Below, piece by piece: positions 1 through 64,000 of a stretch of 64,000 nucleotides of DNA; positions within the stretch are counted from its first letter, which is position 1; each line of letters begins with the position of its first letter. The position numbers and the translations under genes were made by a program. The stretch spans positions 1-64,000 of IMG/VR virus record IMGVR_UViG_3300000117_000011, one strand, 5' to 3'. A model generated the notes under the pieces. The model had not been told where the DNA came from and ran no database searches. It saw only the letters and a program-made list of their open reading frames with translations. Source of the DNA: a virus.

Positions 1-5
1 TATTG

Positions 6-13
6 TTTACACG
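6..13 (-). promoter_or_regulatory. -35 box of a leftward promoter cut by the window edge
   Basis: Reading leftward this gives CGTGTAAA, the same -35 box found in the four complete promoters between 846 and 1394. With the fixed 17-bp spacer, its -10 would lie just outside the window. This suggests that the promoter array continues to the left. Confidence 0.4.
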
Positions 14-54
14 AAGCGAGACGACGCCACGAAGCCACCACCACCCGAAACACC

Positions 55-804
55 TTAGAAGTCTAAGTTGTCCTCATCGTCCATGAGATCCTCAATGTCG
101 CCCATCATATCCTCGTCGCCATCCTCAGCCCAAGCTGAACCACCATCGTCACCAGGATTCAGTTCGTAACCGCTGAGCTCTAAAACTTCTTCTTCCTCAA
201 CCTCAAAGAACGCGTCAGCCTCTGGTACGTCAACGATCTTGTCGAGACTATGCGTTGGAACTGATGACCCGCCAACAGGAGCTTCATCATCTACGTTGCG
301 GGTCGTCGCGACCTCTTCAAGCTTCATCGCGTGGGGAGTCGAGTTAAGAGCCTCGATCTTGTCGTCTAGTAAATGGACTGGAACGTAGTGAAGCTGTTTA
401 GGATGATCGATAGTAGATCCAGCTGTTCGAACCTCGAAGGCCGCACAATTACTTCCATTCGCGACGCGAGGACCTGCGAAGCGAATCCAAGCGAAGCCGG
501 CTGTCTGAATCCAACCTGTGTATTCAGCTGCGTCATCGAATCCTTCGAGAGTCGGGATGATATCATCAACTGCGACCTTAACCCATTTCGCTCCTCGACC
601 TGAGAAACGAGCCTTCACCTCGCTACGCCAATCATTGACGAGGCCAGTCTTCGCCGAACGACCACAAAGCGGTTTAACAAAAACACTGACCAGATCGTCA
701 AGATGACGTTTAAAGGCCGTCACTTTAGGCTCACCACCTTCTTCGATAAAGTTGTTGAACAGTCCCATGATCATATCATCATCATATTGTTTTTGGTTTT
801 CCAT
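55..804 (-). CDS. Acidic-tailed protein of unknown function, 249 aa
   Basis: I do not recognise this family. The N-terminal two thirds look globular, with several Trp residues and a basic-aromatic stretch around residues 70-120. The last ~60 residues are very acidic and end in DDEDNLDF. A terminal acidic tail with a final Phe is also found in single-stranded DNA-binding proteins, but I see no convincing OB-fold pattern, so SSB is only a possibility. The start is taken at 804, because AAGGAG sits five bases upstream. The in-frame ATG at 840 lies only about a dozen bases below the -10 box and has no ribosome site. Codon use is clearly GC-richer than in the genes right of 1700. It is driven by the promoter at 846-874 and is the largest gene of the leftward block. 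Confidence 0.75.
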   Translation of the reverse strand: MENQKQYDDDMIMGLFNNFIEEGGEPKVTAFKRHLDDLVSVFVKPLCGRSAKTGLVNDWRSEVKARFSGRGAKWVKVAVDDIIPTLEGFDDAAEYTGWIQTAGFAWIRFAGPRVANGSNCAAFEVRTAGSTIDHPKQLHYVPVHLLDDKIEALNSTPHAMKLEEVATTRNVDDEAPVGGSSVPTHSLDKIVDVPEADAFFEVEEEEVLELSGYELNPGDDGGSAWAEDGDEDMMGDIEDLMDDEDNLDF

Positions 805-845
805 GTTGTCTCCTTGAATGTTTGATTGAATGTTTTCCATGGTTT

Positions 846-874
846 ATTATAATCCTTTGTTTTATTAGTTACAC
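846..874 (-). promoter_or_regulatory. Leftward sigma70-like promoter 1 (for the 249-aa gene)
   Basis: Reading leftward: CGTGTAAC containing the -35 (GTGTAA, 869-874), a 17-bp spacer, then TATAAT (846-851). The predicted leader is about 35 nt and ends in AAGGAG-ACAAC-ATG at 804. The same layout recurs three more times in the next 520 bp. Confidence 0.75.
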
Positions 875-899
875 GTTTTGAGTTAAGTTTGATTCCTTG

Positions 900-977
900 T
901 TATCTGTAATACCAGATCGCGAAGGGAATCGCCAAGAATGTTGAGCCAAGAATGAGCGGGATTAAGTCGTAGATCAT
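900..977 (-). CDS. 25-residue hydrophobic peptide (micro-ORF 1)
   Basis: A 25-codon reading frame encodes a single membrane-spanning peptide (MIYDLIPLILG, then STFLAIPFAIWYYR). The start is preceded by AAGGAGG with a four-base spacer, and the promoter at 996-1024 lies immediately upstream. Promoter, ideal ribosome site and start all fall within about 45 bases, which argues for real expression despite the size. It resembles the next micro-ORF at its start (MIYDLI against MIPDLI), so the two may be distant copies. Function unknown. Small phage membrane peptides can act as lysis, exclusion or host-takeover factors, but nothing here decides between these. Confidence 0.5.
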   Translation of the reverse strand: MIYDLIPLILGSTFLAIPFAIWYYR

Positions 978-995
978 TTGTCCTCCTTATGGTTT

Positions 996-1024
996 ATTAT
1001 ATCTTTACTTTAGATGAGTTACAC
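996..1024 (-). promoter_or_regulatory. Leftward sigma70-like promoter 2 (for micro-ORF 1)
   Basis: CGTGTAAC containing GTGTAA (1019-1024), a 17-bp spacer, TATAAT (996-1001), then AAACCATAAGGAGG. The -10 to Shine-Dalgarno stretch is almost the same as at promoter 4, so the repeated unit includes the ribosome site. Confidence 0.75.
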
Positions 1025-1048
1025 GTTTCGGGTTGACGAGGTGAGAGG

Positions 1049-1117
1049 TTATAACCATAAGACAAATGCGGTAAGAGAAAGAAAGGTTATTAAGTCGGGA
1101 ATCATATAAGCCTCCAT
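1049..1117 (-). CDS. 18- to 22-residue hydrophobic peptide (micro-ORF 2)
   Basis: The frame encodes MEAY followed by MIPDLITFLSL and TAFVLWL, a single hydrophobic segment. Two starts are plausible. The ATG at 1117 has CGGAGG upstream. The ATG at 1105 has TGGAGG five bases upstream, and its product begins MIPDLI, like the MIYDLI of micro-ORF 1. The second start would give 18 aa. The unit is preceded by the promoter at 1163-1191 with a longer leader of about 40 nt. Function unknown. Confidence 0.45.
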   Translation of the reverse strand: MEAYMIPDLITFLSLTAFVLWL

Positions 1118-1162
1118 GAGACCTCCGTGATTGAATGATTGATCGTTTGTCCTTACATCTGT

Positions 1163-1191
1163 ATTATAGACTAAGGAATTGAGTTTTACAC
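1163..1191 (-). promoter_or_regulatory. Leftward sigma70-like promoter 3 (for micro-ORF 2)
   Basis: CGTGTAAA containing GTGTAA (1186-1191), a 17-bp spacer, then TATAAT (1163-1168). It has the same spacing as the other three copies; the downstream leader has diverged. Confidence 0.7.
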
Positions 1192-1268
1192 GTATTACGT
1201 CCTTTTCAGCCGAATCATCTCACATCGCAGTCCTCGTGTATCTTGACCGCTTCATCAGCTGGAGTTTC

Positions 1269-1325
1269 CTAGTTTTCAAAGATCTGGAGTCGGAATCCCG
1301 AGGTCGGTTGCCATCCCTTCCTCAT
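1269..1325 (-). CDS. Possible 18-residue basic peptide (micro-ORF 3)
   Basis: Below promoter 4, an ATG with AAGGA two bases upstream opens an 18-codon frame (MRKGWQPTSGFRLQIFEN). Overlapping short frames, such as MATDLGIPTPDL with GAGGAAGG just upstream, are equally possible. I am unsure which, if any, is translated. The leader could instead be a small RNA. It is listed because it has the same promoter unit as the better-supported micro-ORFs. Confidence 0.25.
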   Translation of the reverse strand: MRKGWQPTSGFRLQIFEN

Positions 1326-1365
1326 CGTCCTTAGGAACCGCCGTTCCTATCCCTCCTTATGTTTT

Positions 1366-1394
1366 ATTATACTCCACATCGTGGAAAGATACAC
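1366..1394 (-). promoter_or_regulatory. Leftward sigma70-like promoter 4
   Basis: CGTGTATC containing GTGTAT (1389-1394), a 17-bp spacer, TATAAT (1366-1371), then AAAACATAAGGAGG. It is the rightmost copy of the array and the first to be met when transcribing leftward from the hairpin cluster. Confidence 0.7.
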
Positions 1395-1407
1395 GACGAT
1401 GGCTAAA

Positions 1408-1444
1408 AGCCCCGGGGCTCTAAAGGGCCCCTAAAAGGGCCCCC
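1408..1444. terminator. Cluster of GC-rich hairpins at the composition boundary
   Basis: Three overlapping perfect or near-perfect inverted repeats: the 12-bp palindrome AGCCCCGGGGCT (1408-1419), GGGGC...GCCCC (1414-1431), and GGGCCC-CTAAAA-GGGCCC (1425-1442). No clear U-run follows on either strand, so intrinsic termination is not certain. The cluster lies between the leftward promoter array and the AT-rich rightward genes, where an insulator or bidirectional terminator would make sense. Confidence 0.5.
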
Positions 1445-1593
1445 TACAGAGGGCCTAAAACTCAGTGATACACGCCGGGCTAGGGGGTTTAGTCGTCTAC
1501 CCGAATTTTCTTCGCGCAACTTTTTCAAAAAGTATTAGGGTACACATCTGAATACACCAAGATGTGCTTAAGCACGCATCTGAATATATCGAG
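1445..1593. other. Intergenic switch region with small palindromes and a direct repeat
   Basis: No gene is seen. The stretch holds ACTTTTT-C-AAAAAGT (1519-1533), the 12-bp palindrome GTGCTTAAGCAC (1564-1575), and two direct copies of CATCTGAATA flanking that palindrome (1544-1553 and 1577-1586). The flanked palindrome looks like an operator or a processing site. Base composition changes from GC-rich to AT-rich within this interval. Confidence 0.4.
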
Positions 1594-1601
1594 TATAAAT
1601 A
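1594..1601 (+). promoter_or_regulatory. T4-type late promoter TATAAATA
   Basis: An exact match to the T4 late promoter octamer, followed by AGAGGAG and an ATG. It is upstream of the rightward tagged-gene cluster, and the window encodes a gp55-like late sigma factor, which supports the call. In AT-rich DNA the octamer can arise by chance, so position is the main argument. Confidence 0.5.
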
Positions 1602-1614
1602 GAGGAGTGTATAT

Positions 1615-1644
1615 ATGAAAGTTTGCGGCGCTTATTTCAAATAG
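1615..1644 (+). CDS. Possible 9-residue leader peptide
   Basis: ATG preceded by AGAGGAG with a seven-base spacer opens nine codons (MKVCGAYFK), then TAG. It lies between the late promoter and the first tagged gene. Translation is plausible because of the strong ribosome site, but the frame is too short to judge by itself. It could be a leader peptide or a chance occurrence. Confidence 0.2.
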   Translation: MKVCGAYFK

Positions 1645-1659
1645 TATTTTCAGCTTTTT

Positions 1660-1700
1660 GTGCGAAAAACTTCGAGAGAAATTTTGGAAAACTTTTTAAT
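1660..1700 (+). repeat. Leader repeat L, copy 1
   Basis: Core of the form AAAAACTTCG-nGAGA, then GAAAACTTTT, upstream of the gene at 1732. Copies 2 (2689-2730) and 3 (3553-3595) lie upstream of the genes at 2779 and 3641. All three precede proteins with a tag-like N terminus. Confidence 0.6.
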
Positions 1701-1731
1701 AATTAGTGTATAAGTGTATAAAGAGGTTGAC

Positions 1732-1896
1732 ATGATATTATTAGAAAGTTACATAAGAAGTGTTTTATTCGAAAGAGGCAGGTTTAGTAGTGGGAGTGGA
1801 TTAGATGCTTATTTAATTGGTTTGGATTGTGAAGCCAAAGAACTTTTAGGATTAGTTAAAAAAATTAAAGAAAGTAATAGTGTGCTGAAAGTGTGA
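1732..1896 (+). CDS. Small protein with a tag-like N terminus, 54 aa
   Basis: A 54-residue protein beginning MILLESYIRSVLFE, followed by a Gly/Ser-rich turn and a helical tail. Two (L/I)-x-E sequences fall in the first 14 residues (ending E5 and E14), as in the other tagged proteins of this cluster. The start at 1732 is chosen over a TTG-like extension at 1714 because GAGG lies five bases upstream. The stop overlaps the next start in GTGTGA, so the two genes are translationally coupled. I do not recognise a family. A head-packaged internal peptide is the working guess. Confidence 0.55.
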   Translation: MILLESYIRSVLFERGRFSSGSGLDAYLIGLDCEAKELLGLVKKIKESNSVLKV

Positions 1897-2495
1897 ATAA
1901 TCGTTTTGGCTATTTACAAATCTTTGAAAAGAAAAAAGAAATAATTGATATTGTAAAAAAAGAATTAGGGGAAGAGTTTGTTGATGATTTAGGTATTGAG
2001 TTTAATGATGATTTGCCTGTTGTGGTGAGAATAATCCAGGGTGACAATACTTCTAAAGAAAAATCAGGCAAATTAAATTTACAAGATAACTTAGATTGGA
2101 TGGTTCATGATACTTGGCATTTAATTGTTGATAGAAGTTTTTGGATTAGGGAATTTTTAAGTAAAAGTGTGCATATTAGTCAAACGCTGGAATATTATAT
2201 TGATAATAGTATTTTAGTAAATGGTAGTCGTACTGATTTTGAAAAAGATTGTTTAATGTTTTTGAGAAATTATAATTTTACATCTGGAGTAGGTGAATTT
2301 GATTGTGTGCCAAGTTTAGCAGCTTTTTGTGTTATGAACAAAGAAGTAAAAAGTGTGCCTGTTGAGTTTAAAGGAAAAATGAAAAATTATGAAGACTTTA
2401 ATGAGTTTTACATTAGATTACATGTTATGAGTCCTTTATTGTGGAAGTCTATATTTAAGAGTTTAAAAGGTAAGTTGATTTTTAATCATTTTTAA
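1893..2495 (+). CDS. Unknown protein, 200 aa
   Basis: Starts at a GTG overlapping the previous stop. The protein is soluble-looking, with an acidic N-terminal third, a central aromatic stretch around residues 68-85 (DWMVHDTWHLIVDRSFW) and a basic C terminus. The His/Asp/Trp cluster could be a metal or ligand site, but I know no family with it. It lacks the tag seen in its neighbours, although it is coupled to the tagged 54-aa gene and may work with it. An intergenic repeat follows immediately. Confidence 0.6.
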   Translation: MNNRFGYLQIFEKKKEIIDIVKKELGEEFVDDLGIEFNDDLPVVVRIIQGDNTSKEKSGKLNLQDNLDWMVHDTWHLIVDRSFWIREFLSKSVHISQTLEYYIDNSILVNGSRTDFEKDCLMFLRNYNFTSGVGEFDCVPSLAAFCVMNKEVKSVPVEFKGKMKNYEDFNEFYIRLHVMSPLLWKSIFKSLKGKLIFNHF

Positions 2496-2505
2496 TGTAT
2501 TTTTT

Positions 2506-2546
2506 GACGAGCTGGGTGTCTCTTGAGTCACAGACGTAATAGGATA
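2506..2546 (+). repeat. Intergenic repeat R, copy 1
   Basis: Consensus across copies: GAGCTGGGTATCTCTAG, then YGTCACAGACGTAAYAGRATA. Copies 2 (3477-3517) and 3 (4775-4811) also lie just downstream of a gene end and upstream of a cluster gene. The conservation is much stronger than in the AT-rich DNA around it. Confidence 0.65.
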
Positions 2547-2555
2547 AACTTGAAC

Positions 2556-2588
2556 GCACAAATATATTATATTTTTTTATATTTGTGC
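2556..2588 (+). terminator. 11-bp stem hairpin after the 200-aa gene
   Basis: GCACAAATATA (2556-2566) and its exact complement (2578-2588) flank an 11-nt loop rich in T. It follows repeat R copy 1. It could be a terminator or an RNA-processing element; there is no T-run after the stem. The rest of 2496-2778 has leader repeat L copy 2 and no other gene. Confidence 0.45.
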
Positions 2589-2688
2589 ACAAATCTCTAA
2601 CTATCTCTAGAGAAACGGGTATTGAATGGGGCATTTGCATTGAATCCCCTAAATAGTTTCCAGTATGCAAAACAGTTTTGCTGAAATT

Positions 2689-2730
2689 GTGCAAAAACTT
2701 CGGGAGACTTTTTCGAAAACTTTTACATTT
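2689..2730 (+). repeat. Leader repeat L, copy 2
   Basis: Matches copy 1 through AAAAACTTCGGGAGA and GAAAACTTTT. It is followed by GATAAATAGATTTATA at 2736-2751, a close relative of the late promoter octamer, and then the start at 2779. Confidence 0.6.
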
Positions 2731-2778
2731 CCAGAGATAAATAGATTTATAGAATATTTTCAAAGTAAGGTTTTAAAT

Positions 2779-3471
2779 ATGAGAGTGACTGAGAGCAAGT
2801 TAAGAAGGATAATTCGCCAAGTAATAAAAGAAAGTGCTGGTGGATCATATAATTGGTATTCTGATTGGGTGGAAGCAACAGAAAAAATTAAAAAAAGAAG
2901 TTTATCAAAGATTTCATATGAATGTTTAAACGACTTTGGTATTTCTCGTGTTGATGCAAACAGTAACGACAGTATTGTATATAATTTAACTAAATTTCAA
3001 GATAGAGGAATTTCTGAGGGTGAATTAACATCTATCCTTTCTAACATATCAAGCGTACATGCTGCAGATGCTGATGAGATGTCAAGACTTCATTTAATGT
3101 TTACAGCGACTGTTGGGTTGCTAATAGAAAATGGAAAGATAAAAGTTAATTTTGGTGCTAAAGACAAAAATGCATTAAAACAAATGAAACCTGGAGAGAT
3201 GGCGATTGTTGCTGCGATTTCAACATCTGGAAGTGATAGGTTACAATCTTGTTTAATATATGAAAAGCCAAGCAATCATTCACTTCCTGACAGGAGTAAT
3301 TATTTTGTAATTGCACAAAATCCTCATAATCACAAGGTATTTGATAGAGAAGAGGCTGGTAATATAAGAAGGTATAACGAAAAACAGCAAGCTGATTATT
3401 TAGAGCGAAGGGAAAAAGCCGAGAAAAAAAGAAAAGACGAAGAGCTTCCTTGGTACGAATATACTAGATAA
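2779..3471 (+). CDS. Tagged protein (type A tag), 230 aa
   Basis: Begins MRVTESKLRRIIRQVIKES, nearly the same as the next gene (MRITESRLRRVIRQVISEN). The tag is a basic amphipathic helix that ends in I-K-E (residues 16-18), a T4 prohead-protease-like site. The body is of mixed composition, with one hydrophobic stretch around residues 107-117, and it ends in a highly charged coiled-coil-like tail. I recognise no enzyme family. The start at 2779 is chosen because AAGG precedes it and the upstream part of the frame is the repeated leader, not protein. A head-packaged protein ejected with the DNA is inferred from the tag only. Confidence 0.6.
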   Translation: MRVTESKLRRIIRQVIKESAGGSYNWYSDWVEATEKIKKRSLSKISYECLNDFGISRVDANSNDSIVYNLTKFQDRGISEGELTSILSNISSVHAADADEMSRLHLMFTATVGLLIENGKIKVNFGAKDKNALKQMKPGEMAIVAAISTSGSDRLQSCLIYEKPSNHSLPDRSNYFVIAQNPHNHKVFDREEAGNIRRYNEKQQADYLERREKAEKKRKDEELPWYEYTR

Positions 3472-3476
3472 TCTTT

Positions 3477-3517
3477 GTCGAGCTGGGCATCTCTAGCGTC
3501 ACAGACGTAACAGAATA
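3477..3517 (+). repeat. Intergenic repeat R, copy 2
   Basis: Shares GAGCTGGG, ATCTCTAG and GTCACAGACGTAA with copy 1, and starts a few bases after the stop of the 230-aa gene. 3472-3640 holds this repeat, leader repeat L copy 3 and a late promoter, with no other gene. Confidence 0.65.
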
Positions 3518-3552
3518 GTTTTAAGTTTGTGAAAGTATTTTACTGGGTTTGA

Positions 3553-3595
3553 TGAAAAAACTTCGGGAGAAATTTTGAAAACTTTTTACATTTTC
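3553..3595 (+). repeat. Leader repeat L, copy 3
   Basis: AAAAAACTTCGGGAGA through GAAAACTTTTTACATTTTC, followed by a perfect TATAAATA and the start of the second type A tagged gene. With copies 1 and 2 it defines a leader cassette. Confidence 0.6.
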
Positions 3596-3598
3596 AGT

Positions 3599-3606
3599 TA
3601 TAAATA
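3599..3606 (+). promoter_or_regulatory. T4-type late promoter TATAAATA
   Basis: A perfect octamer 35 bases upstream of the tagged gene at 3641. The equivalent site before the gene at 2779 reads GATAAATA (2736-2743). The repetition at the same place in two leaders supports a promoter function. Confidence 0.55.
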
Positions 3607-3640
3607 GATTTATATGATGTTTTTTAAAGAAAGATTAAAT

Positions 3641-3955
3641 ATGAGAATAACTGAGAGTAGATTGAGAAGAGTGATTCGTCAAGTGATTAGCGAAAACATG
3701 CCTTACGACGAGCCTGATGAGTATATGGGTTATGGGTCGTATGGTGAAGTTGAAGATAGTGATGTTAGTCTTAAAGAGCTAGAGAATATGCTAATGTCAC
3801 ATAGCTATGAAGCCCAAAGAGCTGATGGTTATGGTGAAGTAATGCATGCGAAAGGTGAGTATGAGCTTGGTGTTATGAGTAAAGACGAGTACATGAATTT
3901 GCTTAGGCCTTTTATAAATGACGTAATTGAGCAAAGTGGAAGATCTAGTTTTTAA
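3641..3955 (+). CDS. Tagged protein (type A tag), 104 aa
   Basis: Begins MRITESRLRRVIRQVISEN, with a potential cleavage site at I16-S17-E18. The rest is acidic and rich in Tyr, Gly and Met, with short repeated motifs such as DGYGEV and GSYGEVE. No enzyme motif is seen. The start at 3641 is preferred to the in-frame ATG at 3614, because tag homology with the gene at 2779 begins here. The gene is too small for an enzyme domain of a known class; an internal head protein or a DNA-associated cargo is plausible. Confidence 0.6.
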   Translation: MRITESRLRRVIRQVISENMPYDEPDEYMGYGSYGEVEDSDVSLKELENMLMSHSYEAQRADGYGEVMHAKGEYELGVMSKDEYMNLLRPFINDVIEQSGRSSF

Positions 3956-3977
3956 TTATTATAAAGTGTAAATACAA

Positions 3978-4703
3978 ATGAGAAGAAAAGACACAGCGCT
4001 ATTAATAGAAGAGTGGAAACAATTTAACAGTGAAGAAGAGTTAATTTATAACACAAAGCTACTGTTAGAAAAAAATGAAAATTTCGACAAGCAAGTTTTA
4101 AAAGAAAGTTTTGCAGGAAAAATGACTGATTGGTTGCAGTCTGGATTTGACATTGTAGGATTTATTCCCGGGATAGGCGAAGGATTTGATGCGATAAATG
4201 CTATAATATCTTTATCTCGAGGCAGACCTTTCGAAGCTTTGTGCTCAATTATATCATTATTCCCAGGTGTAGGTGATGTTATTGGTAAGGGCGGAAAATA
4301 TTTGGTTAAATATTTAGGACCAGAGTTAGATGATATTATTCAGGGTAAGATTTCAAGCCCAAGTGACTTAAGTGAAAACTCAATTTTAAAAAAAGAATTT
4401 CTTTTATTAGAGGCTAACAAAGGAGATGGAAAAATGTTTAAATTAGTTGTTAAAGCAATTTCAAAAACCAAAAACAGGTGGTTTCCTTTTATTAAAAACT
4501 TATTAAAAAGTGTAGAAAAAAACAAAGATTCAGTTGAACTGGTTAATGCAATAGAAGATAGTGAAATCAAGCTACCTAAAATTCCTGAAAAATTTAAGGA
4601 AAAAATTGGAGATATAATAAAGAAAAAAATAACAAACCCAAGTGACATTATGAAAAAAATTACTAATCTTGTTAATTTTATTGATAATTGTGCTAAAGAA
4701 TAA
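3978..4703 (+). CDS. Tagged protein with a polymorphic-toxin-like hydrophobic hairpin, 241 aa
   Basis: Begins MRRKDTALLIEEWKQF, a type B tag with L-I-E at residues 9-11. Residues ~55-112 hold a Gly-rich hydrophobic hairpin: GFDIVGFIPGIGEGFDAIN, then SLFPGVGDVIGKGGKY. This VGF-PG-GE ... PG-GD-GK pattern is typical of the pretoxin or transmembrane hairpin that precedes toxin domains in polymorphic toxins and colicin-like proteins. The C-terminal half is Lys-rich and helical with no toxin active site that I can recognise. A membrane-active ejected protein fits tag and hairpin together, but this is inference. There is no clear ribosome site before the start. Confidence 0.6.
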   Translation: MRRKDTALLIEEWKQFNSEEELIYNTKLLLEKNENFDKQVLKESFAGKMTDWLQSGFDIVGFIPGIGEGFDAINAIISLSRGRPFEALCSIISLFPGVGDVIGKGGKYLVKYLGPELDDIIQGKISSPSDLSENSILKKEFLLLEANKGDGKMFKLVVKAISKTKNRWFPFIKNLLKSVEKNKDSVELVNAIEDSEIKLPKIPEKFKEKIGDIIKKKITNPSDIMKKITNLVNFIDNCAKE

Positions 4704-4774
4704 AATATTTTTATACTTTTATTAATAAGTAGATTTATTTAATATCTATTAAAGAAAGTGACTTATAGAATTGG

Positions 4775-4811
4775 GTGTGCTGGGTATCTCTAGTGTCACG
4801 ACGTTTATATA
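4775..4811 (+). repeat. Intergenic repeat R, copy 3
   Basis: Shares GCTGGGTATCTCTAG and GTCAC-GACGT with copies 1 and 2 but has diverged at its 3' end. It lies between the hairpin-containing tagged gene and the gene at 4881. No other gene is seen in 4704-4880. Confidence 0.55.
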
Positions 4812-4812
4812 A

Positions 4813-4868
4813 GTTTAATCTTATGTGCGAAAATATATATATTATTAAGCGTATGAATAAGATTAAAC
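4813..4868 (+). promoter_or_regulatory. 12-bp inverted repeat upstream of the gene at 4881
   Basis: GTTTAATCTTAT (4813-4824) is perfectly complementary to ATAAGATTAAAC (4857-4868), separated by 32 bases that include an alternating AT run. The ribosome site (AGGGG) starts one or two bases after the right arm. As RNA, the stem would end right at the ribosome site. As DNA, it could be an operator. Confidence 0.5.
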
Positions 4869-4880
4869 AGGGGTCATAAT

Positions 4881-5663
4881 ATGAATCGTAAAGAATATAA
4901 ATTATTGGTTGAAGGATGGAATGGTTATTTGAACGAAATTTCATCTGATATAAGTGGTGTAACAAAGATTAAATCATTTGTTGATAGAATAGTTGCTTTA
5001 CGTGAAGAGACAGGGAAAGATATTAAGATTAGGGCACGATTAAACGGTACTGTACTAGAAGTTAATTTATTAAACTACTCAGTCTTAAGAATGAATGGTG
5101 TATTTTATCAAAAAGCTTGGCTTAATCATCTTGGAAATGTAGATAGAGAAGTAAAAGTTGATGGAACCCGCGATCCTTACGTAATAAAATATTCAGACGT
5201 AGGTGGAGGATTTGGGCCTTTACTTTATGAGATAGGATTAGAGATTGTTAGTTGTAACTTAGGTGGTGCATTAATGAGTGATAGAGGTGAAGTATCTGAG
5301 GAAGCTGAAAGTGTTTGGGATCGCTATCTTAGTCGATCTAAATCTGAGTTCAATCTTGAAGCTGTTAAGATGGATTTTTCTGATGAGTCTTGGGACGATG
5401 TAATGTATGATGCACCCTTTGCAGATATGTCAGACGAAGAGCAGGAAAGATTTAAACAGACACAAAAGTACACTCCAGATGATGCTTCTGATGACATATA
5501 TCAATATTCAGCTATTTTAAATTCAGCAAAAAAAGGTAATTTTGTTGATGGTGATTGGAAAAATTTTGAAAGCCCTTTAGCATATGCATATTATAAATTA
5601 GAGCCTGAAGTATTGACATACATTGAAAGTTTAGAAGAAAACATACTTGAGATAGACATTTAA
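4881..5663 (+). CDS. Tagged GNAT-like protein, paralogue of the gene at 9266, 260 aa
   Basis: Begins MNRKEYKLLVEGWNGYL (type B tag, L-V-E at residues 9-11). Around residues 110-150 it has GGGFGPLLYEIGLEI, then LMSDRGEVSEEAESVWDRYL. The gene at 9266 has the matching LGPLMYDLIIEF and DRFEISSEAQNLW. The Gly-rich turn followed by a helix resembles the acetyl-CoA-binding motif of GNAT acetyltransferases, and I recall phage proteins with this G-P-L-Y-D / DRG-VS signature; the enzymatic role is not proven. AGGGG upstream supports the start. The 3' end overlaps the convergent gene at 5660 by four bases. Confidence 0.6.
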   Translation: MNRKEYKLLVEGWNGYLNEISSDISGVTKIKSFVDRIVALREETGKDIKIRARLNGTVLEVNLLNYSVLRMNGVFYQKAWLNHLGNVDREVKVDGTRDPYVIKYSDVGGGFGPLLYEIGLEIVSCNLGGALMSDRGEVSEEAESVWDRYLSRSKSEFNLEAVKMDFSDESWDDVMYDAPFADMSDEEQERFKQTQKYTPDDASDDIYQYSAILNSAKKGNFVDGDWKNFESPLAYAYYKLEPEVLTYIESLEENILEIDI

Positions 5664-5806
5664 ACTTGTTTGTTTAGTTCGTTAACTGTTTTTAATATAT
5701 TCTGAATTTCATCTTCGTCAAAACATTCTCTATTAACAGCTTCTTGCAGTGTTCTAATTAAAATATTGATACATACTAATTGTTTGTGATTTATTAAATA
5801 ATTCAT
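5660..5806 (-). CDS. Small leftward gene, 48 aa
   Basis: A 48-codon frame (start MNYLINHKQLVCINILIRTL, end NILKTVNELNKQV) fills the space between two rightward genes. It predicts two short helices and an acidic middle. TATAAT reading leftward is at 5811-5816, very close to the start, so the message would be almost leaderless; no clear -35 is seen. The frame covers nearly the whole gap and its composition is coding-like. Function unknown. Confidence 0.5.
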   Translation of the reverse strand: MNYLINHKQLVCINILIRTLQEAVNRECFDEDEIQNILKTVNELNKQV

Positions 5807-5847
5807 GATAATTATAGTATGATAAGATTAGAAAGTTTACAATTAAC

Positions 5848-6105
5848 ATGAAAAAGACAGTAAAATATATTGCAATTTGCTTAACTTTCTTTTTAGTATC
5901 TGTAACTTCATGTTCAGAGAAAAAAGAAGACATTAAATTGCCTAGAACAGAGTGTGAGCAGATAAAAGACATTGTTACAGATTGTTTAGGGTTATATCGA
6001 GGTGCTTTAGGATATATAAAAAGTTGTGGTAATATATCTTTGTCTGAAATTAAATCTCTTGCAAGCTGTGAAGAAATATTTGAGTATATAGAAAACAAGG
6101 ATTAA
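5848..6105 (+). CDS. Predicted lipoprotein, 85 aa
   Basis: A basic start (MKKTVK) and a hydrophobic core (YIAICLTFFLVSV) are followed by the lipobox SVTSC, with the modified Cys at residue 22. That is a standard signal for a lipoprotein of a Gram-negative cell. The mature part is about 64 aa with four more Cys, which could form disulphides in the periplasm. An outer-membrane spanin subunit or a superinfection-exclusion lipoprotein are candidates. A spanin partner is not recognised beside it, and the muramidase at 7608 is on the other strand. It sits two bases before the next gene, so they are probably cotranscribed. Confidence 0.65.
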   Translation: MKKTVKYIAICLTFFLVSVTSCSEKKEDIKLPRTECEQIKDIVTDCLGLYRGALGYIKSCGNISLSEIKSLASCEEIFEYIENKD

Positions 6106-6107
6106 TA

Positions 6108-7589
6108 ATGAAAAGGCAAGAATATAAGTTGTTAGTAGAAAACTGGAATACTTTTTTAGTTAAAGAAGAAGAAAACTATAGTTTAATTGAGCAAAATATA
6201 AATAGCAATGCTGAGTTGTTGTATCTTTTAGAGTGGGGTGATAAACTTGAAAGATTAATCGTAGAAAGTGGTAACTATTTACTATTAGAAAGCTTACATG
6301 AATCAAATAGTTTTCTTGGAAAACTAATTAGATTAAAAGATAAAGTTAAAAGTTCATTTAAAGTTAGAAAAGATGCTATAGATGGTGAAGGCAACAAAGT
6401 CAAGTACGATGATAGCGAAGAAAGTCAAGTAAAACAAGAGTATACTAAGCTTGCTAAAGCAGGCATGTCAGCGATGGCTGCAATTAAAATTGCAACTATC
6501 ATTATGACAGCTTTGACTCCAAATAGCTTAGCAGCTGGCAGCGCGCCAAAGAATTTTCAAGAACTTCCTCCCGGTGTTCAACAACTAATTTCTGCTGAAA
6601 CGAAAATACCTGCTAAAGATTTGACTAGAATTCAATCTATGGAATTTAATGATTTTCATATAGGGCCTAGAACGCAAAATTTAGAGTTCGATGCAAAGAA
6701 AATAGGACCAAGTGAAGAGTTTAAAGCAGAATTAGCATTAGCTGCTGCGAAGAACGTTGCAGACGAACCAGAAAAAGTAAAAAAAGAAACAGCTTTAGAA
6801 CTTCTTGATAAGTTAGGTTTGAAAGGAGGCTTACCAGATGACTTTGAAAAAGGTTCTGCTGAAGGTCGTGCAACATCATTAGGTATAGATACATCAGGTC
6901 CAGTTACAGTATTGAATTCTTTTGAATCTTCAGAAGAAGCAGACATGGAACTAGCTAATAATATTGTCAAGCTCATGGCAAGTCAAACAGACTTAGGTAA
7001 AACAGATGTTAAGACATATGATTATTCACCGACACAAGATGAATTCAAGCAATCTTTAAATAATTTTAAAAGTCTAGACAAGTCAACTAAAATAAAGCTT
7101 TTGAGAGCTGCAAAACTTAAAGCAATAAAGGATTTAATGGAAAAGCATCCTAAGATTTTTGATAAAGCAAAGTCATGGACGAGTACTATTTGGGGATTTG
7201 AAGGAGAGGGTGCAGGAAAAGATGTTTCTGATATGGGACATCATAAAGCGGAAGGTTCTAAAGAAGCTAGAGTTTTGAGCTCGTTATATGGTGCTTTTAC
7301 TGATGATGACTTTGATTTTAGCGAAGTAAAAACATTTCAAGATCTTGAAAAAGTTATTGATGGTCATAATAGTTTTGCTCAAGTTACAGGTGACAACTCT
7401 CTTGCAGATGATGTAAAAGGATCAATTGTTACTTATGTATTGAAAAACTGTACAGACGCAGGTTTAGAAGATCTTGAATCTAATTTAAGTGGAGTAAAAC
7501 ACATTGATCAAGACTTAGAAAAGATTACAGATGCAGCAACTACTTTTAAAATTAGCGGAACTCAAGATTCTTATACAAAACTTAGGTAA
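6108..7589 (+). CDS. Large tagged protein, 493 aa
   Basis: Begins MKRQEYKLLVENWNTFLVK, the clearest type B tag (L-V-E, residues 9-11). A hydrophobic segment lies around residues 118-145 (MSAMAAIKIATIIMTAL, then an Ala/Ser-rich turn like a signal cleavage region). The long remainder is helical and charged, and I recognise no domain. The size, the tag and one membrane-capable segment fit an ejected internal protein that could insert in the host envelope. The gene meets the leftward muramidase tail to tail, with small palindromes AGTTTAAACT (7592-7601) and GTTTATAAAC between and within the ends. Confidence 0.6.
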   Translation: MKRQEYKLLVENWNTFLVKEEENYSLIEQNINSNAELLYLLEWGDKLERLIVESGNYLLLESLHESNSFLGKLIRLKDKVKSSFKVRKDAIDGEGNKVKYDDSEESQVKQEYTKLAKAGMSAMAAIKIATIIMTALTPNSLAAGSAPKNFQELPPGVQQLISAETKIPAKDLTRIQSMEFNDFHIGPRTQNLEFDAKKIGPSEEFKAELALAAAKNVADEPEKVKKETALELLDKLGLKGGLPDDFEKGSAEGRATSLGIDTSGPVTVLNSFESSEEADMELANNIVKLMASQTDLGKTDVKTYDYSPTQDEFKQSLNNFKSLDKSTKIKLLRAAKLKAIKDLMEKHPKIFDKAKSWTSTIWGFEGEGAGKDVSDMGHHKAEGSKEARVLSSLYGAFTDDDFDFSEVKTFQDLEKVIDGHNSFAQVTGDNSLADDVKGSIVTYVLKNCTDAGLEDLESNLSGVKHIDQDLEKITDAATTFKISGTQDSYTKLR

Positions 7590-7607
7590 TAAGTTTAAAC
7601 TCAAATA

Positions 7608-8900
7608 CTAGACAAATAAATGTTTATAAACTCTTTTAAGAGATTCATTGCTGCTTTTATCTTGAAAATTTTTCGGTGTAATAGATATTCTTATTTCTTC
7701 AATGCCTGTTTTAATTAGTTCATAATTTTTTTGAGGTCTGCCGCTTCTTTCTAAATCACTATGATATTTTGTTTTACCTCTTACTGTACCATCATCATTA
7801 AAGTTGTACAATATTTCTTCAGCAGCAATTTCAAATAAATTAATAGCAACTTCAACTTCTTCTTCGCTTAAGTCTTCGCTGTCTAAGACTATAGCTGCGT
7901 GACGCATTGTTTCGTTAAAGTTTTTAAACTTATCTAAAAATCCCGGGCCCATATTGTAAGCCATGTCATAAAAAGCTTGCTTTGTATCTTCAGGAAGTAC
8001 TTTAAAATATTTTACTTTGTTCATTTCATCAATTACGTGAGCAACTTCTTTATCTGCAGCGAGACCTGCTTGATCTAAGTTTATAGGATCAGTACTTGAT
8101 GCATTATCATCTTGAATTGAATAAGTAGTAAAAAACTTTTCACGCCATCCCGGGAGTGTTTTTTCTATCCACTCGGCTTTACTTACACCTTTTTTACTTT
8201 GTTCTTTGAAATCTTTTTCTAATTCTTCATGTTCACCTTCATCAAGATCTGAAGTAGAAAAAGCTTTTGTTCCATGACCAACACTCCATTGATGGTGGTC
8301 TAGATATGGTAGTCCTCTAAAACCTTCGTGACTAAGAATACTTTGTTTAACTTTTTCTTTGTCAATACTTGAGTCGTATTCTATAGAGAATTTAAGATCT
8401 TCACTTTCACTTTTGTTTTTAATTTCGCTAAATGTTTTTTCAATTTTGCTTTTTTCTTCTGGATTTTGTTTGATTAGAGCATCTTTAACTGCATCTTCAG
8501 TTTTTTCTTGTTGAGCAGAGTACGTTTGACCACTACCTTGACTGCTCCCAGGAAATTTAACATGATCAGGTATACAGTTCCAAAGAGCTACAATCATTCC
8601 AAGCGTTACCAATCCTCTTGACGCATAACTTTTAAGACTATTGTACTTTGGTTCTATTGCAGTTAATGCTTTAAATTCTTTGCTTTGTTCGTCAGGTGTA
8701 TCTTTATCTACATAAACATTTTCTTTTCCTACAGGTCTTAAGCCAGTCTGAACATATTTTTCAGGGTCAGATCCTGGTGGATGAGAAGAAACTGGTGTTA
8801 AATTAACATACCTTTTTGAGCTGTCGTCTTCTATTCCTGATTCTATTAAGAATTTTTTTATTAAATAGTGATTTTTTTTATTTTCTGCTATAATAATCAT
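7608..8900 (-). CDS. T4-lysozyme-like muramidase (GH24) with tag and membrane segment, 430 aa
   Basis: It would cut the peptidoglycan glycan chain. The catalytic region is at residues ~187-400: SHEGFRGLPYLD gives Glu192 and Asp201, with Ser206 where T4 lysozyme has Thr26. YDMAYNMGPGFLDKFKNF matches the family's second conserved block, and a distal SGRPQKNYELI follows. T4 lysozyme is only 164 aa, so most of this protein is extra. The N terminus has I-A-E and FLIE (residue 20) tag-like sites, a charged linker and a hydrophobic stretch at ~95-110 (GLVTLGMIVALW). A free endolysin normally lacks this; an internal virion muramidase or a membrane-tethered one is more likely. AAAGG lies six bases before the start. 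Confidence 0.75.
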   Translation of the reverse strand: MIIIAENKKNHYLIKKFLIESGIEDDSSKRYVNLTPVSSHPPGSDPEKYVQTGLRPVGKENVYVDKDTPDEQSKEFKALTAIEPKYNSLKSYASRGLVTLGMIVALWNCIPDHVKFPGSSQGSGQTYSAQQEKTEDAVKDALIKQNPEEKSKIEKTFSEIKNKSESEDLKFSIEYDSSIDKEKVKQSILSHEGFRGLPYLDHHQWSVGHGTKAFSTSDLDEGEHEELEKDFKEQSKKGVSKAEWIEKTLPGWREKFFTTYSIQDDNASSTDPINLDQAGLAADKEVAHVIDEMNKVKYFKVLPEDTKQAFYDMAYNMGPGFLDKFKNFNETMRHAAIVLDSEDLSEEEVEVAINLFEIAAEEILYNFNDDGTVRGKTKYHSDLERSGRPQKNYELIKTGIEEIRISITPKNFQDKSSNESLKRVYKHLFV

Positions 8901-8945
8901 ACAATACCTTTGATTTTATATTTAAGTATAATTATGAGAGACAAA

Positions 8946-9239
8946 ATGAATAATGACGATTTATATATAATTCAGTCAGATGTAACTGGAATGATAAAAA
9001 TAGGTAGATCTAAAAACCCAGAAAAAAGACTGAAACAGCTTCAAACTGGTAATCCAAATAAGTTAAAATTAATAGCTTCTTTTAAAGGAGAAGGATGGAA
9101 AGAAAAGAATATTCATGAAAGATTAAAAAGATATCGTCTTGAAGGTGAATGGTTTAGTTACGATTGCATAGGAAGCATTCCTGATAATCATTATGAACAA
9201 ATATCTTTTGGCTCATTTGATGACTGGTGGGATAATTAA
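8946..9239 (+). CDS. T5orf172 (GIY-YIG-like) domain protein, 97 aa
   Basis: A single small domain: YIIQSDVTGMIKIGRSKNP, then RLKQLQTGNPNKLKL, IHERLKRYRLEGEWFSY. This is the pattern of the T5orf172/MUG113 group of the GIY-YIG nuclease superfamily. A GIY-YIG-type fold suggests DNA cleavage or DNA binding. It is short, with no separate DNA-recognition region, so it may be a stand-alone nuclease or a remnant of a mobile one. The start at 8946 is taken because GAGAG precedes it at five bases. The upstream ATG at 8934 directly follows a TATAAT (8927-8932), which may be its promoter. Confidence 0.75.
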   Translation: MNNDDLYIIQSDVTGMIKIGRSKNPEKRLKQLQTGNPNKLKLIASFKGEGWKEKNIHERLKRYRLEGEWFSYDCIGSIPDNHYEQISFGSFDDWWDN

Positions 9240-9265
9240 TTTAATAGATACTTAAAGGGAAAAAA

Positions 9266-9955
9266 ATGAATACAAAAGATTATTTTTATCTGTTTAATGA
9301 GTGGAAACGTTTTTTAGTTAAAGAAGACAACAATATCTTAAATATCGATAGTCAAATTCAAAAAGCAATAAAAAAAACAAGTGAGCTTAATAGACAAAAA
9401 TTAAAAATAGACATCCTAAAAGAAGGAAACGAGTATACTTTAATCGCAAACTTTGTAGACGAAAGCAATGAAAATCATATTATAGAGGAAATAGCAGATA
9501 TATCATTTAGAAAATTCCCGTACAGTCAAGTAAAAGATCAGAAAGGAATTGAAAGAAATGCTTATATAATCGAGCGCACTAAAATTGTCAAGTATGACTT
9601 AGGGCCTTTAATGTATGATTTAATAATTGAATTTGTCTCAGGTGACAATTCTGTATTGTGTCCTGATAGATTTGAAATTTCTAGTGAGGCTCAAAACTTA
9701 TGGTTAAATTATTTTAATAAAAGACCCGAAGTGAAAACTGTCCAGCTTGATATCGAAAATGATAGTTTAGATGACAAAGAATTTCCAAACTTAACGCCAG
9801 ATTGGCGAGATGATTTTTATCAAAATGTATCAATAGAAGATAAAGGTAAAGAGTGGTTTAACAGTCCTTTTTCAAAAGGATACTACAAAGATAATAGTTA
9901 CGTTATTAATCAATTAAATCTTAATAATGATATCTTTATTTTAAATATAAAATAA
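9266..9955 (+). CDS. GNAT-like protein, paralogue of the gene at 4881, 229 aa
   Basis: Same architecture as the 260-aa protein at 4881: a tag-like start (MNTKDYFYLFNEWKRFLVKE), then a body with YDLGPLMYDLIIEF and PDRFEISSEAQNLWLNYF near residues 110-155, and an acidic C terminus ending in a hydrophobic strand. The tag keeps the aromatic pattern but lacks an (L/I)-x-E site, so processing may differ. An acyltransferase-like fold is a guess from the Gly-rich turn. AAAGGG precedes the start. Its separation from the paralogue by 3.6 kb of unrelated genes suggests an old duplication. Confidence 0.6.
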   Translation: MNTKDYFYLFNEWKRFLVKEDNNILNIDSQIQKAIKKTSELNRQKLKIDILKEGNEYTLIANFVDESNENHIIEEIADISFRKFPYSQVKDQKGIERNAYIIERTKIVKYDLGPLMYDLIIEFVSGDNSVLCPDRFEISSEAQNLWLNYFNKRPEVKTVQLDIENDSLDDKEFPNLTPDWRDDFYQNVSIEDKGKEWFNSPFSKGYYKDNSYVINQLNLNNDIFILNIK

Positions 9956-9972
9956 ACTAACAAGGCTTAACT

Positions 9973-10896
9973 ATGAAAGATTTTTTTCTGGAAGAAATTA
10001 AAAAAAGTGGTGGATATTCTTGTTACCATGCACATTTTGACAAAGCTTATTTGATAACTCCTGAAATATTTGAAAAATGCCAATCATCGCTTCAGGAAAA
10101 ATGGAAGCTGTACAGAGGATTTAAAATAAATTACACAAAAGAAACACTTTTAAACAGAATGTCAAAATGTATAGTTAACATGATTAATCAGGACGTGAAA
10201 TATGTCAGAACTTTTGTTGATGCTGATAGTATTGTTGAACAAAAATGTATTGATGCTGCTTTGTGTTTAAAAGAAATTTATAGAGACGAGATAAAAATAG
10301 ATATAGCAATACAACCTCTTGAAGGGTTAGAAAAAACAAAAAGTAAAGAAAACTTTCTAGAAGCTTGCATGAAATCTGATTTTATTGGCGGTCTTCCAGA
10401 CCGAGATTCTTCACCAGATAATCATTTAGATTTGTTGTTTGGTTTAGCAAAAAGTCTTAATAAACCTGTTGACATACACGTTGGTCAAAACAATATCCCG
10501 TCTGAAAAAGAAACAGAGCTTGTGTTGGACAAAATAGAAGAACACAAACTTAAACAAAAAGTTAGTTTAGTTCACTGTATTTCACTTTCTTGTCAAGATG
10601 AGAGCTATATAAGACACCAGGCAAATCGTATGCAGCAATTAAACGTTGATGTGATAGTTTGTCCAAGCGCAGCAATAAGTATGAAGCAGAATCATTCTGT
10701 ATACTCTCCTGTTCATAATTCAATAGCACCTGTCAAGATACTTTTAGAAGAAGGTGTCAATGTTAAATTAGGTATAGACAACATTGAAGATTTATTTATG
10801 CCTTTAGTAGACGGTGACATGTGGTTTGAAACAAGATTGTTAATGGAGGCAACAAGAATTTATGATTTGAAAAAAATACTAAATATAGTAACCTAG
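9973..10896 (+). CDS. Amidohydrolase-superfamily protein, cytosine-deaminase-like, 307 aa
   Basis: A TIM-barrel metal hydrolase. The first metal motif is HAHFDK (His19, His21), followed later by DIHVGQ (third His), VHCISLS (fourth His) and the metal Asp in KLGIDNIEDLF, with PLVDGDMW after it. The HxHxDK start and the GIDN-D-F-P-GDGDM ending are characteristic of the cytosine deaminase/ammelide hydrolase branch. Cellular cytosine deaminases are around 420 aa; this one lacks the N-terminal beta sandwich and much of the C terminus. A role in pyrimidine or modified-base metabolism during infection is plausible; the substrate cannot be read from sequence. AAGG precedes the start. Its stop overlaps a convergent stop by four bases. 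Confidence 0.75.
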   Translation: MKDFFLEEIKKSGGYSCYHAHFDKAYLITPEIFEKCQSSLQEKWKLYRGFKINYTKETLLNRMSKCIVNMINQDVKYVRTFVDADSIVEQKCIDAALCLKEIYRDEIKIDIAIQPLEGLEKTKSKENFLEACMKSDFIGGLPDRDSSPDNHLDLLFGLAKSLNKPVDIHVGQNNIPSEKETELVLDKIEEHKLKQKVSLVHCISLSCQDESYIRHQANRMQQLNVDVIVCPSAAISMKQNHSVYSPVHNSIAPVKILLEEGVNVKLGIDNIEDLFMPLVDGDMWFETRLLMEATRIYDLKKILNIVT

Positions 10897-11366
10897 TCTT
10901 TGTCTAATCTAGGAATCCATTCATCAACTTCACTCGGGAGAACAACGTCAGACTGTTTTTTTGTTTTAATAGGTTTTTCTCCATTACTAAAAACTGAAAG
11001 TTTGTCAATTACAGCATTTTGCAATTCAAATATTTGTTCTCTTAATAACTGCATTTGAATTTGAGAGTCACGTAAGCGTGCTATTAAGGCAGCACGGTCA
11101 GCATTGGCAGTAGCAAGTTTATCCTTTAACTCTTCAACTTCAGATGGATCCCGACCAGATGCAATTGCGAGCATAGAAGAAATACTGCCTGTGAGCATAC
11201 CTATAATACCAATTAGAATATCACGATTTTCTTCAACAATTTTTGTTGTTGATAAAAAATAAATAAGCTCACAAATAAGTGCCATAAATACAACACTAGC
11301 CCACCAACCACGTTTGGCTTTGTCACTTTTTGTAAATTGTTTGTTTGTTTTTTCTTTCTCTGCCAT
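10893..11366 (-). CDS. Two-helix membrane protein with coiled coil, 157 aa
   Basis: Two hydrophobic helices at residues ~22-38 (WASVVFMALICELIYFL) and ~49-68 (ILIGIIGMLTGSISSML), then a heptad-like region from ~72 to 122 (ELKDKLATANADRAALIARL and onward), and a basic tail. This shape is seen in phage holin-like proteins and in small membrane effectors. It is the last gene of the leftward operon with the cyclase and lies three bases after it, so a shared membrane function is possible. No cyclic-nucleotide-binding domain is seen. AGGA lies about nine bases before the start. Confidence 0.65.
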   Translation of the reverse strand: MAEKEKTNKQFTKSDKAKRGWWASVVFMALICELIYFLSTTKIVEENRDILIGIIGMLTGSISSMLAIASGRDPSEVEELKDKLATANADRAALIARLRDSQIQMQLLREQIFELQNAVIDKLSVFSNGEKPIKTKKQSDVVLPSEVDEWIPRLDKD

Positions 11367-11369
11367 GAT

Positions 11370-12248
11370 TTAAGATCCTATTAGTATGTTATACAGAAAT
11401 ATATATATATTTTGCAGTAAAGGATACACCCAGCCAATATAATGTTTTAAATCTATTCCTGTCATAGTGTAAAAAATTGCATTTCCATGGAAAGTATTAG
11501 CAGTCTTGATAAGACCCCAAACTAAATAACAAAATATCAAAAAGGAAAGTCTATATATAAACCACCAAAACAATTCATTTAGCGTTTTATTTCTCAATCT
11601 TGTTTTAATTTTTTTTGCGCCACCAATTCGCTTTGCTTTTTCGCCATCTGGAGGTGGTTGTAATTGTGATTCTATTAAACCAATAGCATAAATAGATTCA
11701 GGTTCAGCAACACCTTTAAATTTATATAATCCTACAAGCGCTGACAGGGCTTTTTTAGGTATGTATGGACTCCGGTGCCCATATTTTTTATATTGTATAA
11801 ACGCAGATTTTGAGAGCAATATTTGTTCTTCTCCACATATAGACATAGTTCTTGCTGCAATATTTTTTCCAATTCCTTCAAGGTTAATTCTTTTCCCGCC
11901 AGCTCTTACGATATGTGCTTCAGACTTAACAATAAGCATTTTATCCCAATGTATTCCTACTCTACTACGAAAAGGAAACTTCTTTTTTCGAAGAAACTTT
12001 TTATAGTCAAAAGCAAAACCAATTGAATCTGAAACTTTTGAAAACATCATTAAATGACCATCAGAAGCATCTATTAATTGGCCGTTGTGTCTTGCAATAA
12101 AATTCATGACTGCTTTATCATGAATTCCGAACCACATTGCTGATATTCTTGAGCCATTTTTCTGCACAAACTTAGTACTACCAATTATATCTGTCAAGAC
12201 AATTGCAATATGAGATTCAATCATATTCTCAGGTAAATAATTACTCAT
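11370..12248 (-). CDS. Membrane-anchored class III nucleotide cyclase, 292 aa
   Basis: Class III cyclases make cyclic mononucleotides such as cAMP or cGMP from NTPs. The catalytic domain covers about residues 12-190. The metal-binding Asp residues are in TDIIGST (D20) and ASDGHLMMF (D63). The strand RSRVGIH is conserved. GIGKNIAARTM supplies the transition-state Asn129 and Arg133, followed by EEQILLSKSAF. The base-specifying Lys before the second metal Asp is not present (LIDASDG), so the nucleotide made cannot be predicted. Two hydrophobic helices follow at ~220-246 and ~265-290, an unusual C-terminal anchor. The start at ATG 12248 is preferred to an upstream GTG at 12260. It lies in an operon with a Cys-rich protein and a membrane protein. 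Confidence 0.8.
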   Translation of the reverse strand: MSNYLPENMIESHIAIVLTDIIGSTKFVQKNGSRISAMWFGIHDKAVMNFIARHNGQLIDASDGHLMMFSKVSDSIGFAFDYKKFLRKKKFPFRSRVGIHWDKMLIVKSEAHIVRAGGKRINLEGIGKNIAARTMSICGEEQILLSKSAFIQYKKYGHRSPYIPKKALSALVGLYKFKGVAEPESIYAIGLIESQLQPPPDGEKAKRIGGAKKIKTRLRNKTLNELFWWFIYRLSFLIFCYLVWGLIKTANTFHGNAIFYTMTGIDLKHYIGWVYPLLQNIYIFLYNILIGS

Positions 12249-12447
12249 TTTTACACACACATTTATCTGATATATTTAGACATTCATAACAAATGCAATC
12301 AGGCCATTTACATTCTAAAGCTATAATGTTACATTTACAATTATATTTAATACATTCACAATCTTTGTTGTCCAGATTACATAAAGGACAAATGTGGTCT
12401 TCTGGAATTGGCTTTGTAAAGTCTCTTATATTTTCTTGAGAAGACAT
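12241..12447 (-). CDS. Cysteine-rich, probably zinc-binding protein, 68 aa
   Basis: Residues ~20 to the end contain many Cys in short spacings: CPLCNLDNKDCECIKYNC, then CKC, CKWPDCICYEC, CVC. This would bind two or more zinc ions or form a disulphide-rich knot; there is no signal peptide, so zinc is more likely. The ATG at 12447 is chosen because AAGGA lies six bases upstream; the ATG at 12453 is too close to it. It is the first gene of the leftward operon and its stop overlaps the cyclase start by eight bases. A regulatory or scaffold role beside the cyclase is speculation. Confidence 0.6.
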   Translation of the reverse strand: MSSQENIRDFTKPIPEDHICPLCNLDNKDCECIKYNCKCNIIALECKWPDCICYECLNISDKCVCKNE

Positions 12448-12509
12448 TTGCATTCCTTTTTGTTTGATATGTAAATAATTATCTGTAGGAATAGTAGAAT
12501 AGAGGTTAT

Positions 12510-12773
12510 ATGTTTGATAAAACTCCCCTGAAAAGTAAAAAGTTTATTGCTTATTTAACGGCTGACGTTGGTTGGAAAATAGTAATTTTATATATGTTGA
12601 CACACTTAAAATCAAAGTTAGAAGCTGGCGAACTAACTTTTTTAATGACAGTTGTTGTTACAAGTGGTGTAATTCAAATAGGCTATATACTAGGTCAAGC
12701 AGCATTAGATAAATATATTAATGCTGCTGTTGAAATTCTTGATAAAGATGATCAAGAAAAAAAGGAAAAATAA
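12510..12773 (+). CDS. Small two-helix membrane protein, 87 aa
   Basis: Begins MFDKTPLKSKKFIAYL, with hydrophobic helices at about residues 13-32 (FIAYLTADVGWKIVILYML) and 44-66 (FLMTVVVTSGVIQIGYILG), and a charged C-terminal tail. Similar TPL-SKKF-A two-helix proteins are known to me from marine T4-like phages, where their role is unclear. A holin-like or host-membrane-modifying role is possible. AGAGG precedes the start with a six-base spacer. Confidence 0.65.
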   Translation: MFDKTPLKSKKFIAYLTADVGWKIVILYMLTHLKSKLEAGELTFLMTVVVTSGVIQIGYILGQAALDKYINAAVEILDKDDQEKKEK

Positions 12774-12774
12774 A

Positions 12775-13197
12775 ATGTGTAAATATTTATTTGAAAGTCT
12801 AAGATATAATAAGTGTCTTATAAAACTAGATAAAGTAGAAAAAAAATTTTTATATGAATCACTTATACGAAGTATTGAAAACAAAAACATTAATCTAGAA
12901 TTAGTCAAAAAAACTATTAATAATCTTTCTGAAAGAACTGACGTCCGATATTTTTCTAAATCTCACATTAATCCTATTTCTATTGAATTAATGGAAAGGA
13001 TTAATGAATTCATTAAAGAAGATGTCGGAAGAAATTGGCAAACAGTTTCATTCAGTTCAGAACCTGAACTGGTTAAGCGATCTGTTAGTATTTGTACACA
13101 AACAGGAAAGTACATTGTATGCTGCAACTCTAAAGAAATATATTTTAGTGACGAAGACTCTGCAGTTCTTTATGCTAGAAATAATAAATGCTATTAA
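12775..13197 (+). CDS. Unknown protein, 140 aa
   Basis: Starts two bases after the previous stop, with AAGGA about eight bases upstream. The N terminus (MCKYLFESLRYNKCLIKL) has an L-F-E sequence that faintly recalls the tagged proteins, but the resemblance is weak. The C-terminal half looks like a small alpha/beta domain with several Cys. I do not recognise it. It is probably cotranscribed with the membrane protein before it. Confidence 0.5.
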   Translation: MCKYLFESLRYNKCLIKLDKVEKKFLYESLIRSIENKNINLELVKKTINNLSERTDVRYFSKSHINPISIELMERINEFIKEDVGRNWQTVSFSSEPELVKRSVSICTQTGKYIVCCNSKEIYFSDEDSAVLYARNNKCY

Positions 13198-13273
13198 GTT
13201 AATAAATTTTATTTTTGTCTAATATAATATTGTTTGCAAACTTATTTTAAACTCAAATTGAAAAGTATAATAC

Positions 13274-14896
13274 ATGAATTATTGGATCAACCATTTTCCT
13301 TATAAACAACCTAGAGACGCTCAAGAAAAAATTATATCTAAAGTATTAAAAGAATTTAACAATGGGAAAAAATACGCAATCATAGATTGCGGAACAGGCG
13401 TTGGAAAGTCTGCTATAGGTTTAACAATAGCAAGTTACATGAATGAATCTTCAGACTATGAAGGTGTTTATGAACCTGGTTCTTACTTTTTGACAACACA
13501 AAAAGTCTTACAAGAGCAATATGAAAAAGACTTTCGAGACAAAGGAATGATTTCTTTGTATTCTTCATCCAACTATTGTTGTTCAAAAGATGGAAAAGCA
13601 TCTTGCAAAGATATACAGACAGGCTTAAGAGCAAATAGCTTGTCGAAGAAATACGAAAAATGCAAATACAGCTGTGTTTACAAAGCAAAGAAAAAAGACT
13701 TTATTGAAAAAGACAAAGGTATTACAAACTTTTCATATTTCTTGACAGAAAAAAATTATAGTCAAAAAATACCTAACAAAAAAGTTTTAGTTATTGATGA
13801 AGCACATAATCTGGAGTCAGAATTGTCCAGGTTTATTGAGATTAGTGTTTCTGAATATTTCTCAGAAAAAATACTCAAATTAAAAATACCCAAAGACTTA
13901 AATACACAGTTTAGAGTTTTTAATTGGATAAAAAACAACTATATAGTTTCTCTTTCACAAAAGAAACAATTTATTGAAAATCAATTAGAAAAATTTGGTA
14001 TTACTAGTAATAAACTCGATGAGTTTAAAAAAATTACTAATCATTACGAAATGATAACTTCTCATGAAAAAAAAATAAAACAGTTTATAGAGATATACGA
14101 CAAAGACAATTGGATTTTTGATACAGATAACAGTAGTAAGAGTTATAAAAAGTTTATTTTCAAACCAATAGACGTATCTAAATATGCTAAAGACTATATT
14201 TTAAATTATGCTGATTATGTTATATTTATGTCTGCTACAATAATATCACATGAAGGCTTTTGTTTAACTTTAGGTCTTCCAGCTGAAAAAACTGTTGTTG
14301 TAAAAGAAGAATCACCATTTCCTCCGGAGAATAGACCAATAATATTTTCACCTGCAGGAAGTATGTCTTTTAAAAATATAGACAAAACGCTACCAATATC
14401 AATTGAAATGATAAGCTCTATTCTTAGTCATCACAAAGATGAAAAAGGAATAATACATACTCATAGCATAAAAATTTCTGAGTATATTAGAAAAAATATT
14501 CCAAAAAAATATAAAGACAGAGTTTTGATTGCTTATGGCGAAAACAGAGAAACAATGTTAAATAAACACAAAAAATCAAAAAAACCCACAGTCCTCATAT
14601 CACCTTCAATGGCAGAAGGTGTTGATTTAAAAGGCAGTTTATCAAAATTTCAAGTAATATGCAAAGTTCCTTTTCCTTACTTGGGCGATAAGGTCGTCAA
14701 AAAGAAAATGTCTAAATGGGATTGGTGGTATGATGTTTCAACAATTAGGACTATAATTCAAAGCATTGGCCGAAGTATTAGATCAGAAACTGATACTGCT
14801 GTGACATATATACTAGATAGCGATTGGAAGAGACTCTATAATAAGTCTAAAAAAATGCTACCTAAAGATTTTGAAAGAAGTTATTATGAAAATTGA
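13274..14896 (+). CDS. DinG/XPD-type iron-sulphur helicase, 540 aa
   Basis: A superfamily 2 DNA helicase expected to unwind DNA 5' to 3'. Motifs in order: Q-like KQPRDAQ (11-17), Walker A GTGVGKS (40-46), a four-cysteine insert at ~98-140 (CCSKDGKASC, then CKYSC) typical of the Fe-S domain, Walker B DEAH in VLVIDEAHNLE (~175), FMSATI (motif III), PSMAEGVDLKG (motif V) and IIQSIGRSIRS (motif VI). All the key residues of an active enzyme are present. It is shorter than bacterial DinG and has no extra nuclease domain. It overlaps the Nudix gene by 11 bases, so the two are coupled. No clear ribosome site precedes it. Confidence 0.9.
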   Translation: MNYWINHFPYKQPRDAQEKIISKVLKEFNNGKKYAIIDCGTGVGKSAIGLTIASYMNESSDYEGVYEPGSYFLTTQKVLQEQYEKDFRDKGMISLYSSSNYCCSKDGKASCKDIQTGLRANSLSKKYEKCKYSCVYKAKKKDFIEKDKGITNFSYFLTEKNYSQKIPNKKVLVIDEAHNLESELSRFIEISVSEYFSEKILKLKIPKDLNTQFRVFNWIKNNYIVSLSQKKQFIENQLEKFGITSNKLDEFKKITNHYEMITSHEKKIKQFIEIYDKDNWIFDTDNSSKSYKKFIFKPIDVSKYAKDYILNYADYVIFMSATIISHEGFCLTLGLPAEKTVVVKEESPFPPENRPIIFSPAGSMSFKNIDKTLPISIEMISSILSHHKDEKGIIHTHSIKISEYIRKNIPKKYKDRVLIAYGENRETMLNKHKKSKKPTVLISPSMAEGVDLKGSLSKFQVICKVPFPYLGDKVVKKKMSKWDWWYDVSTIRTIIQSIGRSIRSETDTAVTYILDSDWKRLYNKSKKMLPKDFERSYYEN

Positions 14897-15341
14897 AGAT
14901 GTCATTACAGGTGCAGGTGTAATATGTTATTTTGATAATAGAAATAATTTAATTAAAGATTTAGATCAGGAAATCTTATATTTAGTTTTACAAGATTTTA
15001 GAAATAAATACGACTTTACTAAAGGAACAAAAGATAAAGGTGAAGAAGTTCTTGAGTGTGCGATAAGAGAGACTTACGAAGAGTCAAATTTAGATTCTTT
15101 TAATTTTGAAAAAATTTACAATCCTATTATCGCTAATAATAATTTAGTTATGTTTATGGGTCAAATTAAATATGAAACAATGATTCAAAGAAACGATATC
15201 ATAAAACTAAAAATTAACAAACAAATAAACAGTCCAGAGCATAAATCTTATAAGTTTTTAAGCTACAAAAATATTTTAAAAGTTGATTTGTATGAATATC
15301 TTTTACCATACTTAGAATCAGCACAAAATATTTTATATTAA
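14886..15341 (+). CDS. Nudix hydrolase, 151 aa
   Basis: The Nudix box is complete: G47, five residues, E53, seven residues, then RETYEESNL (R61-E62 and E65-E66). A Ser-Asn pair occupies the usual Gly region after the Glu pair. Such enzymes hydrolyse nucleoside diphosphate-X compounds, such as oxidised dNTPs, NAD-like compounds or RNA caps; the substrate is not predictable here. An insertion (residues ~17-30) separates the first strands. The ATG at 14886 is used because AAAGAAG precedes it; an upstream TTG would overlap the helicase further. It overlaps the helicase end. Confidence 0.85.
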   Translation: MKIEDVITGAGVICYFDNRNNLIKDLDQEILYLVLQDFRNKYDFTKGTKDKGEEVLECAIRETYEESNLDSFNFEKIYNPIIANNNLVMFMGQIKYETMIQRNDIIKLKINKQINSPEHKSYKFLSYKNILKVDLYEYLLPYLESAQNILY

Positions 15342-15365
15342 ATTTAATTTTTATATACTTGTTTT

Positions 15366-16553
15366 ATGAGCAAGTCAAATTTATTTACGCTTGTTAACAA
15401 TTTTAACAAGCTTGTAGAAAAACAAAAAAACAGTAAAATAAGAATTATTCAAAATAATGCTGTTTATAATAACAAGAGTTTATTTTTAAATAGCTTAATA
15501 CAAGATGAGTATTTTAAACATAGTCCATATAGAAACATTATTTTAAATTATATTTTAAAAGCTGAGAGTTATTTAAAAGGTGGCTCTTACTTGCTTTTAA
15601 AACTTATGGTCTTAAAAATAAGAAAACTTGCTATAGATAAAAGCAATATTGATAAAAATTTATCTAATCTAGAAAAAGCAATACTGCAAAATTCAAGTAG
15701 CAAAAAAAATCATGAAGTCATAAAACAAATACTCAACTTTTCAGGCTCTGATAGTAGTATTCTATGTAAAAAAACTAAAAATAGTATAATAGAAGTTGCA
15801 AAAAATACACACCCAGAAATTTTTGTCAATATTGCTGAAGATTTTAATAGTTTGTATTTTAAAAATCAGAATAGCAGTACTAAAAACTTTTTGACTATTT
15901 GCATGGATGCTTATCTTGAAAGAGAAAGCGAAATATCGACTGTAATAAGTAAGTCAATTGAAAGTAGACAGCCTGTTATAGTTTTTGCAAGAGGTTATTC
16001 TGACAATTTTAAAAGAAACATTAAAAATATTATATTAAAAAGTAAAACATACATTTATTTGTATGAAGTTAAATTTGACAACAATGATCCTTTTCTATTA
16101 AGAGATATTGCAAGCATACTAGGGATGAAAGTTTACTCTTTAGAGTCAGGTGATAATATAGCAAAAGATTTACTTCAAAAATCAAAAAGCAATTATTTAA
16201 AAGTTTTCTCAAATAAAATCAAAATATTAAACCCTAACTTGAAAATACAAGAGGAATTAAACAAGCAATTGAAAGATTGCATAGACGTAGATTTAAGAAA
16301 ATATTTATTAAAAAGAAAAAAAAGATTAACATCAAACACTACTGAAGTTTTAATACCAGAGACAGAAATACAACTTTTCGAGGAAATAAAAAACGTTGTT
16401 CATTTCTACAACAATTCAGCAATATCAGGTTTTGTAGAATTTGAAGGTCTAATTTATCCTAAAAACACATTTAATTTTATTGATGTCCTTGCAGAAAGAC
16501 TTATAAATACTATAGATAACATTGAAGTTGTAGTTAAGTTAAAGGAGAGTTAA
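15366..16553 (+). CDS. Divergent chaperonin (GroEL-like) protein without an ATP site, 395 aa
   Basis: The central and C-terminal parts follow GroEL in order. [15 protein letters not shown] matches GroEL's [34 protein letters not shown] matches [40 protein letters not shown] matches the [20 protein letters not shown] segment of the intermediate domain. Upstream, [16 protein letters not shown] matches GroEL's SANSDETVGKLIAEAM. Where GroEL has the catalytic GDGTTT, this protein reads KGGSYL, so ATP hydrolysis is probably lost. It is about 150 residues shorter, with N- and C-terminal parts missing. It may act as a host-GroEL partner, adaptor or decoy, or as a stand-alone holdase. I derived the match by eye; no alignment was run. 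Confidence 0.55.
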   Translation: [395 protein letters not shown]

Positions 16554-17021
16554 GTGTATCAAAAACATCTTATCGAATGTCAATGTACTTTAAGTATTTT
16601 TAAAAATAATAACAAAGTTGTTTATCACAAAATACCCGTCATATCTTTTTTTAATGAAAAAGACGAAGCAAAAGAAAAATATGTAATATGCAATAATTGT
16701 GGAATTGTTCATAGAGTTTATGAAGTTTTTAAAAGTGAAATTAAATGGGGAATGGAAGATTTAAAAAATCTTGTTAATACAAAAGAAGATATAGAGCAAA
16801 ACTTAAACTTTTTAGGTAAAAGTGAGATTGTTAATATTTTAAATAAAGAGCAGTCATATACCTGTGATTGGGAACTAGCTGAATATTTAATTGAAAATAA
16901 TTTAAGTGGAAATATAATTTTACAATCAACTGAGTCTGATAATAATATTGTACATAAGGTTTTAGAAATTAAAGGCGACAAACATCGTATTAAAAAAGAA
17001 ATTAATCAGAGGTATTTGTGA
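16554..17021 (+). CDS. Zinc-ribbon protein of T4-like marine phages, 155 aa
   Basis: GTG start with AAGGAG six bases upstream, immediately after the previous stop. The N-terminal third is a split zinc ribbon: HLIECQCTL (Cys pair) and VICNNCGIVHRVYE (Cys-x2-Cys). The C-terminal part, with DWELAEYLIENN, is helical and then basic. I recall a very similar MYQKHLIECQC start in conserved proteins of cyanophages and related T4-like phages, with no assigned function. Nucleic-acid binding is possible. It overlaps the next gene in GTGA. Confidence 0.7.
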   Translation: MYQKHLIECQCTLSIFKNNNKVVYHKIPVISFFNEKDEAKEKYVICNNCGIVHRVYEVFKSEIKWGMEDLKNLVNTKEDIEQNLNFLGKSEIVNILNKEQSYTCDWELAEYLIENNLSGNIILQSTESDNNIVHKVLEIKGDKHRIKKEINQRYL

Positions 17022-17236
17022 ATAATCTTGATCCAAAAAGCGAAAATGACTTGAAGTCAATCAATAAAGCTAGAGATATTCGTAAAGAAATACTAGACTT
17101 TGGGATTAGTCAAAAAGAAATTATCAAGCTAATTGAACTGCTTTGCTTAGAATTGGAAGATACAAAAATTATGCGAGAAGTCTTGTCAGTTGTAAAACCT
17201 ACTAAAAAAGAAGAAAAACCAAAATTATTATTATAA
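17018..17236 (+). CDS. Small helical protein, 72 aa
   Basis: GTG start inside the stop of the previous gene, with AGAGG five bases upstream, so it is translationally coupled. The predicted protein is mostly helical and charged: a Leu-rich amphipathic helix around residues 33-50 (KEIIKLIELLCLELED) and a basic Lys/Pro tail. No family is recognised. The coupling suggests it works with the zinc-ribbon protein. Confidence 0.55.
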   Translation: MNNLDPKSENDLKSINKARDIRKEILDFGISQKEIIKLIELLCLELEDTKIMREVLSVVKPTKKEEKPKLLL

Positions 17237-17248
17237 AAGGATTTTAAA

Positions 17249-17455
17249 ATGGAAGAAAGATTAGAAGAAGTAGCAGTATCACCAGAATCTGTTCAAGAAT
17301 ATTATAGTTCATTAAGACTACTTGTAGAAACTATGGAGTCAGATGCACTCAAGTCAGAAAGAGGAAACAAAGCAGCCGGAGTAAGACTTAGAAAAAGTCT
17401 AAGGCATTTAAAGAAATTTTCAGGTGATTTTGTTAAGTTTACTTTAGAAAGTTAG
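17249..17455 (+). CDS. Histone Hc1-like nucleoid protein, 68 aa
   Basis: The C-terminal half reads ERGNKAAGVRLRKSLRHLKK, the signature of the small histone H1-like (Hc1) family of Chlamydiae, Bacteroidetes and many phages (GNKAAG-R-RK--LELKK). It is expected to bind and compact DNA without sequence specificity. The N-terminal helix (VQEYYSSLRLLVETMESDA) is acidic. AAAGGA precedes the start. It overlaps the convergent sigma-like gene by 12 bases, so expression of the two could interfere. Confidence 0.65.
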   Translation: MEERLEEVAVSPESVQEYYSSLRLLVETMESDALKSERGNKAAGVRLRKSLRHLKKFSGDFVKFTLES

Positions 17456-17707
17456 ATCTATTTTTTTTCTTAACTTTTCTACAATACTTTTCTCTATTTG
17501 ACAGACTCTCATTCTTGTTATATTAAAAAGATCACCTACTTCTTGCAAAGTGTGTGTATCTTTACTTTTGATTAGATTAATTACGCAATTATTGTTACTG
17601 CTATCTAAATCATGCCAGTATCTACATGATTTATTTTTACAGCTTTTATTTTTATTTTGATGGGCCTTAAAGCACGTAACGCTTTTTTGAGAATTAATTT
17701 TATCCAT
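17444..17707 (-). CDS. Sigma-70 region-4-like DNA-binding protein, 87 aa
   Basis: Residues ~52-82 read HTLQEVGDLFNITRMRVCQI, then EKSIVEKLRKK. This is the helix-turn-helix of sigma factor region 4 (TLEEVG--FGVTRERIRQIE-KAL-KLR), which contacts the -35 element. The N-terminal half has C-x3-H, two more Cys, and RYWH and NNNC, suggesting a small zinc site. It has no region 2, so it cannot be a whole sigma factor. It may be a regulator or one half of a split sigma with the gp55-like protein. It has its own TATAAATA promoter and AAAGG ribosome site, transcribed against the surrounding genes. Confidence 0.7.
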   Translation of the reverse strand: MDKINSQKSVTCFKAHQNKNKSCKNKSCRYWHDLDSSNNNCVINLIKSKDTHTLQEVGDLFNITRMRVCQIEKSIVEKLRKKIDLTF

Positions 17708-17736
17708 GTTTTAATAAACCTTTCTTTTAAGTTTAA

Positions 17737-17744
17737 TATTTATA
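17737..17744 (-). promoter_or_regulatory. T4-type late promoter TATAAATA for the region-4 gene
   Basis: Reading leftward, a perfect TATAAATA lies 30 bases before the start of the region-4 protein, with AAAGG between. It would place this regulator under late control and generate an antisense transcript across the end of the histone gene. Confidence 0.55.
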
Positions 17745-17779
17745 CTATTATAGAAAGCCAAGAAAGATTTTACTAAAAC

Positions 17780-19096
17780 ATGCACGAAAATTCAAGAAAA
17801 ACTTTTGTAATAGATACTAGTGTTTTATTATATGACATGAATTCTCTTTTTAATATGAGTGGAAATGATATAGTAATACCTCTAGTTGTTCTCGAAGAGT
17901 TAGATAAGTTTAAAACCCGAGAGGGTTTGTTAGGTGAATATGCCAGATTTTTTAATAGATTTTTTGATGAACTAAGAAAGCTAGGAAGTCTTAACAAAGG
18001 AATATGGTATGAAGACTCAGATATTAATATCGTTGTATCTTCTAGTTATTATTGGGATAATATAGATTCTTTAGATAAAAGTACAAACGATAATAAAATA
18101 ATAGCATGCGCTAATTTAGCAAAAAGATACAATCCTTATACAGAAGTTATTGTTATAACTAAAGACATAAATCTTAGAGTAAAATGTGATGCTGTCGGAA
18201 TACTATCTAATGATTATTACGCAGATTATGAATTCATTCAAAAAGATAATCTTTACAAAGGATACGAAGAAATAATTACTTCACATGATATTATAAATTC
18301 AGTTTATACCAATAAAAAACTTTTAATAGACAAAATCCCTGAAATTGAAAAAAACAACGTTTTATTGACTGAAAATCAATTTGCTGTTCTTAGAACAGAT
18401 TACAATAATCAATCATGTCTTTCTGTTAAAAAAGGTGAATATATTTGCTTAGTCGAAAAAAATTCTAAGCTAGGAATAGAACCTAAAAATAAAGAGCAAA
18501 CTTTTGCTTTAGATCTTTTAATGGATGATAAAATATCACTTGTTTCATTGACAGGTATTCCTGGAAGCGGTAAAACTTATTTAGCTTTGATGACTGCACT
18601 TAAATTTATTGAAATGGAAAAAAAGAAAAGAATTATATTTACCAGACCAATTCAGACTGTCGGTAAAGATATAGGATTTCTGCCTGGTGACATAAGCGAA
18701 AAAATGTCGCCTTGGTTAGCGCCTATTGTTGATAATTTTAGGAATCAATTTGGTGATTTAACTTATTTTGAAATGATGATTGAAAAAGGTCAAATAGATG
18801 TTGCACCTTTATCACATATTAGAGGAAGAAGTTTTAACGACGCGATAATTATAGTTGACGAAGCTCAAAATGCAACTGTGCACGAGCTCAAAACAGTGAT
18901 TACAAGAACTGGTAAAAACTCAAAAATAATACTTTTAGGTGATATTGAGCAAGTTGATTTGCCTTATATTAATAAATTTTCTAATGGATTAACAATAATT
19001 GTTGAAAAATTAAAAAATGAAAAAATAACAGGACACGTTAATTTTGAAAAAGGCTATAGATCAGAACTTGCTAATATCGCTGCAAAAATAATATAA
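17780..19096 (+). CDS. phoH: PIN-PhoH protein (PhoH2/YlaK type), 438 aa
   Basis: The N-terminal PIN ribonuclease domain (to ~residue 140) has the conserved acidic positions: FVIDTSVLLYD, LVVLEELDKFK, STNDNKIIACA and VITKDINLRVK. The C-terminal PhoH ATPase has Walker A GIPGSGKT around residue 265, FTRPIQTVGKDIGFLPGD, IIVDEAQN (Walker B) and ILLGDIEQVD. Both halves look intact. Proteins of this type are RNA-unwinding and RNA-cleaving enzymes, and PhoH genes are very common in marine phages, though their role in infection is unsettled. It is divergent from the region-4 gene. The ribosome site is weak (AGAAAG at some distance). Confidence 0.9.
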   Translation: MHENSRKTFVIDTSVLLYDMNSLFNMSGNDIVIPLVVLEELDKFKTREGLLGEYARFFNRFFDELRKLGSLNKGIWYEDSDINIVVSSSYYWDNIDSLDKSTNDNKIIACANLAKRYNPYTEVIVITKDINLRVKCDAVGILSNDYYADYEFIQKDNLYKGYEEIITSHDIINSVYTNKKLLIDKIPEIEKNNVLLTENQFAVLRTDYNNQSCLSVKKGEYICLVEKNSKLGIEPKNKEQTFALDLLMDDKISLVSLTGIPGSGKTYLALMTALKFIEMEKKKRIIFTRPIQTVGKDIGFLPGDISEKMSPWLAPIVDNFRNQFGDLTYFEMMIEKGQIDVAPLSHIRGRSFNDAIIIVDEAQNATVHELKTVITRTGKNSKIILLGDIEQVDLPYINKFSNGLTIIVEKLKNEKITGHVNFEKGYRSELANIAAKII

Positions 19097-19106
19097 GGAT
19101 AGTAAC

Positions 19107-19430
19107 ATGACAGCTAGTAAATATGATTTAAATCGATTTAAAAAAGTTTATCCTCTGATAAGAACAAAGCCCTTAATTCAAGAATTTACAGTTGTCGACG
19201 GTCTCGATGCAGAAACGACTATTTTAAATTATACAAATTCTCATGCGCAAACATATAATTTTGTAAGAAGTTATACAACAATACCCACAGTTTCAGCTAC
19301 ACCTGAAGATGAAAATGTTAATGTCTATATAACAAGTTTGTCTATTTCATCTGTTACTATAGAGAGTTCAGCGCCATTTACGGGTAAAGTACATTTGCAA
19401 ATTCTTAAGGACACAAGTCAAAATGTCTAA
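19107..19430 (+). CDS. Virion-associated beta-sandwich protein (H-type-lectin-like), 107 aa
   Basis: The second half reads TIPTVSATPEDENVNVYITS, then SISSVTIESSAPFTGKVH. This P-V---P-D-NVN-Y----S---- TI-SSAPFTG-V pattern is one I know from tail or fibre beta-sandwich domains of marine phages, similar to H-type lectins. It is probably a structural or sugar-binding module in the tail fibre assembly. AAGGA precedes the start. It overlaps the next gene by eight bases and heads the fibre block. Confidence 0.6.
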   Translation: MTASKYDLNRFKKVYPLIRTKPLIQEFTVVDGLDAETTILNYTNSHAQTYNFVRSYTTIPTVSATPEDENVNVYITSLSISSVTIESSAPFTGKVHLQILKDTSQNV

Positions 19431-19644
19431 CTATGAGCATGGTAGATTTATAATTGAGCAAGGAATTTACGATAAAACTGTGTATTTGAGCAATAGTTAT
19501 AACAATGAAATAGTTATTAAGTTATCGCCTATAAACAAAAACATTAATGTATATTTATCTGATGTTCAAAATAATTATTTTGTAGCATCTAAAAGTTCGA
19601 ATGAGGTGATAGAAGTTAGCTACGTAGTAATAGAAAGCGATTAA
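19423..19644 (+). CDS. Small beta-rich virion protein, 73 aa
   Basis: Short protein with alternating beta-strand-like segments (GRFIIEQGIYDKTVYL, then NNEIVIKLSP and VYLSDVQNNYFVAS). No membrane segment or enzyme motif. The overlap with the previous gene and the position two bases before the first giant fibre gene suggest a small structural partner. A weak AAGGA lies about 12 bases before the start. Confidence 0.5.
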   Translation: MSNYEHGRFIIEQGIYDKTVYLSNSYNNEIVIKLSPINKNINVYLSDVQNNYFVASKSSNEVIEVSYVVIESD

Positions 19645-19646
19645 TA

Positions 19647-22600
19647 ATGCCAAAAGATTTTTTAAGTAGTCAAATAAAGACTGGCCAAATCATAGGATCA
19701 GGCTCTCAGGACAGACCAGAAGTTGTAATTGTAAATGCTGATGCAACTGATGGCGTGGGAGGCATCAATGCTGACGTTTTAACAAGTAAAGCTGGAGATG
19801 ATGTATTTCTCTTTGTGAGTGGCACAATCGGAGGTAAAAATGCTTCAACGCCGAACTCAGTCTCAGTTTTTGGAGGCGATGTTGTTATAAGTGGCTCGTT
19901 ATTTGATGCTAACGGTGATTTAATAACTGGCGGAGGTGACGGCTTTCCAACTGGTTCAATAAATATTACGGGTTCAATAACACACACTCAAGGTGTAAAT
20001 ATAGGTTCTGCACCTGACGATGATTATACAGATGGGCTATTTACAGACTTAACAGAAAATACATTGCTTGGTGATGTTATTGATAGATTTAACGAAGTAT
20101 TAGGTAATTTAGCCCCAAAGCCGGCGCCTAATTTAAGCACGATAGCAGCAAGAAACGGCGGCAATCCATCATATTCAAAGTCTGGTTACCTTTCTTTCGG
20201 CGCGCTTAATCCTCAAGAAAGCTCTGGTTATAGTTCTGTCTTGAAAGAAATAAGCTCAGGGGATCCGACAGAAGATCTTCATTTTAGCGCTGTTAATGTC
20301 AACCAATTATACGAGCCAGTTGCATCTAGTCAAAATTTTCACAAGCTTGGTCTTACAGACGGGCAGCAAATTTTTGTAGGAGAATTAAATATTCATGTTA
20401 CAAATGATACATATACAAATTCTATTATAAACTATTCAGACACAGCTTTTAATGACGGTGACAAAGGTGAATTAAAACTTTATCGTAACAACACGTTGCT
20501 ACATACATTAGACTTATCAACTCTTCCTGCAGGCACAAGCTCAAGTTTAAATAATAACGGATCTGGTTTTTTTAGTATTACTGATAGTAGTTTTGGAAAA
20601 TTTTCAAATAACGAAGTATTTAACCTGTTTAGTCACAGAAATGCTATGTGGATTTTAGATCCAGCAGATCAAGTTAATGGATTAAATTTTGTTACAATAG
20701 TTCATGAAGTAGGTGCTGATGAAAGAACAACAACTTCTGCACAATGGGTTAATGATAACAATAACGACCCATTAACAGTTACGTCTTCTACCTTAGTTTT
20801 TAACACAACAGATACCACAGTTTCAGAAATAAAACATATATCAGGTGTAAAATATTTTAAAGGCGCAAGTTTAGACTACAGTGCTGATATTGAAAATTTT
20901 TATAAGTTTGTATATGATAAAACACCTGTAACTTTTAGTGCAAGTGAAAATGCAGGCTCAGCTAGCTTAAGCTTTTCTTCTTTCGTAATACCAGATATTG
21001 ATACTGCTACAGAAGATCATACTAAAACTTTGAGCATAACCTCTTCTAGCCAGATTGGTTTACCAAATAGTAATAGAATAATTACTAGTAATTCTGAGGG
21101 CTTTGGTATTGAGTCAAACATAACACACCCGTTAAAGAGTATTGCTTCTGTTGATACTATTAGCAGAGCTAGGGGTATTCTCATAGACAACGTTAATCCT
21201 ACAAGCACAGTCACTTTAGAAAACTTTGATGATGAAGATTATAGACTTATTATTGGTGATTATTTAAATCAAGCTGATATCAATACTGGTAACGAGTGGG
21301 ATGAAACACAGACATTAATTATCGGAAATCTAGGCTATGAAGATAGCTTGTTAATTCACAATGGTAAATTAATGTCAACAACTAATTCTTCAATTGTTAA
21401 TGGTGCTAATTTTTCTTCTTTAGATAACAGTCCTGCTAGCAATGTTGATTATTCTACTACCAATATAAAAGGTACAGCGAAATTTTATATTAGAAAATTT
21501 AAAAATGAAACAGAAAATTCAGTCAGAGATTTTAGTTATAGAATTTCTGGTAATAGCGAAATGCTTGAAGGAACAACGTTGTCTGATCCTACAAACAGTA
21601 TTAATGTTTCGTTTAAGATACCTGGAAAAACTGGCTGGATGGATGCAGCGAAGGACTTTATATACAACAATACATCAGACAGCGACGGTGGTAAAAACGG
21701 AACCTTTACGTCAGTTACTAATTCAAATCCAGAAAATTACTTTACTTTTGGAACGCAAGAGTTGTTAGATGACGAGTATATGATTGTTAGGGTAAGATCA
21801 AATAAATTGTGGTCTGGTAATTTAGAAAGCATTAGTGTAGACTTTAACGATGGTGTTGCAAATACAAATATAGTAAGTTTAACAGAAACAGACTTTTTAA
21901 ACATAGATAACAGTGTTGATGCTTCTAATGTTAAGTTAAGTTTTGGTACCTCGTTAGTTAAGAATCAAGATTATGAATACGAAACAACAGGCGACGTTAC
22001 TTTTTCTACTACACCAAATGATGGTTTAGGAGACGCTATTCAATATACAAAACATAATGACTACATAAGCACAACTCTTGACGGAACTTTTGTTCTAAGT
22101 TCGATTACAAATGAAAACTACTTTTCTTTAACAACACCTTCAACTTTAGCTGCTTCTCCTAACCCTATTGAAATTGTAACAAGCGGAGCAACAATACTTT
22201 ACGAGCTTAGTGATCCTAATGATTTATCAACAAAATCAGAAAGCTTATTGGCAAATAGCTTTTCTTCACACGGCATGCAATTTGAAGAAGATAAAGATTA
22301 TTATTTTTGGCGTGAGTCAGATAATCACTGGTATTTTAGTGAAACTAGTTTTCCACACGATCCAAACGGTACAGGACCATATGCAAATGTTACTGGAATT
22401 AGTGGTGTAGGTGTTGCTGATGCAAATAGTCAATACGTAGCTTCAACTTTAAGTAACGGTACTGTTAGAAAAGGTGTTTACGATGGCACACAGATAATTT
22501 CTGGAAGTATAAACGATAATATTTCTGGTCAAGGTACAAATAACAATAATTTTCCTGATAATGCGTGGGGTAGAGGAGAAGCGCATAAAGGAACGTTAAG

Positions 22601-24059
22601 GCTTGAGATAAATGGGGTTACTCATCAAACTATTGATCTATCAGATATTACAACTTCTGGAAGCTTTTTGACTAACAATAGTGGCCTAATAATTTCAGCA
22701 GCCGCACAGACAAAAGATAACAATGATCTCTCAGACTACCGATATTTTTATAGAACTGGCACTATTCAAATAGATCCAACACATCAAAGGCTTGGCTGGA
22801 ATTATGCTAGAGTATTGCATGAAATAGACGGAAGCACAACTGACACTACTAACTATGTAGAATGGGTAAACAATGACGCAGACGGACCTAATTTTGAATC
22901 AATATCAAATAGTAGCCTATTAAGCTCTATTACAGAGTCTAGCGGGACATTTAGCGAGCCATTATCAGGTATATTTTATTTTCATACACCTGTAGGAACT
23001 TTATCGCAAGAAGTAAATGATGTATACAAATATGTCTATAGTCCTGAAAGTAATGCTATTAACTATAGCACTTCAAACATATCAGTTAATTCAATAGCAG
23101 TTTCAGGTGATGGTGTAAATAATAGTACAGTTAACAGTTCTTCTAGAACTTTGCCAAGCTTAGATACCAGTGTAACAGACGCATTTGATAAAAGCATTAC
23201 CATTGAAGCTGATTTTACATACCAGAGTACAGTAAGTTTGCCAGGCAATTTAATATCTGCAGACCTAAACTACACTGTTAAACATCCTATGGGTGATGCT
23301 AGTTCTGGTCAAATTAATCTCCCGAAGCCTTTAATATATAGAATTAATGATACAGAAACAGCTGTTATTGAAGATTTTTCAGCTGAGACTTATAGACTTC
23401 AAGACGATACGTTTGGATATAGTCAGCAATCTGCTATTGCTTCTGGATCATGGGACTCTTCAGAGAGTTTAGTCGGTAATAACGTTGGTCACTCTGGTGG
23501 TTTGCAAGTATTCAACAATCAGTTGATATATCCCGCTATAAATTTTTCAAACGATTTGTCATCTTTGTTTGTAGGGCCGATTAATAATTCTGACTATTCA
23601 AATGCAAGTGCGACTAGCGAAAGAACTTTTTTAAGAAAGTTTCAAAATACTACAGCTAGCTCATTAAAAGGTTGTAAAATTCAAATAAAAGGACAAGGCT
23701 CTAAAATTTCAAACAAAGCTTTCGATAACTCATTAGGATCTTACGATCTAAATTCAGATGAAATTAAAGTTTTTGTCAAGATACCTGGACAAACAGGCTT
23801 CCTTGATATTGCAATACCATGGACATCAGGACAATATAACGATGGAGATGGCAGTTTATCTGGAGATTTAAGCAGTGTTATTACTAATATAAATACAAGT
23901 GTAACAGAAGATAATGTAACCAGAACAATCCAGGGAACAGAAAATAATATTACTTTTGGTGTAAAAGAAGTTTTATCTAACGAGTTCATAATAATTAATA
24001 TAATTGCAAATGATTCTTGGTCTGGTAATTTAAATAGAATTGAAATAGTTTGGAGCTAA
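19647..24059 (+). CDS. Giant fibre/structural protein 1 with internal duplication, 1470 aa
   Basis: Ser/Thr/Asn-rich, beta-strand-rich, no signal peptide, with marine-phage fibre phrases such as GSINITGSITHTQGVNIG and TENTLLGDVIDRFNEVLGNL near the N terminus. The body has two related halves, encoded at about 20450-21850 and 22570-24055. Paired motifs are GELKLYRNNTLLHTLDL / GTLRLEINGVTHQTIDL, TIVHEVGADERTTTSAQWVN / RVLHEIDGSTTDTTNYVEWV, and DDEDYRLIIGDY / SAETYRLQDDTFGY. Each half ends with an LWSGNL- or SWSGNL-type strand. It probably forms a trimeric fibre, a collar whisker or a virion surface protein. Short spacing to both neighbours suggests one operon. Confidence 0.65.
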   Translation: MPKDFLSSQIKTGQIIGSGSQDRPEVVIVNADATDGVGGINADVLTSKAGDDVFLFVSGTIGGKNASTPNSVSVFGGDVVISGSLFDANGDLITGGGDGFPTGSINITGSITHTQGVNIGSAPDDDYTDGLFTDLTENTLLGDVIDRFNEVLGNLAPKPAPNLSTIAARNGGNPSYSKSGYLSFGALNPQESSGYSSVLKEISSGDPTEDLHFSAVNVNQLYEPVASSQNFHKLGLTDGQQIFVGELNIHVTNDTYTNSIINYSDTAFNDGDKGELKLYRNNTLLHTLDLSTLPAGTSSSLNNNGSGFFSITDSSFGKFSNNEVFNLFSHRNAMWILDPADQVNGLNFVTIVHEVGADERTTTSAQWVNDNNNDPLTVTSSTLVFNTTDTTVSEIKHISGVKYFKGASLDYSADIENFYKFVYDKTPVTFSASENAGSASLSFSSFVIPDIDTATEDHTKTLSITSSSQIGLPNSNRIITSNSEGFGIESNITHPLKSIASVDTISRARGILIDNVNPTSTVTLENFDDEDYRLIIGDYLNQADINTGNEWDETQTLIIGNLGYEDSLLIHNGKLMSTTNSSIVNGANFSSLDNSPASNVDYSTTNIKGTAKFYIRKFKNETENSVRDFSYRISGNSEMLEGTTLSDPTNSINVSFKIPGKTGWMDAAKDFIYNNTSDSDGGKNGTFTSVTNSNPENYFTFGTQELLDDEYMIVRVRSNKLWSGNLESISVDFNDGVANTNIVSLTETDFLNIDNSVDASNVKLSFGTSLVKNQDYEYETTGDVTFSTTPNDGLGDAIQYTKHNDYISTTLDGTFVLSSITNENYFSLTTPSTLAASPNPIEIVTSGATILYELSDPNDLSTKSESLLANSFSSHGMQFEEDKDYYFWRESDNHWYFSETSFPHDPNGTGPYANVTGISGVGVADANSQYVASTLSNGTVRKGVYDGTQIISGSINDNISGQGTNNNNFPDNAWGRGEAHKGTLRLEINGVTHQTIDLSDITTSGSFLTNNSGLIISAAAQTKDNNDLSDYRYFYRTGTIQIDPTHQRLGWNYARVLHEIDGSTTDTTNYVEWVNNDADGPNFESISNSSLLSSITESSGTFSEPLSGIFYFHTPVGTLSQEVNDVYKYVYSPESNAINYSTSNISVNSIAVSGDGVNNSTVNSSSRTLPSLDTSVTDAFDKSITIEADFTYQSTVSLPGNLISADLNYTVKHPMGDASSGQINLPKPLIYRINDTETAVIEDFSAETYRLQDDTFGYSQQSAIASGSWDSSESLVGNNVGHSGGLQVFNNQLIYPAINFSNDLSSLFVGPINNSDYSNASATSERTFLRKFQNTTASSLKGCKIQIKGQGSKISNKAFDNSLGSYDLNSDEIKVFVKIPGQTGFLDIAIPWTSGQYNDGDGSLSGDLSSVITNINTSVTEDNVTRTIQGTENNITFGVKEVLSNEFIIINIIANDSWSGNLNRIEIVWS

Positions 24060-24062
24060 ATA

Positions 24063-26939
24063 ATGAGTTTTTCTAGTGCATCAAAGGAGCAAATATCTTT
24101 AAAAAAGCTTTTAGGTAAAGCTCATACAAAAAATGAATCAGAATTTTATAATGAAAGCAAAAGTTCAGGCGTTTCAGTCAATGCAAATACAGTTTTTGCT
24201 GAAGATATTCCAAGCAGTCCTTCGAGTTTAAGTCAGAATCAAACAACTAATGATATAGTTGAGCATGTTAGATTAGAACTAACCCCACTTACAGAATCGA
24301 TTCAAGATGGAAAGTATCATGCTTTTTCTGCAGCATTACCTGCTACATATGAAGACAATGCTAGCCATTCTAAAGTAGGCAACGGAAGTTTTAATAATTC
24401 TACTAGCATTCATTCAACACAAGGTAAAGTTCAATTTGTTTCTGACTCAGCAGGTTTAGATTACGAAGTTAAAGTTTATAACGGTGGGACAGATTCAGGA
24501 ATAGATTCAGGTTCTAGAATTCCTATCCTTGACAATAGACGTTGGTACTTTGACTATTTTAACGGTGTACTTTTTCAACAAAATCCTAAGTTTAGCTCGA
24601 GTATTCAAAGTGTAACAACCAGTCTTACTTCAGGCAAAAGCTACCAAATTAAAACTAAAGGAAATACAACAGATGCACAGTGGCGATCATTAGGTATTCC
24701 TTTGAGCGTTACACCCGAAGCTGGCGTATCTTTTATTGCAGCTGCCTCTTTACCTGTTGACGTTTCAGGCTTTGGCAACGGTGAAGTTTATCCAGCAGAA
24801 AATCCTGAGCATATCGAAGCATTTCTCTACATTGGTAAGATGGCAAGCGAAAGATTTACTGAAGGCAGTGGAGGCGGTACTTCTGTAATTAGTGATCTAT
24901 CTGATGTAAACTCATCAGGAGTATCACAAGATCAGATATTAAGATGGAATGGCAGTACTTTTATACCAAGCGACGATATTAATACACAGTTGACAAACGA
25001 ACAGGTTCAAGATATTGTTGGTGAAATGGTTTCTGGAAGTGCAAATTCAGGAATCAGTGTGACATACGCTGACAACAATTCTGCAGCTGGGAAACTTAAC
25101 TTTGATGTTGATTTAAGTTCTTTTTCTATAAATGCTCTTTCTGACGTAGACACATCAAGCGCAGCAGACGGAAAAATTCTTAAGTTTGTTAGCGGTTCTT
25201 TAGTCGCTTCTGATGAAACTGATACTAATACACAACGAACAAACGAGGAAATTCAAGATATCGTTGGTGAAATGGTTTCTGGAAGTACAATGACAGGAAT
25301 CAATGTAACATATGCTGATAACAATGCTTCAGCTGGGAAACTTGACTTTGCTGTTGATTTAAGTTCTTTTTCTATAAATGCTCTTACTGATGTTGATACG
25401 GCGAGTATTTCAGAAGGTCAAGTTCTCAAGTTTAATAGCGGTTCTTTAGTTGCTTCTGACGAAACTGATACACAGTTGACAAACGAGCAAGTTCAAGATA
25501 TTGTTGGTGAAATGGTTTCTGGGAGTACAAATTTAGGAATCAGTATAACGTACGCTGATAACAATGCTTCAGCTGGGAAACTTAACTTTACTGTTGATAA
25601 TACGATCGCTCGATTAGCTGATCCAGCCTTTACTGGGATTCCAACAGCACCGACTGCCGACTCTGGGTCTAATGATACGCAAATTGCAACTACAGCTTTT
25701 GTTAACACTGAATTGTCAGAATATGTAATTGCTAGCGCTTTAAGTTTAAATAGCTTAAATGATGTATCTTTTGTAAGTGGATCAGATGCTCAAATATTAG
25801 TTTATAGTCACACCAACGATAGCGACGATACTAATGACAACTGGCAAAATGTAACAATTTCCGGGGATGCAACAATTAGTAATTCCGGCTTTGTAACAAT
25901 AACTACAGGTAGCATTTCAAATTCAAAAATTAACACACCTTATATTGACATCTTATCAGGTGCATCTACAGATAGACTTAATTTAGGTGAAATACTTACT
26001 GTTACAGGATCTTTAAATGAAATCGAAGTTTCAATAACCAACGACGTTTCAGGATCGACTCCGGGTGCAACACTGTCTATTGGACTACCTGATGATGTTA
26101 AAGTTGAAGGTGATCTTACTGTTGGAGGTGATCTATATTTAAGTGGATCAGCAACTACAATTGTTACTACTAATTTAGACGTAACTGACTCTATAATTAG
26201 TTTAAACAACGGTATAATTGGTGATGATCCTAACAATCCTGTTGCAAATCCTGATGCTAATGATATTGGTTTGTTTTTTGATCGAGGTGCATTAAGTCCT
26301 GCGCTATTTTTTTGGGATGAAGCAGACGACGTATTTAAACTAGGAATTAATTCCGGAAGTATTGATTCGACAGCTAATGATTTGCATGACGGAAATTTTG
26401 GATATTCAGTCCTTAAAATTGCAACAGCAAAAAATCAAAGTAACGAAACAGACTTAACATCTAATGATAACACAGCTGCGACGACTGAATGGACGACTTC
26501 TAAGATTGCAAACACTTCAATTAATGATTTATCTAACGTTGTTGGTGCTGCTGTAGGAAAAGTTCTTAAATTTAATTCTGATCTTGAACTGGTTCCTGAA
26601 GACGCTAGTGAATTTACTGCTGATACTTCGTCGTTGTGGGCAGAAGGTGATATTCAAAACCCAAATGACCCTGAAGCAGATCAAGTAAGAGAGCTTTTTC
26701 CTCACGGAATAATCGATGGTACTTTAGACACAGGAATGTTTGCAATTAATTTAAGTGCTGGTAGTATTAACTATTCTGATCCAAACGTAACATTACATAG
26801 TGTTTTAGAAGAGTTAAGCTCTATGAATGCTTATACACCGTCCACAAGATCATCAGCGAATATAGATGATACTTTTTTTGAAATTTATACTGATCCCAAT
26901 GATGATAGTGGAGCTGAATGTATTCGACCAAAAGAGTAA
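24063..26939 (+). CDS. Giant fibre protein 2 with tandem repeats, 958 aa
   Basis: Residues ~305-525 hold three tandem copies of an ~80-residue unit beginning TNEQVQDIVGEMVSGS and running through YADNN-AGKL-F-VDLSSFSINAL. This is a known pattern in T4-like marine phage fibres. Then FTGIPTAPTADSGSNDTQIA, the common phage fibre stretch with TTAFV. Further on, GDLTVGGDLYLSGSATTI and ANDIGLFFDRG match the structural proteins of T4-like cyanophages. The N terminus is probably the virion attachment region. GGAG lies seven bases before the start. Confidence 0.7.
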   Translation: MSFSSASKEQISLKKLLGKAHTKNESEFYNESKSSGVSVNANTVFAEDIPSSPSSLSQNQTTNDIVEHVRLELTPLTESIQDGKYHAFSAALPATYEDNASHSKVGNGSFNNSTSIHSTQGKVQFVSDSAGLDYEVKVYNGGTDSGIDSGSRIPILDNRRWYFDYFNGVLFQQNPKFSSSIQSVTTSLTSGKSYQIKTKGNTTDAQWRSLGIPLSVTPEAGVSFIAAASLPVDVSGFGNGEVYPAENPEHIEAFLYIGKMASERFTEGSGGGTSVISDLSDVNSSGVSQDQILRWNGSTFIPSDDINTQLTNEQVQDIVGEMVSGSANSGISVTYADNNSAAGKLNFDVDLSSFSINALSDVDTSSAADGKILKFVSGSLVASDETDTNTQRTNEEIQDIVGEMVSGSTMTGINVTYADNNASAGKLDFAVDLSSFSINALTDVDTASISEGQVLKFNSGSLVASDETDTQLTNEQVQDIVGEMVSGSTNLGISITYADNNASAGKLNFTVDNTIARLADPAFTGIPTAPTADSGSNDTQIATTAFVNTELSEYVIASALSLNSLNDVSFVSGSDAQILVYSHTNDSDDTNDNWQNVTISGDATISNSGFVTITTGSISNSKINTPYIDILSGASTDRLNLGEILTVTGSLNEIEVSITNDVSGSTPGATLSIGLPDDVKVEGDLTVGGDLYLSGSATTIVTTNLDVTDSIISLNNGIIGDDPNNPVANPDANDIGLFFDRGALSPALFFWDEADDVFKLGINSGSIDSTANDLHDGNFGYSVLKIATAKNQSNETDLTSNDNTAATTEWTTSKIANTSINDLSNVVGAAVGKVLKFNSDLELVPEDASEFTADTSSLWAEGDIQNPNDPEADQVRELFPHGIIDGTLDTGMFAINLSAGSINYSDPNVTLHSVLEELSSMNAYTPSTRSSANIDDTFFEIYTDPNDDSGAECIRPKE
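24985..25600 (+). repeat. Three tandem ~240-bp repeats inside fibre gene 2
   Basis: Units starting at about 24990, 25233 and 25476 share long runs such as CAAGATATTGTTGGTGAAAT and CTTTTTCTATAAATGCTCTT. The DNA identity is higher than needed to keep the protein pattern, so the copies are recent or kept similar by recombination. Confidence 0.7.
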
Positions 26940-27039
26940 ACACAAATAATATATGATAATATTGAAATCAAATTTATAATTTTATCATCTAACAAATAGT
27001 TATATAAGAAAAAGAATATTAAGTTAGGATTGTAATAAT
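26940..27039 (+). other. Leader before giant fibre gene 3
   Basis: AT-rich, no gene. It contains TTATATAAG at 27000-27008, a loose relative of the late octamer, and a weak AGGA before the start at 27040. A similar GTTATATAAT precedes the next giant fibre gene (in 33305-33407), so both may have their own weaker late promoters. Confidence 0.35.
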
Positions 27040-30000
27040 ATGACTACAAGAAATTTAGTTCCAAGAGGAGACTCTGAAGGCAAGCTAGGTATTTCCAATA
27101 AAAGATGGGAAGAAATAAATGCTGTTAATCTAAAGATTGACAATTTATATAATGCAAGCGGCAGTTCTCTATTTGTAAAAGGCCCGGGAATAGGCGATAT
27201 TGCACTTGATGGAAATAACCAGTTAAAGATTTCGTTGGACGCAACATTCCTAACTGGATCATTAGGTTTTAATGCAGATGGTACAAAGCCTTCTTTTACT
27301 AACCCAGTAAAATTTACTGCCGATGCGTCTATTATTGCAGCTATCGAAGCATTAGATGAAGCAGCAGGCCAAGTTTCTACACCAACAGGCATTCAATTTA
27401 GTCAGCTTGCTAACGCAACTGTTATAAGTGCATCAGATAGCTCTCAGGCAGATAATGGTTCAGCACTAGAAAGTGCAAAAGCAACAGATAATGCTCTAGT
27501 AACAGGTAAAGCAGTTGTTGATTGGGTAGAATCTCAAAATTATTCTACTAGCACAGGTGATATTACTAACATCATAACAAATACAGCAGGTGGTTTATCT
27601 GGAGGGAGTGAAAGTGGTGAGATAACATTAAGCATAGCTAATACAGATATAGCCACACAAGCGCCGGGTTTATTTCTTGATGGAAACAGCGCTGAACTAG
27701 TTCAAGGCGCTTTAACAGCTTCTATAGGCTCTGCATCTGAAATTCCTGTTTTGACAATTAACAAACAAGGACAAATAACAGGTACAACTACTGAATCCAT
27801 TACTACTAGCTTTAATATAAGCGACAATCAAAGCGATACTGTAACCAGCGGTATAAATGTAACTGGATCTTTTGACAACGGAAACACAATTACATTTGCA
27901 GGTACTTCAGGAGAAATTAAAACTGTATTGGCTGATAACACATCATCATCTAGCATTACTTATAGTTTAATTGACACTACAGTTACAGCTGGAACTTATG
28001 GTAATGCAAGTACAGTCGCAACATTTACAGTCGATGCAAAAGGTAGACTTACAAATGCAGCTGCGACCTCTATCAGCATTGCAACGAGTCAAACTGATGC
28101 AACAGATCTATACTCAGCTGAAGCTCCTGCTGTGGGTCTTAATTTACTAGTCAAAAGAGATGGAAGTGGCAATTTTCAGGCAAATACAATTACAGCAGAT
28201 CTTGTGGGTGATGTATCAGGATCTGTAACAGGAACAGTGTCGACCATAGCAAATCACACTACAGATGGTCTTCCGGTTGGCTCAAGTAATAAATATTTTA
28301 CAGATGATTTAGCAATAGCCGCATTTTCAGCTGGTTCTTTAACCTCTGGAGCAGGAGTTACTGTTAGTACAGCCAATTCTAGAGGCGTAATATCTATTGG
28401 ACAACCTGTTGCGACAGCTTCTACACCACAATTTGCTGGTTTAACACTTAATGATGAAGGTGCGTTAACATTTAAATCTAATCTAGTTGATACAACAGAC
28501 GATGGTATAGATAATCCAGATACAGCATTTCATGTAACACTTCAAGCACCACAAGATTTAGCTGCTTCTTACGGTTTAGTTCTTCCTCCTAATGACGGTG
28601 ATGATAAAAATGTTTTAGTTACAGATGGCTCCGGAAATCTTTCATGGGACACGGTTGAAGTTGCAGCTGGAAATGCTGTTAATTCTTTTGGAATAATCAC
28701 TGTAAGCGGCTCTTCTAGTCTTACTGCTGATACAGCTCAAGATACGCTTACAATAGTAGCAGGCGATGCGATTAATATTACTACGTCAGAAACAGGAAAC
28801 AACGATACATTAACATTTGCAGTTTCTGACGTCTCTGACGACCACCTCAGAGAAATTGCTACCGGCTATACAGGAATAGCTAATGATAAAATAGCAAATA
28901 TAACAGCTGCAGATAAAGTTGCAGTTTCAGCACTAAACATTTCAGCACAATCTGCAGTGTCTAATGGTCTTGCTGATGGTGATCAAATTATTATAAGAGA
29001 CGTATCAGCTGGGTCAGGCGGCGCTAACTCTAAAGCGACAATGACACAACTTGCTACTTATATTAGAGGAAAAGATTCAGGAATAACAACACTTGCTGGT
29101 CTTACATCTGCAGGTGCAGTTGATAGTACACTAAATCTTGAAGGCAGTGTATTAATCGATCAAGCACTAACAGTTGCTGGTAATTTAACAGTTAACGGAA
29201 CTACTACAACAGTTAACTCAACAACACTCCAAGTTGATGATAAAAATATTGAACTTGGCGTAATCCCTAGTGCGCAAACAGGACAAACAGCTACACTCGA
29301 ACAAGATAGCGTTAACGTTTCAGTTGCGTCTACTGCTAACTATCGTGTAGGTGCAAGCTTAACAGTTACCAGCGGTGCAGGTGCTTTTGCATCAGGCGCA
29401 ATAATTGATAGTATTGTTAGCGATACACAGTTTACTACTAACTTTGGACATCAAACTGCAGGCGCTGTCACATTTACAGCAGGCGGTGAATCAAATGGAA
29501 CTGCAAATGGCGGTGGTATTACATTAAAAGCTGGGAATGATACTGATAAGACATTTAATTGGAATAGTAACTCAGAGTCATGGACTTCTTCTGAACACCT
29601 GAAATTATCAGCTGGTAAAGCACTTAAAGCTGTAGATACTGGTAATAGTAATCAAACTGTTTCTATTCTTGATTTAACAACACTTGGCTCTACTGTTACA
29701 AGTTCTAGTTTAACATCAGTTGGAACAATTACTTCCGGTGTATGGCAGAGTAATACCAAAATAGCTTCAGCTTATCTAGATGATGATACTGCACATTTAA
29801 CTACTACTCAAACTTTTACTGGTGCAAAAACATTTGATGCAGCACTTACAGTAGGTGCTGATGCTAATAGTCATGATGTTAAATTCTTTGGTGATTCAGC
29901 TGGTGCTTACTTAGAATGGGATGCAGATACAGATAAACTTGAGTTAAGAGGTAAACCATCAATACTTAATGAAAGCAGCGTTCGAACTGGTAACCCAAGC

Positions 30001-32955
30001 CCTGGACATTTACTACTTTCAACAGGTACAGCTGAAGTACAAGACGGAGACAAGCTAGGTAGAATTGATTTCCAAGCACCGATAATGGGTATTGCCAGCG
30101 ATGACGGCAGACTTGTTTCAGCAGCAATTTGGGCAGAAGCTAATGCTGCTTTTTCAAATGCAGTTAATGCTACAGATCTCGTATTCGCTACAGCCGCCTC
30201 AGAAGTAGCTGCTGAAAAAATGCGACTTGATTCTACCGGTAATTTAACTATTGGTAGTTCTTTAACAATTGGAACAGCTGTAATGACTGAAGCTGATCTT
30301 TTAAAGCTAGACGGTATTGAAGATGGTACAGCTGCAGCTAACAAAGCTTTAGTTTTAGACGACAACAAAGACATTGGAACAATTAGAAATCTTACAATAA
30401 ACGGTACATTTTCTAATGGCAGCTATACATTTGATGCAAGCGGCAATGTAACTGGATTAGGAACTGTAGGTTGTGGCGCAATTACAACTAATGGTGACCT
30501 AACAGTTAATGCAGATACTTCAACATTTGCTTCTGGTAATGCTAGTGATCCTGTTGTTATAATAAAAAATACTACAGATGATGCAAACGGAGCTCGCTTA
30601 AGATTTGTTAAAGATAGAGGCGCAATTGGTGTTGATGACGACGTTGCAGGTCTTATCGAATTCTTTGCTGATAATGACAAATCTAGTGGTAATGAAGAGC
30701 AAGTTAAGTTTGCTGAAATTAAAGCTCAAGTTGCTGATGCAACTGATGGATCTGAAGGTGGTAAATTAACATTAGGTGTTGCTTCACATGATGGCGAGTT
30801 AGTTAGTGGTATTATTTTAAATGGAAGTAGTCAGTTTACTGATAATTCATGTGCTTATAATGATGACACAACTATAACAATGACTAGTACTGCAGCACTT
30901 AAGGTTGGCATGGCAGTTTCAGGTAATGGAATTCCAGAAGATGCTTCTATTGCTAGTATCGCTGAAAACGGAACTGAATTTACACTGTCTGCTTCTACAA
31001 CTGGCGGTAATTTATCAAGTCAGACATTAACATTTGGTAACGTAGAAGATGAAGTTGATGTAACAATAGGATCTGGAACTTCATCTAAAACAACAATTTC
31101 TGGTGATTTAAACGTAACTAGCAATCTTAGCGTAGCTAGTAATCTTAGCTTAGATGGCACAATATCTGTAGATGATCAAACAGACTCAACAGCAACATCT
31201 AATGGCTCAATACAGACTGGTGGTGGTTTAGGCGTTGTGAAAGACGCTTACTTTGGTAATGACGTTATACTAGCTTCAGATAGCGCTGAACTGGTATTTG
31301 GTAGTGACAAGGAAATTAAACTAGCTCACTCAAACGACTCCGGCTTAGTTATGACTTCTGGCGATGCCTCAGCAAGTCCAGTGTTAGAGCTTAAAAATAC
31401 AAATTCTGATGCGACTGGTGCTATATTGAAGTTTGTTAAAGATAAAGGAACCGCTGGCGCAGACAATGATGTTGCAGGTGTTATTGAGTTTCACGCTGAT
31501 GATGCCAACCAAGACCAAGTTAAGTTTGCCGAAGTTAAAGCTCAAGTTGCTGATGCAACTGATGGATCTGAAGGCGGTAAATTAACATTAAGTGTTGCTT
31601 CACATGATGGTGATTTAGTAAGTGGTATCGTTATAAATGGAAGTAGTCAATTTACAAATAGCTCATGTGCTTATAATAACTCGACAACTATAACAATGGA
31701 TAGTACTGCAGCTCTTAAAGTGGGAATGTCAGTTTCAGGTACAGGTATACCTGCTGGAGCTGAAGTTTCTAGTATCGCTGAAAACGGAACTGAATTTACA
31801 CTGTCTGCTTCTACAACTGGCGACAATTTATCAGGTCAGACATTGACATTTGGTAACATAAATGACGAAGTTGACGTAACCCTTGGTAATGGATCAAGTT
31901 CTACAGTAACAATTGCAGGTAATCTAACAGTAAGTGGCACAACAACAACAGTTAATACAGTTACTATGGAAGCTGCAAATGCAATTGTTTTTGAAGGTGC
32001 TACGCCAGATGAACATGAAACAACTTTAACTATTGAAGATCCAACAGATGATCGAACAATAACATTGCCTGATGCAACAACTCAACTGGTTGGTCGTGAC
32101 ACAACAGATACTTTAACAAATAAAGTTTTAACAACACCAACTATTAATGGCGCTGCTCTTAGCGGCGCATTCTCTGGATCACCTACATTCAGCGAAGCTC
32201 TTGGATTTAGTGGTATTGGTACACATAATGCTTTGGATGTTTTTAACGCAGGCATTTCAGTTAAAAATGGAAATACTACAGCAGGCTTTATTGATTTCTA
32301 TGAAAATAGTGGCAACGCTGAGGGTAGCCCAGCAACATCGAAATACGCAAAATTAATCGGGCCAGCATCCATTACGGGAAATATTACATTAACATTGCCA
32401 GCAACAGCAGATACATTAGTTGGTAAAGCTACGATAGATGCACTTACAAATAAAACAATCGATTGTAATGGTACTGGAAATAGTATTACAAATATTGAAG
32501 TTCATAATTTTAATCAGGCTGTTATTGTAGAAGATTCAGAAGGAATTGCAAATAACGACAATAATACAACGATACCAACATCTGCAGCAATCAAGTTATT
32601 TGTTGAGCAACAGTTAGGACGACACGGCGGTATATTTAAAACAGACTCAGTAGATAACGGTAATACAGGGGCAGCATATGAGACAACTCGCGCACAATTA
32701 ACAGATGGTATTACACACGATTATACAAGAGACGTTATATTTGACTCTTCACCTTTAGTTCGATCACACTTCGGTCCTTTTGCATTTGACTTAGGACAAC
32801 TTGTAGATGAAGGAGGTTCAGATATAAGTTTCTTTGGCTCGACAGCAGTTCAATCATCAGATAGACACTTTCTAGTGATTGGCTCTACTGTTGATGGAAC
32901 AGATGATACTGCCGGTGATTGCAAGTTTACAGGAGCACATGCAAAGACACCTTGA
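27040..32955 (+). CDS. Giant fibre protein 3, 1971 aa
   Basis: N terminus LVPRGDSEGKLGISNKRWEE, a virion-attachment pattern (NLVP--D---LG---KRW) seen in marine phage fibres and shared with giant fibre 4. The body is a string of beta-rich modules: NLTVNGTTTTVNSTTLQVDD, KALVLDDNKDIGTIRNLTI, and two copies of a ~270-residue module (residues ~1167-1345 and ~1443-1617) with RFVKDRG/KFVKDKG, QVKFAE, KAQVADATDGSEGGKLTL and VASHDG. The C-terminal ~100 residues (HGGIFKTDSVDNGNTGAAYE onward) are unlike the rest and may be the receptor-binding tip. It is among the largest proteins in the window. It belongs to the long tail fibre or whisker class; the exact place in the virion is unknown. Confidence 0.7.
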   Translation: MTTRNLVPRGDSEGKLGISNKRWEEINAVNLKIDNLYNASGSSLFVKGPGIGDIALDGNNQLKISLDATFLTGSLGFNADGTKPSFTNPVKFTADASIIAAIEALDEAAGQVSTPTGIQFSQLANATVISASDSSQADNGSALESAKATDNALVTGKAVVDWVESQNYSTSTGDITNIITNTAGGLSGGSESGEITLSIANTDIATQAPGLFLDGNSAELVQGALTASIGSASEIPVLTINKQGQITGTTTESITTSFNISDNQSDTVTSGINVTGSFDNGNTITFAGTSGEIKTVLADNTSSSSITYSLIDTTVTAGTYGNASTVATFTVDAKGRLTNAAATSISIATSQTDATDLYSAEAPAVGLNLLVKRDGSGNFQANTITADLVGDVSGSVTGTVSTIANHTTDGLPVGSSNKYFTDDLAIAAFSAGSLTSGAGVTVSTANSRGVISIGQPVATASTPQFAGLTLNDEGALTFKSNLVDTTDDGIDNPDTAFHVTLQAPQDLAASYGLVLPPNDGDDKNVLVTDGSGNLSWDTVEVAAGNAVNSFGIITVSGSSSLTADTAQDTLTIVAGDAINITTSETGNNDTLTFAVSDVSDDHLREIATGYTGIANDKIANITAADKVAVSALNISAQSAVSNGLADGDQIIIRDVSAGSGGANSKATMTQLATYIRGKDSGITTLAGLTSAGAVDSTLNLEGSVLIDQALTVAGNLTVNGTTTTVNSTTLQVDDKNIELGVIPSAQTGQTATLEQDSVNVSVASTANYRVGASLTVTSGAGAFASGAIIDSIVSDTQFTTNFGHQTAGAVTFTAGGESNGTANGGGITLKAGNDTDKTFNWNSNSESWTSSEHLKLSAGKALKAVDTGNSNQTVSILDLTTLGSTVTSSSLTSVGTITSGVWQSNTKIASAYLDDDTAHLTTTQTFTGAKTFDAALTVGADANSHDVKFFGDSAGAYLEWDADTDKLELRGKPSILNESSVRTGNPSPGHLLLSTGTAEVQDGDKLGRIDFQAPIMGIASDDGRLVSAAIWAEANAAFSNAVNATDLVFATAASEVAAEKMRLDSTGNLTIGSSLTIGTAVMTEADLLKLDGIEDGTAAANKALVLDDNKDIGTIRNLTINGTFSNGSYTFDASGNVTGLGTVGCGAITTNGDLTVNADTSTFASGNASDPVVIIKNTTDDANGARLRFVKDRGAIGVDDDVAGLIEFFADNDKSSGNEEQVKFAEIKAQVADATDGSEGGKLTLGVASHDGELVSGIILNGSSQFTDNSCAYNDDTTITMTSTAALKVGMAVSGNGIPEDASIASIAENGTEFTLSASTTGGNLSSQTLTFGNVEDEVDVTIGSGTSSKTTISGDLNVTSNLSVASNLSLDGTISVDDQTDSTATSNGSIQTGGGLGVVKDAYFGNDVILASDSAELVFGSDKEIKLAHSNDSGLVMTSGDASASPVLELKNTNSDATGAILKFVKDKGTAGADNDVAGVIEFHADDANQDQVKFAEVKAQVADATDGSEGGKLTLSVASHDGDLVSGIVINGSSQFTNSSCAYNNSTTITMDSTAALKVGMSVSGTGIPAGAEVSSIAENGTEFTLSASTTGDNLSGQTLTFGNINDEVDVTLGNGSSSTVTIAGNLTVSGTTTTVNTVTMEAANAIVFEGATPDEHETTLTIEDPTDDRTITLPDATTQLVGRDTTDTLTNKVLTTPTINGAALSGAFSGSPTFSEALGFSGIGTHNALDVFNAGISVKNGNTTAGFIDFYENSGNAEGSPATSKYAKLIGPASITGNITLTLPATADTLVGKATIDALTNKTIDCNGTGNSITNIEVHNFNQAVIVEDSEGIANNDNNTTIPTSAAIKLFVEQQLGRHGGIFKTDSVDNGNTGAAYETTRAQLTDGITHDYTRDVIFDSSPLVRSHFGPFAFDLGQLVDEGGSDISFFGSTAVQSSDRHFLVIGSTVDGTDDTAGDCKFTGAHAKTP
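30541..31890 (+). repeat. Tandem module repeat in giant fibre gene 3, shared with fibre gene 4
   Basis: Two ~530-bp copies about 817 bp apart (30541-31071 and 31369-31890) are very alike in DNA, for instance the run AAAGCTCAAGTTGCTGATGC. Related copies lie in the next fibre gene at about 34264-34784 and 37528-37848. This creates homology between neighbouring genes. Confidence 0.7.
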
Positions 32956-33025
32956 TTTAGCTGTTTGTTTTACGCCCTGTTTTACTTTTGTAAAATACAT
33001 GATTGTTAATATAAAGAGTGTTATA

Positions 33026-33304
33026 ATGAAAAACAGAGCAATATCTGAGTCAATGAAAAAGTTTTGGAGAGAAAAAGGTAAATCTTGTCTTAAAGAAGCG
33101 AACAAAAAAAGAAGTGATACATTAAAAAGTCAGTGTATATGGTTGAAAAAAGAAGGTGAAAAGCCTTTTCCTTGTAATATTGAGCTTATTCTAAACAAAC
33201 TTTCTGAGGGGTACTTGATTGTTAACACTGAAAAGAATAAAGAGAAAGTGTATTCTTTTTTTGGTGAAGTTCCAGAATTTTTTTGGGCAAAGAAAAATAA
33301 ATAA
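33026..33304 (+). CDS. Small basic protein between giant fibre genes, 92 aa
   Basis: Starts at MKNRAISESMKKFWREKGKS; upstream parts of the frame overlap fibre gene 3 and are not used. It is strongly basic, helical at the start, then FFGEVPEFFWAKKNK at the end. The S-E-S-M-K-K-F-W motif faintly recalls the NUMOD3 DNA-binding element of homing endonucleases, but no nuclease domain is present. It may be a remnant of a mobile gene or a small fibre accessory. The ribosome site is weak. Confidence 0.5.
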   Translation: MKNRAISESMKKFWREKGKSCLKEANKKRSDTLKSQCIWLKKEGEKPFPCNIELILNKLSEGYLIVNTEKNKEKVYSFFGEVPEFFWAKKNK

Positions 33305-33407
33305 TATTTTATTATTATGTTATATAATTAATAATAAGAAAAATTAACTTTACTTTTTGTGGTTAGTTTATCGATAAAAACTTAATAAAAACCGAAAGGA
33401 ATAATAA
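33305..33407 (+). other. Leader before giant fibre gene 4
   Basis: AT-rich gap without a gene. It contains GTTATATAAT (33319-33328), related to the TTATATAAG in the leader of giant fibre gene 3, and ends in AAAGGA seven bases before the start. It is probably a promoter region, with no exact late octamer. Confidence 0.35.
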
Positions 33408-36400
33408 ATGTCAGCATTGAAACCTGATACAGACGACCTACATACGCTTGGTACGTCGGATAAAAAATGGAAAGAACTCCATGTTCACGATATTGAATTG
33501 AAATCGAGCTTAAAATTAGAAGGCTCAAGCTCGGGCGTATCGACACTAGCTACCTTGGCCGCAGCTGCTGATACAACAATTAATTTGCCTGCAATGGCTA
33601 CAGGTACATATCATCTACCAGTTTTAGCTTCAGCTACAACAACAGCAATTGCTGCTACGCCTGAAGAACTTAATCTTCTTGACGCAGGTACAGCAAGAAC
33701 AGCATTTGCCGGGGGAGATGGCTTACAGCTTGCAGACGAACTTATAATTGATGATAATTCTGCAAGTGCGTCTAAAAAAATACAAGTTCAAGATCTGGTT
33801 GATTTTCTTGAAACAACAAACGGTGTGAGCGGCTTTGCTTCTGCAGTTTCGATTACAGATTCTACTGCGTCTTCTAGCGTAGGTACTGGTGCTTTAAAAG
33901 TCGATGGTGGCGTAGGTATTGATAAAGAGTTATTTGTAGGTTTAACAGCTAATATTGCAGGTATTGCAACATTTCAGGATTCACTCGCTATTCAGAGTCA
34001 ACCTGCAAATGCTCTTGGTATTCGCTTTAACTCTGATCGGGGTGAGAATGACATCAATAGTACAGACTACGACGTTAAGGTCATTGATGTCTTTGCGGGA
34101 ACAGGAGATGCAACTCAAGGTACAATCCTTTGGGATGATGATCAATCCTCTTTCTCGGTAACAAGCGGAAAACTTCACTCTGAAACGCAGTTTACAGTAG
34201 GACCGATTGCCACTCCTAACTTTACAGTTGCGCCAACAACCGGTGTAATTGATGTTGAAGGTTCAGCTCCAGTTCTTACTATAAAAAATACAGCTAGTGA
34301 TGCAGTTGGTGGTGTGTTAAAACTTGTTAATGATAAAGGCGCTGCAGGCGCTGATAATGATGTTGCAGGTGCAATTGAATTTCATGCTGATGATGATGCT
34401 CAAGATCAAGTTAAGTTTGCTGAAATTAAGGCACAAGTTGCTGATGCATCTCAAAGTTATGAAGGTGGTAAATTAACTCTAAGCGTTGCTTCACACGACG
34501 GAGGTTTAGCAAGTGGTATTGTTATAAATGGTGGCACTCAAATTACAGATGCTACATGTGATACGACTGAAAATAGTACAACTGTAACGATGGATAGCAC
34601 TGCAAATCTACATGTAGGAATGGGTGTTATAGGAACAGGTATTCCAGCATTAGCTACTGTTGCAAGTATTCATGCGAACGGAACTGAATTTACACTGTCT
34701 GCACAAGCGACTGCATCAAACAATGACGAAACGTTAACATTTATAAATGCAGATGACGAAGTTGATGTAACAATTGGTAACGGTTCAAATTCTACAGTAA
34801 CAATCCCGGGTAATCTAACTGTTCAAGGAACAACAGTTACAGTAGACACTACAAATTTAAGTGTGAGTGATCAAAATATTCTTATTAATGATGGTGGTTC
34901 ATTAGCAAACTCAGCAGGAGCAGGATTAGATATCGAAGCAGCCGGCTCGGTCGCTGGCTTTATGAGAGTAGCATCAAGCCATGCTAATCTAGAGTTTAAA
35001 GCACCTTCTGGAAGTACTTTAACTCTAGATGTTGATGCTAACAAAACACTTACAGTAAATGGTGATCTAAATATTTCAGGTGATTCTGTAATTAATCAAG
35101 ATTTATCATCAAACTCTACTAATGCAGAACTTGGAAGATTAACACTCAGTAATGCTTCAGGTTTATTACCAAAGACTACTGCAGGCGGGGGCTTTATTGA
35201 TATCGGCTCAGCTACTGCAGAATTTGGTGACATTTTTGTTGGTGATGGAAAAGGACTTAAGCTTGGCGCGGATCAAGATGTAACAATTTTACATGATTCT
35301 GCTGTAGGTCTTGCAATTGAATCGACAGGTGATATCGGTATTAGTTCAAATGCCGGTAGCATTAACATTGGCGCTGATCTGGCAGATGATCAAACTTTAA
35401 AGCTTGGTAAAGCAAGTACTGTTCAAACAATTATTGCACCGAGCAATACAGCTGGTAGTGAGCTTTACTCTGTAATTAACACTGCAGGTGATACAACAGG
35501 TGCTGATGGTGCAGGTGCTATTTTACTCAGTTCAGTAGCTGGTGGTATGGGTCTTGCTTGGAATGCTGCTAAAGCATTACATGCACAAGGTGGTACAGCT
35601 GTTATCGCTGCTGAAGAAAATATTGCTAATGCTATTAAGCTTCACGCAACTGCAGGCTCTAGTCAGTCTATCAGATTAGAAAACACTGCAGGTTCAGCTG
35701 ATGCATCGACAATTACAGATGCTACATGTGATACGACTGAAAATAGTACAACTGTGACAATGGATGATACATCAGCTATTGCAGCTAACATGTCAGTTTC
35801 AGGAACAGGTATACCAGCTGGTGCTTTTGTTGTAAGTGTTACAAATGGAACCTCTTTTGTACTGTCTGCACAAGCGACTGTGTCAAACACTAATGAGACT
35901 TTGACATTTACTAAATCCGCTGCAATTGATTTAACAGCATCAGCTGGTGGTGTTAATATTGATGCTGCAGCAGCTAAAGATGTTAAGATTTCTGGTGGTC
36001 AATTAGCTTTAACTTCAAAAGATGATGCCGCTTCTGCAATTTCATTAACTGCTAATGTAGGTACAAGTGAAACAATTGTCGTAACAAATACACAAGGTAC
36101 AGCTGACGGTACAAATTCAAATGCAGCTGCAGTTCAATTAACTTCAACTGCAGGTGGTATGGGTCTAGCTTGGAATGATGCTATGGATCTTTGGGCTGAA
36201 GGTGGTAGAGCAATTATTACTGCTAATGAAAACCCAGGATCAGCTGGTCCAGTTATTAAATTACATGCTGATGCAGGAGCTAATCAAACTATACAGTTGT
36301 TAAACGATGCCGGTACAGATGAAGCTGCAATTGATTTAACAGCATCAGCTGGTGGTGTTAATATTGATGCTGCAGCTGCTAAAGACGTTAACATCGGTGG

Positions 36401-39191
36401 TGGTCAAGTAGCTTTAACTTCAAAAGATGATGCCGCTTCTGCAATTTCATTAACTGCTAATGTAGGTACAAGTGAAACAATTGTAATTACTAATACAAAA
36501 GGAATTACTGATGGTTCTGACGATGCAGGTGCAATCGAGCTTTCTGCAGCTGCAGGTGGTATTGGACTTGCTTGGGCAGATAATAAAGATCTTTGGGCTG
36601 AAGGCGGTAGAGCAGTTATTACAGCTAATGAAAATGCTATTGAAGCTATTAAACTTGATGCGTCTTCAGGCGCTAATCAGACTATTAAGCTACTAAACAC
36701 ATCGAGCACAAAAGCTTACAGTCTTGTTACAGATACCTCTTGCGATTTAAATGAAACTACAACTGTGTCAATGGATGATACGTCAGCTATTGCAGCTAAC
36801 ATGTCAGTTTCAGGTGAAGGTATACCAGCTGGTGCTTTTGTTGTAAGCGTTACAAATAGTACCTCTTTTGTACTGTCTGCTGCAGCAACTGCAACATCTA
36901 CTGATGAGACTTTGACATTTACAACGCCAGCTGCTATTGACTTACATGCAGCTTCTGGTGGATTCTCTATTGACGGTGTGCAACCATCAAATATTACAGT
37001 TGATTCAGCAGGTAATGCCGATGATCTAACAATTTCAGTAACAGGCGCAACTGACTCTAGTCTTTTCTTGACTTCAGCCGGTACAGGTGTTGATGCTATA
37101 GACATTGATGCATCAGCAGGTTCAATGCTTATTGGTAAATCACTTGCTGATGGTAAAACGCTTAAGATTGGTAAAAATGCTGCTGTTGAAATGACCTTTA
37201 CACCTCATGGCACTCCTGCTAGTGAAAAATGGTCTTTAGTCAATACAGCAGGTACAGCTACTGACGCTATTTCACTACAATCAGTCGCGGGTGGTATCAC
37301 AGCAAAAGTTGCTGATGGTAGCGAGCTTATTTTAGGAAACTCAAACAGTGATACTTTTGTTAAGGTCTTACCACATGGTACTCCAGCTTCAGAGAAAATT
37401 AGTATTACAAATGCTTCAGGTACAGCTGCAGATGCAATTGGCTTGACAACAACAGCTGGTGGCATATCACTCACTTCAGCAAGTACAGTTACAGTTGATT
37501 CTGATGCTTTTGATATTACGTCTGATCAAGCAAATGATCCGCTTGTAAGAATTATTAATACAGTAAATGATGCAGATGGAGCAAGACTTAGATTTGTAAA
37601 AGCTAGGAACAGTGCTGCAGGTGAGGACAATGACGTTGCAGGTTTAATTGAATTCTATGCAGGCGATGACAACCAAGATCAAGTTAAATTTGGTGAAATT
37701 AAATCACAAGTGGCAGATGCGTCAAATGGTGCTGAAGGTGGTAAGCTTACACTTAGCATTGCTTCACATGATGGTGGATTAGCTCCTGGATTGATTCTTG
37801 CAGACGGTTCAGCTGATGATGAAGTTGATGTAACAATTGGTAATGGTGCTGCTTCTGTGACAACAGTTGCTGGTGAGCTTGCAGTTACTGGTGCACTTGC
37901 AGTTACAGGAAATCTTACAGTTAATGGTACAACAACAACTGTTAATTCAACAACACTTACAGTTGATGATAAAAACATCGAGCTAGGTGTAAGTGGAGAT
38001 GATATTACAGGTCAAACTGCAACACTAGACAATACTGTTGCTACTGTAACTGTAGCAAGTACAGCAGGATATCGTGTAGGTGCTACTCTTACAAAGACAG
38101 ACGGTGGTGGTGCATTTAAGGCAGGCGGTGTAAGAATTAAGTCCGTTGATTCTTCAACGCAAATTACTGTTGAGAATGATGTTGGTGATGCAGTACATGC
38201 AACAACCGGTGCTATTACATTTACAGTTGACAATAGCGATGCTACTGACTTTACAGCAGATGGTGGTGGTATTACTCTTAAGGCTACTCAAGATAAGACT
38301 TTCAACTACGTTAAGAGCACTGAATCATGGACTTCATCTGAGAATCTAAACTTAGCTAACGGGAAAGAAATTAAACACAATGGAACATCTTTACTAAGTT
38401 CTAGCACTCTTGCAAATTCAATAACATCATTGGCTGGAATTACAGTTGCCCAATCCGGTGGGATTGCAACTCTAGGCTCAGGAGGTGCTATTGGCGCAGA
38501 CTTTGGTGCAATTGATAATGGAATAAGCAATATTACAACTGGTGGTATACTAAAGATTGATGTTGACGGAACTGCAATTAATGCTGCAGGCTCATTAACA
38601 CTTGGTGAAGGAAATGATGCAGGTTTATACTTTAAAAACTCAGGTAACGAGCTCTTTATCGAAAATACTGTGGCCACAGGTGAGATTAGACTTAAAATTG
38701 GGAGTGAGGAATTATTAAGAATTGACGGTGTTAATGATAGAGTTATTCTACCTCAGGGTAAGTTACACATTGCTAAAGACAATAGTAATAATCTTCTTGA
38801 AGTAGATCCAAGTGATGACCTTGCCATTCAATTTAAAGGACCTACTAGATTTGAATCAGCTGTTGTACTTAATTCAGTAACTAAGACAATATCATCTGAC
38901 TCAATAGAAGTTACTTCTGGTTATCATAAGCTAGAATGCCCGGGCTCTGATACTACTGATGACTTGACTTCATTAACTTCAGGAACAGGAATTGACTTTC
39001 AAGCAGGACAAATTTTAGTACTACAAATTGCAAGTGCAGGTGATACAATTACTGTTAAAGATAATACAGATAGCGGTAATATTAGATTAAGTACTGCTAC
39101 TTTTGCTATGAACAGTGTTAATGATACATTAACTTTGATATATAACGGAACAAATTGGTGTGAGACTTCTAAATCTGATGCTGCTACTTAA
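33408..39191 (+). CDS. Giant fibre protein 4, 1927 aa
   Basis: Begins MSALKPDTDDLHTLGTSDKK with WKELHVHDIEL, the same attachment pattern as giant fibre 3. The body repeats the fibre-3 module (residues ~286-460 and ~1375-1480), contains two near-identical 54-residue blocks (SAGGVNIDAAAAKDV, ALTSKDDAASAISLTANVG), Ig-like strands such as GTGIPAGAFVVSVTNGTSFV, and NLTVNGTTTTVNSTTLTVDD. The C terminus ends in DTLTLIYNGTNWCET, a typical last strand of phage fibres. It is less AT-rich than its neighbours. AAAGGA precedes the start. It is probably the tail-fibre or whisker partner of giant fibre 3; low-complexity beta repeats suggest a long thin trimer. Confidence 0.7.
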   Translation: MSALKPDTDDLHTLGTSDKKWKELHVHDIELKSSLKLEGSSSGVSTLATLAAAADTTINLPAMATGTYHLPVLASATTTAIAATPEELNLLDAGTARTAFAGGDGLQLADELIIDDNSASASKKIQVQDLVDFLETTNGVSGFASAVSITDSTASSSVGTGALKVDGGVGIDKELFVGLTANIAGIATFQDSLAIQSQPANALGIRFNSDRGENDINSTDYDVKVIDVFAGTGDATQGTILWDDDQSSFSVTSGKLHSETQFTVGPIATPNFTVAPTTGVIDVEGSAPVLTIKNTASDAVGGVLKLVNDKGAAGADNDVAGAIEFHADDDAQDQVKFAEIKAQVADASQSYEGGKLTLSVASHDGGLASGIVINGGTQITDATCDTTENSTTVTMDSTANLHVGMGVIGTGIPALATVASIHANGTEFTLSAQATASNNDETLTFINADDEVDVTIGNGSNSTVTIPGNLTVQGTTVTVDTTNLSVSDQNILINDGGSLANSAGAGLDIEAAGSVAGFMRVASSHANLEFKAPSGSTLTLDVDANKTLTVNGDLNISGDSVINQDLSSNSTNAELGRLTLSNASGLLPKTTAGGGFIDIGSATAEFGDIFVGDGKGLKLGADQDVTILHDSAVGLAIESTGDIGISSNAGSINIGADLADDQTLKLGKASTVQTIIAPSNTAGSELYSVINTAGDTTGADGAGAILLSSVAGGMGLAWNAAKALHAQGGTAVIAAEENIANAIKLHATAGSSQSIRLENTAGSADASTITDATCDTTENSTTVTMDDTSAIAANMSVSGTGIPAGAFVVSVTNGTSFVLSAQATVSNTNETLTFTKSAAIDLTASAGGVNIDAAAAKDVKISGGQLALTSKDDAASAISLTANVGTSETIVVTNTQGTADGTNSNAAAVQLTSTAGGMGLAWNDAMDLWAEGGRAIITANENPGSAGPVIKLHADAGANQTIQLLNDAGTDEAAIDLTASAGGVNIDAAAAKDVNIGGGQVALTSKDDAASAISLTANVGTSETIVITNTKGITDGSDDAGAIELSAAAGGIGLAWADNKDLWAEGGRAVITANENAIEAIKLDASSGANQTIKLLNTSSTKAYSLVTDTSCDLNETTTVSMDDTSAIAANMSVSGEGIPAGAFVVSVTNSTSFVLSAAATATSTDETLTFTTPAAIDLHAASGGFSIDGVQPSNITVDSAGNADDLTISVTGATDSSLFLTSAGTGVDAIDIDASAGSMLIGKSLADGKTLKIGKNAAVEMTFTPHGTPASEKWSLVNTAGTATDAISLQSVAGGITAKVADGSELILGNSNSDTFVKVLPHGTPASEKISITNASGTAADAIGLTTTAGGISLTSASTVTVDSDAFDITSDQANDPLVRIINTVNDADGARLRFVKARNSAAGEDNDVAGLIEFYAGDDNQDQVKFGEIKSQVADASNGAEGGKLTLSIASHDGGLAPGLILADGSADDEVDVTIGNGAASVTTVAGELAVTGALAVTGNLTVNGTTTTVNSTTLTVDDKNIELGVSGDDITGQTATLDNTVATVTVASTAGYRVGATLTKTDGGGAFKAGGVRIKSVDSSTQITVENDVGDAVHATTGAITFTVDNSDATDFTADGGGITLKATQDKTFNYVKSTESWTSSENLNLANGKEIKHNGTSLLSSSTLANSITSLAGITVAQSGGIATLGSGGAIGADFGAIDNGISNITTGGILKIDVDGTAINAAGSLTLGEGNDAGLYFKNSGNELFIENTVATGEIRLKIGSEELLRIDGVNDRVILPQGKLHIAKDNSNNLLEVDPSDDLAIQFKGPTRFESAVVLNSVTKTISSDSIEVTSGYHKLECPGSDTTDDLTSLTSGTGIDFQAGQILVLQIASAGDTITVKDNTDSGNIRLSTATFAMNSVNDTLTLIYNGTNWCETSKSDAAT
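35919..36079 (+). repeat. 161-bp near-perfect direct repeat, copy 1 (fibre gene 4)
   Basis: Nearly identical to 36324-36484, offset by 405 bp; about a dozen mismatches by eye, mainly in the middle. A deletion or expansion between copies would keep the reading frame, because 405 is a multiple of three. Confidence 0.8.
36324..36484 (+). repeat. 161-bp near-perfect direct repeat, copy 2 (fibre gene 4)
   Basis: Partner of 35919-36079. Both encode the block from AAIDLTASAGGVNIDAAA through SAISLTANVGTSETIV. Confidence 0.8.
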
Positions 39192-39207
39192 AATAATTTT
39201 ATAAATT

Positions 39208-39245
39208 GACCTCACTTTTATTATAATATTAATGAAAGTGAGGTC
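39208..39245 (+). promoter_or_regulatory. Hairpin that hides the ribosome site of the nuclease gene
   Basis: GACCTCACTTT (39208-39218) pairs perfectly with AAAGTGAGGTC (39235-39245). The right arm contains GAGG, the ribosome site for the start at 39250. TATAAATT (39200-39207), one base from the late octamer, lies just left of the hairpin; transcripts from it would begin inside the left arm and lack part of the stem. It could also act as a terminator for the fibre transcript, but no T-run follows. Confidence 0.55.
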
Positions 39246-39249
39246 TGTT

Positions 39250-40083
39250 ATGACTATTTTAAAGGAGCATGTCTCCTATTCTGAAGTTCGTCAATGGAAA
39301 GAGTGTCCTTGGCGACATAAGTTATTATACATAGATAAATTATCAACATTTGAAGAAAGTCCTCATTTGCATTACGGAACAATCATTCACGATGCATGTG
39401 AGCACTTTTTAAAAACAAAAGAACTTAAAATCGAAGAAGCACAAAGCAAGATTAAAGCTGCATGGGACGAACATGGCTTTGACTCAGAAGATTTTATTCA
39501 GTTGCAAACACAACGCGCAGAGATTCAAGGTTGGAAGTACAAGCATAGCAAGCTAAAAGACTGGCTACAATGGGCAGAAGCAAGTATAAGCTCAGTGCCA
39601 CAATTTTTAGATGAAACGTTTCCTGGTTGGGAATTCCAATCAGCGGAAGAAGCTTTATATGAAAACATGCAAAACATTAATACAAAATTTAAAGGCTATA
39701 TCGATTGTATCATAAAAGTCCCGCACAAAGAAAAATATAAATATTGGGTGTTAGATTGGAAAACATCTAATGGAAGAGGTTGGTCTTTAGATAAACAAAG
39801 AGACTTTAAGACGCAAGCACAAGTTATACTTTATAAGCACTTTTGGGGAACTAAGCATAACGTAGATATGAAAGACATACAGTGTGGTTTTATTTTACTT
39901 AAAAAGGTTAAGACAGTAGGTAAATCATGTCAGCTCATAAAAGTTTCAGCAGGTCCAAAAAACTTAGAAAAATCACAAAAAATGGTGAGAAGCATGATTA
40001 AAACTGTAGAAAAACAATTTTTTCTAAAAAATAGAAATTCTTGTATGTTTTGTGAATTTAAAAATACTGACTATTGTAGATAG
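39250..40083 (+). CDS. Cas4/RecB-like PD-(D/E)xK nuclease with Fe-S cysteines, 277 aa
   Basis: A DNA exonuclease-like protein. YSEVRQWKECPWRHKLLYI is the N-terminal block with the first Cys. YGTIIHDACEHFL supplies the conserved His. KFKGYIDCII and YWVLDWKTSNG give the catalytic Asp and D-x-K. The C-terminal CMFCEFKNTDYCR provides the other three Cys of a 4Fe-4S site. The order matches Cas4 and AddB/RecB-type nuclease domains. The start at 39250 is chosen because GAGG lies five bases upstream; an ATG at 39232 in the hairpin loop is possible. It is likely involved in DNA repair, recombination or end processing. Confidence 0.8.
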   Translation: MTILKEHVSYSEVRQWKECPWRHKLLYIDKLSTFEESPHLHYGTIIHDACEHFLKTKELKIEEAQSKIKAAWDEHGFDSEDFIQLQTQRAEIQGWKYKHSKLKDWLQWAEASISSVPQFLDETFPGWEFQSAEEALYENMQNINTKFKGYIDCIIKVPHKEKYKYWVLDWKTSNGRGWSLDKQRDFKTQAQVILYKHFWGTKHNVDMKDIQCGFILLKKVKTVGKSCQLIKVSAGPKNLEKSQKMVRSMIKTVEKQFFLKNRNSCMFCEFKNTDYCR

Positions 40084-40089
40084 GAAAAT

Positions 40090-41340
40090 ATGAGTAAAAA
40101 GAAAATATTAATAATTTCAGATCACGCTTTGTCTCCAAGTGGTGTAGGTGTACAAACAAAGTTTTTAGTTGAAGGTCTACTTAAAACAAACGATTATGAA
40201 TTTATTCAATTAGGCGCAGCTGTAAAACACCAGAATTATAGTACAGTTAAAGTAAATGATAATTTCTATATAAAACCTATAGATGGATTTGGGAGTCCAG
40301 CGCTGTTAAGATCTGTTATTCTAAACGAACAGCCTGATGCGTTGTTAATATTCACTGACCCTAGATTTTTTACATGGTTATTTCAAATTGAAGATGAAAT
40401 AAGACAAGTGTGTCCTATTTTATGGTGGCATGTTTGGGATAACAAACCTACTCCTAAATTTAACTATTGGATGTACGACTCAACAGATGCTATTAATTGT
40501 CACTCTTATTTGACTTACTTAATGTGCAAAGAAAACTATGATAAGAAGACAACTTTTATTCCTCACGCTTTCCCGAAATCTGTTTTTTACAAGATTGATG
40601 ATAATTTAAGAAAAAGTGAAAAGAAGAGAATATTAGGTGAGAAAAGAAAAGATAATTTTGTATGCCTTTGGATGAATAGAAATTGTAAAAGAAAAAGACC
40701 CGGGGACGTATTATATTCTTGGAAGTTATTTCTTGAAAGTCTAAACAAAGAAGATAGAAAAAATGTTACACTTTTGCTTCACACTAACCCGAAAGATAAT
40801 GCTGGATGTAATTTGTTTGAAATAGGCTACAACTTAGACATATTAGACACAGTTGCTTTTTCTACAGAAAAAGTTGAAACAGAACACATTAATGTTTTAC
40901 ACAACATTTCAGATGTTTGCTTAAATATGAGCTTCAATGAAGGTTTTGGTTTAACAACACTTGAATCAATGATGACTGGAACGCCTATCATTGCTGCTAA
41001 AACTGGAGGTTTATATAGACAAGTTATAGACTTTAGAGATAATACAGAAAATGGTATAGCGATAGATATAAAAAACAAGTCACTTGTTGGTAGCCAAAAT
41101 GTACCTTATATCTTTGAAGACTATGTTGATAATCAAGATGTTGCAAACGCCATTATGAAAATATACAAAATGAATTTTGAAGAAAAATTAAAGCTTAGCG
41201 AAAAGGTAATAAACTACGCAAATTTTGCGTTTAATTATGAAAATACAATTAACTTATGGGACAAATCAATAAGAAAGACAATTGAGGAATTTAAGTGTCA
41301 AAAACAAAAAACAAACGTAACAGCGATCACTTTAAAGTAA
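40090..41340 (+). CDS. Glycosyltransferase, GT4/GT-B type, 416 aa
   Basis: N-terminal Rossmann start KKILIISDHALSPSGVGVQT (Gly-rich donor/acceptor loop), a basic K-R-x-R-x-G cluster (NRNCKRKRPGD) for the sugar-nucleotide phosphates, and the C-terminal E-x7-E motif in FNEGFGLTTLESMMTGTPII. It would transfer a sugar from an activated donor. Targets in phages are modified DNA bases, virion proteins or host surface sugars; nothing here selects one. The neighbouring giant fibres make virion glycosylation a fair guess. AGGA lies four bases before the start. It overlaps the next gene by 46 bases. Confidence 0.85.
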   Translation: MSKKKILIISDHALSPSGVGVQTKFLVEGLLKTNDYEFIQLGAAVKHQNYSTVKVNDNFYIKPIDGFGSPALLRSVILNEQPDALLIFTDPRFFTWLFQIEDEIRQVCPILWWHVWDNKPTPKFNYWMYDSTDAINCHSYLTYLMCKENYDKKTTFIPHAFPKSVFYKIDDNLRKSEKKRILGEKRKDNFVCLWMNRNCKRKRPGDVLYSWKLFLESLNKEDRKNVTLLLHTNPKDNAGCNLFEIGYNLDILDTVAFSTEKVETEHINVLHNISDVCLNMSFNEGFGLTTLESMMTGTPIIAAKTGGLYRQVIDFRDNTENGIAIDIKNKSLVGSQNVPYIFEDYVDNQDVANAIMKIYKMNFEEKLKLSEKVINYANFAFNYENTINLWDKSIRKTIEEFKCQKQKTNVTAITLK

Positions 41341-42497
41341 AAAAAGTTTTATTAAAAGGACCTTTATTCACAAGCTCGGGTTACGGAGTACATTCAAGAC
41401 AAGTTTTTACAGCACTATCGAAAAGAAGTGACATCGACTTATTTTTAAAACCTACAGACTGGGGTAACAACTCATGGATTTTAGATCAAGATTTTAATAA
41501 TGGTATTATAAAAAAAATGTTAGACTATGCAAGAAAAAATATTGCAAATATTAGTTTTGATGTTTCATATCAAGTATCACTGCCTAACGAGTGGACAAAC
41601 ATAGCAAGTAAAAATGTAGGTATAACTGCTGGATTCGAAGCTGATATTGTTAAAGAAAGCTGGATTGACTCATGTAATTCGATGAATGCAATAATAACGC
41701 CCTCAGAGTTTACCAGAATGGCGTTTGTTAAAACTTCTAACACTTGCAAAACAAAACTAAAAAGAAAAATAAAAGTAATAAACGAGTGGTATTATGATGA
41801 ATTTGATCGTATAGAAGAAGATTCAAGATACTTTGACTTTTTGGAATACGATAAAAACATATTAATAATGGGCCAAATTACAGCTTCACACCCAGTTGCA
41901 GATAGAAAAAACATTATAAAAACGATTAAATGTGCTGTCGAATTTTGTAAAAACAAAGATATTGGTATTGTTCTTAAAATAAATGCAGGTAAAAATACAA
42001 AACAATTAAAAGATGTAGTTATAGATAGTATTAAGAAAAATATTGATCAAGAGAATTTATCAAAAATTACTTTTTTGTTTGGAAACTTTTCTATTCAAGA
42101 AATTAAAAATTTATATATATCAAGTAAAATAGCGTGTATGCTTACTGGAACAAGAGCTGAAGGCTGGGGTCTTCCTTTGATTGAAGCTGCTTCATGTGGA
42201 CTACCAATAATTGCAACAAACTATTCTGCTTATAAAGAATTTCTTAAAGAAGACTTTTTGAAAATTAACTTTAATTTGATAGAATTTAAAAGTGATTTAA
42301 ATTTCGTAGATATAGACAAAAGTCCTAAGTGGGCTGATTTTTGTGAAAACGACATGTTAGATAAGCTAAAAACATTCTTTAAAAACACAGAAGTTTACAA
42401 AGACATTGCTACTAGAAGGCAAAAAATAATTAAACAAAATTTTAATATGAGTAAAATATTAAATAATTATAATAAATTTTTTAAGAGCAATTTTTAA
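41295..42497 (+). CDS. Second glycosyltransferase, GT-B type, 400 aa
   Basis: GTG start with GAGG seven bases upstream, inside the end of the first transferase gene. N terminus KVLLKGPLFTSSGYGVHSRQ resembles the start of the first transferase. The C-terminal motif is TRAEGWGLPLIEAASCGLPI with the E-x7-E pair. Residues in between (FGNFSIQEIKNLYISSKI) match the family. The two genes are probably a co-translated pair that acts in sequence, or makes a heteromer. They are distant paralogues. Confidence 0.85.
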   Translation: MSKTKNKRNSDHFKVKKVLLKGPLFTSSGYGVHSRQVFTALSKRSDIDLFLKPTDWGNNSWILDQDFNNGIIKKMLDYARKNIANISFDVSYQVSLPNEWTNIASKNVGITAGFEADIVKESWIDSCNSMNAIITPSEFTRMAFVKTSNTCKTKLKRKIKVINEWYYDEFDRIEEDSRYFDFLEYDKNILIMGQITASHPVADRKNIIKTIKCAVEFCKNKDIGIVLKINAGKNTKQLKDVVIDSIKKNIDQENLSKITFLFGNFSIQEIKNLYISSKIACMLTGTRAEGWGLPLIEAASCGLPIIATNYSAYKEFLKEDFLKINFNLIEFKSDLNFVDIDKSPKWADFCENDMLDKLKTFFKNTEVYKDIATRRQKIIKQNFNMSKILNNYNKFFKSNF

Positions 42498-42791
42498 ATG
42501 ATCTACATACTAATACTATCAATTTTAGCTAATTTTTTCTTTGGCTACTTTTGTATAAAGTTTGCTTTAATAGTTTTAAACGTTCAGGATGCCATTGAAA
42601 AGTCGTTAGATAAAATAGACGTTAAATACAATAGACTAAATCAGATAGCAAAAATACCTGTTTTTTATGACAGCCCAGAAATTAAAAACATTATAAGTGA
42701 AGTAATAGAAGTTCAAGACGTTGTCTTAGAAGTTGCAGCAATTCTTTCAAACTCACCAAACAAAAAAGAAGAGGAAATGAAAGAAGAATAA
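42498..42791 (+). CDS. Membrane-anchored small protein, 97 aa
   Basis: One N-terminal hydrophobic helix (IYILILSILANFFFGYFCIKFALIV is the hydrophobic span, residues 2-26), then a cytoplasmic helical domain with PVFYDSPEIKNIISEV. The FYDSPE motif is conserved in small proteins of T4-like cyanophages, as far as I recall, with no known function. It follows the second transferase directly, with no ribosome site of its own, and may depend on coupling. Confidence 0.6.
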   Translation: MIYILILSILANFFFGYFCIKFALIVLNVQDAIEKSLDKIDVKYNRLNQIAKIPVFYDSPEIKNIISEVIEVQDVVLEVAAILSNSPNKKEEEMKEE

Positions 42792-42800
42792 ATCTAGTAA

Positions 42801-43562
42801 ATGAGGAATGTCTTGACTAAAGAAACAAAAGAAGAAGATAAAAAAGTTTTAAAGAAAAAAAAGAAGAAAAAAAACTATTATTTTTCAATGGAAACACAAG
42901 AAAAAATAGTAGAATACCAGCAAGTAAAAGCTAAAAGAAGAAGAGACACCATATATGTTAGTCATATACATCCAGCTTTTAAAGAATTAGTTCATAATTT
43001 AGTATCTGTTTATAAATTTAAATCATCTTCAGAAGACATTAATCATTTAAAACATGATTGCGTTACTTTTCTATTTGAAACAATACACAAGTGGAAACCT
43101 GAAAATGGTACTAAAGCTTTCTCCTATTTTAACGTTGTTGCTAAAAACTGGCTTACAATTCATTCAAGAAGACTTATGAAAAACGCAAAAAGAAACATAT
43201 CAACTGATTGCAATGAAGGATTTACTTCTTACGAAAAGGAACAGCTCAACAGAATAGCTCCTGATGTAGGCCAGTTATATATCGATGCAATTGACAAAGC
43301 TGAATTTTTGCCAAAATTTATGGAAATGACTGATCGTATTCAAGAAAAACTCAAAGACGAAAAAGATATTCGCTGTATAAATGCTGTAAAGCAAATTTTT
43401 CAAAATGCTAATAATCTAGACTATTTAAATAAACGAGCAGTTTTTGTATATCTTAGAGAAATATCAGGACTTAATAGCTCAGAACTTAGTTCAAGTTTAT
43501 CAACAATAAGAAAACATTACAGAAAAATGTGTGGTCATGGTAAAGAATTTGACTTATTTTAG
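42801..43562 (+). CDS. gp55: gp55-like late sigma factor, 253 aa
   Basis: The central part, KWKPENGTKAFSYFNVVAKN, followed by WLTIHSRRLMKNAKRN, is a sigma region-2-like core of the gp55 family (F-P-K---AF-YF--I--N----R). In T4, gp55 directs host RNA polymerase to TATAAATA promoters. The protein ends GKEFDLF; the T4 protein also has a short hydrophobic C-terminal motif that binds the sliding clamp, so this tail is a candidate. The N terminus is a Lys run. The last ~50 residues may form a helical DNA-binding region (LNSSELSSSLSTIRKHYRK). The ATG has no good ribosome site; a TTG four codons later has GAGGA five bases upstream and could be the real start. Confidence 0.7.
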   Translation: MRNVLTKETKEEDKKVLKKKKKKKNYYFSMETQEKIVEYQQVKAKRRRDTIYVSHIHPAFKELVHNLVSVYKFKSSSEDINHLKHDCVTFLFETIHKWKPENGTKAFSYFNVVAKNWLTIHSRRLMKNAKRNISTDCNEGFTSYEKEQLNRIAPDVGQLYIDAIDKAEFLPKFMEMTDRIQEKLKDEKDIRCINAVKQIFQNANNLDYLNKRAVFVYLREISGLNSSELSSSLSTIRKHYRKMCGHGKEFDLF

Positions 43563-43570
43563 GAAAAACA

Positions 43571-43942
43571 ATGGAAAATATAGATAAAATATCAAAAAAA
43601 ATTGATAAAAACAACGAAAAAGAAGACCAAATAAAAAACTTTTCAGACATTCTTGACTCCATTGACTCATTGGAGAATAAAAAAAAGATGCTTTGGAAAG
43701 AAGTCTATTCTAATGCTATAGAAGATAGAGAAAAAGCAAAAATGTTATTTAACGACGCTTATATTTCAATGACAGGCGGAACAAATGAGCATATGAACGT
43801 TGGAAGTATCATGGCAAAGTATGTTGAAAGAATGAGCAAGTCAAATGATCAAATACTTAAGTTAGCTGAATTAATAGCAAAAGAAGAAGAAAAGTCAGAA
43901 GTAATATCTGATGATGATATATTTAATAAAATTAACGTTTAG
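43571..43942 (+). CDS. Small conserved helical phage protein, 123 aa
   Basis: All-helical and charged: an acidic/basic N-terminal helix, then KKKMLWKEVYSNAIEDREKA, and NVGSIMAKYVERMSKSNDQI, KLAELIAKEEE. The MAKY-ERM-K-NDQ-LKLAEL pattern is familiar to me from T4-like marine phages beside late genes, but I cannot attach a function. It might be an assembly or recombination accessory. AGGA precedes the start, and it sits between the sigma factor and the baseplate genes. Confidence 0.6.
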   Translation: MENIDKISKKIDKNNEKEDQIKNFSDILDSIDSLENKKKMLWKEVYSNAIEDREKAKMLFNDAYISMTGGTNEHMNVGSIMAKYVERMSKSNDQILKLAELIAKEEEKSEVISDDDIFNKINV

Positions 43943-43951
43943 AGTAAATTT

Positions 43952-45925
43952 ATGTTTTTCAAATCAAGAGTACTATATACAATAGAGTCACAAAGAGCAA
44001 ATTCAATAAAAATTTATAATGATCTTGAAAATCGAGGTCTTATTTCAACTTTTTTTTCTTCACAACTGCCTATAAGAGATAGCAAACTACTTTTATTTCT
44101 AGAAAGTCTACCATCAGGTACTATTTTTTCAAAAAAGATTGCTATTGATGAAAAAGATAGCACACAAAATCTTATTTCACTTCCTTTTTTTTCGTCACAT
44201 ATTAAAATACCTGCGAAACCGGGAGAGTACATTTGGGTTTTTAGTCAAACGTATGATAAAGTAAAAAACCCGTTTGAAATTTCATCTTACTGGCTTAGCA
44301 GAGTGCATGCACTAAACTATACTGAAGATGTTAATTATACACATAACGATAGAGACTTTGCAGTTGACTTAAAAAAAATACTAGATAGTAAAAACACAAA
44401 ACCCGATAGCTTTTCAACTAGAGGCAAAATAGATGTTAAAAATTTAAAAAAACTTGCTAAAAATAGTATTATTAAACCTGAAAATCAAGTTGGAAATACT
44501 ACTTTTGAACTTAGCGATGACGAAATTGATTTAATTAATTCTTTTAAATCAGAATATCCAAATTATTGCACACCTGCAGTTATGTCAAATGCAGACGATT
44601 TAGTTTTCCAAGGATCAAATAACACTTTACTAAAGTTGACAACAAGTGATTATTCTAATGGCAATTACAGAAAAAACAAAACCGGAAAAGGAGAAGTTAG
44701 TATTGCTGCTGGTATTGGATCGTTTGCAAACAATACTTTTTCAAGAATAGAGGGTATTTTTTTTGATAATCAAGGAAAAACATCTTCTAATCAAAGTTTT
44801 GAGGCTTTCTTTCCTAGCCACCCAAGTAAGTCTGCAAAATTAAAATGTGAAGGATTAGAAGAAAACTTTAAAAATCCAAATATTTTTTCTGTATTTAATG
44901 ATGAAATTATACCTGAAGGTGTTAATGAAGGAGCATTTAATATTTTAGAAGATGCTTCTAAAATAGTTATTTCTGAGCTTGGCGGAAACGAGTCTTTGTT
45001 TTTACAAAATTACTCTACTCTTTTAAATATAAGTGTAGCTGAAGATCTTTCTACAGAAACTCAAATAACAAACTCAAGCTTGTATGATAGTGAAAAAAAA
45101 TATAAAACATTTTATTATAAAAAAGATAGAAGTATTATTAGCGCTAAGACAAAAAATCCTACAATCGATATTTCTTCAAATAATATTAACCTATATTCAA
45201 GAAAAGAAGGTGATGGGATTAAAATTATTAAAGAGTATCACAACAAAATTTTTAATAAAAAATTAAATGCAATAATGAGGATAAATGATAAAGGTGATAT
45301 ATTTTTAGACGCAAACAGGATATTTGTTGGTAATGGAGAATATCATCAATTAAAAAAAGAGTTAGCAGAAAAAACAATGCCAGAAAAACTTGGAAAAGAT
45401 AATAAAGAGTATGAAGGTGCTCTTGTTGTCTTAGGAGAAAGTAAAAACAGCCAACAGTTAGTTTTAGGAAATCAATTAAAAGAATTTTTAAGAGAAATGT
45501 TAGACGTAAATAGAGAAGACATGCATCAAACAAAGTTGCTTTTTGAAAATACTCGTGATACAATATTTTCCAACAATAACAATCTTATTAAAGAGCTTGA
45601 GGCGAGTTTTGTTAAACTAAAGAAAGAACTAGAAACTGGTAACAATAAATCGCAATCCTTTGTATCTTCTTTTGCACCACAAACACTTCCTGGCGCGCAA
45701 GTAGCCTTGTCAGTAAATCAATTATATAGTGATATTACAAACGTTGTAAATGAACTAAAAAAGTCTATAAAAGCATTTGAAAGTAAGTTTAAAAGCACTC
45801 AAGATACATTTGCAAAAAATATAAAAAATAGAAATATGAAAAGAGATGAAGAATTATCTCTAAGACTAGCGTCAATAGAAGATAATATTGATAAAATATT
45901 AAGTAAAATTAGCAAAACATCTTAA
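43952..45925 (+). CDS. Baseplate hub/spike-like protein, 657 aa
   Basis: The N-terminal ~120 residues contain LPFFSSHIKIPAKPGEYIWV, a beta-barrel pattern shared with OB-fold domains of baseplate hub or spike proteins in T4-like phages (PFFS-H---P-KPGE-VWV). The middle is beta-rich with AAGIGSFAN and INLYSRKEGDGIKII segments that recall gp5-type needle repeats. The last ~150 residues are a long coiled coil. I infer a gp5-like hub component from this and from its place before gp25. No lysozyme domain is present. Confidence 0.55.
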   Translation: MFFKSRVLYTIESQRANSIKIYNDLENRGLISTFFSSQLPIRDSKLLLFLESLPSGTIFSKKIAIDEKDSTQNLISLPFFSSHIKIPAKPGEYIWVFSQTYDKVKNPFEISSYWLSRVHALNYTEDVNYTHNDRDFAVDLKKILDSKNTKPDSFSTRGKIDVKNLKKLAKNSIIKPENQVGNTTFELSDDEIDLINSFKSEYPNYCTPAVMSNADDLVFQGSNNTLLKLTTSDYSNGNYRKNKTGKGEVSIAAGIGSFANNTFSRIEGIFFDNQGKTSSNQSFEAFFPSHPSKSAKLKCEGLEENFKNPNIFSVFNDEIIPEGVNEGAFNILEDASKIVISELGGNESLFLQNYSTLLNISVAEDLSTETQITNSSLYDSEKKYKTFYYKKDRSIISAKTKNPTIDISSNNINLYSRKEGDGIKIIKEYHNKIFNKKLNAIMRINDKGDIFLDANRIFVGNGEYHQLKKELAEKTMPEKLGKDNKEYEGALVVLGESKNSQQLVLGNQLKEFLREMLDVNREDMHQTKLLFENTRDTIFSNNNNLIKELEASFVKLKKELETGNNKSQSFVSSFAPQTLPGAQVALSVNQLYSDITNVVNELKKSIKAFESKFKSTQDTFAKNIKNRNMKRDEELSLRLASIEDNIDKILSKISKTS

Positions 45926-45938
45926 GTATAACTTTTCT

Positions 45939-45946
45939 TATAAATA
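45939..45946 (+). promoter_or_regulatory. T4-type late promoter TATAAATA before the gp25 homologue
   Basis: A perfect octamer in the only real gap of the baseplate block (45926-45966). Start of transcription is expected near 45952, and GAGG at 45956-45959 precedes the ATG. It probably drives the following genes to at least 57806. Confidence 0.7.
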
Positions 45947-45966
45947 TTTATACTTGAGGTAGATTC

Positions 45967-46479
45967 ATGACAAAAGAAAATTTTTTAAACTCTGGAAAAA
46001 AAGAAGCTGATGTGATATTAGAAAATGCTCAGCAAAATAGTCAACTTAATTCTTTCGATATACCAATAGGAATAAGACTTCCTTTGTCTAAAGGGAAAAA
46101 ATCAAAAGAGTCATTGTTTGAAATGAATTTTGAAATAGAAAAACAAATTTCCAATAATTTTAAAGTTTTTTTATCAACTAAAAAAGGCGAATTATTGTGT
46201 AATCCTGAATTTGGACTACCAATATTCACCTTATACAACAAGACTAATTTATCTTTAGAAGATATAGAAAATATAGTTATGAAAGAAATAAAAGAAGGAA
46301 CAAGTAAATACTTTCCTAGTATAGAACTCGAAGATTTTGAAAGCGTCCTAGATCCTTTAAAAAATAATGATGTGCCTGATTTACTTAAGATACGTATAGG
46401 TTATAGACTAAAGCTTGGAAGTCTTGAGTCCTCAAGGACAAAGCATATAGTTGAACTAGATATTAAAAGGTCAATATAA
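45967..46479 (+). CDS. gp25: gp25-like baseplate wedge protein, 170 aa
   Basis: GPW/gp25 family: an N-terminal linker, then FEMNFEIEKQISNNFKVFLS, TKKGELLCNPEFGLPIFTL, and DLLKIRIGYRLKLG. In T4 this protein has a lysozyme-like fold without activity and forms part of the wedge that binds the sheath. The E-R--NP-FG-- pattern around residues 75-90 is the most conserved feature. T4 gp25 is about 132 aa, so this one has a ~35-residue N-terminal extension. GAGG precedes the start, and its stop overlaps the next start by one base. Confidence 0.9.
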   Translation: MTKENFLNSGKKEADVILENAQQNSQLNSFDIPIGIRLPLSKGKKSKESLFEMNFEIEKQISNNFKVFLSTKKGELLCNPEFGLPIFTLYNKTNLSLEDIENIVMKEIKEGTSKYFPSIELEDFESVLDPLKNNDVPDLLKIRIGYRLKLGSLESSRTKHIVELDIKRSI

Positions 46480-48344
46480 TGAGTGTAAAAGTTTCAGATA
46501 ACTTAGTTAATCAAAGGAAAAACCAGTACATAAATAAAACTTTTCAAGACTTTAGGAATGAACTGTTAATTTATGCAAGATCTAACTTTAGTAGTCAGAT
46601 TAATGACTTTTCTGAGGCTTCTTTAGGCGGAATGCTTTTAGATTTTGCTGCTATTGTCGGTGATTCACTGGCTTTCTATACTGAACAGCAAATTAATGAA
46701 CTTAATTATGAAACTGCAACGAATACAGAAAATATTATTAGCCACTTAAGACGTGCTGGAATAACAGGTGGTAATGCTTCACCTTCAAGCGCTTTTGTAA
46801 CGTTTTATATTGAGGTAGATTTAGATCCTAATGAAGAAAATATAAACTTACTTAAGCCAAATCCAAGGCTGTTACCAATAATAAAAAAAAATACTAGATT
46901 GTCATCTAGCAATAATATACCTTTTATTCTTTCAGAAGATGTAGATTTTAGATCAGGATTTAAAAAAACAGTTTCTGAAACTGATGATAGTGGCTTGCCT
47001 TTGACTCTAATTTTAGAGAAAAAAGGACTATGCACTTCAGGGGAAATATCTACAGAAACAGTATCTTTTAATTCATCAAACCAGAATTTATTTTTATCAT
47101 ATCAGTTAAACAATACAAATGTACAAAAAATATTAAAAGTAGTTGACAATGACTTAAATGAATATTATCAAGTTGATTTTTTGAGTCAAAACACTATATA
47201 TAAAAAGTTAGAATTATCTAACGAAAACCAGTTATATCCTACAGCTGCACCTTTTAGATTTATTTTAGAAAATAACTTTAATAACAATACAACACTAATA
47301 AGATTTGGAAATGGCGAAGGAAAAAAAATTGAAGATAATATTTTAACAAATCCAGAAGACTTACTTCTTCCTTTAAAGCATAGAGAATATGATCTAGGTA
47401 AATCTTTAGATCCAAATACCTTGATTAGTTCTAATACTTTAGGTGTTTCACCTGCAGGCAAAACACTTACTATTACTTATATGCATGGAGGAGGAACTTT
47501 GACAAACGTTGCCGCAGAAAGCATTGATGTAATAGAAGACGCCATAATAGTTTTACCAAACATTTCTGATTCTGACGCTAGTCTTGATGATGCATTAGAA
47601 GAAATAGAAAGCTCACTTGATGTAATAAACGAAAAAGAAGCAGTTGGTGGGACTAATCGTTTGTCTTTAGAAGAACTAAAGCTCCAAATACCAAATAGTA
47701 TTGTTTCTCAAAATAGAGTTGTAAATGAAAAAGATTTAATATCTAGAATATATACAATGCCTAGCGATTATGGAAAAGTTCATAAAATAGCTGTTTTACA
47801 AAACCCGTTTACTAATTTGGCAAAAGATCTTTATGTTATATGTAAAAGTCAAACTGGTTTTTACGTGAGTGCAAATGATGCACTTAAGAAAAATTTAAAA
47901 ACTTACATAAATGAATTCAGAGTCCTAGGGGATAGTTTTAATATCATAGATTCTCCAATATACAATTTTTCAATTGATTTAACTGTAACTGTTGAGCCTA
48001 ATACAAACATAGAGTCTGTTTTGGATGATGTAATTACAAGAATAGACGATAATATGAAATTTGAAAAATTACAAATCAATGAAGGAATAAACGTGAATGA
48101 TATTATTAATATTGTTTTAAATACAAGAGGTGTTATAGGCTTAATTACATTACCTGAAAATATTATTAAGTCAAAATCGTTTCAAGATGACTTTTTTGAT
48201 GGCTTTAGAGAAATTAATATTACTTACTCAAACAATATGTTTTCTCCTAAACAAGAATTTATAAATGGCTTTGTTTTTCCGAAAAGGGGTGGCATCTTTG
48301 AACTCAAGCATTTAGACTATGATATTGTAGTTAGAAACGGGTAA
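46479..48344 (+). CDS. gp6: gp6/baseplate-J-like wedge protein, 621 aa
   Basis: Begins with a helical region including SLGGMLLDFAAIVGDSLAFY and LNYETATNTENIISHLRRAG, the hallmark N terminus of baseplate J and T4 gp6 proteins. The middle is beta-rich, with RFGNGEGKKIEDNILTNPED. The C-terminal third holds RVVNEKDLISRIYTMPSDYG and the alternating alpha/beta repeats of gpJ. It makes the ring of the baseplate with the gp25 homologue, with which it is translationally coupled (TAATG). The size is close to T4 gp6 (660 aa). Confidence 0.8.
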   Translation: MSVKVSDNLVNQRKNQYINKTFQDFRNELLIYARSNFSSQINDFSEASLGGMLLDFAAIVGDSLAFYTEQQINELNYETATNTENIISHLRRAGITGGNASPSSAFVTFYIEVDLDPNEENINLLKPNPRLLPIIKKNTRLSSSNNIPFILSEDVDFRSGFKKTVSETDDSGLPLTLILEKKGLCTSGEISTETVSFNSSNQNLFLSYQLNNTNVQKILKVVDNDLNEYYQVDFLSQNTIYKKLELSNENQLYPTAAPFRFILENNFNNNTTLIRFGNGEGKKIEDNILTNPEDLLLPLKHREYDLGKSLDPNTLISSNTLGVSPAGKTLTITYMHGGGTLTNVAAESIDVIEDAIIVLPNISDSDASLDDALEEIESSLDVINEKEAVGGTNRLSLEELKLQIPNSIVSQNRVVNEKDLISRIYTMPSDYGKVHKIAVLQNPFTNLAKDLYVICKSQTGFYVSANDALKKNLKTYINEFRVLGDSFNIIDSPIYNFSIDLTVTVEPNTNIESVLDDVITRIDDNMKFEKLQINEGINVNDIINIVLNTRGVIGLITLPENIIKSKSFQDDFFDGFREINITYSNNMFSPKQEFINGFVFPKRGGIFELKHLDYDIVVRNG

Positions 48345-48347
48345 ATT

Positions 48348-50567
48348 ATGATCATAATACAAACAGCAAAAAAAGATACTTTTGTAACTGATATGTCGAC
48401 ACAATTTAACAAGGGCATTGAATCTAATTTTGGTCAAGCTTCAACACTAGATCTTTTTAAAATCGTAGATGAAAATAAAAAAGTCAAGTCTAGAGCATTA
48501 TTAACAATAAACACACCAGTTGAAGGTGATACTTTCACATTAATAGATTATAAAGGTATTTCTAAAACTTTTGAGTTTGACGTCAACAATGATGGTGTTA
48601 ACGCTAACAATATAGGAATATTTGAAATTAATGGAAATTATTTAGATGAAATTGTTGCAAGAATAAACGATCAGCAAGACTTAGACATTAGTGCATATAA
48701 ACTAGATGCAAACAAAATTATGTTACAACAGAATCAAACAGGAACTTCTGGTGACACAGTTTCAAATGTTTCTAACATAAGAAGTGTCACAATTTCACCG
48801 TTTAGAAGGTTTGAACATTCTGCTGTTTTATTGACATATGACTTTCAAAAAATATATGATGAGCATATTAAAGATTTAGACAACTCAGTTTTTTCAACTT
48901 CTGCCCCAGCTGCAGATTTCAAGGCATATATTAGATTAACAGACGTAGGCGTCGACTCTTCAAACCCAAAAAACTTCAAGCTAAGAATTAGACCTCTTTC
49001 TAGTGATTTCAATGAGGGTTTAGGTAGAGACACAGTGCAGTTTTCTGATATTGGTGATGCGAACTTTAAAACAATTAACTCGCTGAACAGTACGCCTTCT
49101 GAATGGTCTGTAGAAGGTATTGTTACTATTAATGATATAGATTTATCAACTTCTTTTGAACAAGAAGTTTCTTTTGTCAAAGGGAATGAAAACGTATTAT
49201 TTGACGTAACTAGTCATGTATATCAATTTTTAACATCAGCTAGAGATAACAATCATACAGGCACTAAGTCACAAACTTTTGTTATTGACTTTAGTTTAGA
49301 AAATTTATTTGATAACTACACTTATTTTGTTAAAAGATTAGGAAGCCGAAATTTATCAAATAAATATAATCGACCAAAGCTAGAAATAAAAATAAAAGAT
49401 AAAAAGCTGAAAAGTGTTAACTATGATACTAAAAAAAGATATTTAGACAACGAAGAAGAATTTTATTTAACAAACTTAATTAATAAAAAATTAGTTGATT
49501 TCGCTTCAGACTCGCAAATAGTAAGACTTGAATATTTAGGAAACATTAGAGAATCAGAAAATATTGTTTTTTTAAGAAAACCTTTGGCAGATACATCTTT
49601 TAAAATCACAGACTCTTTGAGTAATTCAATTAATATTAGAATATCTTATGCAGATGATAACAACATTACAAATGTTGACGCTGACAATTATTACATCGGT
49701 TTGTTCAGTCTAAGTCAAGAAAATGGCATCTCTTTAGCAGATGCAATTAGCAAAATAGCACAACAAATTCAAACCAAAGTCAACGATGGAACTTTAAATA
49801 ATTTAACAATAACAGCAACAGATACAACTTTGAATATTCTCAACAATTCAAGTTCAGAAGGTGATATTTTTAAATCTATTGTAGATACTCAAGAAACAAT
49901 GATAATAACTAGAAATAATGTTAAAAAAAATATTTTTAGCTCAATAATATCTTCAAGTTTAGTTTATGATTACAAAGGCAATATTTTGACTGGAATAAAA
50001 AAGTTTATTATTCCGGAAACTACAATGAGTAGGTTTGAGTCTAATTCAACTTTTAAAAAAGAATTAGAAGATAATAAATTTGCAAGCGTAAAATTTAAAT
50101 TTATTGATATTAAGTCAAACGTTGAATTTATAACAAAAATAGAAGATATTAAACTTTATCTACCAGAATCAAGCGAAGAAGATCTTTTTAAAAAACTTAG
50201 AGTTGTTTTAGACACTCAACAAAAAAACATTACAGCTGATGATTCTATAAAAACATTAAAATTTAGCTTTTTAGATATATCTAGGCAGCACGCAGCAGTT
50301 AATGTTCCACATCAAATTATCTCAGAAGATTTAGGTGATATAAATTTTTCAATGTATAATTTTGATTCTAAAGAAAACATAATTATAAATGATAAAGAAT
50401 TTGATGACACACTTCTTTATTTTAATGGCAAACATTACGTTGCAAATCTTTATGCTTCAAGCATTTATAAGAACTTAAGAGTTGGATTTGTATTTGAATA
50501 CACAGATCCTTTAACTGGCTTAAGCAAAAAAATCAAAGACGATAAGCTCGTAGTAAGGTTTCAGTGA
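48348..50567 (+). CDS. Baseplate-associated beta-rich protein, 739 aa
   Basis: The N terminus KKDTFVTDMSTQFNKGIESN, then FGQASTLDLFK, resembles the start of DNRLRE-type beta domains found in phage structural proteins (KDT-V------N---NFG-ST-DLFK). A second block, NLFDNYTYFVKRLGSRNLSN with YNRPKLEI, completes a beta-sandwich. The middle and end contain further strand-rich regions. It lies where T4 has gp7/gp8 wedge genes, but sequence similarity to these is not evident. A baseplate wedge or fibre-attachment role is inferred from position. Confidence 0.55.
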   Translation: MIIIQTAKKDTFVTDMSTQFNKGIESNFGQASTLDLFKIVDENKKVKSRALLTINTPVEGDTFTLIDYKGISKTFEFDVNNDGVNANNIGIFEINGNYLDEIVARINDQQDLDISAYKLDANKIMLQQNQTGTSGDTVSNVSNIRSVTISPFRRFEHSAVLLTYDFQKIYDEHIKDLDNSVFSTSAPAADFKAYIRLTDVGVDSSNPKNFKLRIRPLSSDFNEGLGRDTVQFSDIGDANFKTINSLNSTPSEWSVEGIVTINDIDLSTSFEQEVSFVKGNENVLFDVTSHVYQFLTSARDNNHTGTKSQTFVIDFSLENLFDNYTYFVKRLGSRNLSNKYNRPKLEIKIKDKKLKSVNYDTKKRYLDNEEEFYLTNLINKKLVDFASDSQIVRLEYLGNIRESENIVFLRKPLADTSFKITDSLSNSINIRISYADDNNITNVDADNYYIGLFSLSQENGISLADAISKIAQQIQTKVNDGTLNNLTITATDTTLNILNNSSSEGDIFKSIVDTQETMIITRNNVKKNIFSSIISSSLVYDYKGNILTGIKKFIIPETTMSRFESNSTFKKELEDNKFASVKFKFIDIKSNVEFITKIEDIKLYLPESSEEDLFKKLRVVLDTQQKNITADDSIKTLKFSFLDISRQHAAVNVPHQIISEDLGDINFSMYNFDSKENIIINDKEFDDTLLYFNGKHYVANLYASSIYKNLRVGFVFEYTDPLTGLSKKIKDDKLVVRFQ

Positions 50568-53500
50568 TGTTTAGACAACCAGGAACTGCAAAATTAAATA
50601 AATTAAAAAGTCAAAGCAGTGCTATTAAAAAGGAAAATAATTTTAATACAAATACTACAGAGACAATTGAAAGAATACGAAATCAAAGCTATGTTACAAA
50701 TCAAAGTAAAGACGATAGAAGTAAACAAGATTCTGAGTTTTTAGGAAGAATAGATGACTACGAAGGCCTTTTTACAAATCAGCAACTTGAAAGCATAGAC
50801 TTTTCAAATTTTCGAAATCATGTTTTTTTTGATTCAGCTGTTAGCAAAGTCCACTATTCATACGATAGAATTTTAAATGATTTTCCTTACGATAAAAGTC
50901 AGTATTATTTTAATCAATACTTTAATAGCTTAGATGGCTTTACAAAATATGTTTATGATAATTTTATACCTAAAAACAAAGGTTACTTAAATTTTGACGG
51001 AACTAATACAGTCATAGTAAATGATGTAACAGACAATATACTAAATCAAAACAAAGAAGAGAAAAAAGTCGGATTAATCAATTTAAACAAGAGAAAATTT
51101 TCATTTGATTTCTGGCTGTATGTGGATAATGTTGACAATAATGAACAGCTAGGAAAACAAATTGTTTTTCAAAAGTTATATTCAAATAGTTCAATTAATA
51201 ACGGAATTACGATTTATCTAGACAACTTTCGTCGAGATGAAAGTTTAGAAAAAAACTTTTGTAAAATTAATGCTTTGATTACACATTCACAAAGTTATCA
51301 TCTATGTTCAGCAGAAATTTGTCTAGGAGAATTTAATCATATTAATTTTTCTTTTTTCAACGCTAAAGGCAAAAAACATAGCAAGTTTTATTATAACGGA
51401 ATTAGAGAAAAGTCTTCAAGTTCAGGAAGTCTAAGTAAAAACAAAGAGTTTTCAAATTTATTTCTTAATACTAATTTCTTTATTGGTAATGGATTTGATC
51501 ATATTTGTGAAAGAGACAGCAGCTTAAATGTTATTAAAACTACTGGATTAATAGGATATATAGATGAATTTAGATTTTTTACTGGTTCCAGGAGCGATCA
51601 AGATATTTCTAAAGAAAAAAATATAAATTTACATGCAAAAAGTGGCCTTGAAATTTATTATAAGTTTAATGAACCATCAAGCAGTTATTTAAATAATCAT
51701 GTGGTTTTAGACTATAGCGGTCATAAAACTTGCGGAATTATAAAAAAAATTGATTTAAGCACTTATACACAAATCGAAATTAAAAATTTTAGAGAAAAGC
51801 AAACAAATATTGATTTTCCTTTAGTATACGAAAAAAAAGAAGATAATCCTGTTCTTTTTGCAAGGTTTGAAAATATATTGAGTGATCAAGAAATACTTCT
51901 TAAAAAAGCAAGAAAATATGACGATGTTAATCCTAACATATTTTATAAATTTTTTCCTAAAAGCTTGTTCTTAGAAAGTGCTAATGCTGGCGGAATTAGT
52001 GGTGTATTTGTTTCTGGCGAATTTATTGATGTGGTAGAAGGCAATAAAATAAATAGAACTGATTTGTTAAAAGTTGAAAAGCCTGATAATAGCTTATTAG
52101 TGAAGTTAATAACAATTTGGGCAAGGTTTTTTGATCAGTTTAAGTGTTATATTGATCATATTACAAATATTATAGACATCAACTATGAAGATTTAAATAA
52201 AGGCAAAAAACACTCTAGTATCATATTACCTTATGCAGTATCAAAATTAGGTTTTAGTTTTGAAGAAATATTTCCTAGTCCTATATTAGAAAAACTTGAC
52301 AATAAAAATCTTGAATATAATGAATTAATAAGCGAGACTTCAATAAGACAGATTCAAAATAATCTTTGGAAAAGGTTTTTGATTAATTCTCAAGATTATA
52401 TAACAAGTAAAGGTACAATAAATTCTGTAAAGTCTGTGTTTAATAGCTTTGGTCTTGATGTCGATACATTTATTAACATAAGAGAATTTAATTCACAAAA
52501 CAAACTTAACATTTATCCAGGATTTAAAGAAAAATTAACAGCACTTAAATATATTGACTTTTTTGAAAATGATATAATGCTAAATAGTACTCAATTCAAT
52601 AATAACGGTTTACCTATTAATAGAGTATATTTTGAAACTACAAAGCAATCTAGTGACTTTATCAATTTGTCAGCAGATTGGTCCATTGAAACTTTTATCA
52701 AGTTTGATCATTTAAAATTAAACAATTATAACAATAAACAATCTATATTTAGACTAGATATCTCACCTGGAAACTCAACGATTCCTTATATTAATGTTAT
52801 TTTTGAAAGAGAAAAAAATACGTCTCAAAAAGGTACATTGAAATTATTTGTTAATGAAGTTAATTTAAACAATGAAATTAAGGTAGCAGAAATTAACGAC
52901 GTTAGCATTTTATCTGGAAAAATATATTATGTATGTCTAACTAAAAAAAATAAATCTAGTGATTGTTCTGAATATGTATTGAGTGTTATAAACTCAGATA
53001 AAATGTCAAGAATTCAGAAAACAAATAACGCTACATGTAAAGTTAAAATTATCAATAAGTCAGTTAATCTTAGTAATCCTAGTCTTAGAATAGGATCTCT
53101 AAATGTATATGAAGCAAATGATTTAAGTACTTTGACGAATTTAGACTTTCATAGTACTTTTGAAGGTAAATTGATAGGGCTTAAGGTTTGGTCAAAGACT
53201 TTAAATCCTATGGAAAAAAATATACATAAAACTGATATTTTTTGTCACGGATCTAATGACTTTAATATTGTTAGTTCATTAAACAATTTAAAGGTAAACA
53301 TAAATTTTAGAGAAAATATCAAAAACAATATTGACAATAGACAGAATACATTTCTATCTCTATACAATGATGTAAAAAATTCTGATGTTAGTAATTTGCT
53401 TTTTATTCCAGATACCTACATAGGTAAAAATTTTATTAATATAATAGACTACGTGGCTTTAGAGCAATCTAGTGCTATTGATTATCCAGAAAATTATAAT

Positions 53501-54100
53501 CGTGTAAATATTAATTCGCTCGAAGACGTCTCTTTGTCGAAAGATTTTAATAATTATTTAGTAAATCCTAGCTACGAAACCGATTCTGACTTTAGCAGCT
53601 TTGATGATATAAGACTTTCTATAGACTTTTCTTCAAGTAAATTTATAAATAAAGAAATATCAAAAATGATATTAGTCAACAACTATTTTACTCAAAATTT
53701 AAGTAATAGATCAAATTTGTATGCAAGTGAATATCAAAGCTTATATGAATTAAGAAATGTTTTTTACGAAAAACTTGAAAAAGAAATTAATATTAAACAA
53801 CTGTATCAAGTTTACAAATATTTTGATAACATATTAGAGAAATTATTATATGACGCAGTACCTTCAAAAGTCCATTATCAAGGCTTTAATTTTGTTTATG
53901 AGTCAAGTATTGCTGAACGTCATAAATATCAGTACAAAATGTCAGACAGTAGATTTCCTGTAATAGATTCGTCAATAGACTATTCAAGATATAATACACG
54001 ATATGCTTCTGATGAATTTTGGAATAGTTCAGATATCAGATTAAGTACATTTAGTAGAACAGATAATAATCAAATTATATCTACGACACCATTTAAATAA
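50567..54100 (+). CDS. Baseplate protein with two LamG-like lectin domains, 1177 aa
   Basis: Two concanavalin/LamG-type beta-sandwich domains are visible. One is at about residues 140-330 (KRKFSFDFWLYVDNVDN, then FIGNGFDHI and IGYIDEFRFFTG); the second is at about 690-880 (DWSIETFIKFDHLKL, LRIGSLNVY, and GKLIGLKVWSKTL). Between them lies a helical linker (VKLITIWARFFDQFKCYIDH). LamG domains bind carbohydrate or protein and could contact the host surface. The start is the ATG at 50567, overlapping the previous stop by one base; the GTG at 50564 is an alternative. No function in T4 terms can be assigned. Confidence 0.6.
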   Translation: MFRQPGTAKLNKLKSQSSAIKKENNFNTNTTETIERIRNQSYVTNQSKDDRSKQDSEFLGRIDDYEGLFTNQQLESIDFSNFRNHVFFDSAVSKVHYSYDRILNDFPYDKSQYYFNQYFNSLDGFTKYVYDNFIPKNKGYLNFDGTNTVIVNDVTDNILNQNKEEKKVGLINLNKRKFSFDFWLYVDNVDNNEQLGKQIVFQKLYSNSSINNGITIYLDNFRRDESLEKNFCKINALITHSQSYHLCSAEICLGEFNHINFSFFNAKGKKHSKFYYNGIREKSSSSGSLSKNKEFSNLFLNTNFFIGNGFDHICERDSSLNVIKTTGLIGYIDEFRFFTGSRSDQDISKEKNINLHAKSGLEIYYKFNEPSSSYLNNHVVLDYSGHKTCGIIKKIDLSTYTQIEIKNFREKQTNIDFPLVYEKKEDNPVLFARFENILSDQEILLKKARKYDDVNPNIFYKFFPKSLFLESANAGGISGVFVSGEFIDVVEGNKINRTDLLKVEKPDNSLLVKLITIWARFFDQFKCYIDHITNIIDINYEDLNKGKKHSSIILPYAVSKLGFSFEEIFPSPILEKLDNKNLEYNELISETSIRQIQNNLWKRFLINSQDYITSKGTINSVKSVFNSFGLDVDTFINIREFNSQNKLNIYPGFKEKLTALKYIDFFENDIMLNSTQFNNNGLPINRVYFETTKQSSDFINLSADWSIETFIKFDHLKLNNYNNKQSIFRLDISPGNSTIPYINVIFEREKNTSQKGTLKLFVNEVNLNNEIKVAEINDVSILSGKIYYVCLTKKNKSSDCSEYVLSVINSDKMSRIQKTNNATCKVKIINKSVNLSNPSLRIGSLNVYEANDLSTLTNLDFHSTFEGKLIGLKVWSKTLNPMEKNIHKTDIFCHGSNDFNIVSSLNNLKVNINFRENIKNNIDNRQNTFLSLYNDVKNSDVSNLLFIPDTYIGKNFINIIDYVALEQSSAIDYPENYNRVNINSLEDVSLSKDFNNYLVNPSYETDSDFSSFDDIRLSIDFSSSKFINKEISKMILVNNYFTQNLSNRSNLYASEYQSLYELRNVFYEKLEKEINIKQLYQVYKYFDNILEKLLYDAVPSKVHYQGFNFVYESSIAERHKYQYKMSDSRFPVIDSSIDYSRYNTRYASDEFWNSSDIRLSTFSRTDNNQIISTTPFK

Positions 54101-54111
54101 AAGGCGAAAGA

Positions 54112-55179
54112 ATGAAAATTGTAAAAATAAATGGTTTTCCTAACCACGTTTTTAAAGAAGGACGAGGATATCCAATTGACTTTGCCCTAATATCAAACAA
54201 CATTGTTAGAGATAATGTTAACATATTAGACTTTAACAGGTCTATATACAAACATGCTAATAATAGACATTACATTAAAATAAAGTACAACTTTTTTAGC
54301 CCAGTTAAAAAAACAATAATAGATCAAAAACATATACAGGCTTACAGAGAAAAAAGCAATTACAAAATAGAACCTTTTCATGAAAAAAATGTTGATTACA
54401 AAGAAGTTAAGACAAATACAGAAATATTTGATCAAACGTTAGGCTATTTAGACGGAAATGAGATTTTTTTAGAGCTTGATGAAAAGGAGTATCAAGATAA
54501 CAATAATCTTAATCTTGAAGAATTTGTCTTTCTTAATGAAGATGATGTTTTAAACTACGTTTATCCAATTAAATTTAATAAAACTAGCTTTCATAGAAGA
54601 GGTGGGAGAATAAATGTTTTTGATATAATGAACAAGTTGACCTTGAGTTCTCTTGGCATTGATAAGTTTAGAGGCTTTAAGGGTTACATGCTAAATAGTG
54701 GTAAAAATGCAACTAATGAAAACAACGTTATTCGAGACTTTTATGTTAAAAATAATATTGATCATGTTGCTTTTGAAGACGGTGTATTAGAAGGTTACTT
54801 ATTTAATGAAAACCTTACTAAAAAAATCGATAAAGTCAATATAAACTATGATCCTATAACAAAATTATCAACTACAACTTTTACTTTTAAAGATGTTATA
54901 AAAATATCAGGAGAACCAAGATATACAGAGTTAAATCAACAAAAAATTACACCATACAAAGATTTTGATAATAACAAAAACAATCCTAATTTAACAAATG
55001 ATAGTCAAATATATTTAAACAAACTAAAAGATGACAACTTAAACAATATTTTGTTAAATAATTCTACTATTTTTAATAGAATTAATGAAGATAAAATTTT
55101 TACTAATAACGGTAAGACTGTTGATTTATCTTTATCTTCTGGAAAAGAATCGATAATTTTTCATGAAAGCTTAGACTGA
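54112..55179 (+). CDS. Tail/baseplate protein of unknown role, 355 aa
   Basis: No family recognised. Composition is like the flanking baseplate proteins (Asn/Lys/Ile-rich). Begins MKIVKINGFPNHVFKEGRGY; beta-rich first half, a central RRGGRINVFDIMNKLTL stretch, and an Asn-rich C terminus. AAGGCG precedes the start and the stop is coupled to the next start. The position in the operon suggests a virion component. Confidence 0.5.
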   Translation: MKIVKINGFPNHVFKEGRGYPIDFALISNNIVRDNVNILDFNRSIYKHANNRHYIKIKYNFFSPVKKTIIDQKHIQAYREKSNYKIEPFHEKNVDYKEVKTNTEIFDQTLGYLDGNEIFLELDEKEYQDNNNLNLEEFVFLNEDDVLNYVYPIKFNKTSFHRRGGRINVFDIMNKLTLSSLGIDKFRGFKGYMLNSGKNATNENNVIRDFYVKNNIDHVAFEDGVLEGYLFNENLTKKIDKVNINYDPITKLSTTTFTFKDVIKISGEPRYTELNQQKITPYKDFDNNKNNPNLTNDSQIYLNKLKDDNLNNILLNNSTIFNRINEDKIFTNNGKTVDLSLSSGKESIIFHESLD

Positions 55180-57806
55180 TGCCAAAAATAAGACAAAAAG
55201 AACATTTAAAAATTGACGGTGAATACAGAAAAAAGTCAGGTATTTTAACAAGATCATTAAAAAATGCAATTACAAAAAACATAAATAGCAAATCTTTCTT
55301 TAAAGAAAACAATTTACATAATAGTCGTCAAATAGAATATAACGCTATACCTTTTAATGATAACAACACACCTCTTTTCATAGAAAAACTAGTCAATCCT
55401 GTTATTCCGATAGAAGATGAACTTAAGTCTAGAAGCAGTATATTACATACTCCAAATGAGTTTGATACAACATTTAAAATTCAAAAGCTAACAAAGTCTA
55501 GATTTTATGACAAAAATTTAGAAACACAATTTTTAAATGAAAGCATAGATTTTCACCCTTATGATGATGCGACTATTGAAAGTAAACTAGACTTAACAGG
55601 TAATAAAGAAAAAATCAATATTAATCTTGAATTTGATGATCCTTGCAGACTTTCTCTTAATAAAACTAACAATAACTCTGTAACATTAAATAGTCAAACT
55701 TTTATTGCTGATAATTGTCCTGTTGTTTATTATAATTTTGAAGACAAGAAGTGGGATTATCTAGGTAAACCTATGCAGGAATACTTTCAGAGTGAAGAAA
55801 ATTTAAAAAAAATACCTTTGGCTTTTAATTCAATATCACCTGAATTTGAAAAAACAAAAATTGAAAATCAAACTTTAGGCATACCTATCAATACTTTTGG
55901 TTTTCCTTTTGACAGTAGATATAGAGCTATGAATAGACATTTGCTAAAAATGAAAAGTTATATATCAAAGCCTTTTGTAGTCGAAAAAATAAAAATTAAA
56001 TTTATAGGAACAAATCTTGCAGAAGTCGAAGACAACTTAAATCATTCAATTTTGAATTCTTTAAACTTTTTTGTATTGAATCAAAGAAAAAACTTAAATG
56101 AAAATTCATTTACAAACCTAAACTTAGAAAGTGGTACATATAAAAAAGCAGTAGCCTCTAATGTTAATTCTGGATTTAATATTGTAGAATCTAATGTCGA
56201 TTATAAAATTAACGAAATGCCTTTTTTCCACAATAAAGTTAATATTAATAGTTCTAATGAAAGTAACGATATCTATCTAGGCAGCAAGTCTACTATTACT
56301 TACGAAGAAAGTCAGGCCAGTCAAAGAGAACTAGTTGGTTATTTGTCCTTGGTTAATTTTTCATCCGGATCGAACAATACTGATAATATTGATTATGAAG
56401 GCATAAAAAATAATGCAGACTACTTTTACGAAGAACTTACATCGCCTCCAGCAGGATATACAGCAAAGTGCATTTTTAATAAAAAGACTTTAACATTATC
56501 AGGAAAAGTTAGAACTCCTGTGTATTATAACACTTTAGAATCAATAACAGCAGAAAATATTTATCCATACAGTAAGTTTACGAGTAGGACTGGGACTGAA
56601 TATAGTACAGAAAGATCAATAAAGTCTGATTTTAAAAAAGGCATCAATATTGAGACTACACAAGATGACAATGACAAAATAATATCTTTAGGTACGAATA
56701 TTTTTAAAGAAAATCCGTATATTTTAAATCCGACTGATGATATTATTTTTGGTTTTAGTTTTAATCCTAGCATGAAGTTTTTTAATAACTCAAGTTACTC
56801 TAATGACATCTTTATGCTTTTTGAAAATGTTAAGATTACATTAATAGGAAGTTATTACGCAAATAACGAAAGTAAAAAATCGGACGATACTAACTTCAAT
56901 CTAAGTAATTCAAAAAAAGTAAACTTCTATGAAAGCAAAAACACGACTGACAGAGTTGGGTTTAATAATATTTACTTGAATAAAGGTGCCTACTATGACT
57001 CAACAGTAACAGAAATACTGTCAGCAGGATCTTTTGGACAAAACAAAGTGGTTTATGAAGACTTTTACTCAAGTGCAGGAAATGACAATATAAACCCAAA
57101 AAGACTGTTTTTCGCATCAGACTCAGGAACTTTTACAAGCTATAATATTGTAGAAAAAAGTAACGAAGTAATTACTTTGGAAGACAGCAATAATTTAGAA
57201 ACAGTTAACGTAATTTTAGAAGAGTTATTTAGTAATGTTTATTTTAATAAAAAAAATTGCCGTAGCGCAAGGCTAACAGAAGATAAAAAATATGTATTCG
57301 ACATTAGTGACAATTCTCTTGTAGGTTATGATATTAAATTAGGCATATCAAGCGTAAAGACTGATGCGTCTATTTACAACGATCAAGGCGTTAACTACAT
57401 AGGCATAGCAGGTACGTCAGATGCAAAAATAGAAATAGAGCCAAGAGCAATAAGTTCAAGTGAAAACTTAACACTGTTTTTTGTTAATATTAATGCTAGC
57501 AATCAAATTGATTTTCATCTTGAAGCAAGTAGTATAATAATTATTAAGGATTCAATGCCTAGAAATAAGTCAGTCTATAGATATAGAAGTTTTGGGCAAC
57601 CTTTTGATAAGTTATACGAGTATAGATTTTTGCCTTATAATGACATAGATGATAACAACAAGGCGTTTTATACAATTTACAAAAGATTTAAAAATTTGTT
57701 TTTAGAAGAAATTGAAATGCCTACATTGTCATTTAATGTAGATCAATATAGCAGAATTTCTGTTCCTAGTCCATTTTCAGATGATTTTATTGACTTAGCA
57801 ACATAA
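55179..57806 (+). CDS. Large structural protein of unknown role, 875 aa
   Basis: Coupled to the previous gene by a TGATG overlap. The N-terminal 60 residues are basic; the rest is Asn/Ser-rich and beta-rich, with TLGIPINTFGFPFDSRYRAM around residue 235 and a C-terminal SFGQPFDKLYEYRFLPYND. I see no enzyme motif, coiled coil or membrane segment. It is probably a baseplate or tail-fibre connector protein. I do not recognise a homologue. Confidence 0.5.
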   Translation: MPKIRQKEHLKIDGEYRKKSGILTRSLKNAITKNINSKSFFKENNLHNSRQIEYNAIPFNDNNTPLFIEKLVNPVIPIEDELKSRSSILHTPNEFDTTFKIQKLTKSRFYDKNLETQFLNESIDFHPYDDATIESKLDLTGNKEKININLEFDDPCRLSLNKTNNNSVTLNSQTFIADNCPVVYYNFEDKKWDYLGKPMQEYFQSEENLKKIPLAFNSISPEFEKTKIENQTLGIPINTFGFPFDSRYRAMNRHLLKMKSYISKPFVVEKIKIKFIGTNLAEVEDNLNHSILNSLNFFVLNQRKNLNENSFTNLNLESGTYKKAVASNVNSGFNIVESNVDYKINEMPFFHNKVNINSSNESNDIYLGSKSTITYEESQASQRELVGYLSLVNFSSGSNNTDNIDYEGIKNNADYFYEELTSPPAGYTAKCIFNKKTLTLSGKVRTPVYYNTLESITAENIYPYSKFTSRTGTEYSTERSIKSDFKKGINIETTQDDNDKIISLGTNIFKENPYILNPTDDIIFGFSFNPSMKFFNNSSYSNDIFMLFENVKITLIGSYYANNESKKSDDTNFNLSNSKKVNFYESKNTTDRVGFNNIYLNKGAYYDSTVTEILSAGSFGQNKVVYEDFYSSAGNDNINPKRLFFASDSGTFTSYNIVEKSNEVITLEDSNNLETVNVILEELFSNVYFNKKNCRSARLTEDKKYVFDISDNSLVGYDIKLGISSVKTDASIYNDQGVNYIGIAGTSDAKIEIEPRAISSSENLTLFFVNINASNQIDFHLEASSIIIIKDSMPRNKSVYRYRSFGQPFDKLYEYRFLPYNDIDDNNKAFYTIYKRFKNLFLEEIEMPTLSFNVDQYSRISVPSPFSDDFIDLAT

Positions 57807-57859
57807 AAGTAAGTTTTAAATAATGATATTTATAAAAGTATTGTAGTTAGGCAAAGTAA
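57807..57859 (+). promoter_or_regulatory. Possible weak late promoter before the 336-aa gene
   Basis: TATAAAAG at 57831-57838 is a near match to the late octamer in one of the few gaps of this operon. AGG lies before the next start. A secondary promoter is plausible. Confidence 0.3.
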
Positions 57860-58870
57860 ATGGCAGGTTTTTTAAACAAAAAAGACAGACTTATCGATTA
57901 TAAACTTACAGAAAATGGTCGAAAGCAATTAGCGTCTGGCGATATAAGATTTAAATATTATACTTTTTCTGATCGTTCTATACATTATGAATCGTCAGTC
58001 CAAGATAACAAGATAATATCAGACTCAGAATTTTATTATTTGCCTTTTGAAGTTTCAACTAATCCAGGTTTAACTAATAACCCAGAATACTACTTGTCAA
58101 ATACTCTTTCTTTTGAAAATACAGAAGATAACATATTCAGACTCAAACAAACTCAAAAAGTATTAGGCAATTCACTTTCTTCACAAAATTATATAAGCAG
58201 AAAAAAAATAACAAATAATTTAGTTTCTGGTAATGGAGAAATTTATTTTGACAATTTAGATTTAAAATCAGAATTTGATTTTGCAAATAATTCTAGTATA
58301 AGACGATATCCAACTATTAAATTTTTTGAAGAAAATATAAGTAATATTGAAAATGTTGAAAACGATAAAAGATTTAGCACACATTTAAAGAATTTAAAGC
58401 TTATTCCAGAAAGTTCTTTAGGACAAAAAATAATTAATGACAATAATGTTGAAATTGTTGAAAGCGGCTTGAACTTTATATATAAAACTTTAGATTTAAA
58501 AAACAACATTGAATTAAATTCCCCTAGAGAAAGTTCAATTACAAAAGCTATTAATGTTCTTAAGAAAAACAAAAATAGATTTTTTTACCTTGAGTATGAA
58601 TTGAATAGTTCTTATTTGTCAAATGATGATATTTTTAATTTTGAAATTCATTCTATAAATGAAGATCAAAGTCTTTCAAAACTTCCAATTGTTAGTCTTG
58701 GTAAATTTTTTGACAAAGACAACAATAAATTTATTAACGTATATTTGATAGGAAAGTTTATCAAAAAAAACGAAATAGAAGAATTTAAAAATTTTGAAAA
58801 CAAGACTTATTATTTTGAAGAAATAAGCAACTATTATTTTATAAACTTATTTACATTGGTAGCAGAGTAA
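57860..58870 (+). CDS. Conserved virion protein with LxxKDRLIDYxLTxxGR N terminus, 336 aa
   Basis: MAGFLNKKDRLIDYKLTENG, then RKQLASGDIRFKYYTFSDR, is a start I recognise from structural proteins of many large marine phages (GFLN-KDRV-D--LT--GR-QLA-G---F-Y--F-D). Its role is not known to me. The remainder is helical and strand mixed, rich in Asn, Lys and Ser. It precedes the next large gene by one base. Confidence 0.65.
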   Translation: MAGFLNKKDRLIDYKLTENGRKQLASGDIRFKYYTFSDRSIHYESSVQDNKIISDSEFYYLPFEVSTNPGLTNNPEYYLSNTLSFENTEDNIFRLKQTQKVLGNSLSSQNYISRKKITNNLVSGNGEIYFDNLDLKSEFDFANNSSIRRYPTIKFFEENISNIENVENDKRFSTHLKNLKLIPESSLGQKIINDNNVEIVESGLNFIYKTLDLKNNIELNSPRESSITKAINVLKKNKNRFFYLEYELNSSYLSNDDIFNFEIHSINEDQSLSKLPIVSLGKFFDKDNNKFINVYLIGKFIKKNEIEEFKNFENKTYYFEEISNYYFINLFTLVAE

Positions 58871-58871
58871 A

Positions 58872-61800
58872 ATGTTAAAAAAAGCAAACAAACAACAAAT
58901 TATTAAAAACATTGATATAGAAAATGCATTTATTGATGAGAGTAGTTTTTATATTCCTGTAACTTTAAATGTTGCTGAAAGCTTGTTTTTTGATATTGAA
59001 AAAATATGCGTTTCAATAATTCCTAAAAACTTTGTGTACAATCATAGCTCGGGTAACAGCCTCGGTGAATTGCAATCACTCAACAAAGGGTTTTCTTTGC
59101 TAGAAAAACCGTTATTCGTTAAAAAGTTTTCTAATAACAATAAGTCTTTAGGAGAAATAGATATTGAACAAGAAAGTTCAAACAACAATATTTTTAAATA
59201 TTTATACTCTAAAAATATTGTCTCTTCAAAAGGGCAAGAAGAGTTTTTAGAGTATCAAACTGCTGTTTTTTTTGATGAACAAGGCGTTTCACAAACTAAA
59301 ACTTTTGTTAATGTTATACCTTTAAGTTTAATAGAAGAAAAAACAGTATCAGTAAATCGTTTCATAGAAGGTGACGATAGACCGCTATTTATATACAGCG
59401 ATATTATTATTAATGTTTATGCAATAAACTCAAAAAAAGAGATTATTGACAACTTTAGTATTGAATCAAAAAAAATAAATGAATATGAAGTAAATACAAA
59501 CGCTGAAGCAGTTAGATTAATAGAAATAGAAAATGCACTTAGTTCTTTTACAAATTCTTTTGATATTTTATTTACACCTTATAACTTTCCAATATCTGAG
59601 AATTATCGGTTAGGTAGCTTAAACGGCATTGACGTTAGTTTTAATAAAGATATTTTAAACGCAATATTTATTGATAGAGGTTTTTCAAATGAAACTGTAC
59701 AAAGGCTTAACATTAATTTGTTTCAAAATGATGTAAATACTTCATATAACTTAACTTCAATAAGAAGTTTTGACTTTTTTAGATTTGGCGAAATAAATTC
59801 TAGACAAGGTAATAATTTTTCAAATTCTCTTATAAATGATTCTAATTTTCAAGTTTTTACTAATAATATATGTGATTATTTAGATATAAACAATTTAAAT
59901 GAAATTGAAATAGATGTAAGTTTTAATCTTGTTTATACAAGTAGCAATATAAACATAACAAAAAGAATTATCGTTAATAAAAATAGTATAAAACACCTCA
60001 AAGAAGACTTTTTAAAATATAAATTTGAAAAAGACTTAGTACAAAAAAAAGTAATTTTTGCAAATCTGAGTAAATTTAGAAACAACACAGTCACTGATGT
60101 ATATAAACTAACTTTGGGCCTCAATTTAGAAAACTATTCTAAATCAGACATTATAGAAAGCGGTATTTCTTTAACATTTGTTAAAAAAGACTACTCAGTA
60201 ATAAACTCTATAGAAACTTTTTTCTTTGATGATGCTCTTACTGAAGGTAATTCTATTGCAATTGATTCATCTAATATTATAAAAAACTACTTCTTAGAAG
60301 AAAATAGATTAGTACTTTATTTTCCCTATACTAGACATTTAGAATATGACGATATTATAGGTTGCTATATTAATTTTTTCAATGAGGGCAGCAGAGAGTC
60401 TCTTAGTATTGGTTTGTTTTCTACCATTACTGTAAATGAAAGTTTAAGAAGTTTAAATACTGAATTGTTAAATATATACGATTTATGTTCTAATTTATTA
60501 ATACGACAGACATCTTTTGTCACAGATTCTTCTGACACTGAATTTTTAAGGGCTGTTTTAAATATTGAAGAAGAATATTATTATAAAATTAACATGACAA
60601 ACTTAATTTCAAATTCTGATCTTAAAAAGATAGGCTATTTTAGTAATGCAGATGATTCAATACAAGAAAAAATAAATCAAATTATCGGTAATGTAATATT
60701 AAAAAGTGAAAAAATATTAAAAATAGACGGCGTTGAAATCAAAGAAAAAGTCTCATATGATTTAATGAGTGATATATATCAAAACTATGAGAATGTAAAT
60801 GGCAAAATCAGTGTTACTCTACAGCAAACAAGCGCAAAAAAGTTATTTGAAAACTTTGACGTAGAAAGAATATTGCTTGGAACAGACTTTTTAGACTTTA
60901 TAAAATCTATTAGGACAGGTCAAAAACCTGTCTATTCAACAGATGATTATGTAACATATACTAATAAAGTAAGTTACATAATAATGAAAGAAGGAACGAT
61001 TGCTAATTTTGGTGAAACAAATAATGTAGCGTCATACAAACAAAATATTATGGACTTTATTATTTCAAGTAATCCTAATTTTAAAGCAACAATAGCAAAT
61101 AGTTTAAAAAATAAACTATACAGTAATTTATATTTTTCTAATAAAGCAAAAGACATAGAAAAAATATTTAATATTTCTGGATTTGAACAAAATAATTTCT
61201 TCAATAAAGAAATGCTAGTAAAAAAGAGCTTGTTCAATACTAATCAAAGTGTAGATGTAATTGAAAATAACAATGTAACGCCAGTTATAAACTTGAATGA
61301 TATTACAAATATGTTATTTGAAAATGCTCAAAAGTGTACTTCTAATATCAAAGCAAACTTATTTAACTCAAAAATTATTTTGCAAAAAATTAAAAAAGGT
61401 AGAGACTTTGTTTTACAAGGGAGTGAAGTTAGTAGATTAATCAACGAATATCAAAATAGCGATAATAGCTTTATACAAAGTGCTTTTTTCTATCCAGAAA
61501 TTGTTTTAGATCCAGAATTTAATTTTAGTAATAACTTAGATTCTGAAGAACTTGTTTTTTTAAAGGACGACGAAAAAGCTTTTATAACTTTTAAAAATAG
61601 AAATGTTTTAAGTGATTATATGAATCAGCTTGCAGTTAGTATTGAAAATGATCAAATTATTGCGAACATAGTTAAAAAAGATATTGATTTTAAAAGATTC
61701 AATAAAGACTATTATTCTTTGATATTGAACTATCTCGAACAAGAAAGAAGACGCGCTTTGCCAAGAAGATCTGAAAGCTTTTTTGGTAGATCTAGATCTA

Positions 61801-62036
61801 GAGAAAGAGTTTTATTAGTAAGCAATATTGTGATAAGAGTCTGTATTGTATACAATATAAATAACTTAAGTTATTTATTAACAAAAAACGTAATAATTGA
61901 TCCAGTTGACAACTTAAAAGCGTATGTTAATTATAATTCTTATAGAAAATCAAAAAGAAAATTAAATATAAACTTTCTTGATTTAGAAAATAATATCTAC
62001 ATGCCTAGTATTTCTTATAAAGGAATGAAAAAATAA
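58872..62036 (+). CDS. Large structural protein of unknown role, 1054 aa
   Basis: Begins MLKKANKQQIIKNIDIENAF. No domain recognised. Beta-rich in the first 550 residues, then more helical, with a basic patch (ERRRALPRRSESFFGRSRSR, ~residue 960) that might contact DNA or an acidic partner. It lies in the baseplate operon and shares composition with its neighbours, so a tail or baseplate role is assumed. A TAATG overlap couples it to the next gene. Confidence 0.5.
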   Translation: MLKKANKQQIIKNIDIENAFIDESSFYIPVTLNVAESLFFDIEKICVSIIPKNFVYNHSSGNSLGELQSLNKGFSLLEKPLFVKKFSNNNKSLGEIDIEQESSNNNIFKYLYSKNIVSSKGQEEFLEYQTAVFFDEQGVSQTKTFVNVIPLSLIEEKTVSVNRFIEGDDRPLFIYSDIIINVYAINSKKEIIDNFSIESKKINEYEVNTNAEAVRLIEIENALSSFTNSFDILFTPYNFPISENYRLGSLNGIDVSFNKDILNAIFIDRGFSNETVQRLNINLFQNDVNTSYNLTSIRSFDFFRFGEINSRQGNNFSNSLINDSNFQVFTNNICDYLDINNLNEIEIDVSFNLVYTSSNINITKRIIVNKNSIKHLKEDFLKYKFEKDLVQKKVIFANLSKFRNNTVTDVYKLTLGLNLENYSKSDIIESGISLTFVKKDYSVINSIETFFFDDALTEGNSIAIDSSNIIKNYFLEENRLVLYFPYTRHLEYDDIIGCYINFFNEGSRESLSIGLFSTITVNESLRSLNTELLNIYDLCSNLLIRQTSFVTDSSDTEFLRAVLNIEEEYYYKINMTNLISNSDLKKIGYFSNADDSIQEKINQIIGNVILKSEKILKIDGVEIKEKVSYDLMSDIYQNYENVNGKISVTLQQTSAKKLFENFDVERILLGTDFLDFIKSIRTGQKPVYSTDDYVTYTNKVSYIIMKEGTIANFGETNNVASYKQNIMDFIISSNPNFKATIANSLKNKLYSNLYFSNKAKDIEKIFNISGFEQNNFFNKEMLVKKSLFNTNQSVDVIENNNVTPVINLNDITNMLFENAQKCTSNIKANLFNSKIILQKIKKGRDFVLQGSEVSRLINEYQNSDNSFIQSAFFYPEIVLDPEFNFSNNLDSEELVFLKDDEKAFITFKNRNVLSDYMNQLAVSIENDQIIANIVKKDIDFKRFNKDYYSLILNYLEQERRRALPRRSESFFGRSRSRERVLLVSNIVIRVCIVYNINNLSYLLTKNVIIDPVDNLKAYVNYNSYRKSKRKLNINFLDLENNIYMPSISYKGMKK

Positions 62037-64000
62037 TGTTAAGATTACAGCAAAAAACCAGTAGTACTTCAAAACAATCTAAGTCAAATCCTGCAGTTAA
62101 CTTTAAAAAAAAATCTCAAAATGAAGAAAGCGAAGATTCAACAACTAGAGAATCTTTACCAAAAGACATATTTAGTGAAACAGAAGATGCAACTTTCAAT
62201 AGTCAGACATCAGCTAATGTGACAAATTCTAACTTTGCTGTTGAAGCAGATTTTCAAAATTCTCCTAATTTTTCGGAAGCTGAAAGTGTTGTTGTTGTTG
62301 TGCCTGGCACAAAAAGCGTAGTACAAGTTCAAACAGGAATACCTGGATTAGATGAGTATACACAAGAAAGTGAAAGCGAAGAAGAATATAGTCTGTACGA
62401 TGCTGCCGCTGCGGCTGGCGTTGCTACTTTGGACGGTATATTACCAGTTTCAGATAGCACTCCTTATAACGTAACAAACTTTAATATTCCCCCAAATTAT
62501 TATAATTATCTTAAATTTGGAGAGGTTTTTAGTCCAACAAGTATTAGTAACATTTTGACGAAATCTTTAAGTTTGAAGCCTGATTTAGAAATAAAAATAC
62601 TTTCACATGAAATTTTAAAAATAAACAATTCTTCTGGTCTAGATTCTAATTTATTGTTTATGTCAAAAAATGACTTGTCACAAAATAAATTTGAAAGTAT
62701 TAGAAATAGTGAAATTAACAAATGTGAATCAATTAATGATAGATTAATTCAATATATTGACGTTTCAAAACATAGCGAATTAGTTAACATAAGTATTGAA
62801 AAGTCAAAAGATATCATAAGTAGTTTAGATAAAATTACGTCTTTTTCAAATAAGCTTGAAAAACAAATTAACTACGGTAATATCGTAGAAGACTTTATTA
62901 TAAACAATAGTAGCGATTATAATGGTAAAATTTTAAATACTATAACAGAAAATAGCAATATTAGCTTGCAAAGCTTTTATATTGGAGAAACGGGTGGATC
63001 TGATGAAAGGTTACTCGATAAGCAAAGCAAGACAGAAATATCTGAATTAACTGTGTCTGATTTGGAAATTTTTTATAAAAACATATCAGGATTTGATTTT
63101 AGAGAAAGAAAAGAAGATACACCATTCAGCATTTTAAATAACATTATTATTAATTCTGATAGCTTGATTGGACAAATGTTTATAAATCAAAGTATTGGAA
63201 TGTATAGTTTATATCCAAATACAGATAACATTCACTTGAGTGATGTTTTAGAAAAAAGAAACAGAATAAATACTAATGCACTCAATAGATTTCCAATAGT
63301 ACAAGTAGCAAACTTAAGTTTAAATTCGAGAATATTTAGTACTAGTAATTTTGAAATTCTTAATATAAAAGGTTCTTCTTTTAACAAAAGTAATATTCCT
63401 TATCAATCATTTGATCCTTATAATGTCTACTTAAGAAACTTTAACTCATATGATTTTATGATTAAAAATGTTAGTGTCGACAAAGATGATGACAATTATT
63501 ATCGAAGAATCAGTGTTGCCGGTAAAAATCCTGCTAGTGATAGGTTTACTATAGCTGGTCGATCGTTGCCTTTTGATAATAATGTATTCAAGATAAATCT
63601 AAAAAGTGCAGACAATACGAAATATACATATGAAACGTTGTATGCAGACGTTAATACTAATTTTAATATCAAGAGTCCGAGTTTCTATATATATCCAGAG
63701 AGGTTTTTTATGTCAGATTTAATTAAGTTTGACAATCAAAACTCTTCAGAAAACGAATTTATGTCTAGTCAGTTACCTAATCAAATTATAGCTTCAAGTA
63801 ATTCTGACAGTGATGTGATAGGTATAATTAAAGACCGGATTCGAAGTTTATTTTTTAACAACTTTACTGGCTCTAATCTTGACTCAAACGAATACGCTCA
63901 AAGGGTTAACCAAGAGTACGTTTTAAAATTAGGTAGTTTTTATACAAACTATATAGAAAATCGTTTAATTACAAACTATTTATACCTATTTAAAAATTCT
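62036..64000 (+). CDS. Large structural protein, 5' part only (655 codons, open at the window edge)
   Basis: Begins MLRLQQKTSSTSKQSKSNPA and is open through the last base with no stop. The N-terminal ~130 residues are low-complexity, Ser/Glu-rich and probably disordered, and include VVVVVPGTKSVVQVQTGIPG. An Ala-rich strand follows (DAAAAAGVATLDG). The rest is Asn/Ser/Ile-rich with a strand/helix mix; no known domain was identified. It is the next member of the baseplate operon. Confidence 0.55.
   Translation, partial: MLRLQQKTSSTSKQSKSNPAVNFKKKSQNEESEDSTTRESLPKDIFSETEDATFNSQTSANVTNSNFAVEADFQNSPNFSEAESVVVVVPGTKSVVQVQTGIPGLDEYTQESESEEEYSLYDAAAAAGVATLDGILPVSDSTPYNVTNFNIPPNYYNYLKFGEVFSPTSISNILTKSLSLKPDLEIKILSHEILKINNSSGLDSNLLFMSKNDLSQNKFESIRNSEINKCESINDRLIQYIDVSKHSELVNISIEKSKDIISSLDKITSFSNKLEKQINYGNIVEDFIINNSSDYNGKILNTITENSNISLQSFYIGETGGSDERLLDKQSKTEISELTVSDLEIFYKNISGFDFRERKEDTPFSILNNIIINSDSLIGQMFINQSIGMYSLYPNTDNIHLSDVLEKRNRINTNALNRFPIVQVANLSLNSRIFSTSNFEILNIKGSSFNKSNIPYQSFDPYNVYLRNFNSYDFMIKNVSVDKDDDNYYRRISVAGKNPASDRFTIAGRSLPFDNNVFKINLKSADNTKYTYETLYADVNTNFNIKSPSFYIYPERFFMSDLIKFDNQNSSENEFMSSQLPNQIIASSNSDSDVIGIIKDRIRSLFFNNFTGSNLDSNEYAQRVNQEYVLKLGSFYTNYIENRLITNYLYLFKNS

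Follow-up and report, generated by a model that had tools for sequence, protein, structure and literature searches.

In phage T4, the first ten residues of the internal protein IPIII direct packaging, and a 10-residue tag is sufficient (PMC9026906). The protease gp21 cuts after (L/I)xE and the internal proteins are ejected (PMC9026906; PMC9391042); one of them, IPI, counteracts a host restriction system (PMC9026906; PMC9391042). IPII and IPIII share the start MKTYQEFIAE. Three criteria for a T4-type capsid-targeting sequence (CTS) are applied below: a short N-terminal peptide common to otherwise unrelated proteins, an S77 (gp21) prohead protease in the same genome, and (L/I)xE where that peptide ends. 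The window analysed here consists of bases 1-64000 of the 95,164-base virus record IMGVR_UViG_3300000117_000011. An earlier note had proposed that genes between 1.7 and 10 kb carry two types of recurrent, capsid-targeting-like start (A and B), with (L/I)-x-E within the first 20 or so residues and unrelated bodies downstream, and that they form a cassette of cargo for the head. The genes and starts that it listed are all present as written, and are collected in Table 1.

Table 1. Features of the cassette and its flanks (E, leave-genome-out E value; assignments as cargo are inferred)
Feature	Position	Strand	Start	Remarks
Conserved left flank of the variable cassette in relatives	55..804	-		Homologues in L085, L086, L090 and L091
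54-aa gene, type C-like start	1732..1896	+	MILLESYIRSVLFERG	Weak assignment
Putative cargo gene, type A tag (residues 1-18)	2779..3471	+	MRVTESKLRRIIRQVIKES	230 aa, body unknown; candidate cut after IKE-18; E 7.7e-6; homologue with type A tag in L085
Putative cargo gene, type A tag	3641..3955	+	MRITESRLRRVIRQVISEN	104 aa; candidate cut after ISE-18; E 3.2e-6; homologue with type A tag in L085
Putative cargo gene, type B tag (looser)	3978..4703	+	MRRKDTALLIEEWKQF	241 aa, glycine-rich hydrophobic middle; E 0.011
Putative cargo gene, type B tag	4881..5663	+	MNRKEYKLLVEGWNGYLNE	Body family GPLLYE/D; E 2.1e-6
Putative cargo gene, type B tag	6108..7589	+	MKRQEYKLLVENWNTFLVK	493 aa; E 2.9e-4
Muramidase-like gene	7608..8900	-	MIIIAENKKNHYLIKKF	T4-lysozyme fold, putative hydrophobic helix; conserved family N-terminus MIIIAENKKNHY
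Conserved right-flank gene adjoining the muramidase in relatives	8934..9239	+		
Putative cargo gene, degenerate type B tag (looser) without (L/I)xE	9266..9955	+	MNTKDYFYLFNEWKRFL	Paralogue of the 4881 body; E 0.38

The shared N-terminal tags are real and larger in extent than first reported. Profiles of tags A and B were searched against 1.13 million residues of stop-to-stop ORFs, drawn from 16 related contigs. Every unique match with E<1e-3 (74 for A and 28 for B) lay at an ORF N-terminus, nearly always on the start codon. In 863 kb of P-SSP7-like (T7-like) podovirus contigs the same profiles had no match below E 0.1, and 688 kb of random viral contigs gave none below 1e-3. When profiles trained on other contigs only were run on the 569 ORFs of this contig, the A starts were recovered at E = 3e-6 and 8e-6 and the B starts at 2e-6, 3e-4, 0.011 and 0.38. 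A further B-type start (E 0.023) was found outside the window, at 94.9 kb, in an acidic protein truncated where the contig ends. At the DNA level, a pattern for MKIT..LR.LI matched 76 stretches of viral contigs, almost all of them gene starts; a longer version of the pattern matched 15, and a rearranged form of this longer version none. A tblastn search of annotated phages with the tag consensus yielded, apart from one weak match, nothing but an uncultured phage of 484 kb. The sharing of the tag is far beyond chance, whereas the (L/I)xE motif alone is weak (see below), and the first T4 criterion, a short N-terminal peptide common to otherwise unrelated proteins, is met. The assignment of the 54-aa gene, also proposed as a tag bearer, is less secure: it was not recovered by the profile once left out of the training set, and it represents a third, weakly supported type (C).

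In contigs closely related at the 4881 gene or at the muramidase (L084-L091), shared flanking genes enclose mostly different genes, many of which carry tag A, B or C. The putative cargo genes occupy a hypervariable cassette, where bodies are swapped and one tag can take the place of another. A predicted structure model of the 4881 product has an N-terminal helix (residues 3-19) followed by a low-confidence linker (residues 20-29); no confident structural match was found for the fold of its body. Relatives of the 4881 gene, the 6108 gene and the muramidase were sought among annotated phages and none were found. The glycine-rich hydrophobic stretch in the body of the 3978 product (DIVGFIPGIGEGFDAINAIISLSRGRPFEALCSIISLFPGVGDVIGKGG) is membrane-inserting by appearance. 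Three untagged or neighbouring genes may also be recorded: a small, untagged lipoprotein-like gene (5848-6105), conserved in the variable cassettes of relatives; an amidohydrolase-like gene (9973-10896), for which the match to Pfam Amidohydro_1 (E 7e-5) was below the cut-off; and, at 11370-12260 on the minus strand, what appears to be a class III nucleotide cyclase with a C-terminal membrane segment, conserved beside the cassette in relatives. A T4-late promoter-like sequence, TATAAATA, was considered upstream of the cargo genes and rejected, as it was found 15 times in the window against 12.9 expected.

The statement that the downstream bodies are unrelated fails for the 4881 and 9266 genes: their bodies show homology, with 26% identity over 243 aa (E 8e-13). 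Homology between bodies is also what reveals the exchange of tags. Eight body clusters contain homologous bodies with two or three different tag types. In the 4881 body family, tag A is found in six members, tag B in seven and tag C in two, with cross-tag E values down to 1e-30. The clearest swap concerns the DPKVGTGKKPKGSGRRLYTDENP body, which carries tag A in contig L065 and tag C in contig L092 and is 88% identical over 94 aa; the two proteins start with MYLTRRNLRSLILESISEILSEA and MNILLESYIKEILLNETKK, respectively, each running into DPKVG, so that identity begins 1-3 residues past the last (L/I)xE (LSE / LNE). Homologous bodies bear different tags, and the tags are therefore exchangeable modules. 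They are of unlike character, A being basic (an amphipathic helix), B acidic and aromatic, and C hydrophobic; the simplest reading of the swaps is that the different tags perform one job.

As to the cleavage motif, (L/I)xE is present in the first 20 residues of 103/105 A tags and 36/39 B tags, and the earlier statement on its occurrence in the cassette held, including the exception at 9266. Taken alone, the motif is weak evidence: it occurs in 15% of 20-residue stretches that begin at internal Met residues, in under half of shuffled tags, and in 23 of the 68 untagged genes here in the 20-residue stretch from Met. The counts are, moreover, not independent, in that the tags share ancestry. In 100/105 A tags (L/I)xE lies at about residues 12-22, the position shifting between residue 14 and residues 15-22 yet the site being kept; tags without a site at position 14 have a later site in 50/55 cases versus 16/50 (p 2e-10). 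The residue that follows is mostly S, N, A or G. The third T4 criterion, a terminal (L/I)xE in the peptide, is fulfilled, again with the exception of 9266. At the nucleotide level, the tag peptide is conserved and silent sites are random in three genomes (G002, G008 and G010), and in four others (G004, G014, G017 and G022) silent-site similarity among the tags exceeds expectation.

The same contig carries, beyond the window, a T4-like head cluster formed by a portal-sized gene, a gp21-like protease gene (Peptidase_S77; 84451-85053, about 84.5 kb; E 6e-31), several unknown genes and a gp23-like capsid gene (89476-91344; E 7e-79). Two checks suggested in the earlier note thus held: a gp21-like protease is encoded in the genome, which also fulfils the second T4 criterion, and more proteins with the same starts are found in the contig and its relatives. 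The unknown genes of the cluster may code for core proteins, as inferred from their position. Beside the capsid gene, at 91498-94869 on the minus strand of the contig, lies a gene for a 1123-aa protein (start MTKYSLKQVFYKNSLLLNEMA) with a counterpart at L003:12502-15870; it is conserved in L014/L123 and is possibly a large head cargo. In another contig (L026:18386 region), a 78-aa gene downstream of the capsid gene has a type A-like start and, further in, a type A-like motif (VTPEYLNRLIKEEY) present in two almost identical copies.

Each of the tags resembles a head-module protein, tag B only weakly. The tags were compared with 79 families of untagged proteins by profile-profile comparison (hhalign). 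Tag A matches the N-termini of two head-cluster families (85.4 and 85.9 kb; E 5e-5 and 3e-4), the genes of which are located between the protease and the scaffold/capsid genes; the only better matches were families that bear such tags themselves. Among 3047 proteins, the family without tags that tag C matches best belongs to the 86.9-kb gene of the head cluster (E 7e-4); the match falls on an internal stretch, e.g., LKQYIKEMLLFE, that is present in 10/11 clustered entries. For tag B, the capsid propeptide ranks first of the 79 families, but weakly (E 0.012, probability 3.7%), and HMMER did not find tag B in the N-termini of capsid and protease. A regular expression, LxExW, matches mostly protease and capsid among untagged N-termini, but was designed after seeing them; that LxExW is common to tag B and to the protease and capsid N-termini, and in part also to T4 gp21 and gp23, is a post hoc observation.

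In 3.83 Mb of related and tag-bearing contigs we counted 428 tagged proteins (373 A, 48 B and 7 C) in 305 body clusters. This set was partly selected for carrying the tag pattern, and the figures are totals, not rates. Two genomes, G014 and G017, and the fragment G034 have more than 20 tagged proteins each. The bodies are mostly without a known family; few of 141 representative tagged proteins matched Pfam, the families being RNase_T, NUDIX, HAD, Fic, PAP2, YkuD, a peptidoglycan-binding domain and AAA_33.

The muramidase-like gene had also been proposed to have a tag-like start, and this part of the claim failed: its start is conserved within its own family and matches neither tag A nor tag B, nor is it of any other tag type. 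The T4-lysozyme fold rests on a Foldseek match (TM about 0.75 of target, E about 2e-3) obtained with a medium-confidence model, and Pfam and PDB sequence searches gave no match. The gene adjoins the cassette, and its status as cargo is not shown. The family has a conserved C-terminal end, NESLKxVYKHLFV, which is possibly a second processing or docking signal.

We consider it likely that the tags are T4-type capsid-targeting propeptides. The sequence basis for this reading consists of tags confined to N-termini, tag swaps, a protease and a gp23-like capsid, likeness to head proteins and (L/I)xE at the tag end. Location in the virion, cleavage and ejection are not shown. During prohead assembly, the 14-20 residue N-terminal tag, probably an amphipathic helix, would mimic part of a head-assembly protein and thereby dock its own protein in the scaffold core; the S77 protease (gp21-like) would then cut after the (L/I)xE at the tag end, freeing the mature protein within the head, from which it would be ejected together with the DNA. 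Docking, cleavage, ejection and action in the host are all inferred, the last two by analogy. The cargo reading of the earlier note is supported, because a protease, more tagged proteins, tag swaps on homologous bodies and a resemblance to head proteins were all found, although the support comes from sequence only, with no virion proteomics or new N-termini. Co-occurrence with S77 across contigs does not count as support here, since S77 is frequent in large contigs taken at random: among contigs of at least 50 kb, it was found in 8/27 tag-bearing and 7/13 random contigs, and it is present in 11/14 tag contigs of at least 100 kb. In S77-negative tag contigs, gp23 and portal families were sought and not found, and these contigs are treated as fragments; one 135-kb contig with about 30 tagged proteins, in which no recognisable protease or capsid gene was found, is probably also a fragment.

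Of the alternatives, the one that survives best, while still unlikely, is that the tags direct proteins to the virion or one of its sub-compartments without being cut off, serving as docking helices that keep accessory proteins attached to the capsid or core. Resemblance to head proteins requires no cleavage, and 9266 retains tag B without (L/I)xE. However, (L/I)xE is kept in nearly all tags despite its shifting position, the protease is present in the genome, and in the clearest swap body homology begins just past the (L/I)xE site. Slightly less likely again is that the tags act within the infected cell, as a membrane-binding basic helix or a chaperone/degradation or sorting signal, and not in the head. 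Type A is indeed a basic amphipathic helix, and many large phages bear it on dozens of genes; yet tags of unlike character (A, B and C) substitute for one another on homologous bodies, and each resembles head-cluster genes, B only weakly. That the 5' ends are shared because they aid gene shuffling, as recombination or RNA-level regulatory sequences, with no role for the peptide, can be all but dismissed: a hypervariable cassette with common 5' ends and the excess silent-site similarity in four genomes would fit, but in G002, G008 and G010 amino acids are conserved while silent third bases are random, and homologous bodies bear different tags.

A bolder version of the capsid-targeting reading, for and against which the evidence seems to us evenly balanced, is that large T4-like environmental phages load cargo in modular fashion through three or more docking signals used in parallel, each of them a copy taken from a different component of the head core or capsid. 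A swappable set of up to dozens of injected effectors could then be recognised straight from the sequence. Should the capsid-targeting reading hold, injected phage proteins would be predictable from their start tags across uncultured large phages, and would likely be first-strike host-takeover and anti-defence factors, as is T4 IPI; foreign proteins could be packed into phage heads by means of new short signals, and the docking of cargo on the prohead core would become testable.

No published mention of five tag variants was found in the literature searched. Compared with the inner-head ejection proteins of phiKZ and SPN3US, the present system is alike in its (here inferred) trimming by a prohead protease and later ejection, and in the many cargo proteins (PMC5694885); however, the propeptides of those phages are mostly over 100 residues long, whereas here they are of 14-20 residues and common to unrelated proteins. 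The closest likeness is to the CTS of T4 IPI, IPII, IPIII and Alt, in the short N-terminal peptide ending at (L/I)xE ahead of unrelated bodies (PMC9026906), and to the T4 internal-protein system in the S77 protease and gp23-type capsid. The general pattern aside, MKTYQEFIAE differs by eye from tags A, B and C. LLIETW of T4 gp21 and ELLNKWKPLLEG of gp23 resemble LLVExWxxxLxE of tag B, and their counterparts in the relatives are LITEW and RLVEKWSRTGLL; the likeness is short and statistically weak, and gp21 and gp23 are structural proteins, unlike the tagged cargo here. Unlike T4, the phages described here have several tag types per genome, swapped between homologous bodies, and up to 20-30 cargo genes per genome, with tags that resemble head-module proteins. 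The principle is already known from T4; the scale, the several tags per genome and the swapping of tags appear to be new.

Follow-up and report, generated by a model that had tools for sequence, protein, structure and literature searches.

Nearly everything known about cyclic-nucleotide signalling in the conflict between phages and their hosts comes from bacteria, through the Pycsar, CBASS and Panoptes systems, with phages acting as the destroyers of the signal. What, then, is a nucleotidyl cyclase gene doing in the genome of a phage? We addressed this question for an ORF on the minus strand (11370–12248) of a 64,000-nucleotide stretch of DNA, referred to here as the window, which corresponds to positions 1 to 64,000 of a virus record 95,164 bases long. 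The ORF encodes 292 amino acids from an ATG codon, or 296 from an upstream GTG at 12260. An initial annotation, made from the sequence alone, had placed it in one operon with genes for a Cys-rich protein and a coiled-coil membrane protein; this operon is real and tight. Its first gene encodes the small Cys-rich protein (12241–12453, minus strand; 12 Cys in 70 amino acids) and overlaps the start of the cyclase ORF by 8 nt. The gene for the membrane protein, which we call CC (10893–11366, minus strand; 157 amino acids), starts 3 nt past the cyclase stop. A further small gene, TM2 (12510–12773, plus strand), encodes 87 amino acids with two membrane helices and is divergently transcribed in the window.

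Sequence, profile and model comparisons all identify a class III catalytic fold in the cyclase. A phmmer search with the window protein matched Ma1120 of M. avium (E = 4.5e-6), and the profile of the family matched Rv1900c and Ma1120 in the PDB with E values of about 1e-11 to 1e-15 (2.6e-15 for Rv1900c of M. tuberculosis). The same two proteins were recovered by Foldseek with an AlphaFold model of the cyclase (pLDDT 84) at E = 5.9e-14 and with a TM score of 0.91 normalised to Rv1900c. Pfam, including PF00211, gave no match to the window cyclase even at an E value of 10, a silence that we attribute to sensitivity because PF00211 scores above cut-off in sister proteins. The catalytic domain occupies residues 1–195 and is followed by a basic linker (200–222) and the anchor region. 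The earlier description of a phage-encoded class III cyclase with a C-terminal membrane anchor is thus borne out, although of the two membrane helices that it placed after the catalytic domain the first (about 229–247) is clear and the second (about 274–292, at the C-terminus) is weaker. Comparison of the window cyclase with its relatives gave dN values of 0.06–0.17 against dS values of 1.1–1.4, with dN/dS about 0.05–0.12 for near relatives. The ORF is real and under strong purifying selection.

We examined the active site in an alignment of 65 distinct proteins with a mean identity of 51% and a minimum of 24%. The two metal-binding residues, Asp20 (codon 12189–12191, minus strand, as for all codons here) and Asp63 (12060–12062), and the transition-state Arg133 (11850–11852), all three of which had been picked out as catalytic in the window protein, are invariant (65/65). 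The transition-state Asn129 (11862–11864) is kept in 62 of the 65 and is Ala in the other three; Ma1120 naturally has Ala at this position, yet is active (PMC4215837). The full set of invariant residues comprises D20, S24, T25, D60, D63, G64, R96, H100, K119, E124, G125, K128, R133, M135 and S136. These features suggest that the window enzyme is likely to be catalytically active. We assign it to class III by its fold and catalytic residues, and claim neither AC nor GC subtype. One cyclase relative (G038:C1:152019-152867) contains a single in-frame TGA, which may reflect recoding, decay or a sequencing error.

The base-recognition pocket departs from the AC and GC patterns. At the first base-specifying position ACs have Lys and GCs have Glu (PMC4215837). 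The initial annotation had recorded the base-selecting Lys as missing, which is right as far as it goes; more exactly, profile alignments show the Lys replaced by Asp60 (12069–12071), which is invariant (65/65) and aligns with Lys101 of Ma1120, the equivalent residue in Rv1900c being Asn. The second base-specifying position, placed by comparison with D157/A164/R168 of Ma1120, is Asn122 (11883–11885) in the subtype to which the window protein belongs and Glu in the other. The family thus carries D60/N122 or D60/E122 instead of the canonical Lys/Asp pair of ACs or the Glu/Cys-type pair of GCs. Positions 58, 61, 65 and 122 switch jointly between the two active-site subtypes: they are L or W, then A, S or N, then H and N in the window subtype (type A; 20 proteins), and E, R, F and E in the second (type B; 44 proteins), with one outlier. 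Among the PycC cyclases of Pycsar, BcPycC recognises UTP through Y50, D94 and R97, and EaPycC recognises CTP through F100, R142 and Q144, its metal-binding residues being D102 and D146 (PMC11224242). From these positions, D94 of BcPycC probably also sits at the place of the purine-specifying Lys. The phage pocket therefore differs from that of a standard AC, although its sequence does not name the base.

We surveyed the distribution of the cyclase and CC across virus, plasmid and cellular collections. A single-sequence scan of IMG/VR with the cyclase found 18 relatives (61–91% identity), an alignment scan found 32, and an alignment that included the second subtype found about 318 cyclase loci; CC as an independent query found about 315 loci. 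Two additional scans of viral sequences, started from deep members, yielded just one and four more loci. INPHARED yielded no relative of either cyclase subtype, INPHARED and PLSDB none of CC, and peptide-pattern scans of GTDB genomes none of the cyclase or of CC. PLSDB searched with the type-B cyclase returned only ordinary class III cyclases of about 28% identity, mostly rhizobial, and no CC-like partner is annotated around two of these in the PLSDB tables, which are incomplete. In the collections searched (IMG/VR, INPHARED, PLSDB and GTDB) the cyclase–CC pair is thus confined to phages, which we take from the IMG sample numbers to be mostly aquatic. Its genomic surroundings are unrelated from case to case, and the longest contig to carry it measures 376 kb. 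One record of 375,691 bases (G012) has part of the cyclase gene at either end, which indicates that the genome of this jumbo phage is probably circular or circularly permuted.

The cyclase and CC are found together with great regularity. Neighbour clustering placed CC downstream of 17 of 19 and then of 31 of 33 cyclase loci, and the two loci lacking it among the 33 are fragments that end shortly past the cyclase. Among the best-scoring 80 of the 315 CC loci, a cyclase is present in all 80, nearly always immediately ahead of CC and co-directional with it. Conversely, 76 cyclase loci were newly read from the best-scoring 80 of the 318, and CC is present in 74; the other two break off no more than 450 nt from the cyclase, so that CC accompanies every readable cyclase (74/74). 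The two genes therefore form an obligate pair among the best-scoring 80 loci of each scan, the weakest family members lying outside this sample. The check proposed with the initial annotation, whether related phages share the same three-gene order, came out very strongly positive for the cyclase and CC and partly positive for the Cys-rich gene, which occurs at about one locus in two.

The interval between the cyclase stop and the CC start is in most cases −4, −11 or −14 nt; in 58 of 65 distinct pairs it does not exceed 115 nt, and in the remaining seven further genes intervene. Where read, the products of these intervening genes are mostly small, beta-rich and like fibre or decoration proteins, on which ground we rejected them as candidate effectors. 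In L005, L006, L007, L008, L015, L017 and L029, variable small beta-rich genes separate the cyclase from CC or come immediately after the cyclase, and the site beside the cyclase is a hotspot for exchangeable structural genes. Small phages have the order terminase, ThyX, small Cys-rich gene, cyclase, CC and Mu-type portal. In larger phages the pair adjoins fibre-like genes, and the tail or fibre surroundings differ between phages. Its place among packaging and fibre genes hints that the pair may be expressed late.

The other two genes beside the pair are more loosely associated with it. Of 62 distinct cyclases, roughly half have a counterpart of the Cys-rich gene upstream (38 raw matches, a few of them chance ORFs or small lipoproteins, against a background of 0.11 per 1.2 kb per strand), and we regard this gene as an accessory whose forms diverge fast. 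In L068, L073, L076, L082, L083, L084 and L090 a small lipoprotein-like ORF, with four conserved Cys after a lipobox-like Cys, replaces it upstream of the cyclase. Eleven of 16 large records contain TM2, in many cases at a great distance from the pair, and it also occurs in records with no detected cyclase; we therefore rejected it as an obligate third part, and it is accessory or unrelated. The TM2 family, conserved at 87 amino acids, numbers 81 IMG/VR loci (L210–L289) in records of up to 536 kb.

CC has hydrophobic helices at residues 20–38 and 50–68, joined by a short conserved N-R-D loop and followed by a long, coiled-coil-like predicted helix (74–127). Its structural model, of low confidence (pTM 0.33), is all-helical, with two membrane helices and the long helix. 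The second membrane helix carries the glycine/serine-rich motif IGIIGMLTGSISSMLAIASG, which could pack helices together. A search of the PDB found no solved-structure relative of CC, and Pfam gave no match over cut-off and no recognisable nucleotide-binding domain. Over residues 16–120, CC is 92–98% identical in amino acids to its counterparts in several phages, with only 29–61% identity at 4-fold sites, and 79–89% identical to those in other phages, with 27–52% at 4-fold sites. Because amino-acid identity is high while synonymous sites have diverged, CC has been kept by selection and not by recent transfer, and these comparisons point to extreme constraint. The conservation of CC exceeds that of the cyclase. 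The initial annotation had centred on the cyclase, and this view needs widening: the enzyme stands, but CC is also key.

The gene trees of CC and the cyclase conflict strongly (delta lnL 592 and 2000). The cyclases of L060 (type B) and of the window (type A) share 40% identity and their CC proteins 80%, whereas between the window and L004 identity is 76% in the cyclase and 67% in CC. CC does not track the cyclase subtype. A receptor that recognises the base ought to vary along with the pocket. For this reason a physical partner or regulator would appear to fit CC slightly better than a base-specific receptor, an argument that weakens if both subtypes share one product.

We compared the pair with known systems. 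The catalytic domains of Ma1120 and Rv1900c, the best PDB matches, share with the phage cyclase the fold, the two metal-binding Asp and the transition-state Arg. Identity is about 20%, however, and the phage enzyme has Asp for the purine-specifying Lys and Asn or Glu for the second base residue, Asp, and adds a C-terminal membrane anchor and an obligate partner. Pycsar (PycC with PycTM or PycTIR) likewise pairs a class III cyclase with a neighbouring membrane protein and has a non-AC base pocket, in which BcPycC is inferred to carry Asp where ACs have Lys. PycC has Tyr or Phe two residues before the first metal Asp, whereas the phage cyclase has Leu18, and the phage pair is phage-carried and absent from the cellular genomes searched. 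The PADLOC PycC model scored weakly, at E = 1.4e-3 for the window cyclase and 5.7e-5 for the best of its relatives, and the uridylate cyclase 8jsz gave a profile E value of 0.028 against the family. A cyclic-nucleotide-binding domain (CNBD; PF00027), as in Pycsar effectors, is found neither in CC nor in any of 16 phage records with the pair. With no CNBD effector and weak PycC scores, the pair is not a member of Pycsar, and the parallel drawn with that system in the initial annotation does not survive as more than a loose analogy.

Panoptes (the mCpol synthase OptS with the 2TM effector OptE) also combines a synthase and a two-helix membrane protein in a two-gene operon. Its synthase belongs to another family, OptE has a beta-barrel ligand domain where CC has a long helix, and Panoptes is a bacterial defence whereas the cyclase–CC pair is carried by phages. 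Our synthase is a class III cyclase and neither an mCpol nor a CD-NTase, and the low-confidence, all-helical model of CC contains no S-2TMbeta or other ligand domain. The resemblance to Panoptes and CBASS 2TM operons is thus one of layout only. SLATT domains resemble CC in having two membrane helices and a helical cytosolic part, but its scores fall below the curated cut-offs. The open-access full texts searched describe no adenylate cyclase system of this kind encoded by a phage; as subscription papers and preprints lie outside that corpus, novelty is provisional. BFVD contains viral proteins named as cyclases.

We propose that the pair is a two-gene membrane signalling module of the phage, with an active cyclase at the host membrane and CC as its dedicated scaffold or gate, a reading that in our judgement has close to an even chance of being right. 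The cyclase would be anchored by its C-terminus in the host inner membrane and would produce a cyclic mononucleotide with a base other than the canonical AC choice. CC would be its dedicated membrane partner. Its membrane helices would probably oligomerise through the glycine/serine-rich second helix, its long cytosolic helix would contact or align the cyclase domains, and CC could thereby couple the state of the membrane (for example superinfection, depolarisation or approaching lysis) to cyclase activity. The product would be expected to act on receptors of the host, given that the 16 phage records examined yielded no cyclic-nucleotide-binding protein. The phage might gain host signalling, the exclusion of other phages, or timing. 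The three roles put forward in the initial annotation, namely signalling to the host, jamming of its cyclic-nucleotide defence and exclusion of rival phages, look alike at the level of sequence.

Alternatively, CC could itself be an effector: the cyclase product, or its loss, would open or assemble CC in the inner membrane and so harm the cell or depolarise it. The pair would then be a phage-carried superinfection-exclusion system or inter-phage weapon, built like the CBASS-Cap15, PycTM and Panoptes OptE operons. The Panoptes-like layout, the conserved second membrane helix and a faint SLATT-like score of the membrane part of CC (13 of 18 members, best E 0.003) are consistent with such a role. 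However, CC has no nucleotide-binding domain, the phages have no CNBD, CC is unchanged by the active-site subtype, and the pair is phage-carried with no trace in GTDB genomes, and we consider this explanation unlikely, although by no means negligible. An improbable one is that cAMP or cGMP from the cyclase reaches host CRP-type receptors and alters metabolism, receptors or motility while infection proceeds, with CC merely localising the enzyme. It would account for the failure to find a phage receptor, and CNBD regulators are common in Gram-negative bacteria; a DUF481 outer-membrane protein gene near the pair in relatives (in L001 at 12717–13469; PF04338, E = 8e-18; signal-peptide-like start) suggests that the hosts are Gram-negative. 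Against it, Asp replaces the purine-specifying Lys in all 65 proteins, the conservation of CC goes beyond the needs of a simple anchor, and the cyclase has an anchor of its own.

Two other roles are far less probable. The pair might flood, decoy or sequester a cyclic nucleotide and so counter Pycsar- or Panoptes-like immunity of the host, as the invariant Asp at the inferred place of D94 in the uridylate cyclase BcPycC could indicate, but the similarity to PycC is weak and producing the alarm molecule normally triggers such defences rather than blocks them, which makes this role very improbable. Slimmer still is the chance that CC and TM2 are holin-like and that the cyclase sets the timing of lysis. 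Weak holin profile matches (best E 0.004 for TM2 and 0.037 for CC members) and a lysozyme-like ORF 2 kb away point in this direction; that ORF (7608–8900, minus strand) encodes a 430-residue protein with an N-terminal extension and the motif HEGFRGLPYLDHHQWSVGHGTK, recognised by eye, on which Pfam is silent. The holin scores are nevertheless at noise level, and in small phages the pair lies between terminase and portal.

Returning to the reading of CC as scaffold or gate, we suggest more tentatively, as something possible yet on balance doubtful, that the pair is a widespread and undescribed phage-confined system, in which an obligate pair makes a non-standard cyclic mononucleotide in two substrate subtypes and forms a membrane assembly unrelated to known effectors. 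If this is true, a class III synthase with a hyper-conserved obligate membrane partner in hundreds of phages would reverse the picture drawn from the bacterial side. Within infected cells, hundreds of uncultivated phages probably operate their own signalling device, and the compactness of the two-gene unit opens to direct testing which NTP is used, how CC acts and what the phage gains.

Several other genes in the window were recorded. An amidohydrolase-family gene (9973–10896, plus strand; PF01979, E = 7e-5, just below cut-off) adjoins the pair, as does a counterpart upstream of the cyclase in the otherwise unrelated phage L066. A GIY-YIG/T5orf172/MUG113 endonuclease-like gene (8868–9239, plus strand) recurs near the pair in about 13 related loci. 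Two giant ORFs, of 1971 and 1927 amino acids, occupy 27040–32955 and 33408–39191 on the plus strand.
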